DNA of 32,992 nucleotides from a virus, in the IMG/VR virus record IMGVR_UViG_3300034790_000159, positions 1-32,992 of that record; one strand, 5' to 3'. This document shows positions 1-32,992 of this stretch, in pieces. The notes below the pieces were generated by a model. It was not told the DNA's origin. It did not search any database and was given only the letters and a program-made list of their open reading frames with translations. Made by a program: the position numbers and the translations under genes. Position 1 is the stretch's first letter. Each line of letters opens with the position of its first letter.

Positions 1-127
1 ACCGGGCGTAATAGGTTATAATATGGAATCAACACCAACAACCTCTGTTCCATGTGCAGTTACAAACCTATCTGGTAGCACTGGAACAGTATTCGTATCG
101 CTTAACCTTCTGCAATTAGAGGCTTAA
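1..127 (+). CDS. C-terminal end of an unidentified upstream gene (partial)
   Basis: One frame is open from position 2 to a TAA at 125-127 and encodes about 41 residues ending in SLNLLQLEA. The start lies outside the window. The fragment is rich in Thr, Ser and Val and alternates polar and hydrophobic residues, as expected for a beta-structured virion protein. Its last codons carry the AGAGG ribosome-binding sequence (118-122) of the next gene, which begins 3 nt after the stop, so the two are probably co-transcribed. The gene lies upstream of a gp8-like gene. In T4 that place is held by baseplate gene 7, but nothing in the fragment lets me identify it. Confidence 0.6.
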   Translation, partial: PGVIGYNMESTPTTSVPCAVTNLSGSTGTVFVSLNLLQLEA

Positions 128-130
128 CCA

Positions 131-1777
131 ATGCTTAATGAATGGATTGTTACACTTCACAGAAAAGAAGATCTTCAAAGTTTTTATGAAGACATGGAAA
201 CTCCTGGAGGTAATCTATTCATTCCGGATAGAGCTGTTGAAGTTGCGAATAGAAGATTAATTAGTCGCAACACACATTATATGCTAACGGACGATGAAGT
301 AGAGTTAATAAAGTCAGATGATAGAGTAATGGGGGCGGATTCAGTAGCGCTTATTGATCTTCTTACAAGACCACAGTATACAATTGCAAACGGCGATTTT
401 GATAAAAGCTGGGGTGGTGATGCTTCAGATCTTAACTGGGGTTTGTTAAGAAATAGTGAAGAAACTAATAGGAGTAACTGGGGAGCAAACGGAACTTCTC
501 TAGTATCGACTGACTTGACTATTACTGCATCTGGTAAAAATATCGATGTTATTATTGTTGATGGCCATATAAATCCAGCACATCCAGAAATGGCTGTTAA
601 CGCAGACGGTTCTGGCGGATCGAGAGTACAACAGTTTAATTGGTTTTCTTTAACTAACGCAGTATCCGGCGGTTCTAATGGAACATATACGTACGATCGC
701 GCGGGTTCATACACAAATGTTGCTGATGAAGATGATAATAACCATGGCTGCCACGTTGCTGGAACCGTTGCTGGAAACACTCAGGGGTGGGCCAGGGATG
801 CTAATGTTTACAATATAAGTCCATACGGTAGTAACCCTAGTTCACTCTCTAGCAGCCTTATGTGGGACTACATGCGCGTCTGGCATGCAACCAAAGCTAT
901 TAATCCCGAGACCGGAAGACGTAATCCAACTATCACAAATAACAGTTATGGGTCATCTCTCACAATTGGTGAAAACGGTATTGCTAATGTAACTGCAATA
1001 AACTATCGTGGTGTTCTTTTTGATCCAGGTCGTGATTTAACACAAGCAGAATTGCAAGCCCGAGGATGCTACGCTCCCAGTTCTAATGTTCAAATGGGTA
1101 TTCCATATAGCTTTACTTCTCGTAACGCTGATATGCAGGATGCGATAGATGATGGAATTATTATCGTTGCGTCAGCTGGAAACGATTCTTGGAAGACGGT
1201 AAACAGTTCAGATCAAGATTACAATAACTATTATAATATTGGCGCATCTACATTTAATTATTGGCTTAATAGAGGTACGGGTTCTGGAGCTGGCTACGCA
1301 CCTATCATTAATGTAGGCGCTACATCAAACGATACACAAGAAGATAAAGCTCCTTTCTCAAACTGCGGCAGCCAAGTAGATATTTTTGCTGCAGGTGAAG
1401 CAATACAAAGCAGTGTACACAGCGGTGGTCTTGCTGACGTAAGAAACGGGTCGTATCAGCTTAGTAAATATCAAGGGACAAGTATGTCAGGCCCGCAAGT
1501 TGCAGGCGTTGTTGCTATATTAGCAGAATCTTGGCCAAACATTACTCAAACCGAAGCACACGCTTGGTTGATAAATAAAGCATCTACAGATCAAATGCAA
1601 GACACTGGAACAGACGATCCTATGGATACAAACAGTTTACAAGGTGCAGCTAATCGTTATTTAAGATGGATTAATCAGCGACCAACTACAGGCGGTACTT
1701 TTCCAGTAAGAAACTTTAAAACAAGACCAACATCCGGAATTACTTATCCTCGCTCTAGAATTCGTAGAAGAGGCTAG
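131..1777 (+). CDS. Subtilisin-like serine protease (peptidase S8) with I9-like propeptide
   Basis: The 548-aa protein has the full subtilase catalytic set in the canonical order: Asp144 (VIIVDGHINPAHP), His205 (NHGCHVAGT; the family usually has HGTHVAGT), oxyanion Asn351 (IIIVASAGND) and Ser451 (GTSMSGPQVAG). Residues 1-80 look like an inhibitor-I9 propeptide: WIVTLH near the start, then YMLTDDEVELIKSDDRVMGA just before the protease. Such propeptides fold the enzyme and are then cut off by it. No signal peptide or membrane segment is visible, so it would act in the infected cell or in the particle. The C-terminus is Arg-rich (PRSRIRRRG). AGAGG (118-122) supports the start. It lies between an unknown gene and a gp8-like gene, which suggests a virion-associated role, either fibre maturation or attack on host surface protein. 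The catalytic assignment is strong; the role is inference. Confidence 0.9.
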   Translation: MLNEWIVTLHRKEDLQSFYEDMETPGGNLFIPDRAVEVANRRLISRNTHYMLTDDEVELIKSDDRVMGADSVALIDLLTRPQYTIANGDFDKSWGGDASDLNWGLLRNSEETNRSNWGANGTSLVSTDLTITASGKNIDVIIVDGHINPAHPEMAVNADGSGGSRVQQFNWFSLTNAVSGGSNGTYTYDRAGSYTNVADEDDNNHGCHVAGTVAGNTQGWARDANVYNISPYGSNPSSLSSSLMWDYMRVWHATKAINPETGRRNPTITNNSYGSSLTIGENGIANVTAINYRGVLFDPGRDLTQAELQARGCYAPSSNVQMGIPYSFTSRNADMQDAIDDGIIIVASAGNDSWKTVNSSDQDYNNYYNIGASTFNYWLNRGTGSGAGYAPIINVGATSNDTQEDKAPFSNCGSQVDIFAAGEAIQSSVHSGGLADVRNGSYQLSKYQGTSMSGPQVAGVVAILAESWPNITQTEAHAWLINKASTDQMQDTGTDDPMDTNSLQGAANRYLRWINQRPTTGGTFPVRNFKTRPTSGITYPRSRIRRRG

Positions 1778-1784
1778 AATTGTT

Positions 1785-1792
1785 TATAAATA
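1785..1792 (+). promoter_or_regulatory. T4-type late promoter (TATAAATA)
   Basis: A perfect TATAAATA box lies 8 nt after the protease stop and 24 nt before the ATG at 1817. In T4-like phages this box is read late in infection by RNA polymerase with the phage sigma factor gp55 and the sliding clamp. It would drive the run from the gp8-like gene to the 206-aa protein. Confidence 0.75.
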
Positions 1793-1816
1793 TTAAAAAA
1801 GCTAAGGTTAAGTGAA

Positions 1817-3475
1817 ATGGCAGATATACTAACTACAAAATTAAAAAACGACGTAACTCGAATGTTCTATCAGGATATTCTAGATAACGAGTTTTTCTTT
1901 GCGGTTTCTTCAACCGTCATCGGCGAATTGAATCGTGTGCAGAGCGTGAACGCTGTGTATAGTAAAAACGATTTTCAAGAGAATATACTTTTTGGTAAAA
2001 GAGTATTTGAAGACGATGTCAAGTTTATGATAAAGTATTACCCTTGGCAAAAAGATGCTGTATATACACAATACGATTCTACTGTTGATTTAGAATCAGC
2101 AAACTTTTATTCTGTAGTTGGGCCGAACAATAACGACTCTGGCGATTATAGAGTTTATAAATGTTTATCTAATAACAACGGTGCAGCTTCTACAACTCCA
2201 CCAAACTATAACCCAGAAACTACAGCACAGATTTATAGAATGCCAGACGGATATGTTTGGAAGTTTATGTATTATCTGACTGAACAACAGTTTGAAGCAT
2301 ATAACGCATCTGGATTTATTCCATTAGTTGGAACGTTTGATATTAATCCGGATCCTAATGCTGATGCAAATAACATTATTACTGGTTCTGAAATAAGCGA
2401 TATATTCGTAGAGAATTTTATTGATAACTCAGGTTATCCTTATTTGGAAAGTGGAATAGTTGCTGGACCTCCTGGTAATGACTTTACTATACTTTTAAGA
2501 TCTAACGAGTTAAGTGAGATTCAAAACTATTATTCTGGTATGACTATCACACTAAATACACCAAACAACGTTGCTTACACATATGTTATTGATACTTATA
2601 CTTGGGATGGTGCGTCTGATAGAGGAACTATTAAAGTAATCGGCGATCCTAAAAATGATGGAGTAATTATTAACTCTACGTTTAAGATATTACCAACAAT
2701 TAAAGTTGAAGGCGATGGCACAGGTGCTATTGCTATTCCAAGAATCGTGGATGGTAGAATTACTAACATTGAGCTTATCGGTGAGTCTGGTGAAGGTAAA
2801 AACTACAATAATGTTACTGCAACAGTAATAGATCCTCCTTTTGATTTTGATCCAGATGATACTAATTCTATTGATGTGAGAGCAGTGTTAAGACCTGTTA
2901 TTTCTCCATTTGGTGGTCACAACTTTAATCTGATTGACGAGATGTATTGCCGTCACATTTTACTTTATTCTTATATTACTGAAACTGATAACAATAAAAT
3001 CGGTGCAACAAACTCATATTCAGCAGTTGGTATTTTAAAGAATCCAACGTTTATTCCAGATCCTGAAACAGCAAACACTGCTTCGCCTGATGTGTTTGAT
3101 AATCGCGTACAAGTTATTACTGATGATTATGGAAAATTTATTGTAGATGGAATTGTAACGCAAAAAGATATTAACAGCAATACAACGTTCAGCGGACGAG
3201 TACACGAAATTGATGCCGCAGCTAATACTGTTTACTTATGTAGCTATATGGGTCCGCATATAAATACTGCTAACAACGATATATCATTGGATTACACGCA
3301 AGATCTTATCAATTCTACTGGTCAGAGAATACAGATAAATACACCTGTAGCCAATAATGTTATTGAATCACGATACACTCAACGATCTGGTACCGTATAC
3401 TTTATGGAAGACTTCTTTCCTTTAACAAGAGAGACAAGTTCACGCGAAGAATATAAATTGGTCTTGGAATTTTAA
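1817..3475 (+). CDS. 8: Baseplate wedge protein, T4 gp8-like (long marine form)
   Basis: This 552-aa protein would be a baseplate wedge subunit. The N-terminal segment YRVYKCL (residues 111-117), then a Pro/Asn-rich stretch and DGYVWKF (144-150), corresponds to the WLVYRCL ... DGYVWEY segment of T4 gp8. T4 gp8 is 334 aa; longer versions beginning much like MADILTTKLKNDVTRMFY are familiar to me from marine T4-like phages. AAGG (1804-1807) gives a normally spaced ribosome-binding site, and a perfect late promoter lies just upstream. The next gene starts 13 nt after the stop, with its AAGGAA site overlapping the TAA. The C-terminal half is beta-rich with no recognised domain. In the T4 particle gp8 holds together the gp7/gp10 arm of the wedge; that role is transferred by homology. 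Confidence 0.75.
   Translation: MADILTTKLKNDVTRMFYQDILDNEFFFAVSSTVIGELNRVQSVNAVYSKNDFQENILFGKRVFEDDVKFMIKYYPWQKDAVYTQYDSTVDLESANFYSVVGPNNNDSGDYRVYKCLSNNNGAASTTPPNYNPETTAQIYRMPDGYVWKFMYYLTEQQFEAYNASGFIPLVGTFDINPDPNADANNIITGSEISDIFVENFIDNSGYPYLESGIVAGPPGNDFTILLRSNELSEIQNYYSGMTITLNTPNNVAYTYVIDTYTWDGASDRGTIKVIGDPKNDGVIINSTFKILPTIKVEGDGTGAIAIPRIVDGRITNIELIGESGEGKNYNNVTATVIDPPFDFDPDDTNSIDVRAVLRPVISPFGGHNFNLIDEMYCRHILLYSYITETDNNKIGATNSYSAVGILKNPTFIPDPETANTASPDVFDNRVQVITDDYGKFIVDGIVTQKDINSNTTFSGRVHEIDAAANTVYLCSYMGPHINTANNDISLDYTQDLINSTGQRIQINTPVANNVIESRYTQRSGTVYFMEDFFPLTRETSSREEYKLVLEF
3259..3266 (+). promoter_or_regulatory. Possible internal late promoter (TATAAATA) inside the gp8-like gene
   Basis: A perfect TATAAATA octamer lies inside the gp8-like coding sequence, 222 nt before the ATG of the DUF4815-type gene. 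It could give extra late transcription of that gene. The octamer is AT-only and can arise by chance in coding DNA of this composition, so support is weak. Confidence 0.25.
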
Positions 3476-3488
3476 GGAACTCAAATAG

Positions 3489-6400
3489 ATGCCTATTAAC
3501 ACAAATTTAAATATTGCACCATATTTTGATGACTTTGACGTCGAAAAACAGTTCTATAAGATTCTGTTTAAGCCAGCTTATGCCGTTCAAGCGCGCGAGC
3601 TGACACAACTTCAAACGATTCTACAAAACCAAGTTGAACAATTCGGTGATAATATCTACCAAGAAGGTAGTATTATTAAGGGTTGCAACTTTACCGATCT
3701 CAACGGATTGCAATTCGTAAAGCTCACTGATAAAACCGGGTTTGACGTAGAGCAATACGTATCTGGTCCAAGCACAGCTATTATTGGTGGTATCTTAACA
3801 GACATTGACGTCGTATATGAAGTCCAAAACGCGGCAGGCTTAAAAGCAAACATCATTGCTGCAACTCGCGGTTTTGAAACACGTCCGCCTAATCTTAATA
3901 CATTCTTTATTAACTACCTAAACACTTCTGGTGCTGTTAAAGCATTCGTTAGTGGTGAAGATTTAACAATAACTAAATACGTGTATAACGGCTCTGTTCT
4001 TGTATCAGCACTTCAAGAAGGTGGAGCTGGAGCAGACGCTGCTATTTGGCAGATCAACGTTACAGATACTGCTGGTTTAAACTGTGTTGGACAATCGTTT
4101 GGTATTAGAGCATCTGCGGGTGTTGTATTCCAAAAAGGTCATTTCTTATTTACAGAAGATCAAACACTAGTTGTTTCTAAATACAGCAACGTTCCAAATG
4201 ATCTATCTGTTGGTTACGCGGTTACTGAAAGTTTAGTTAGTTCTTTACAAGATAATAGTCTATATGATAATGCAAACGGGTCACAGAACGAAAATGCTCC
4301 TGGTGCTGATAGGCTTAAAATGGTTCCAACTCTTGTAGTTAAAGATACTGCAATCGCTGATGTTGATCCTGGGTTCTTTACGCTTATCCGCTACCAAAAC
4401 GGTTCAGCAGTTAGTTTGCGCGACGTTTCACAGTTTAATGCTATTGCTGATGAGCTTGCTAAAAGAACATATGAAGAATCAGGCAACTACATTTTAGATA
4501 GCTTTAAAGTTGATATGGATCGCCGAGGTACAGAATTAACTGCGCTTGTCGGTAAAGGCACAGCGTATGTTAAAGGTTATCGTGTAGAAAACAGTGGCAA
4601 AATGTCATTTACTGTAGATCAAATTTCTGATACTGCTATACAACAAAATCAAGCAACAACTGTTGACTATGGTTCATATTTAGATATAGTAGATATTAGT
4701 GGTACAGTAGACATTAATTACGGTACAGTAGATCTGCAAAACACGCTGAGCGGTAAAATCGGTGAAGCTTACGTTAGAAACATTACACCAACTAAGATTT
4801 ATTTGTTTGGTGTTAAAATGGTTGGAAGCAACTCGTTTGACGAGGTTGTTCGTGTTGTTGGTACTTCTGGTGTGATTACAGTAGCAGCAAACGCAAAAGT
4901 TAAAAGCATCAAAAATTCTGCATTAGTTTTCGAAATAGGTACTCCTTACGTTAAAGAGCTTACCGATATTATTGTCCCAGTTAGATCTCATTCTTCAGTT
5001 ACTGTTACAAATGACGTTATTGAGCTTACTGCAGGTATTGATGAAGACTTTGGTTTAGACCAAAATGATATTATTTTTGTTGATACTTCAAACACAGTTG
5101 TTCCAGTTGTATCTGTAGCAAAATCTTTAAACAACTCAGTATTAACTATCACGCTTCAAGCAGGCGCTACAGGCGGCGGTGAAGTATATTATAATAAACG
5201 CATGACTAATGCAGATTCTCATAATAAAGCTGCCGTGCAACCATATGTTAAAGTAAATTATTCTACAGTTACTACTAAGTACAGCTTAGGTTTCCCTGAT
5301 GTTCACAAACTTATTAGTGTTAGCACAGGCCCTGGTGGAACAGATTTTACTAGCAGTTTTAAGCTTAATACAAACCAGACAGATCACTTCTATGATATCT
5401 CGTACATGGAATACATCCCAGGTCGTCCACAACCAACGAATGGTCAACAATTAGTTGTTCAGGTTGGAGTGTTTGAAATCAATACTTCTACTGGCAATTA
5501 CTTCTTCACAATTAATAGTTATCCAATTGATGATGTAACCACAGTGTTGCCCGGCGGATTTATTAGATCTTCTGATCTTGAAACTTACACCGGAGCAAAC
5601 GGCTCGCGTTATAGTTTAAGAAATTGCTTTGACTTTAGACCTTATGTTGATAAAGATCCACTTGTTGATTATACTGATGTTAGTATAGGAGCTGCGGGCG
5701 TTATTGCAGCAGCCGTTGGTTCTTATAACAAAACATTCAGCGGCAACTATGCAGTTCCTGCATTAGCATCTACTATTACTTCTGACGTTGAAAATTACTT
5801 GTCACGCGTTGATGTTATCGCTTTTGATTCTTTTGGTGATGCCAAGCTTATTAAAGGTGAAGAAGATCAGAATCCAATTACACCAAAAGTAAGTCCAGAC
5901 CAGCTAGTTGTTTCGGAAATTTATATCCCAGGATATCCTGCGTTATCTCAAGCTGAAGCGTCTGCGCAAGGTAGATTCTCTTGTGCAGTTCAACTGAAAG
6001 CTGTTGGTACTACAAACTATACAATGCGTGATATTGAAAAGATCGAAAAAAGAATTAAAGGTCTTGAATATTATGTCAGCTTAAATCAATTAGAGCAAAG
6101 TTCAGAAAATCTATTAATCTTGGATGAAAACGGATTAACAAGATTTAAGAATGGTTACATTGTTGATCCAATGAATGATGGACAAATTGCTAATACTGAT
6201 GATCCAAACTACAGAGCTGCTATTCACTTTGATAAGCAAATTCTTACACCAGCACTTAATACATTCCCGTTAGATTTAAAATATTCATCTAGCTCTAGCG
6301 CATCTGTTTTCCCAAGTGTTAATGATGCTGAAATTGCAACACTAAGCAGAAATGCTAATATTAAATTAATGGGTCAACCATACGCAACAAACTTTAGAAA

Positions 6401-8879
6401 CTGTGTATCTAACTTCTGGAAGTATGACGGCAATGTTCAAATATCTCCAAGCCATGATATGGCTCACGATACAATACAAAACCCAGTTCCATTAGAAATT
6501 GATTTAGTTTCAGTATTCCAAGACTTACAAGAAACTTGGCCGATGACTGGCACCACTGAATGGGGTGAGATTTCTGAAGGTGCAGGAGTTGAAAGCAGAA
6601 ATAACCAAGGGTGGTGGAGAGGAACACAAGTAACCACAACATTCCCTAGAGAACAAGCCGGTACTATATCTTCGCTAGGAATAAACGATGGTGGTCTAAA
6701 CCAAGTTGGTGATTTTGTTACTAACGTTGCATTCCAACCATATATGAGATCACGCGATATCAAAGTGTTTATCTCTGGTTTGCGTCCTAGCACACAGCAT
6801 TATTTCTTCTTTGATGGTGTTGATGTAAATGCTCATGTTGCCCCAGGATCTCCAGTAGCTGAACACGCACGTGCTGTTCAAAGCTTTGGTGCAAAAGCTG
6901 CTGCAGTGTCAACAGACGCTGATGGAATTCTAAGAGCAGTATTTACTATCCCGCAGGGACAGTTCTTTGTTGGTGATAGAGTATTAACAGCAGTTGACGT
7001 TGACCAGTTCTCTGCAATTGGATCAGCTTCAACTTCTATTGGCGAAATTGCATATCACGCTTACAATATCTCACAGAGCAAAACCACGGTTTCTACAAGA
7101 ATGCCAGAGTTTGGTATTGAAGAAACTACGACATCTAGAAACTTAGCTGCCCGTACCGCAACACGTCGCGAGGGTGGTTTCGATCCTCTAGCACAAACAT
7201 TCTTCATTAAACAAGGTATGGGTCGTGGATCTAATACAGTGTTTATCTCTAAGGTAGATTTATACTTTAAAAGAAAGAGTGATATTAACGGTGCAACAGT
7301 TACTTTAAGAGAAGTTGTAAACGGTTATCCTTCTTCAATTATTCTGCCATTCTCTAAGTTGCACATAGCTGCTTCTGATGTTAGTGTTTCGGATGACGCC
7401 ACATCAATAACAGAAATTAATTTTGATGCTCCAGTTAGAATGGATGTTGAAAAAGAATACGCAATCGTTGTACAGCCAGACGCTAACGATCCTAATTACT
7501 TAATCTTTACATCTAAGGTTGGTGGATTAGATCTTACTGCTGGATCTACACAAGGTCAATCAGTTAATATGGACTGGGGCGATGGTGTTCTATTCACATC
7601 TACAAACAACAGAGCTTGGCAATCAGTACAAGACGAAGATATTAAGTTTACTCTTTATCGTCACGACTTTAATGCTGCAACCGGTTCAGTAACGCTTACA
7701 AACGATGATCACGAATTCTTTACATTAAGTGATTGGGATGGAAGATTTACTGCTGGCGAATTTGTTTATAAGCAAATAGATGTTGGTTACACAGTAAGCA
7801 TGGTTCAAGGAACTAATGTTCTTACTCAATCAGGTAATGACTTCTCAGCGGATTATGCAGTTGGTGATTATATTCGTGTAATCGCGTCTGGCGGAGTAAG
7901 CAACGGAACAGATATATTTAGAGTTGCAAGTATTGATAGTGCAACACAAATAACTACCGACAAGCCATGTTCATTCAATGGAGCAAATGCTACGGGTCTT
8001 CCAATCGTTGCCGGTATAATTTCTCACTACAACAAGTACACTGCTTCAGAAATTCATCTAAAGCAAAGCTCGTCTGTATTGGCTAAGAGATTTGAAGCTG
8101 CTGACGTAATTACTGGATTTACTAGTGGAACTGATGGAACTATCGGAACAATCGATAATATCAATTTAAGCTATATCCAACCATTAATTCAGAAAGCAAA
8201 CGATTCTGCAACAACAACTTCTATTACTGGTACATTTACTGATCCTGCTAATGTTATTAATACATATAATATGCCACTAAAGTTTGGTGCTAGTAATCAC
8301 TTTACTAATAAGGGTGTTGTTATTTACAGCAAATCAAATAACTTTATTAATCCAAAACCATTTAGCATTAATGTTAATATGACTAACTCCTCTAATGCTA
8401 CTTCAACTCCTATCGTTGATTTAGAATTGGCTACGTTGTTAGCATATCAATTTAAAGCTACTAATGATGCCGCTACTACTTCTAAGTATATCTCCAAGAC
8501 TATTGAGTTAGCGGAAGACTTAGATGCAGAAGATATGAATTTGTTAGTTACAGGTTATAGACCAAATGGTACGGATATTAAAGTTTATATTAAACCACAG
8601 CATATGCAAGACAGTGCAGCTTTTGATACAGTTGATTGGATTGAGCTAGAATTATTTGAAGGTATTAACACATATTCTTCATCCTCTAACTTAAATGATT
8701 ATAAAGAGTTTAGATATAGAGTTGCAGATGCTAACAAAGATACTGGTGTTATTACTTACACAAGCACAGCAGGTACATTCGTTGGATATAGAAAATTCGC
8801 AATCAGAATTGATATGATCGCCGACAGTATTCATAACGTACCCTTTGTGAAAGATTACAGAGGAATCGCGTTAACATGA
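3489..8879 (+). CDS. DUF4815-type virion structural protein (baseplate/tail fibre attachment)
   Basis: The 1796-aa N-terminus has the DUF4815 signature: an FDVEKQFYKILFKPAYAVQA stretch followed by RELTQLQTILQNQVEQFG and DNIYQEGSIIKG (residues 16-65). This family occurs in large tail or baseplate proteins of marine T4-like phages. A short predicted helix, MRDIEKIEKRIKGLEYYVSL, lies near residue 850. After it come beta-rich segments such as VTNVAFQPYMRSRDIKVFIS and DPLAQTFFIKQG that I associate with the same phage proteins. No enzymatic motif is visible. The start has AAGGAA (3474-3479) 9 nt upstream. The stop overlaps the next start (ATGA), indicating translational coupling. Its place after gp8 matches the region of T4 genes 9-10, so a fibre-attachment or peripheral wedge role is likely, but this is inference. 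Confidence 0.75.
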   Translation: MPINTNLNIAPYFDDFDVEKQFYKILFKPAYAVQARELTQLQTILQNQVEQFGDNIYQEGSIIKGCNFTDLNGLQFVKLTDKTGFDVEQYVSGPSTAIIGGILTDIDVVYEVQNAAGLKANIIAATRGFETRPPNLNTFFINYLNTSGAVKAFVSGEDLTITKYVYNGSVLVSALQEGGAGADAAIWQINVTDTAGLNCVGQSFGIRASAGVVFQKGHFLFTEDQTLVVSKYSNVPNDLSVGYAVTESLVSSLQDNSLYDNANGSQNENAPGADRLKMVPTLVVKDTAIADVDPGFFTLIRYQNGSAVSLRDVSQFNAIADELAKRTYEESGNYILDSFKVDMDRRGTELTALVGKGTAYVKGYRVENSGKMSFTVDQISDTAIQQNQATTVDYGSYLDIVDISGTVDINYGTVDLQNTLSGKIGEAYVRNITPTKIYLFGVKMVGSNSFDEVVRVVGTSGVITVAANAKVKSIKNSALVFEIGTPYVKELTDIIVPVRSHSSVTVTNDVIELTAGIDEDFGLDQNDIIFVDTSNTVVPVVSVAKSLNNSVLTITLQAGATGGGEVYYNKRMTNADSHNKAAVQPYVKVNYSTVTTKYSLGFPDVHKLISVSTGPGGTDFTSSFKLNTNQTDHFYDISYMEYIPGRPQPTNGQQLVVQVGVFEINTSTGNYFFTINSYPIDDVTTVLPGGFIRSSDLETYTGANGSRYSLRNCFDFRPYVDKDPLVDYTDVSIGAAGVIAAAVGSYNKTFSGNYAVPALASTITSDVENYLSRVDVIAFDSFGDAKLIKGEEDQNPITPKVSPDQLVVSEIYIPGYPALSQAEASAQGRFSCAVQLKAVGTTNYTMRDIEKIEKRIKGLEYYVSLNQLEQSSENLLILDENGLTRFKNGYIVDPMNDGQIANTDDPNYRAAIHFDKQILTPALNTFPLDLKYSSSSSASVFPSVNDAEIATLSRNANIKLMGQPYATNFRNCVSNFWKYDGNVQISPSHDMAHDTIQNPVPLEIDLVSVFQDLQETWPMTGTTEWGEISEGAGVESRNNQGWWRGTQVTTTFPREQAGTISSLGINDGGLNQVGDFVTNVAFQPYMRSRDIKVFISGLRPSTQHYFFFDGVDVNAHVAPGSPVAEHARAVQSFGAKAAAVSTDADGILRAVFTIPQGQFFVGDRVLTAVDVDQFSAIGSASTSIGEIAYHAYNISQSKTTVSTRMPEFGIEETTTSRNLAARTATRREGGFDPLAQTFFIKQGMGRGSNTVFISKVDLYFKRKSDINGATVTLREVVNGYPSSIILPFSKLHIAASDVSVSDDATSITEINFDAPVRMDVEKEYAIVVQPDANDPNYLIFTSKVGGLDLTAGSTQGQSVNMDWGDGVLFTSTNNRAWQSVQDEDIKFTLYRHDFNAATGSVTLTNDDHEFFTLSDWDGRFTAGEFVYKQIDVGYTVSMVQGTNVLTQSGNDFSADYAVGDYIRVIASGGVSNGTDIFRVASIDSATQITTDKPCSFNGANATGLPIVAGIISHYNKYTASEIHLKQSSSVLAKRFEAADVITGFTSGTDGTIGTIDNINLSYIQPLIQKANDSATTTSITGTFTDPANVINTYNMPLKFGASNHFTNKGVVIYSKSNNFINPKPFSINVNMTNSSNATSTPIVDLELATLLAYQFKATNDAATTSKYISKTIELAEDLDAEDMNLLVTGYRPNGTDIKVYIKPQHMQDSAAFDTVDWIELELFEGINTYSSSSNLNDYKEFRYRVADANKDTGVITYTSTAGTFVGYRKFAIRIDMIADSIHNVPFVKDYRGIALT

Positions 8880-9070
8880 TAAATCAGCATAGTTTAATCC
8901 GAGACGAGAATACTCAAGCAGTTTTAAATACTGATGTGGTTGCTCTTAATAAATACAAGTTAGAGAGAGCTTTACATCGTAAAGTCAAACGCCTGACCGA
9001 AGATCTCGCTGAAGTTAAACTATGCCTAGTGTCAATAACCGAACGTTTAGATAAGATAGAGAATAATTAA
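8876..9070 (+). CDS. Small coiled-coil protein, 64 aa
   Basis: The start overlaps the stop of the preceding gene (ATGA), and AGAGGA (8859-8864) is the likely ribosome-binding site. The TAA is immediately followed by the ATG of the next gene. Residues 1-22 (MINQHSLIRDENTQAVLNTD and on) look extended. Residues 24-62 are charged with a heptad pattern of Leu/Val/Ile (LERALHRKVKRLTEDLAEVK), so a short coiled coil is likely. Similar short proteins with a 'VLNTDVVALNKYK'-like core sit beside structural genes in marine T4-like phages. It could be a small structural or assembly factor. Function is unknown; the gene itself is well supported by the two tight junctions. Confidence 0.75.
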   Translation: MINQHSLIRDENTQAVLNTDVVALNKYKLERALHRKVKRLTEDLAEVKLCLVSITERLDKIENN

Positions 9071-10219
9071 ATGTCAAAACCATTAATAGCAAACATTGTT
9101 ACAACGCAGACATTTCAAAATTGGTTTGATAAAACTAATGAAATTACTGACCTTGTAAGAGACTCTGTACTTACAGCATCCGTAACTGGTGATACAACTA
9201 CCGGTGACGCTGCTTTACTGGGTGAATTCACTGCAAATACTATTATAGCATTTAATATTCTTCATACGGATGAATTTGAAGCTAGAACGCCAGGAGCTAC
9301 TATTGGTATTTCCTCGCCAATTAATGTTACTCCTGCGTTATCTCCTACTGCTGCAACGTTTACATACGGAGCATCTGGTGCACGTACTCGATATACAGAC
9401 GGAACAACAGCTTGGGATATTGGTTACGATAATAGTACAAATGCTAATTTCCAAATGAATCAAGGCGCTGGTGGACAGTTTTCATTGTCACCTGCCGGCG
9501 TATTATCAGTACCAAGTGTTGTTATTGATACCGATATAACTGTTGATACCATTACTACAAATCAACTTGTAGCTAATAACGTAGTGCTTAACACTGCTTC
9601 TGGTGCTTTCTCTGGAACATTCGCCGGAAACTTTACTGGTGATGTATATCATCCACAAGGTAATAAAGTTTTTGAAAACGGTGGTCCTGGAGCAGAAATT
9701 CCAGCAACCTTTACAGGTAACGTACTTGGTACAGTTAGTTCATTAACAAACCATACTACATCATCTCTTGCAGAAGGCACTAACAAATATTTCACAGCTG
9801 CAAGAGCTCAAGCGGCCATAACAGGTGGCACGGGTGTTTCTGTTGTTGCTGGCGAGGTTGCTATTGGACAGTCAGTGGGTACATCCGCTAACGTAGGATT
9901 TGCTACGGTTGTAGCAACGGGTGATATTACGGCATTTGGTTCGGTCTCAGATCGTACGCAAAAAGAGAATATTAAACCAATTACTAATGCTCTAGATAAA
10001 GTTGAGCAACTTGGTGGATATACATTTAACTATAAAAATAAGCCCGATACTCCAATGACTGGTGTAATGGCACAAGAGCTTTTAGAAGTTTTACCTGAAG
10101 CAGTTTATAAAACTATCGATGGAAATACTGGAGAAGAAATCTACGCCGTAAGACACGGAAACATAATTGGATTGATAATTGAAGCGATCAAGGAATTGAA
10201 CGAAAAAGTAGGTAAATAA
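9071..10219 (+). CDS. Tail fibre protein with C-terminal S74 chaperone
   Basis: The 382-aa protein has a beta-rich body of short Thr/Ser/Val repeats (residues 1-290), for example TFTGNVLGTVSSLTNHTTSS, as in phage fibre shafts. The C-terminal 90 residues are a Peptidase_S74 intramolecular chaperone: SDRTQKENIKPI at 293, MAQELLEVLPEAV near 333-345 and IIGLIIEAIKEL near the end. In endosialidases and related fibres this domain drives trimerisation and then cuts itself off at the conserved Ser, so Ser293 is the predicted cleavage point and the mature fibre would be about 292 residues. The gene starts directly after the TAA of the 64-aa gene with only a weak AGAG site (9058-9061), so coupled translation is likely. 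The next gene starts 1 nt after its stop. Confidence 0.85.
   Translation: MSKPLIANIVTTQTFQNWFDKTNEITDLVRDSVLTASVTGDTTTGDAALLGEFTANTIIAFNILHTDEFEARTPGATIGISSPINVTPALSPTAATFTYGASGARTRYTDGTTAWDIGYDNSTNANFQMNQGAGGQFSLSPAGVLSVPSVVIDTDITVDTITTNQLVANNVVLNTASGAFSGTFAGNFTGDVYHPQGNKVFENGGPGAEIPATFTGNVLGTVSSLTNHTTSSLAEGTNKYFTAARAQAAITGGTGVSVVAGEVAIGQSVGTSANVGFATVVATGDITAFGSVSDRTQKENIKPITNALDKVEQLGGYTFNYKNKPDTPMTGVMAQELLEVLPEAVYKTIDGNTGEEIYAVRHGNIIGLIIEAIKELNEKVGK
9947..10216 (+). other. S74 self-cleaving trimerisation domain (first copy)
   Basis: This region encodes residues 293-382 of the fibre at 9071-10219. SDRTQKENI, the GVMAQEL segment, VLPEAV and the final LIIEAIKEL helix match the family order. 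The predicted scissile Ser codon is at 9947-9949. It is one of two S74 domains in the window and shares the SDxxxKENI and ALDKV elements with the other. Confidence 0.85.
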
Positions 10220-10220
10220 T

Positions 10221-11216
10221 ATGCCAATCAAACTTACTGGTCCTATAAATTTTCAAGATATTAGAGATGAGTTTGGCCCTGCCGGCAGCGGCGCTATGTC
10301 GTTAGATGACTATCGGCGCGGTGGGGATCTTGTTCCAAACAAAAATATCAATTCTAATATTCCATTAGCAGGAACAAGTTTACCCATATCTCTTGAAGAT
10401 TTTTACGGGGCTAGCAAAATTATTACACTTAGCTATACTGGCTATGGTGGTGGTGGCGCAGGTGGTTCTGGTTTTGAAAACAATTCTGATATAATTAGCC
10501 GTGCAGGTTATGGTGGCTTTAGTGGTATTTTAACTAAAGCAACATTTGATGCTGAAAAACAATCTAATAACGGTGTGAACCCGCTTGGTCTTAATGCTTC
10601 CAGTTTTATGAGTGCTTTCGATGTTACTAAGGACGGGAGCCTAAACCACGGGATTAACGGTAGTCTTCTTTCAAACAGAGCTGCTGCAGAAAATGGCGTA
10701 GGTGGCCTGAACAACTTTGATTCAACCGCTAATGCCAATGCTGGTCAGGCGTCTGTATTCGGACCCGGTGGGGCTGGCGGTGCAAGGAATAGTACAGGTT
10801 CATCAGCACCTTGGGGAAACTGGGCAGCTGGCGGTGGCGGCGGTGGCGGTGATCAAGGCAATGGTGATAACTACGAATTTTTCGGTCTTATTAATAGAGG
10901 TGGTTCTGATGAATGGGGTAAATCCGGCCAAGGTGGCGAAGACGGCAGGGGTAAGTGGCAAGGTAAAGTTGATTTAGACGTAGAAGTTGATTACGTTGTA
11001 TGTTGCGGTCACGGTGGTAAACCAGCCTTCGCCGTTGGACAACACGACGGTGGTTACGGCAATCCAGGCGTTTTCGAGTTTACTGTAGACAGTGACACTG
11101 GAACTTTTGCCTTTGAACCAATCGCTGTCGGCCCTGTGTTTGACAATAGAAACAAATCTCACTATTATGGTTTTAGAATTCAAAGAAGCGGGCGTGTAAC
11201 CCTGTTTGACGTTTAA
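10221..11216 (+). CDS. Glycine-rich tail protein, possible receptor-binding adhesin
   Basis: The 331-aa protein has two parts. Residues 1-64 form a conserved phage tail N-terminus: IKLTGPINFQDIRDEFG, SLDDYRRGGDLVPN and ISLEDFYGA. From residue 72 onward Gly-rich stretches are spaced by ordinary sequence: GYGGGGAGGSG (74-84), AGYGGFSG (95-102), GPGGAGG (181-187), AAGGGGGGGDQGNGD (202-216) and GQGGEDGRG (236-244). Repeated poly-Gly stretches resemble the stacked polyglycine helices of distal fibre adhesins such as gp38 of T-even-like phages, and also the Gly_rich_2 family of tail proteins. The C-terminal 90 residues are beta-rich with an unusual CCGHGG at 261-266. The ribosome-binding site is AGGT (10210-10213). 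A host-recognition role is inference. Confidence 0.7.
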   Translation: MPIKLTGPINFQDIRDEFGPAGSGAMSLDDYRRGGDLVPNKNINSNIPLAGTSLPISLEDFYGASKIITLSYTGYGGGGAGGSGFENNSDIISRAGYGGFSGILTKATFDAEKQSNNGVNPLGLNASSFMSAFDVTKDGSLNHGINGSLLSNRAAAENGVGGLNNFDSTANANAGQASVFGPGGAGGARNSTGSSAPWGNWAAGGGGGGGDQGNGDNYEFFGLINRGGSDEWGKSGQGGEDGRGKWQGKVDLDVEVDYVVCCGHGGKPAFAVGQHDGGYGNPGVFEFTVDSDTGTFAFEPIAVGPVFDNRNKSHYYGFRIQRSGRVTLFDV

Positions 11217-11227
11217 GGAGATATGTA

Positions 11228-11848
11228 ATGGATTCAAACATTTTTAAAGGATACTATGATGCTTTGGACGAAGCGTTAGATATATTCCCACTAGAAATGC
11301 AAACTACGTTAGAATTTGTTAGACGTGGCACGACGCACTCAGCTGTAATTTATATTCGTAACCACTCAGAAGAAATACGAAAATCGATAGATTCATTTTT
11401 AAGTAAATACGGTTTCACAGTGCCTAGAAACTTATATGAGCCAGGCCCTGAAGGAAGTAGAACAGGATTAATTGCTATTGATTTAGGAACACTTAACGAT
11501 GATAATCTCAGAATTTATGTAACAACAAATCATAATAAACCCGAAGACATCAATAATACAGAATGGCTTTGGGGAATTGGTTATTACTTAGATAGAGAAG
11601 GTAACGTTGCAGGTAAAAAACATTACAACGTGAACCTAACCGAACGAAATATGAAAGTCGACTACTTTGATTCTGAGGGTAATGTTATAACTTCTGCGGG
11701 TGATATAGAAACCATTTCTGAAGACTGGACTGTTTGGGGTGGTTCTGAATCTTTGTATAACGCAGTAAAAGCTGCTGAGTTTCCTTGCACAATAAGTTAT
11801 AAACATAAAAAAGATCAAGGCTATTTTATAGTTTCTTTATCAGGCTAG
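11228..11848 (+). CDS. Protein of unknown function, 206 aa
   Basis: I do not recognise this protein. The start has a strong AAGGAG site (11215-11220) and lies 11 nt after the preceding stop, so the gene is well supported. It is acidic, with a helical N-terminus (YYDALDEALDIFPLEMQTTL), a mixed middle with LIAIDLGTLNDDNLRIYVTT, an aromatic-rich segment (NTEWLWGIGYYLDREGN) and a C-terminus with SEDWTVWGGSESLYNAVKAA. No signal peptide, membrane helix, repeat or catalytic motif is visible. Unlike its neighbours it is not fibre-like, so it may be an assembly factor for the preceding fibre and adhesin or a small enzyme. Its position, last before a promoter-bearing gap, parallels fibre chaperones in other phages, but no sequence evidence supports that role. 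Confidence 0.7.
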   Translation: MDSNIFKGYYDALDEALDIFPLEMQTTLEFVRRGTTHSAVIYIRNHSEEIRKSIDSFLSKYGFTVPRNLYEPGPEGSRTGLIAIDLGTLNDDNLRIYVTTNHNKPEDINNTEWLWGIGYYLDREGNVAGKKHYNVNLTERNMKVDYFDSEGNVITSAGDIETISEDWTVWGGSESLYNAVKAAEFPCTISYKHKKDQGYFIVSLSG

Positions 11849-11851
11849 TAA

Positions 11852-11859
11852 TATAAATA
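11852..11859 (+). promoter_or_regulatory. T4-type late promoter box (TATAAATA), distal
   Basis: A perfect octamer begins 4 nt after the stop at 11848 and 161 nt before the giant gene. It would give a longer leader than the proximal box. Confidence 0.6.
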
Positions 11860-11912
11860 AAAACAGCAGCGGACAACTCTAGTGGATCTACTTTCTACGA
11901 CGATTGATTTGT

Positions 11913-11920
11913 CATAAATA
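11913..11920 (+). promoter_or_regulatory. Possible variant late promoter box (CATAAATA)
   Basis: This differs from TATAAATA only at the first base and lies between the two perfect boxes, in AT-rich sequence. It may be a weak promoter or chance. Confidence 0.3.
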
Positions 11921-11977
11921 TATTTAAATAAATTTCGTAGAGTGGCTCATAACCGGCCCAGACCTCCACCTTATTTT

Positions 11978-11985
11978 TATAAATA
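11978..11985 (+). promoter_or_regulatory. T4-type late promoter box (TATAAATA), proximal to the giant gene
   Basis: A perfect octamer lies 27 nt before the ATG at 12013, the same geometry as the box upstream of the gp8-like gene. AAGGG (11999-12003) is the ribosome-binding site. It is the main candidate promoter for the three-gene block 12013-28789. Confidence 0.75.
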
Positions 11986-12012
11986 AAAGAAAACACATAA
12001 GGGTATCCTCGC

Positions 12013-15000
12013 ATGTCAAAGATTTCAGAATTAGGTCCAATTAAAGGTGCCAATACTCGCTCTGAAGACCTTTTTGTTATCGTTAACCTTATCCAAGGCG
12101 ATGACGGTACTAAAAACATAACTAGAAAAGAACTTGTTGCTGCGATTCAGTACGAAATCTTTGATAGTATTACAATCACCGGTGGATCAATTTCAGGTGT
12201 TAGAATCTTCAATTCAGCTATTGAAGATAACATTATGGACCGTAACATTTTCAACAACGGTACCATAGACGGCTCACAGATTGTATCTAGTGATATATCT
12301 GGTGGTACAATGACTACCACAGAAGTATCAAACGTTGCAATCCTTACATCTGATTTTTCTGACGGTACCGGCAACAACAACATATTCACAAACACGATTG
12401 TTGATTTTGGAGCGCTAAACAACTCCACTGGTAATAATAACATCTTTACCAACTCAACAATTGATGATTCGTTTTATAATAATGTTACCATCGAAGGTGG
12501 TACAGCAAACAACCTAATTCTTACAAACATTACAATCGATGAGCTTATTCTCGAAGATGCTTTAATCTCGAATAGTGCTATCGTTACAACAACGTTTGCT
12601 AATGGTTCAATTACAGATTCTGTTATCTCAGGTAACACATTCCTGTTCGATACATTCATATCTAATTCAGAGATCACTAACACTGATCTAGATGATGTTG
12701 ATATTACTAATTCAAGATTCTCAAATGGTCAAATTTGGGATACACTTATTAGCAATTCAGAAATCATCGATACATCAGCTAATAATATTACCATTACATC
12801 TTCTGCTCTTAATGATAGCACTGCAAACAATGTTAATATTACACAGTCTGACTTTTCAAATGGTACTGGTTCTGACAACGTATTCACTAATCCTGTATTG
12901 GAAAATGCAACCTTAACCGGTGCAATGGATACGGTTGTTGCTACAAATATCTCAATCGGAAGTTCTACTTCTGATGATCTAGTACAACAAAGATCAACTA
13001 TTCAAAATTCTGATATCTCAGAATCAGTTGTTGCTAATTCAACTATTAATCAGTCAGAACTTGTTGACTTTGATATGAATCTTACTAACGTCTTCGAGCC
13101 ACTGCTTGACGAAGATAGTTACTTTGCTCTAAAGAACGTCAAAACTGGCGATACAGAGAAAATGACTTATCGTCAACTATATGACGAAGTTTCTAGGAAG
13201 ACAGAAAAATCTCTTAAAGTTCACGTTGCAACAGATGGCGATGATAGTTACCAAGGTAGTATTCTACAGCCAGTGCGCACTTTAAAGCGTGCTGAAGAAC
13301 TTGCATTACAAAAAGCCGGTGGTTTATACGATCGTAACGACCTTAACAATGCCGTACATATCTCGGTAGGTCCTGGTACTTACTATGTTGATGAACCAAT
13401 TATGTTACCTGATGATTGTTCAATGACTTCAACAGCGGGTCAGTACGCAACGGTTATTCAGAAGAAAAAGGGATGGGAAAAGACTAACGGTATTCTAGTT
13501 GGATCTGGTAACTACGTTCAAGGTTTTGGTTATATGAACTTTGAAGTAGATAACTTTGATCAGCCAGAAGGTGGTTTTGCTATTGCATACCGCCCAGGTG
13601 CTTTGTTAAGACGTTCTCCATATATTCGAGATAGCTCACAGCTTTCAAACTTCAACCGTTTGGATGTTGAACCACCTTTGAATCCATTCAACTCTAAAGG
13701 TACAATCCTCGACTTAGGTCAAGAATTCTACATGGCTGCTGGTCACAGTGTTCAAGCACAATTTGAAGTCGATGATGAAGTTACATTCTCGTCTGGTGCG
13801 TCTGGTTATATCTCATTCGTTGCTGATATCGATTCAGCTCGTCAGATTTACGTTAGAAACCTTAAGGGTAACGTAGAAATTGGTGATATCCTTTATGCTC
13901 AACGCGGCGGTACAGGTACAATTGAATCAATCGGTATTGACGATTTCCCTAACAGACTAGTTGGTCGTGGTGGTGGTTGTCTATTAGCTGACAGAGCGGT
14001 ACTAGATACTGACTCACTATTTACATATGTATTATGTTTTGGTTTTACACCACGTACTCAAAACGGTACAGGTTACGTTGCCAAAAACGGCGCTGGTGTT
14101 AACGGTATCGGTTCCTTGTCAATCTTTACACGTCAAGCATTCTTTGCGCTAGATGGTGGCCAGATGACCTTGAACAACTCCGGTTCACAGTTTGGTGACA
14201 TCTCAATGCGTGCTCGCGGTAGCACAGTTATTATTAGACCAGCAAACGCGACACAAGCTGAATTAGTTCTTGATACTGCTTTTGCAGATTCTCTTGAAGA
14301 AAACAAGCAAGCAATCGTAGATAATATGGTTGATTACTTAACTGCTAACACAACAACTGGTTTTGATGGTTCTCCAGGTCTTGGTTATCAAGGTTATAAC
14401 GCAGACAAGTGCTTTAGAGATTCAGGATTAATTGTTGATAGTGCATCCTACGACGTTGCTACAGACAGTAACTATTGGGGACGCTTAAACGGTATCACAT
14501 ATCGTTCGCCTATCTCATACATCGTTGTTAACGATCAAATGACTGAAACTGTTGGTTCTATTGAACATATCAAAGGTGAAATAAATCACATCTTTGCTCA
14601 AGAACAAAATGCCGAAGTACTATCACGTTTAAACGATTCTTTAGATGAATCATTAAACGTTCTTCAAAATGGTGCAGAAGCTGCTAATGCTATTAAGTTT
14701 GCTGATACTGGTGATCAAGATGCAACAGCATCTCGTGAAGTATTACAAGATAACAGAGCATTCGTTATCGATGAGTTCGTAGATTGGATTGATAATAACT
14801 CTGAGTTCTACGCTTACGACAGTGTTAAGTGCGAACGCGATGTCCAAGAATATATCTTGCCAGCAACTAAGTTTGACATGTTGCTAGATACTAACTATAA
14901 CGCTACAACTACTGGTTTGGCTTATTACGTTAATACTGCAAGAACATCTCTTGAAAATCAAAGAAATGAAACAGTAGCTTCATTCGAAAGATTACGTAAA

Positions 15001-18000
15001 ACTACTGATAATATTATTCAAGCTGAAAGCCCAGAAGGCGCAGTTGAAGCGTATACATCATTCAATACAATTATCAACGCTTTGAATAACACAGGCGCAA
15101 AATATACACCAACTAAAACAACTTACGATCCAGTAACTGGTCGCATGGTTATAACAATTGGTACTCACGACTTAACAGTTGGTAGATATGTAAATCTTGC
15201 AAAAGAAAGCTTCACATTCACATGCTCAAGCGATAACTTCAAGACTGAGATCAGTCACCCAAGAGCATCTGAAAAAGCTTATCTAGCTGCGTTACCAATC
15301 ATTGAAACATCAGCAAACACAATTACCGTTAACCCAGGATTAACTGCTGCTAACTACGAACATAGATTTGTATCTGCTAAAGCTAACTCGGTATCAGTAA
15401 TCGGTGAACAAATTACATTCTCTGATAACGCTGGAATTGCAGCTGATAAGAGAAATGCTCGTAAGCAACTTCAAGCTAACAGAGAGTTTGTACAAGATCA
15501 CATGATGGACTGGGCAGACCAAGAATTCTACTTCTACGACAGCAAGAAATGTCATAGAGATACTGAAGAATATATCTTGCCTGCAGTTCAAAGAGATATG
15601 ATCCTTGGAACAAACTATAACTCAATCCAAACTGGTGCGGCATATCGTACTAAGTCTGGTGAGGTAAGTGTTACTGATCAGTTAACTCAAACAGTTGGTT
15701 CTGTTAATTATCTGAAATCAGAAACTGCAGCAATAATTACTAACACAATTGCAGAAGATAGAGCTAACCAAGCTTTTGATGAAATGACTAGATTGCTTAA
15801 CAATAACGGCAAAAAGTATACTCCTTCAAATGCTGTATATGCTCCGGCTTCAGGTACAACAGTACTTACAATTGGTTCACACGACTTTAACATCGGTGAT
15901 AGCGTTTACATTGAGCCTAACAGCTTAACGTTTACTTGTGCACTTGATAGTAACGTTACAGAACACACATATCCAACAACACAGTTCATTAACTATACTC
16001 CAACTGCTGCTACATACGTTCCAGAAACTGGAGAGTTTAGTGTAACTATTGGTACAAACGCTCTTAAAGCTGGTGATCTTGTAGAATTCAAGCCAAGCAG
16101 CCTAGTGTTTACATGTACTTTGGATGGCAACATAACAAACCATCCTGCTCCTGAATCACATCACCCTTTCTACAAGAAGCAAATCGTAATTGATAGTGTT
16201 GATGGTACAACCATTAATATGAACGTCGGTTCAGTTGTAGATGGTGGCGGAGTTCATACCTTTGTATCTGCATCAACTGACGCGGTTCAAGCAGAGAAAA
16301 GACATCCTGCTTACAAGAAACCAGTTACAATTTCTGATAGAGATGCGACAACGATCACAATCAATGTTGGTGAGTCAACCGATACATCGGTTCATACATT
16401 TGTATCTGCAACTGCTAACGCGATTCGTGAAGCTGATATGTGGGAAGGTAAGTTTACTCCACAAACTGCATCATACAATCCAGTATCTGGTGACATGGAA
16501 ATCACAATCGGAAATCACGATTTACCAGTTGGTAAGTGGATTGAAATTGCTCCAGAGTCAATGATCTTTAGTTGCGATGTTGGTGGTGTAACAGGTACGG
16601 ATGCTGCTCCATTATACGACCATCCTGCATATAAAGAGCCAGTTAGAGTAAAATCAGTAACTGCTGATACAATTACTGTAAACGTTGGCAATGCAAACGG
16701 TCACGCCAATAACCACACATTCGTAAGTGCTGAAATTGATTGTATCAATGCTAACGCGCTTTACTTTACAGATGCTGCTAAGGTTCAGAAAGCCTTCACA
16801 CCAACTGATGCAACATACAATCCAGTAAGTGGAGAGTTTGTTATAACCATAGCTGCTCACGGTCTTACTACAGCAGATCATGTTGAATTACAGCCACAAA
16901 GCTTTGAATTTAGTTGTGATCCTGGAACCGGCGTTGCTACTGACTTGTCACCACGTATTGGAGACTATGCCTACAAGTTACCATTAGAAATTAGTGCAGT
17001 AACAACAGACACACTTACAGTAAACGTTGGTAACGCTGGATCATATACCGGTGCCCATACTTTTGTAAATGCTGATCAAGGCGCGGTAGTTAAGGTTAGT
17101 TCTACAACTCAGGGCGTATATGCTAGCAGAATTCTTCAGAAGAACAAGCCATATCTTCAAGCAGAAGTTACAGCTTGGTTAGATAATAATTACTACACAT
17201 ACAGCAAAGCTAAATGTGAACGCGATACTGGCCTCATCTTAAATGCAGTAGCAAGAGATGTTGTAACTGGTTCTAACGTTAACGCGATTTACACTGGTAA
17301 GGGTTACCGCATAGGCACCGCTGGAGCAAATAACTTAGTTAATACTCAACTTGCTCAAACAACTGGTGCTATTACTTGGTTGAAAGGTAAAATCAATACT
17401 GACGTTCTTACAGACTCAACAGCAATTACGAGAGCTGATGCAGCGTTCGACGAGATTATCGATATTATGACTAACGGTAATGTTAACGCTGATGAATTAT
17501 ACTTTGGTGAGGAAGCGGTTTCATCTGCTCACCGCATGGCTCGTGGCGCATTACAAGCTAACAGAACGTTTATCCAAAAAGAAATCGTTGCATGGATTTC
17601 AGCAAATTATCCTACATTCACATATAACACTGTTGCTTGTGAAAGAGATATGGGTATCTTTGTTGATCTAGCTTCATGGGATATTCAACACGGTTCAAAT
17701 GCTGCTACGGCTTCAAACGCAAAACTATATTTTGAAAATGCTATTCCAGTACTATCTGATAACGAGATCGTTCCAACAAGTGAAGCTTACTTCTTTGCTG
17801 CAGACCTAATTGGTAAAATAGTTAGAAACGAAGTTATAACCGCGTTGAATGTAACAAATACTCAAACAATTGTTGAGACAACTACATTCACACCAACTGA
17901 TGCAACATATGATCCAGCATCTGGCGACTTCGAGATGACAATTGCTGGTCATGGAATGAAATTAAATGATCGTGTTACTTTAGCGCCTAATTCGTTCGCA

Positions 18001-21000
18001 TTCACTTGTGATATGGATGGAGACAGCGCAAGTAAAACTTACCCAAGATCTGGTATTGATCCATTTGCGAATAAAACATATTCCATTAAAGCAAAAACAG
18101 CAAACACAGTAACTTTAGATGCAGGCGCATCTGGTCCTAACAAATACTTCACTCCTACAGCTGCGGATTATAATGCTGCAACCGGTGACATGATAGTAAC
18201 AGTTGGTCAGCATGGTTTAGGAGTTGGAAGAAACGTTGTATTAGAAAACAACTCGTTCACATTTATTTGTGATCAAGATGGTGGCGCAACCCAACATACA
18301 TATCCTCGTGCAGGTTCAGATCCATATGCTGGAGCATCAATTGCAATTACTGCGGTTGGTTCAACAGGTCATACACCAACTGACACTGACTACAATCCAA
18401 CCACTGGCGATACTGTTCTTACAGTTGCTAATCACGGATTTAGCAATGGCGATTACGTCTTATTAGAAGATAGCTCATTAACATATACATGTGTACTTGA
18501 CGGTAACAGAGTTTCAAAATCTTACCCAAGAGCTGGAAGTGATTATGCTTCAGGTCGTTGGTTACAGGTTTCTGATGTTACAGCAAGCACATTTAAAGTT
18601 AATGTAGGTCCTTCTTCATATAGAGGCGCACACAGATTTGTATCAGCAACTGCTAACGCTGTTAAACGTCAAACTGGAACCTTTACAGTTAATGTAGGTA
18701 ATGCAGGTTCAGCATCTGGCTCGACACACTTATTTGTATCAGCAACTGCTAACGCTGTTAAGCATGAGCCACAGGCACCACATACTTTTGTAAGTGTTAC
18801 AGCAGACGCAGTTAAAATTGCTAATATGGCTGAAGCTTATACGCCGGCTGATATTGATTACGATCATATCACTGGTGTGATGGTAATGACATTAGGTTCG
18901 CACTCTTTAACTGAAAATGATTATGTAATCTTTGATGAAAATGCTATTACGCTTAGCTGTTCAAGTAACGGTGGCGGTAACTTATCTCATCCACGGCCAA
19001 CAGATCCAATCTTTAATAAGCCAGTTAGAGTTGATGCAACTACAGCAACTACTATCACGTTGCAAGTTGGTGAAGCTTTTGTTGACGCGGTACACACGTT
19101 CGTATCAGCTGTAACTGATGGTGTAAGAAGATCTATTAAGCCAAGTGTTGCTGCCGAAGTTGAAAAATTATTCTACGATCTTGGAGATACTATCCGTCAA
19201 AACGATGGTACAATCGCAGCAATATCTGAGCCAAGAATCGAGTCATTAACATCAGCTTACGCGCCAGCTCTTATTACAGATTACAAAGCTGTACGCGGTC
19301 AAGCTCCTAAGTATCAAACCGAAATCATTAAGCATATTAGTGAAACATATAACGGTCTTGGTTACGATGAAGAGAAATGCCCAAGAGATGTTGGCTATAT
19401 CGTTGATGCAATATCAGAAGACTTAGAGTACGGTGGAGATTCAGCTACAGTACATTCTGCAAATTATTATTACCAAGGTACACAAAGTGTCCTTGAGCCA
19501 TATTCAATGTTACCTACTAAGTTAGCATTCAATCATATTGCTGATGTAGTTGATAAAATTGTTAAGAACGAAGTAAACGAGCCAATCTTTGGAGCTCGCT
19601 TTACTCCAGCTGCTGGAACTACATACGATCCAGCTACAGGAATGTTAGTAGCAGAAATTGGTACTCACACGTTAACAACTGATGATCACATTTGGTTCAC
19701 TCCAAACGCGATTACTTTCAGCTGTGATACAGGTTCAGGTCCGGCCAACCATACTGCTCCAGAGGCACACCATCGCTTCTACAACAAGGCTTGCCCAGTA
19801 ATTGGGGTAACATCAACTACTATTACATTGTGGGTAGGAGCCTTCTCTGGAGGTACTACACATACATTCGTAAGCGCATTAACTGATGGATTTAGCGAAA
19901 TTAATGGTAACCTTGTATATCAAAATGTTGCTCTTGCAGCTGCTGATATAGCCACGGGTACTGAAGCTAAGAGACTTGCAAATATTATTGCTAATGTAGT
20001 TGATGACCGTTTAGTTATCCCAGGATACGCTGGATCACTTGATGTTAGTGTTGGTCAACAAGTACCTGAAGCGTTACCGGTTGCTACTGCTTCTCTTGTT
20101 CCTGTTATGGAGCCAAGTAGAACATATGCACGTAAATCATTACAAGCTAACAGAAGCTTTATTCAAGAAGAAGTTGTTCGTTTCGTAAATGATAACAACT
20201 ACACTTACGACGAAGCTAAATGTGCTAGAGACGTTGGATTCATTATTGACGCGATCGCAAGAGATGTTCAGACTGGTTCTGATTATCCTTCACAATATTA
20301 CGGTCGAGCTTATAGAGTTGGTACTGCTCTTGCACAAAACGTTATTAACGAGCAATTATCAGAAACAGTACAAGCTATCGAATATGTACGAGATGATATT
20401 CTACCAAGACTAGCTGGTGTTGCATTAACTAGAGCAACGGATGCTTTCACAAATGTTATTAACATTATGAAAACTGGTCCAGTATCATTTACTTACGACT
20501 ATGGTCTTGCAGGAACTGGTACCTCAGATATTAATGCGACTACGGGCTTAACCTTGAACATTGCATTCTTACAACAGGAAGCAATATCTTGGATCGCAGC
20601 AAATCACGGTTCATTAGTATATGACGAAGCTAAGTGCAGAAGAGATATTCAAATCTTAGTTGAAGCTACCGCTTTCGATATTAGACACGGTTCTAACGTC
20701 GCGATGAGAGACTTCGTTAAGTTATACTTCGAAAATGGTATCAACGTTGGATTACCTGAAGCTCAAAGAGCACCAACTGCTGCACTATATGGTCACATGG
20801 CCGCGGTTGCAGAGCAAGTTGTTCTTAAACAAGCTGTAACTCCTACAGCTGGAAACGCAGTTGCACAGGTAACTGGTGGATTCGGAAATGTAGTTGGAGC
20901 ATCCGGTGTTGAAGTTGAGAATCTAATCGTAATCGTACAAGATATCATTGCAGAAGATTCATTGATTAATCTTCCTCAAGCTAGAGAGCCGCAAAACTTT

Positions 21001-23694
21001 GATGGTGCTGCTACCGGATATGATCAAGAGGCTTCAGTAGCTATCATCCTTGATCGTAAGGAAGCACTTGGTAGTGCGGTTGTTCAATACTTAAGCGATA
21101 AGTTTAGCTTCTTACAGTACAGTGAAGAAAGATGTCGTCGAGATACAGGATACATTGTTGACGCGATTTCACATGATATCCAGTACGGTGGTAACGTTGC
21201 GATGCACGGAACTGCAGGGCTTTACTTCAATAATGCAATAAATATCTTGCCAATTGACCAACGTCAAGCAACAAGAGAAGCATTCGAATATATGGGTGAA
21301 GTTGTACAAAGCGTTGTTCGTAACGAGTATGTAGATCGTGAGATTGGTAAGCAATTCTCCCCATCACTTGCTTCTTACGATCCAGACACTGGTGTATTTA
21401 CTGCAACACTTGAAACTGGTCACGGTCTAATCGCTGGCGACTATGTTCAAATTGCGCCAAACAGTATCGTATTTACTTGTAGCTTGGACGGTGATGTTGC
21501 ATTACACCCAAGCCCACAAGGAAATGATCCTTACTACAACGCACCAAATATTATTACTGACGTTGTTGGTGACATCATTACATTACAAGTTGGCAAGGTT
21601 CCTTACGGTAAAGGTGGTGGTGCTCATACATTCGTAAGTGCTTCACTAAATGCTATTTCCCACATAATTGGAAACACAGTTAAACAAGAAATGCCAACAC
21701 TTGCTGCAAGAAGAACAATTGCTACAGAAGCTATGAATCTTGCTTTGATGCTTGCTAAGGTTGCCGATGATAATAATCCTGGTGCAATCCCTGCAAAAGT
21801 TGATGCATTCACTACGTGGATCGACGCAGATATACTTGCAGCAAAAGAAATTGTCGATAACGCAACGGTTAAGATGGCAACTGATCTTCAAGGTTATATT
21901 TACGATACTTATAGCGGTGTTAGTTACTCTAAAGAGAAATGTCGTAGAGATGTTGGTACAATGATCGATGCTATCTCGCACGATGTTAACTACACAACAA
22001 ACTATGCATCAGTACGAACTGCTGGCCTTTACTTTGTTAACGCGGTATCAATATTACCTGCTAATCAAAGACAGCAAACTACTAAGTTCTACACTCAAAT
22101 GTCTAAGACTATCGGCGATGTTGTTGTAGGTGCTACGGTTGATGCATCAATCTCTAAGCATAGTTCTAAAGTACAAGACGTTACATCCTTCGCAGCTGCT
22201 ACAGCGGTTGAAAAGGAAGAAGTCAAGGACTTGATTCGTATTGTTGAAGATGCAATTCAAAGAGACAGTACTGATGCTATCCCAACAATCATTGATCCAG
22301 ATACTTCTTGGGTTAACGCTGGTAAGATCGCAGCTGCTGCAGCAATTGATGACAACCTTGACGAATTATCTGACGATGTTACTCAGTTCTTGAAAGATAC
22401 GTTTACTATTATTGATTATAATAAAGCGACATGTCGTAGAGATGCTGGTTATATCGTTGATGCAATGTCTTGGGACTTAAACTACGGTGGTAACTTAGCA
22501 ACAAGATGGAATGCAAACTTCTACTTCTGGAACAACGAGTTACGTTTACCTGAAGACACAAGAGTGGCAACAGCACAAGCATATCGCCAACTTGGTAATA
22601 TTGTTTCTCAGGTTGTTGCAGGTAATTATCCTGGTCAGACAACTAGAACTAATCTTGGTACTGAGGTTCAAGAAGCCCAAGCAATCGATCTTGGTAATAT
22701 CTTCTACAACGCATTGTTCTACAACGATGTTAACAAGCTTGGAAGAACTATTAATCCTAACTTTAGTTTCGACACTGATAAATCATACAAGTTTGCTAAA
22801 GATATTCTTGATAATAACAAAAACAAGATCCAACGTGAAACACAGCGATTCATTACTTCTGAATACAAGTTCATCGATCTACCTAAGACTTATCGCGATG
22901 CAGGTAACTTCCTTAAAGTTATCCAAAACGACTTTAAAGCTGTTGATGCTCTTGGAGTTGAAGGTGCTGATACAGCTTCAAGAACCTTCGTTGGTGCATT
23001 GTTTAATATTGATGCACAGCATGTATTCCCAGTGTTTAATCCACCAGCAACCTTTGCTGATTGGCGTAAGCTAAGATTCAAAGGAACTGTTGCAAATAAC
23101 GCGGCACGCGATTTGTTGACTGGTATGAAACGTTGGGACGCGTATATTGTTTCAACTAATCCATCAGGCAACCGATACATTGGTGATATCATCCATTGGA
23201 CAGGAACAACTTGGACTGCAACAGGTGCAATCGGAGCTAACAACACTGATCTACTCGCCTCTTTCACCGGTGCTTGGACACAGATGAAAACTTATATAAA
23301 TAACAATATCGCTACAGATCAACCGCAAAGAGATATGGTAACCGAATTGATAGACAACGTAATCATTGATAGTGTAATTAGGCCAGACTTCTTGGTCTTC
23401 GGATCACTGGTTGAATCAATCGCTCACCAGTTTAACGGAGCTTCAGCAGGTGTTAACAGAAACGCCTTGCCACTTAACTTCAGAAACGTTGGTGCAGCAA
23501 TTGGTGCAAACGCTTCGGTATTGTCAGAAAATGGCGGTCGTATCAGGTGGTCTGGATCAGACGAATTAAATAACCAGTACTTCGCGCGTGGTTTGAAGAT
23601 TAATGGTAGAACGGGACGTATCGAAGGTAGACCGTTTACATCATCAGTAAGAAAACTTGCAAGAAGAGCATCTAACTCAAGGGCATCTCTATAA
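12013..23694 (+). CDS. Giant modular virion structural protein, 3893 aa
   Basis: Residues 1-40 (KISELGPIKGANTRSEDLFV) are a start shared by marine phage fibre proteins. Residues 45-340 are short beta repeats of the SNSEITNTDLDDVDITNSRF type, resembling a beta-helix. Residues 400-750 look like a pectate-lyase-type beta-helix (QPVRTLKRAEELA, then SVGPGTYYVDEPIMLPDD). From about 780 to 3640 two module families alternate. One is helical, centred on KCxRDxGxIVDAIxxD, with Cys at 800, 940, 1180, 1735, 1876, 2456, 2737, 2875, 3041, 3310 and 3474. The other is a beta module with 11 xTPxxxxYxPxTG halves, each with an F[ST]C-like Cys, and 11 HTFVSA-like halves. The end (SGSDELNNQYFARGLKINGR, RPFTSSVRKLARRA) looks like a conserved C-terminus of such proteins. 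No catalytic site is evident. AAGGG (11999-12003) supports the start. A long fibre or large baseplate decoration is inferred. Confidence 0.85.
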   Translation: MSKISELGPIKGANTRSEDLFVIVNLIQGDDGTKNITRKELVAAIQYEIFDSITITGGSISGVRIFNSAIEDNIMDRNIFNNGTIDGSQIVSSDISGGTMTTTEVSNVAILTSDFSDGTGNNNIFTNTIVDFGALNNSTGNNNIFTNSTIDDSFYNNVTIEGGTANNLILTNITIDELILEDALISNSAIVTTTFANGSITDSVISGNTFLFDTFISNSEITNTDLDDVDITNSRFSNGQIWDTLISNSEIIDTSANNITITSSALNDSTANNVNITQSDFSNGTGSDNVFTNPVLENATLTGAMDTVVATNISIGSSTSDDLVQQRSTIQNSDISESVVANSTINQSELVDFDMNLTNVFEPLLDEDSYFALKNVKTGDTEKMTYRQLYDEVSRKTEKSLKVHVATDGDDSYQGSILQPVRTLKRAEELALQKAGGLYDRNDLNNAVHISVGPGTYYVDEPIMLPDDCSMTSTAGQYATVIQKKKGWEKTNGILVGSGNYVQGFGYMNFEVDNFDQPEGGFAIAYRPGALLRRSPYIRDSSQLSNFNRLDVEPPLNPFNSKGTILDLGQEFYMAAGHSVQAQFEVDDEVTFSSGASGYISFVADIDSARQIYVRNLKGNVEIGDILYAQRGGTGTIESIGIDDFPNRLVGRGGGCLLADRAVLDTDSLFTYVLCFGFTPRTQNGTGYVAKNGAGVNGIGSLSIFTRQAFFALDGGQMTLNNSGSQFGDISMRARGSTVIIRPANATQAELVLDTAFADSLEENKQAIVDNMVDYLTANTTTGFDGSPGLGYQGYNADKCFRDSGLIVDSASYDVATDSNYWGRLNGITYRSPISYIVVNDQMTETVGSIEHIKGEINHIFAQEQNAEVLSRLNDSLDESLNVLQNGAEAANAIKFADTGDQDATASREVLQDNRAFVIDEFVDWIDNNSEFYAYDSVKCERDVQEYILPATKFDMLLDTNYNATTTGLAYYVNTARTSLENQRNETVASFERLRKTTDNIIQAESPEGAVEAYTSFNTIINALNNTGAKYTPTKTTYDPVTGRMVITIGTHDLTVGRYVNLAKESFTFTCSSDNFKTEISHPRASEKAYLAALPIIETSANTITVNPGLTAANYEHRFVSAKANSVSVIGEQITFSDNAGIAADKRNARKQLQANREFVQDHMMDWADQEFYFYDSKKCHRDTEEYILPAVQRDMILGTNYNSIQTGAAYRTKSGEVSVTDQLTQTVGSVNYLKSETAAIITNTIAEDRANQAFDEMTRLLNNNGKKYTPSNAVYAPASGTTVLTIGSHDFNIGDSVYIEPNSLTFTCALDSNVTEHTYPTTQFINYTPTAATYVPETGEFSVTIGTNALKAGDLVEFKPSSLVFTCTLDGNITNHPAPESHHPFYKKQIVIDSVDGTTINMNVGSVVDGGGVHTFVSASTDAVQAEKRHPAYKKPVTISDRDATTITINVGESTDTSVHTFVSATANAIREADMWEGKFTPQTASYNPVSGDMEITIGNHDLPVGKWIEIAPESMIFSCDVGGVTGTDAAPLYDHPAYKEPVRVKSVTADTITVNVGNANGHANNHTFVSAEIDCINANALYFTDAAKVQKAFTPTDATYNPVSGEFVITIAAHGLTTADHVELQPQSFEFSCDPGTGVATDLSPRIGDYAYKLPLEISAVTTDTLTVNVGNAGSYTGAHTFVNADQGAVVKVSSTTQGVYASRILQKNKPYLQAEVTAWLDNNYYTYSKAKCERDTGLILNAVARDVVTGSNVNAIYTGKGYRIGTAGANNLVNTQLAQTTGAITWLKGKINTDVLTDSTAITRADAAFDEIIDIMTNGNVNADELYFGEEAVSSAHRMARGALQANRTFIQKEIVAWISANYPTFTYNTVACERDMGIFVDLASWDIQHGSNAATASNAKLYFENAIPVLSDNEIVPTSEAYFFAADLIGKIVRNEVITALNVTNTQTIVETTTFTPTDATYDPASGDFEMTIAGHGMKLNDRVTLAPNSFAFTCDMDGDSASKTYPRSGIDPFANKTYSIKAKTANTVTLDAGASGPNKYFTPTAADYNAATGDMIVTVGQHGLGVGRNVVLENNSFTFICDQDGGATQHTYPRAGSDPYAGASIAITAVGSTGHTPTDTDYNPTTGDTVLTVANHGFSNGDYVLLEDSSLTYTCVLDGNRVSKSYPRAGSDYASGRWLQVSDVTASTFKVNVGPSSYRGAHRFVSATANAVKRQTGTFTVNVGNAGSASGSTHLFVSATANAVKHEPQAPHTFVSVTADAVKIANMAEAYTPADIDYDHITGVMVMTLGSHSLTENDYVIFDENAITLSCSSNGGGNLSHPRPTDPIFNKPVRVDATTATTITLQVGEAFVDAVHTFVSAVTDGVRRSIKPSVAAEVEKLFYDLGDTIRQNDGTIAAISEPRIESLTSAYAPALITDYKAVRGQAPKYQTEIIKHISETYNGLGYDEEKCPRDVGYIVDAISEDLEYGGDSATVHSANYYYQGTQSVLEPYSMLPTKLAFNHIADVVDKIVKNEVNEPIFGARFTPAAGTTYDPATGMLVAEIGTHTLTTDDHIWFTPNAITFSCDTGSGPANHTAPEAHHRFYNKACPVIGVTSTTITLWVGAFSGGTTHTFVSALTDGFSEINGNLVYQNVALAAADIATGTEAKRLANIIANVVDDRLVIPGYAGSLDVSVGQQVPEALPVATASLVPVMEPSRTYARKSLQANRSFIQEEVVRFVNDNNYTYDEAKCARDVGFIIDAIARDVQTGSDYPSQYYGRAYRVGTALAQNVINEQLSETVQAIEYVRDDILPRLAGVALTRATDAFTNVINIMKTGPVSFTYDYGLAGTGTSDINATTGLTLNIAFLQQEAISWIAANHGSLVYDEAKCRRDIQILVEATAFDIRHGSNVAMRDFVKLYFENGINVGLPEAQRAPTAALYGHMAAVAEQVVLKQAVTPTAGNAVAQVTGGFGNVVGASGVEVENLIVIVQDIIAEDSLINLPQAREPQNFDGAATGYDQEASVAIILDRKEALGSAVVQYLSDKFSFLQYSEERCRRDTGYIVDAISHDIQYGGNVAMHGTAGLYFNNAINILPIDQRQATREAFEYMGEVVQSVVRNEYVDREIGKQFSPSLASYDPDTGVFTATLETGHGLIAGDYVQIAPNSIVFTCSLDGDVALHPSPQGNDPYYNAPNIITDVVGDIITLQVGKVPYGKGGGAHTFVSASLNAISHIIGNTVKQEMPTLAARRTIATEAMNLALMLAKVADDNNPGAIPAKVDAFTTWIDADILAAKEIVDNATVKMATDLQGYIYDTYSGVSYSKEKCRRDVGTMIDAISHDVNYTTNYASVRTAGLYFVNAVSILPANQRQQTTKFYTQMSKTIGDVVVGATVDASISKHSSKVQDVTSFAAATAVEKEEVKDLIRIVEDAIQRDSTDAIPTIIDPDTSWVNAGKIAAAAAIDDNLDELSDDVTQFLKDTFTIIDYNKATCRRDAGYIVDAMSWDLNYGGNLATRWNANFYFWNNELRLPEDTRVATAQAYRQLGNIVSQVVAGNYPGQTTRTNLGTEVQEAQAIDLGNIFYNALFYNDVNKLGRTINPNFSFDTDKSYKFAKDILDNNKNKIQRETQRFITSEYKFIDLPKTYRDAGNFLKVIQNDFKAVDALGVEGADTASRTFVGALFNIDAQHVFPVFNPPATFADWRKLRFKGTVANNAARDLLTGMKRWDAYIVSTNPSGNRYIGDIIHWTGTTWTATGAIGANNTDLLASFTGAWTQMKTYINNNIATDQPQRDMVTELIDNVIIDSVIRPDFLVFGSLVESIAHQFNGASAGVNRNALPLNFRNVGAAIGANASVLSENGGRIRWSGSDELNNQYFARGLKINGRTGRIEGRPFTSSVRKLARRASNSRASL
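15103..21660 (+). repeat. Beta modules of the giant protein (11 N-halves, 11 C-halves)
   Basis: N-halves of the form [YFH][TS]P....Y.P.TG....TIG.H.L....V....S..F[ST]C begin at residues 1031, 1269, 1328, 1481, 1595, 1959, 2046, 2120, 2276, 2530 and 3115. C-halves of the form ITVNVG....HTFVSATANAV end near DNA positions 15395, 16285, 16425, 16750, 17090, 18665, 18760, 18815, 19125, 19895 and 21655. Pairing is not one to one: C-halves occur twice in a row near 16150-16430 and three times near 18590-18820, and some N-halves lack a C-half. All 11 N-halves keep the Cys. Confidence 0.85.
18636..18761 (+). repeat. 30-bp exact direct repeat, 96 bp apart
   Basis: A 30-bp stretch encoding FVSATANAV is identical at 18636-18665 and 18732-18761. 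The 96-bp offset is exactly 32 codons. The nearby VNVG codons are also alike (GTTAATGTAGGT both times). This points to a recent in-frame duplication of one beta-module C-half. Confidence 0.85.
23295..23302 (+). promoter_or_regulatory. Possible internal late promoter (TATAAATA) in the giant gene
   Basis: A perfect octamer lies 391 nt before the 140-aa gene, within codons for TYINNN. It could boost the two downstream genes late in infection, but chance occurrence in an AT-leaning coding region is just as likely. Confidence 0.2.
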
Positions 23695-24116
23695 TGGCTA
23701 TTACAACAATCGTAACATCACAAGCACCTGATGCTAAACCGGTCGCCAAATCGTTTACTTTGACGACCAACTGGCAAACAATGATCGAGGTACCCAACTA
23801 TGAGGTACCGGAACTTGTATTTGGTGGATCAACAACAGTAGAACCGGGAGTAGGCGAAGTTATTTCGCCTCTCATTCTGTGTAACTTTACAGCAAACACT
23901 GTTGCGGTTGATGTAAGAACTCATAGAGAAGACGTAAATGCTGAGTTTTGGATTATAAGAAACTTGCAAATCCCAGCGTATGACACAATCCCATTACCAC
24001 TTAACGGCCAATTCTTTAAATCTGGCGATTTGCTAGAAATTAAGTGTGATACAAACTTAGCAGTAGATGCTTCGTTATCATTCACCCTCGGTCAGTCTGA
24101 AGAGGATGATGTATAA
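23694..24116 (+). CDS. Small virion-associated protein, 140 aa, unknown function
   Basis: The ATG overlaps the TAA of the giant gene by 1 nt (TAATG). AAGGG (23679-23683) is the ribosome-binding site inside the giant gene. Its own TAA overlaps the ATG of the collagen-like gene in the same way, so the three genes are translationally coupled. The protein is beta-rich and acidic at its end (SEEDDV). Segments such as ESW-free FTLTTNWQTMIEVPNYEVPE, LILCNFTANTVAVDVR and PLNGQFFKSGDLLEIKC suggest a small beta-sandwich. No enzyme motif, signal or membrane segment is present. I have no confident family name. A cap, adaptor or decoration protein joining the two large fibre proteins is the natural reading of its position, but that is inference. 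Confidence 0.75.
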   Translation: MAITTIVTSQAPDAKPVAKSFTLTTNWQTMIEVPNYEVPELVFGGSTTVEPGVGEVISPLILCNFTANTVAVDVRTHREDVNAEFWIIRNLQIPAYDTIPLPLNGQFFKSGDLLEIKCDTNLAVDASLSFTLGQSEEDDV

Positions 24117-27100
24117 TGGCTTTTAGATCTATTAGCGGAAGCAAGATCGTTGGACAGGGACAGCCGCAAGCTGTTCCTATTCAATTAGATCCGGCACCCT
24201 ATACTGGTGCGGTAGCTTATGGCTCCGATGGTTTAATTTACGTTTCTAACGGGACAGCTTGGAATGCAGTTGGCGCTGGTATTCAAGGTACAACAGGTTT
24301 GCAAGGCGACGATGGACTACAAGGTCTACAGGGCGATTATGGTCCTGGATTTGATGTTATTGGTTCAGTTGCTGATGTAGACTCCGGTGGTGATCCACAG
24401 GCAACTCTTAACACAGCATTTGCGTCAGCAACAACAGGCCAAGCAGTAATTGACGACGCCGATGATGAGCTTTGGGTTTATGACGGAGCAACATGGATTA
24501 ACGTTGGTTCATTCCGTGGTGTTCAAGGCTTTACTGGTAACCAAGGAACGCAAGGCGTACAAGGTACTATTGGTGAAGAAGGTATCCAAGGTTCGCGTGG
24601 TTTCCGCGGCTTTCAAGGAACCCAAGGTATTCAAGGAACAACTGGTATTCAGGGTACCCAAGGTATTCAAGGAATCCAAGGAACACAAGGTGTTCAGGGC
24701 GTACAAGGCGTTCAAGGCTTACAAGGTAACCAAGGCTTACAAGGTAACCAAGGTACACAGGGTCCACAATCAATTCAAGGTACAACCGGCATCCAAGGCG
24801 ATACTGGTTTCCAAGGTACGCAGGGTACTGAAGGTACAAGAGACTATGCAGTAACTAACAACGGTAGCACAAACTATCTTGTTGATGGTGTAGCTCAACC
24901 AACACTTCATCTTATCCGCGGATTTTCATATAATTTTAACCTATCAGTTTCAGGCCATCCGTTTTATATTAAAACAGCAGCTACAACTGGTACAGGTGAT
25001 CAATATAACGATGGTGTTACTAATAACGGTGCTGAAACTGGTACGGTAAAAGTACAATTACCACATGATGCTCCATCTGCGTTATATTATCAATGTTCTA
25101 TTCATGGTGGAATGGGTGGCTTAATTAATGTAAGCGATCTTGGTCCACAAGGTACTCAAGGTTTCCAAGGAACAACTGGTATTCAAGGCGATACTGGCAT
25201 CCAAGGTACCCAGGGTGTACAAGGTATTCAAGGTGCTCAGGCCGCACAAGGTATTCAAGGTGATACTGGTATTCAAGGTATTCAAGGTACTCAGGGCGTA
25301 CAGGGTGTTCAAGGCGTACAGGGTGTTCAAGGAACAACTGGTATTCAGGGTCTTCAGGGTATCCAAGGTTTAATAGGTCTTCAGGGTGTACAAGGCACAA
25401 CTGGCATTCAAGGCACAACTGGTATCCAAGGTTTACAAGGCGGAACTGGTACTCAAGGAACTCAAGGCGGACAAGGTACGCAAGGTTTCCAAGGTGTTCA
25501 AGGAGCGGTTGGTCATTACGGTGGTTTAACTCACGAGTTTAACTTTGTAAGCAATATAACAGCATCTACTGCTCCAGGCACAAGCGGCTGGAAACTTAAC
25601 ACAAACAACGTTTCTACTGCTACAATCTTAACAATTGATGATGTTCCGTTAGATAATTTTACAAACGATATCGATGAAACGTATGATTGGTTGGCTGCAA
25701 TTCCTGGAGCTAATAAAGGTCTTATCATAATCGAAAGTTTTGATGATGGTAATGGTCCTGCAGGACACCATCAGGTTGTGTACGAATTCTCAAACTTTAC
25801 TTGGGATGGCGCTCCGGGTGCTGGCAAAACATTCGGTTGGTTTGATATAACTTATGTTGGACAATACGGTGTTACAAGTACAAGTTGGGCTACTGATGTA
25901 ATCGGTGGCGGTCATGGTGCTAAGACTCTTATTAACTTTGTTCCACGAGGTGCTGCTGGTATTCAGGGTATCACGGGTTTCCAAGGCACTCAAGGTGTTC
26001 AAGGCTTGCTCGGTACACAAGGTATTCAGGGTGGACAAGGTACACAAGGTATTCAGGGTGACTTTGGTGTTCAAGGTGCTGCTGGTGCATACGGTGGTGC
26101 TTCGTTCGAGTACGACTTTACTCCAGATACTGGTCCTACTGGTCCTTCTGCAACATTACTTAAGTTTAATAATACTGATGTAACCGCAGCAACTATCATG
26201 AGAATATCAGATACAGCTGTTGGTGGCGCAAACTTAGATCCATATCTAAGAAGTTTAGATGATGGTGGTAGTTCAGTATTAGGTTATATTAAGATTGTTT
26301 CGATTGCTGATCCAGCAGAATTCTTATTATACACTCTTACTGCTTTAACAGAAAACGCAGCATATTATAACTTTAATGTAACGTTCTTAACTAAATCAAC
26401 TAACGCTGATGCAACATATTTTACTAATAATACTGACATAATCTTTACGTTCACACGTGCTGGTGATATCGGTGTTCAGGGCATCCAAGGTGTACAGTCA
26501 TTGCAAGGTTTGCAAGGTGACTTAGGTCTACAAGGTACAACTGGAGCGGGTACTCAGGGTGCACAAGGAACGTTTGGTATTCAAGGTGATCTTGGTATTC
26601 AAGGTTTCCCAGGACCAATTGGCCCACAAGGTATTCAAGGTACAGACGGTAACCAAGGTACAGGCGGTTTACAAGGTTTAACTGGTGGATTTGGTGGCAT
26701 AACATTTGATTACACTTATAGCACTGATACTGGAGCTACAGATCCAGGTGTTGGTACTCTTAAGTTTAATGCTACTAATTTTGCTTCTGCAACTGCTATG
26801 TTCATGGATGATAGAGATGACGGCTTTGTTGATATCCAACCATTCCTAAGAACAATTGATGATTCAACTAGCCCGATTAAAGGTCACTTTAGAATATCGG
26901 AAAAAGCTACTCCATCTAATTTTACAATATTTACTATTTCTTCGTTAGTAGAACAATCTGGTTACTTCTCAATTATTTGTGGTGTAGTAAGTGGTTCGGT
27001 AGCAACTTTTGCTGATGGCGCAGATATTATCATTACATTCGCAAGAACAGGTGATATTGGTCCATTAGGTCCACAGGGTATTCAAGGTTTTGATGGTATT

Positions 27101-28789
27101 CAGGGCGACGTTGGTATCCAAGGTGGCGGTGGCGGAATTGGTATTCAAGGTATTCAAGGTTTGCAAGGTGACTTTGGTGCTCAGGGTACTTCAGGCTTTA
27201 TCGGCGGAGATGGTACTCAAGGTTCACAAGGTACTCAAGGAACACAAAGTGTTCAAGGTATTGCTGGTGCTGACGGTAGCGAAGGTACTCAAGGTTCACA
27301 AGGTACACAAGGTCTTCTTGGTGAAGGCGCACAGGGTATTCAAGGTACAGACGGTCCTCAAGGTATTGCTGGCATAGGTGCTACGGGTATTCAAGGCTTC
27401 CAGGGTATTCAAGGTATTCAACAGGCCGGACATCAAGGTGTTCAGGGTGACGTTGGTCCAATTGGTTTTGGTCTTCAAGGTTCCCAAGGTATGCAAGGCT
27501 TCCAAGGTACTGATGGTGAGGTTGGTGGACAAGGTGTTCAAGGTCTCGGCGGTCAAGGTACTTCAGGTCTTCAAGGTGTTCAAGGTATCGACGGATCTGA
27601 GATTCAAGGTACTCAAGGTACTGGCGGTACTGGTAACCAAGGTACACAAGGCTTCCAAGGTGCTGTTGGTATCGGTGGTACTGGTGCTCAAGGTATTATA
27701 GGTTTCCAAGGTTTGCAAGGCCTTATTGGTCTTCCAGGTGATGGTGGTCTACAGGGTGCTCAAGGTCTACTTGGTGCGCAAGGTTCTCAAGGCGTTGATG
27801 GTGGTTTAGGTAATACCGGTGGACAAGGTGTTCAAGGTTTCCAAGGTGACTTTGGTATACAAGGTCCATTGGGAACAGGTACACAAGGTATTCAGGGTAC
27901 ACAAGGTATTCAAGGTGACTTAGGTGTTCAAGGTTTCCCAGGTCAAGGTACACAGGGTATTCAAGGTACTCAAGCAGCACAGGGTATTCAAGGTGAGCGT
28001 GGCTTCCAAGGTACCCAAGGTATGCAGGGTCCCGGTATTCAAGGTGGTATTGAAAACCTACAGAACGTCCATGAAACTGGTTTACAAGGCACTCCATTGT
28101 TTATGGCAATGTTTGAAGGTGGTGCATCGCACAGACCTATCCTTGGAACAAGTGGTCCTAACCCAGGCGGTGAATCAAACTTCTACTATACATCGAACGT
28201 TGATGAATTATCAGTAGAGAATATTCAGGTTGAAGGTAACTTAACAGTAGTTGGTACGTTAACAGCTGGTGTTATTGCTGGTACTGCAGCAAGCATGCAC
28301 TTTGCTTCTGATCTTGATGTAACATTCGGCGGCCAGGATACTGCGCCATACGCGATGTTCGGATTTGAATCTGCTTCTCAGAACCAAGTACTTGATATTA
28401 ATTCAACTATCACTAACAGCGTTGTATTTAGAGACAGAGTCTCAGCGACAGATAAATTTAGTTTTAATATGGGAACTGGTAACTTTATTGCACTTGGCGA
28501 TGTAGAATCCAATTCAGATGAAAGACTAAAAGAGAATATCGAAACTATTAGCAACGCGTTAGATAAAGTATCTAGTATGCGCGGTGTTTACTTTGATATG
28601 AAAGCTAGACCTGGTGTTAGAAAGGTTGGTTTAATCGCTCAAGAAGTAGAAAGTATTCTTCCAGAGGTTGTATCAACTTCATCCGAAGGCGAAAACATCA
28701 AGAGTGTTGCTTACGCAAACGTTGTTGGACTTCTAGTTGAAGCGATTAAAGAACTTAAAATCGAAGTTGACCTGCTCAAAAAAGATTAA
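24116..28789 (+). CDS. Collagen-like fibre with cupredoxin-like module and S74 chaperone, 1557 aa
   Basis: Short YVSNGTAWNAVG-type and VYDGATWINVG-type motifs (about 41-53 and 121-131) flank a first Gly-X-Y patch. Long collagen-like GxQ runs (GIQGTQGIQGIQGTQGVQG style) occupy residues 134-241, 343-466, 613-656, 785-856 and 982-1310. Between them lie a cupredoxin-like module (243-341) and three related beta modules (467-612, 657-784, 857-981). Residues 1311-1466 form a globular head. Residues 1467-1557 are an S74 chaperone (SDERLKENI, LIAQEVESILPEVV, LLVEAIKEL), so cleavage before or at Ser1467 is expected. The protein should trimerise as a long thin rod with knobs. AGAGGA (24101-24106) supports the start. 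Prolines are few and Gln fills the Y positions, as in many phage collagen-like proteins. An intrinsic terminator follows. Confidence 0.9.
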   Translation: MAFRSISGSKIVGQGQPQAVPIQLDPAPYTGAVAYGSDGLIYVSNGTAWNAVGAGIQGTTGLQGDDGLQGLQGDYGPGFDVIGSVADVDSGGDPQATLNTAFASATTGQAVIDDADDELWVYDGATWINVGSFRGVQGFTGNQGTQGVQGTIGEEGIQGSRGFRGFQGTQGIQGTTGIQGTQGIQGIQGTQGVQGVQGVQGLQGNQGLQGNQGTQGPQSIQGTTGIQGDTGFQGTQGTEGTRDYAVTNNGSTNYLVDGVAQPTLHLIRGFSYNFNLSVSGHPFYIKTAATTGTGDQYNDGVTNNGAETGTVKVQLPHDAPSALYYQCSIHGGMGGLINVSDLGPQGTQGFQGTTGIQGDTGIQGTQGVQGIQGAQAAQGIQGDTGIQGIQGTQGVQGVQGVQGVQGTTGIQGLQGIQGLIGLQGVQGTTGIQGTTGIQGLQGGTGTQGTQGGQGTQGFQGVQGAVGHYGGLTHEFNFVSNITASTAPGTSGWKLNTNNVSTATILTIDDVPLDNFTNDIDETYDWLAAIPGANKGLIIIESFDDGNGPAGHHQVVYEFSNFTWDGAPGAGKTFGWFDITYVGQYGVTSTSWATDVIGGGHGAKTLINFVPRGAAGIQGITGFQGTQGVQGLLGTQGIQGGQGTQGIQGDFGVQGAAGAYGGASFEYDFTPDTGPTGPSATLLKFNNTDVTAATIMRISDTAVGGANLDPYLRSLDDGGSSVLGYIKIVSIADPAEFLLYTLTALTENAAYYNFNVTFLTKSTNADATYFTNNTDIIFTFTRAGDIGVQGIQGVQSLQGLQGDLGLQGTTGAGTQGAQGTFGIQGDLGIQGFPGPIGPQGIQGTDGNQGTGGLQGLTGGFGGITFDYTYSTDTGATDPGVGTLKFNATNFASATAMFMDDRDDGFVDIQPFLRTIDDSTSPIKGHFRISEKATPSNFTIFTISSLVEQSGYFSIICGVVSGSVATFADGADIIITFARTGDIGPLGPQGIQGFDGIQGDVGIQGGGGGIGIQGIQGLQGDFGAQGTSGFIGGDGTQGSQGTQGTQSVQGIAGADGSEGTQGSQGTQGLLGEGAQGIQGTDGPQGIAGIGATGIQGFQGIQGIQQAGHQGVQGDVGPIGFGLQGSQGMQGFQGTDGEVGGQGVQGLGGQGTSGLQGVQGIDGSEIQGTQGTGGTGNQGTQGFQGAVGIGGTGAQGIIGFQGLQGLIGLPGDGGLQGAQGLLGAQGSQGVDGGLGNTGGQGVQGFQGDFGIQGPLGTGTQGIQGTQGIQGDLGVQGFPGQGTQGIQGTQAAQGIQGERGFQGTQGMQGPGIQGGIENLQNVHETGLQGTPLFMAMFEGGASHRPILGTSGPNPGGESNFYYTSNVDELSVENIQVEGNLTVVGTLTAGVIAGTAASMHFASDLDVTFGGQDTAPYAMFGFESASQNQVLDINSTITNSVVFRDRVSATDKFSFNMGTGNFIALGDVESNSDERLKENIETISNALDKVSSMRGVYFDMKARPGVRKVGLIAQEVESILPEVVSTSSEGENIKSVAYANVVGLLVEAIKELKIEVDLLKKD
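24842..25138 (+). other. Cupredoxin-like module in the collagen-like fibre
   Basis: Residues 243-341 contain LHLIRGFSYNFNLSVSGHPF, then VKVQLPHDAPSALYYQCSIH and GGMGGLINVS. His281, Cys327, His330 and Met333 match the H ... C-x2-H-x2-M spacing pattern of type-1 copper sites; plastocyanins usually have a slightly longer H-to-M gap. It may bind copper or may be a structural relic. Placement of the domain is well supported; metal binding is inference. Confidence 0.7.
25514..27058 (+). repeat. Three related beta modules inserted between collagen blocks
   Basis: The copies lie at 25514-25951, 26084-26467 and 26684-27058. Each opens with a GG[LAI][ST]F/H-E/D-Y/F pattern (GGASFEYDF, GGITFDYTY, GGLTHEFNF). 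The second and third share LKFN.T....AT.M, a DP/QP-[YF]-LR..DD segment and a closing FT/FAR-GDIG. The first is longer and more diverged. Confidence 0.8.
28514..28786 (+). other. S74 self-cleaving trimerisation domain (second copy)
   Basis: Encodes residues 1467-1557 of the collagen-like fibre. SDERLKENIETISNALDKVS, GLIAQEVESILPEVV and VVGLLVEAIKELK follow the family order. The predicted scissile Ser codon is at 28514-28516. Confidence 0.88.
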
Positions 28790-28814
28790 TATAGTTCCGG
28801 TTAGTTTATAATAT

Positions 28815-28841
28815 AAGGGGGCTTTCAACGCCCCCTTTTTT
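28815..28841 (+). terminator. Intrinsic terminator after the collagen-like fibre gene
   Basis: AAGGGGGC (28815-28822) pairs with GCCCCCTT (28830-28837) around a 7-nt loop, and the descending arm runs into a T6 tract (28836-28841). It is the clearest terminator in the window and closes the block begun at 12013. Confidence 0.92.
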
Positions 28842-28858
28842 AAACAATCTCCTTCTAT

Positions 28859-28866
28859 TATAAATA
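28859..28866 (+). promoter_or_regulatory. T4-type late promoter (TATAAATA)
   Basis: A perfect octamer lies 18 nt after the terminator and 27 nt before the ATG at 28894. Terminator plus fresh late promoter marks a new transcription unit for the 108-aa gene and the following fibre gene. Confidence 0.8.
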
Positions 28867-28893
28867 AGTCTAAATAGGATAAAGAGATATAAC

Positions 28894-29220
28894 ATGAGTT
28901 CTCAATTAAACATATACGTAGACCAAGGCACAGATTTCAGACTAACAGTACAACTGTTTGACGATGATGACTTAGATCTGCCTATCGCAAATTACGATTT
29001 CTTTGGTGATTTAAAAAAGCTATACTCTGCAAAAAGAGCTGCTGAGTTTGAATTCGAAAAAGATGGCAATGATATTACCTTATTATTATCTGCTGATGTT
29101 ACTAGTCAGTTAACACCCGGAAAATACCAATATGATGTTATGATGAGAAAACAATCTGGAGAATTATCAAAAATTGTTGATGGACTTGCGTTTGTTATAT
29201 CAACCATCACGGAGGTTTAA
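28894..29220 (+). CDS. Small virion structural protein, Ig-like/BppU-N-like, 108 aa
   Basis: The protein begins MSSQLNIYVDQGTDFRLTVQ and contains IANYDFFGDLKKLYSAKRAA and LTPGKYQYDVMMRKQSGELS. This order (a YxDQGxDFxLTV strand, an IRKxYxSxxA-like segment, then LxPGxYxYDV) resembles the small Ig-like structural proteins of marine T4-like phages and the N-terminal fold of BppU baseplate proteins. It likely forms a small beta-sandwich that anchors or caps a fibre. AGAG (28883-28886) is a plausible ribosome-binding site. It is first in its transcription unit, and its stop is only 3 nt before the GTG of the large fibre gene, so the two probably work together. Confidence 0.75.
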   Translation: MSSQLNIYVDQGTDFRLTVQLFDDDDLDLPIANYDFFGDLKKLYSAKRAAEFEFEKDGNDITLLLSADVTSQLTPGKYQYDVMMRKQSGELSKIVDGLAFVISTITEV

Positions 29221-29223
29221 GTC

Positions 29224-32200
29224 GTGACTGTAAAAGTTAAAGTTGGTGCAAGTAAAAATATTCGTCTTGTTGCCGCTGGCGAAAAAAGACCAGTTATCGT
29301 ACCTGATTCAATTACACTTGGTATTGATACAGTAGGACCATACATCAGCGCAATTGATAGCGGTGTTGGAATAGTTATAACTTCAGAATCTGGTACTGGC
29401 GGTGAAACCGCGAACGTTGTAATATCTCACGCGGAAACAAGCACACAAGCAAATACAATTAATAGCGCTTTTGAATTTATTCAGAATGCTACCCTAGATC
29501 AATTCGGTCATATCACAGGCTTTTCTAACGCTGGACTAGATGCTACTAACTTTAATGTGTCTAACGGTGTAATCAGTTCTAAAGATATTACGTTTGGTAC
29601 CACAGCAGTTACTATTGGCGAAACAATAGACGAATTCAGAGATTTAAATCTTGCTGAAATTGGCGAGTTTACAATCACAGCTAATACCATTACCGTTCCA
29701 GGTGATCTTAACTTTAACTTACAAACATCAGACGCGGTTATTAACGCTGGCGTTCATCGTATTATTAACGTTGAAAACCCTATTGATGATCAAGACGTAG
29801 TTAACAAACGATATTTAGAAGTTGAACTTCAAAGTATTGAAGATACAGTTAAAGTTGTTTCAGATCCTATTCTACCTACAGATGCAACGAATAAAAGATA
29901 TGTAGACGGGTTAGTACAAGGATTTGTAGTACGACCTCAAGCACTTGGTGCAACTACGGCAGATCTTGGTGGTGTATTTGAAGAAGGCAATACTACTATT
30001 GCATCTACTATTACGCTTGATCCAATAAATGTTCTTTACATCGATGATATTACAACTTGGGATATTGGCGATAACTTACTTGTTAAAGATCAAACAGATC
30101 CTTTAGAAAACGGTTCATACGACGTTATTCAACAAGGTAGTGCAAACACTGCATGGATATTCCAAAGAACATTATGGTCAAACGAAAGTTATGAAGTTCC
30201 TGGATCATACGAGTTTGTTACTGATGGTTCAGTAAACGCTGGTACTGGTTGGGTTGTACTTGTAGACGACGCTTCATCATTTACAATTAACCGTGACGCA
30301 GTAAATTGGACACAGTTTTCTGGTGATGGTACGTTTACTGCTGGCGACGGCTTAACACTTACCGGAAGTCAATTCTCATTAAATCCAAATGTAACTCTTA
30401 CCTCTATTACACCAACCTCTGATATATTAACGATTAATGGTGAAGGTGCATTAACATTACCAAATGGTACATCTGCAGAACGTCCTACATCTGTTCAAGG
30501 TATGGTTCGCTTTAATAATACCGACGGACAGTTCGAAGGATACGATGGTATTGCTTGGGCAGGTCTTGGTGGTGTAATTGATGTAGACCAAGATACAAAA
30601 ATTGTTGCAGAAAATTCTCCGGGTGCTGATAACGACGAATTAAAATTCTATACTGGTGGTACTTTAGCTGCTACGTTCAGTGCTAATACTGCTACGTTTG
30701 AAGGTGATGTGTCAATTGCCGGTAACCTTACTATTGGTGATCAAGATACTGATACAGTTAGCTTTACCGCTGACGTTACATCTCATATAGTTCCAGACGC
30801 AGATAGAACATATTCTCTTGGCTCTGACTTAAAGAACTGGTACAAGTTAAACGTAGATACTATTACAAGTTCCGATCGTATTGTAAAGTTCAGTGATACT
30901 GGCGCAATAAAAATACCTACTGCAAATACAGCGTTAAGACCAACTGGTCAAGCTGGTATGCTTCGCTTTAATAGTGATGAAGGAAGATTTGAAGGCTACG
31001 ACGGTACAATATGGTCAGGTCTTGCTGGATCAGTTATTGATCTAGATAAAAATACTTATATCATCGCTGAAACATCAGCAGGCGCTAACAATAATGAGCT
31101 TGACTTCTGGACTGATAACGTTAGAAGAATGCAAATTGGAGCAACTGGTGATTTAACGTTTGGTGCTGGTCTTGATAAGCTAATAATTAATTATGCCTCA
31201 GGCGACATGTTTGTCAATGGTAGATTAACAGCAACTAACAATTTAGTTATAGATCCAGTCGGTAATATTAGTGTTGCTAATAATACAATCACTGATCTTC
31301 CAGATCCTGTTAATCCAGGTGACGCGGTTAACCTTCGTTACTTAGATAATGAATTTGCTTCAGATTTAACTATCATCGATGGTGCTAATACTTACGCAAC
31401 TGATATTAATCTTCTTGCAAGTCCAATACTTGAAGTCGGCCGTGGTTTAGAATTAGAAGATATTAATTCTGTAACAAACAGCTTTAAGGTTGGTCTTGAT
31501 GCACCAATGACTGGCTCTACAGGAATGTATGGTGTCGATGGATTTACTCCTCGCATTCGTATTACTGAAGATGGTCGTATTGACTTTGCTACAGATATTC
31601 CATTAGAGCTTCAAGCGAACGCGATTCCTAACTTTACAGAAACATCTCGTGATATTATCAGTCTTATGTTTACTGATGGTGCACACGAAGGTGTAACTTT
31701 TGTAAACGACGATCCAAACGACGTAATGAATGTTTTAGCTGATAACTTTAATGTTACCCTAGACGGTGATGTTTCTGGTACTGCTCAAGTTACTCGTTTA
31801 ACCGATACAACTATTACTACAAGCTTAACCGCAGACTTTATATCTAACTTAATTCCAGCTGATGCAAACTCTGGTATTACTGTTACGCACACTGCTGGTC
31901 CAAACTCTAATGCTTCGATTGAAGTAGATTATACTTATCTAGATGCACGTTACCAGAATCTTGGTGGAGACTTCCTTGCCTCAAGATATATTGATGCTGA
32001 TAATACTAATTTCTATATGGATCCAGCTGGTACATCGCGTATCAACACTATGGAAGTTGGATTCGGAGCAACTAACTCACAGATTAAATTGCGCGATGGA
32101 CCGGGTTCTTGGTCGTATCTTTACGCTTCCGGTGGTAAAGTTGGTTTCCTAGATAATACGTTCAACTATACCGCGTATGCCGAAAGATCTACTGGCAACT

Positions 32201-32992
32201 GGGTAGTTGATAATGGCGACGTAAAGGCAGAAAGATTTGTTGACACTGATTCTGAAAGCTATTTCTTACATCCAGGTGGTACGGATTCTTTACTAAAACA
32301 AATTAACATCGAAGATAAGATTGTCGTAAGTGATATTTCTATTGGTGGTGATGTTGGTATTCGTACAATTAAAACTGTTACTGGTATTCTCAATATTGAG
32401 TCTGACTATGGTATTAGTTTAAATGGCGGAACTGGTAATGATTTAGATGTTAATAACTCTAAGATTAGTAATCTTTTAAATCCAACTACTGGTCAGGATG
32501 CTGCGACTAAATCATACGTTGACGCGGTTGCCCAAGGATTAAGAGTTATTCCTGCTGCACTTGCGGCTACTACAGAAAATCTAAGCGCAACGTTTGCTGG
32601 TGGTGTTATAACATCTATAGCTACCGAAGCGTTTAGTGTTGATGGCGTTACTGCATGGTCAATTGGTGATATCGTACTTGTTAAAGATCAGACAACTACA
32701 TTAGAAAACGGTTCATATACAGTAACAACAGTTGGTGATGGATCAACACAATGGGAACTTACTCGCGGCGAATACTTTAATGAATCATCTGAAATTCCAG
32801 GTGCATTCCAATTCGTAACAGACGGTACACTAAATAGTGGAACTGGTTGGGTTGCGACGGTTGACGATGCTGAAACATTCGCGGTAGGTACTGACGACGT
32901 TATTTGGTATCAGTTCTCTGGTGCTGGAACATATACAGCCGGCGAGACATTAACGCTAACAGGAACAGAATTTTCCGTTGCTGATCAAGCAA
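29224..32992 (+). CDS. Long tail fibre protein, GTG start, 3' end outside the window
   Basis: The frame is open from a GTG at 29224 to the window end (1256 codons). GGAGG (29211-29215) sits 8 nt upstream, the strongest such site I see here. The in-frame TAA at 29218-29220 excludes an earlier start, and the first in-frame ATG is about 1.3 kb downstream (30502). The protein starts TVKVKVGASKNIRLVAAGEK. Fibre motifs of the DAxxKRYVD type occur four times (VVNKRYLE, DATNKRYVD, DAVNLRYLD, DAATKSYVD). An about 175-residue module with VKDQ, LENGSY, EVPG, FVTDG and NAGTGWV elements near residues 214-388 recurs from about 1086. Two GM[VL]RFN..[GE]G.FEGYDG units lie near 417 and 571. Lack of an ATG start and of a stop makes this gene easy to miss. 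It is probably a fibre or shaft. Confidence 0.85.
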   Translation, partial: MTVKVKVGASKNIRLVAAGEKRPVIVPDSITLGIDTVGPYISAIDSGVGIVITSESGTGGETANVVISHAETSTQANTINSAFEFIQNATLDQFGHITGFSNAGLDATNFNVSNGVISSKDITFGTTAVTIGETIDEFRDLNLAEIGEFTITANTITVPGDLNFNLQTSDAVINAGVHRIINVENPIDDQDVVNKRYLEVELQSIEDTVKVVSDPILPTDATNKRYVDGLVQGFVVRPQALGATTADLGGVFEEGNTTIASTITLDPINVLYIDDITTWDIGDNLLVKDQTDPLENGSYDVIQQGSANTAWIFQRTLWSNESYEVPGSYEFVTDGSVNAGTGWVVLVDDASSFTINRDAVNWTQFSGDGTFTAGDGLTLTGSQFSLNPNVTLTSITPTSDILTINGEGALTLPNGTSAERPTSVQGMVRFNNTDGQFEGYDGIAWAGLGGVIDVDQDTKIVAENSPGADNDELKFYTGGTLAATFSANTATFEGDVSIAGNLTIGDQDTDTVSFTADVTSHIVPDADRTYSLGSDLKNWYKLNVDTITSSDRIVKFSDTGAIKIPTANTALRPTGQAGMLRFNSDEGRFEGYDGTIWSGLAGSVIDLDKNTYIIAETSAGANNNELDFWTDNVRRMQIGATGDLTFGAGLDKLIINYASGDMFVNGRLTATNNLVIDPVGNISVANNTITDLPDPVNPGDAVNLRYLDNEFASDLTIIDGANTYATDINLLASPILEVGRGLELEDINSVTNSFKVGLDAPMTGSTGMYGVDGFTPRIRITEDGRIDFATDIPLELQANAIPNFTETSRDIISLMFTDGAHEGVTFVNDDPNDVMNVLADNFNVTLDGDVSGTAQVTRLTDTTITTSLTADFISNLIPADANSGITVTHTAGPNSNASIEVDYTYLDARYQNLGGDFLASRYIDADNTNFYMDPAGTSRINTMEVGFGATNSQIKLRDGPGSWSYLYASGGKVGFLDNTFNYTAYAERSTGNWVVDNGDVKAERFVDTDSESYFLHPGGTDSLLKQINIEDKIVVSDISIGGDVGIRTIKTVTGILNIESDYGISLNGGTGNDLDVNNSKISNLLNPTTGQDAATKSYVDAVAQGLRVIPAALAATTENLSATFAGGVITSIATEAFSVDGVTAWSIGDIVLVKDQTTTLENGSYTVTTVGDGSTQWELTRGEYFNESSEIPGAFQFVTDGTLNSGTGWVATVDDAETFAVGTDDVIWYQFSGAGTYTAGETLTLTGTEFSVADQA
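29860..32992 (+). repeat. Repeated fibre modules inside the GTG-started gene
   Basis: A module beginning with the DAxxKxYVD motif and running through LLVKDQTDPLENGSYDV to GDGLTLTGSQFSL occupies about 29860-30390. It recurs from about 32476 to the window end (VLVKDQTTTLENGSYTV, GETLTLTGTEFSV), offset 2616 nt (872 codons). A second pair, RPTSVQGMVRFNNTDGQFEG and RPTGQAGMLRFNSDEGRFEG, lies near 30480 and 30943. Gene-internal duplication is the likely origin. Confidence 0.85.

Follow-up and report, generated by a model that had tools for sequence, protein, structure and literature searches.

A subtilisin-like protease paired with a baseplate-type partner protein in marine T4-like phages

Organization of the protease locus

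The window, which is the whole stretch of 32,992 nucleotides of viral DNA that was analysed, begins within a partner gene that is followed by genes for a subtilisin-like protease, a baseplate wedge protein, and a tail protein (Table 1). The stop codon of the partner gene (125–127) is positioned 3 nt ahead of the protease start. The gp8-like and VrlC-like tail genes are closest to those of phiM12/Cr30-like alphaproteobacterial phages, and the cyanophage members of the protease family phrog_9158 are at most 43% identical to the window protease.

Table 1 Features of the protease locus in the window
Feature	Position	Strand	Basis
Partner gene, 3' end: last 41 residues (PGVIGYNMESTPTTSVPCAVTNLSGSTGTVFVSLNLLQLEA) of the conserved C-terminal domain	2..127	+	Sequence read
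Subtilisin-like serine protease, 548 aa	131..1777	+	Pfam S8, phrog_9158, AlphaFold pTM 0.85
Predicted propeptide domain, residues 1–81, I9-like fold, without signal peptide	131..373	+	Model secondary structure, 3whi alignment, hydropathy
Low-confidence linker, residues 82–98	374..424	+	pLDDT <50 at 85–91; lowest mean identity among regions compared
Catalytic domain, residues 99–517	425..1681	+	Z 30–33 to proteinase K-like enzymes over model 99–515; residue conservation
Active-site codons	D144 560–562; H205 743–745; N351 1181–1183; S451 1481–1483	+	
Basic C-terminal tail, motif RPxSGxxYPRxRIRRRG	1682..1774	+	Motif count in ORFs
gp8-like baseplate wedge protein, 39 nt downstream of protease	1817..3475	+	phrog_438 baseplate wedge subunit, 2.7e-49
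VrlC/DUF4815 tail protein after gp8; context, outside the pair	3489..8879	+	Pfam DUF4815 2.1e-43; 34% full-length identity to Sinorhizobium phages

The original prediction put the protease in a baseplate gene cluster and proposed a search of the neighbouring genes in related phages. The gene order gp25, gp6, gp7, partner, subtilase, gp8 in the close relative L008 confirms the placement. When gp8, the neighbouring gene, was used as the query of an independent scan, 79 loci were retained, 76 of them with a readable upstream ORF; in 75 of the 76 a subtilase directly precedes gp8. The sole exception (L204) is a contig that starts within an ORF whose end resembles a subtilase C-terminus. The protease gene is core to this group of phages. 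In Sinorhizobium phage phiM12, one of the closest sequenced phages by the tail genes of the window, gp7 adjoins gp8 with nothing between them, and the baseplate of T4 is built without a subtilase. The pair of partner and subtilase is located in the tail-fibre region, away from gp8, in many cyanophages. The gene psbA was found in none of ten related contigs.

Elsewhere in the window, a 382-residue protein (9071–10219) terminates in an S74 intramolecular chaperone domain (Pfam 5.5e-17), which is a fibre end that cleaves itself. One ORF of 3893 residues (12013–23694) contains many repeats of the YDEAKCxRDxGxIVDAISxDI type and of a second beta-rich unit. A 1557-residue collagen-like (GxQG) protein (24116–28789) has a cupredoxin-like unit, GHPFYIK...YYQCSIHGGM, in its interior and an S74-like chaperone at its end.

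Active site and predicted structure of the protease

The ORF is an intact subtilase, which confirms the earlier observation. Residues 135–491 match Peptidase_S8 (PF00082) with an E-value of 8.7e-27, scoring 94.6 bits where the cut-off is 21.8, and the Pfam search of the 548-residue protein returned nothing besides this domain. The match to phrog_9158 is nearly full length (residues 2–545, E 2.5e-108). The catalytic set named in the original prediction is intact, with D144, H205 (the first His of HGCH), N351 (SAGN), and S451 (GTSMSGP) all in the expected motifs. The protease combines three characteristics of the S8 family: the profile match, the Asp/His/Ser triad with the oxyanion Asn, and a predicted subtilisin fold. 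The dN/dS of the gene relative to its relatives is approximately 0.13–0.21; therefore, it is under purifying selection. A signal peptide is missing, as had been proposed: the first 60 residues contain no hydrophobic stretch, and their best 11-residue Kyte-Doolittle mean is 0.9.

The AlphaFold2 model of the protease, built on 28 homologues, has a pTM of 0.85 and a mean pLDDT of 79. Its best structural matches are proteinase K-like enzymes with Z-scores of 32–33 (2b6n: Z 32.5, 270 aligned residues, rmsd 2.5). The catalytic fold and the propeptide arrangement are shared with aqualysin I, proteinase K, and pro-subtilisin E (Z 30–33). By contrast to secreted proteinase K-like subtilases, the window protease lacks a signal peptide, contains large insertions, has a basic C-terminal tail, and is encoded in a phage structural operon.

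Residues 1–81 are modelled as a beta-alpha-beta-beta-alpha-beta domain with pLDDT of about 80–92. Alignment of the full model with the unprocessed form of pro-subtilisin E (3whi) gives a Z-score of 30.0 over 336 residues (model 1..517), and fervidolysin (1r6v) aligns to model 2..536. The I9 profile of Pfam has no match in the protease at E<=0.1; however, short divergent propeptides are easily missed. Because of the modelled domain and the two alignments, we regard the I9-like propeptide of the original prediction as real at the level of predicted fold. The linker that follows is the likely place of self-cleavage.

The tail motif is C-terminal in 60 of the 87 ORFs recognized by the subtilase profile. 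It occurs in 0 of 419 other ORFs, and a general role of the YPR motif in anchoring proteins to the virion was therefore rejected.

The protease is encoded as a pair with an upstream partner

The window contains only the end of the partner gene; a complete partner of 246 residues is present in L002, the subtilase of which is 100% identical to that of the window. An upstream ORF with either of two conserved domains at its end was found in all 44 cases in the subtilase scan and all 49 in the gp8 scan. In the phage records, 16 of 16 subtilases are preceded by a partner ORF, 11 with a type 1 and five with a type 2 domain. These counts cover true subtilases with a readable 5' side; the two tally rows without a partner are non-subtilases, one being the partner ORF in L070 and the other a P-SSM2 tail fibre, and were left out. 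The gap between partner and subtilase is always −4 to +4 nt, and the length of the partner varies from about 190 to 1290 residues.

The N-terminus of the partner in the window group resembles T4 gp9/gp10 and matches phrog_677, "baseplate wedge tail fiber protein connector" (6.7e-12). The corresponding Pfam family PF07880 is below its cut-off of 25 bits in the partner of L008 (9.3e-5, 23.0 bits) and above it in that of S-H38 (9e-8, 32.8 bits). The type 1 C-terminal domain, the commoner of the two, is a predicted beta-sandwich with pLDDT of about 80–95 over most of residues 151–277. No solved relative was assigned to the beta-sandwich: the best Z-score is 7.8, and the match to the HFTV1 turret is weak (E 8.4e-4). 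A mirror-tree test compared the distances of the subtilases with those of the partner domain and gp8. The subtilase distances correlate better with those of gp8 (rho 0.76) than with those of the partner domain (rho 0.54); therefore, there is no excess that would indicate special co-variation between partner and protease, and this idea was rejected.

Relatives of the protease and conservation of the active site

A tblastn search identified relatives in 40 phage records, 33 from Synechococcus phages, four from Prochlorococcus phages, and three from marine single-cell viruses, all with identities of at most 43%. The scan of viral contigs with the subtilase yielded 70 loci, some of which are 97–100% identical. 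Among plasmids there were just two weak matches. Several of the cyanophage relatives are already annotated as "subtilisin-like serine protease" or "peptidase", and the literature search found, in the collection of papers that it covered, none describing the function of this protease. Judged by sequence, the protease is a further member of the annotated family phrog_9158 and is not itself new. New here are the fixed pairing with the partner, the core status, and the interchange with another protein. The phrog_9158 subtilases of Kyanoviridae (S-H38, S-CREM1, Sf-FR1, S-WAM2, S-RSM4, and ACG-2014; T4-GC_292) share the domain layout, the active site, and the upstream partner domain, and in S-H38 and S-CREM1 the subtilase is likewise located between a tail-pin gene and gp8.

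The His, Asn, and Ser of the active site are invariant in an alignment of 116 long homologues with identities down to about 20%. The catalytic Asp position is occupied by Asp in 101 of these sequences and by Glu in 12, and it is unaligned in three. The Glu-containing sequences, including that of S-CAM1, are all among the most distant homologues. A conserved catalytic loss in relatives, named beforehand as evidence against the original prediction, is absent except for the Asp-to-Glu change in one distant branch. The claim that the enzyme looks active and self-maturing is supported by the invariant His, Asn, and Ser, the Asp retained in nearly all relatives, and the model resembling pro-subtilisin, and the protease is predicted to be active.

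The Glu-for-Asp subtilases (L091 4889–7144, L117, L121, L189, L194, L196, L197, and L199–L203) retain His, Asn, and Ser and remain paired with the partner; those of the L189–L203 loci also still precede gp8. In L071 (1–1535), the subtilase is divided between two ORFs, which reflects either a genuine interruption or a fault of the assembly.

Exchange of the protein downstream of the partner and added domains

The type 1 partner domain is followed by an unrelated large protein of 600–930 residues in S-H9-1, ACG-2014i, Sf-CH1b, S-BM3, S-SCSM1, and two AG-345 contigs. The unrelated proteins have no convincing Pfam match. Such a swap of the protein encoded after the same partner domain is as expected of a docking platform. 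In T-even phages, the fibre gene gp37 with a conserved C-terminus is followed at once by the gene of a separate tip protein, gp38; the likeness to the pair described here is by gene adjacency alone, and the tip protein here is a protease. The siphophages S-CRES1, PSS2, and S-CBS2 have the partner domain without a protease behind it.

A family with an N-terminal NxGNTGW motif and no Pfam match is encoded directly after the same partner domain in L085 (6578–8881), L088 (4883–7180), L089 (4880–6706), and L083 (5178–7508). In S-BM3, a giant ORF annotated as peptidase S8 (135315–143261; L089 1–1918) lies approximately 650 nt before the partner-domain gene.

Some relatives of the protease carry C-terminal laminin-G or cupredoxin-like domains. 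In others, among them the subtilases of L034 (4603–7170) and L041 (4648–7590), approximately 300 residues are inserted between the Asp and His motifs. The insert is 98.6% identical between L034 and L041 while its flanks are 65–69% identical, which suggests a recent exchange. It has no Pfam match and no convincing solved relative by sequence, and it is absent from the window's own genes. It matches cyanophage baseplate wedge proteins at 47–49%, and for this reason a virion domain was preferred to the interpretations as an intein or an extra catalytic domain.

Probable presence of a homologue in virions

The virion proteome of S-SCSM1 comprises 45 phage proteins detected by mass spectrometry in CsCl-purified particles (PMC9602691). 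In the RefSeq entry NC_070962 of this phage, we counted 47 coding sequences labelled as virion proteins, and both the subtilase gp144 and its upstream partner gp145 are among them. The label is also attached to a translational repressor and an adenylyltransferase, the latter named in PMC9602691, and it is missing from several genes with structural names; because of this distribution, we take it to mark detection by mass spectrometry. Like the window protease, S-SCSM1 gp144 (YP_010669921, 1411 aa) has a subtilase domain encoded directly after the partner ORF. However, it is a distant homologue, with about 31% identity in the catalytic domain, it contains a C-terminal laminin-G/lectin domain, and its partner has the second-type C-terminal domain. 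In the proteome papers on S-CREM1 and S-CREM2, the main text makes no mention of the subtilase. The proposal that the protease rides in the virion is supported indirectly by the S-SCSM1 labels, which come from one distant homologue and the partner of that homologue. The phage particle probably carries the protease as a cutting tool.

Possible roles of the protease

Our preferred reading, to which we give even odds, is that the protein is an active, self-processing subtilase that belongs structurally to the baseplate or the tail fibres, is displayed by its partner, and cuts a host-surface protein. The protease would be made as a fixed pair with the product of the ORF directly upstream. The gp9/gp10-like N-terminus of the partner would dock to the baseplate, and its C-terminal beta-sandwich would display the protease on the particle. 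The propeptide may be self-cleaved while still in the host cytoplasm, and the mature protease, carried in the virion, would cut a protein of the host surface at adsorption. Tailspike depolymerases cut polysaccharide, whereas the protease would cut protein in a like role. Several observations argue against this reading: the distance of the single virion-labelled homologue, its lectin-like end, absent here, and the other type of its partner domain; the lack of special co-variation between partner and protease; the occurrence of the partner domain in siphophages that lack the protease; and the replacement of the catalytic Asp by Glu in 12 of 116 homologues.

The main rival is a rather unlikely assembly protease that would cut the partner, gp8, gp7, or a fibre, the last as the original prediction proposed, during maturation of the baseplate or fibres, and might stay in the particle. 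Such a role would suit the core status, the fixed place in the wedge operon beside structural proteins, and the missing export signal, and phage head assembly employs a dedicated maturation protease. However, many cyanophages have the pair in tail-fibre regions, not beside gp8, and therefore the partner is the sole fixed structural candidate substrate that travels along. Furthermore, the baseplate of phiM12, like that of T4, is built without a subtilase, and some versions of the protease bear lectin-like or other surface-type domains. The missing signal peptide would also suit a protein that is made late, stays free of the particle, and breaks down host proteins in the cell or at lysis, but the core position of the protease in the wedge operon, the fixed pairing with a gp9/10-like protein, the virion label of the S-SCSM1 homologue, and the fusions to virion-type domains make this improbable. 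There is a similarly slim chance that the subtilase fold is merely a structural or receptor-binding piece. The Asp-to-Glu change in the distant branch and the interchange, behind one and the same partner domain, with an unrelated protein that matches no enzyme family point in that direction; however, a pure scaffold is not expected to keep His, Asn, and Ser in 116 of 116 sequences and Asp in 101 of the 113 aligned.

A candidate surface-attack cassette

We tentatively propose, as a possibility short of an even chance, that marine T4-like phages carry a two-gene surface-attack cassette. One gene would encode a protein of the baseplate or a fibre, with a conserved beta-sandwich docking domain at its end, and the other an exchangeable tip presented by that domain. 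The tip would in most cases be a subtilase that activates itself and cuts proteins of the host surface during adsorption, and elsewhere an unrelated binding protein. The cassette would be core in one group and located at other places of the genome in others. The partner domain would offer a putative docking domain with natural swaps for testing. The enzymes with which phages gain access to the cell mostly cut sugars or peptidoglycan. If true, the cassette would be the proteolytic counterpart of the polysaccharide-cutting tailspikes, and a core protease in the baseplate operon of a widespread marine group would point to proteins as a barrier or receptor on the host.
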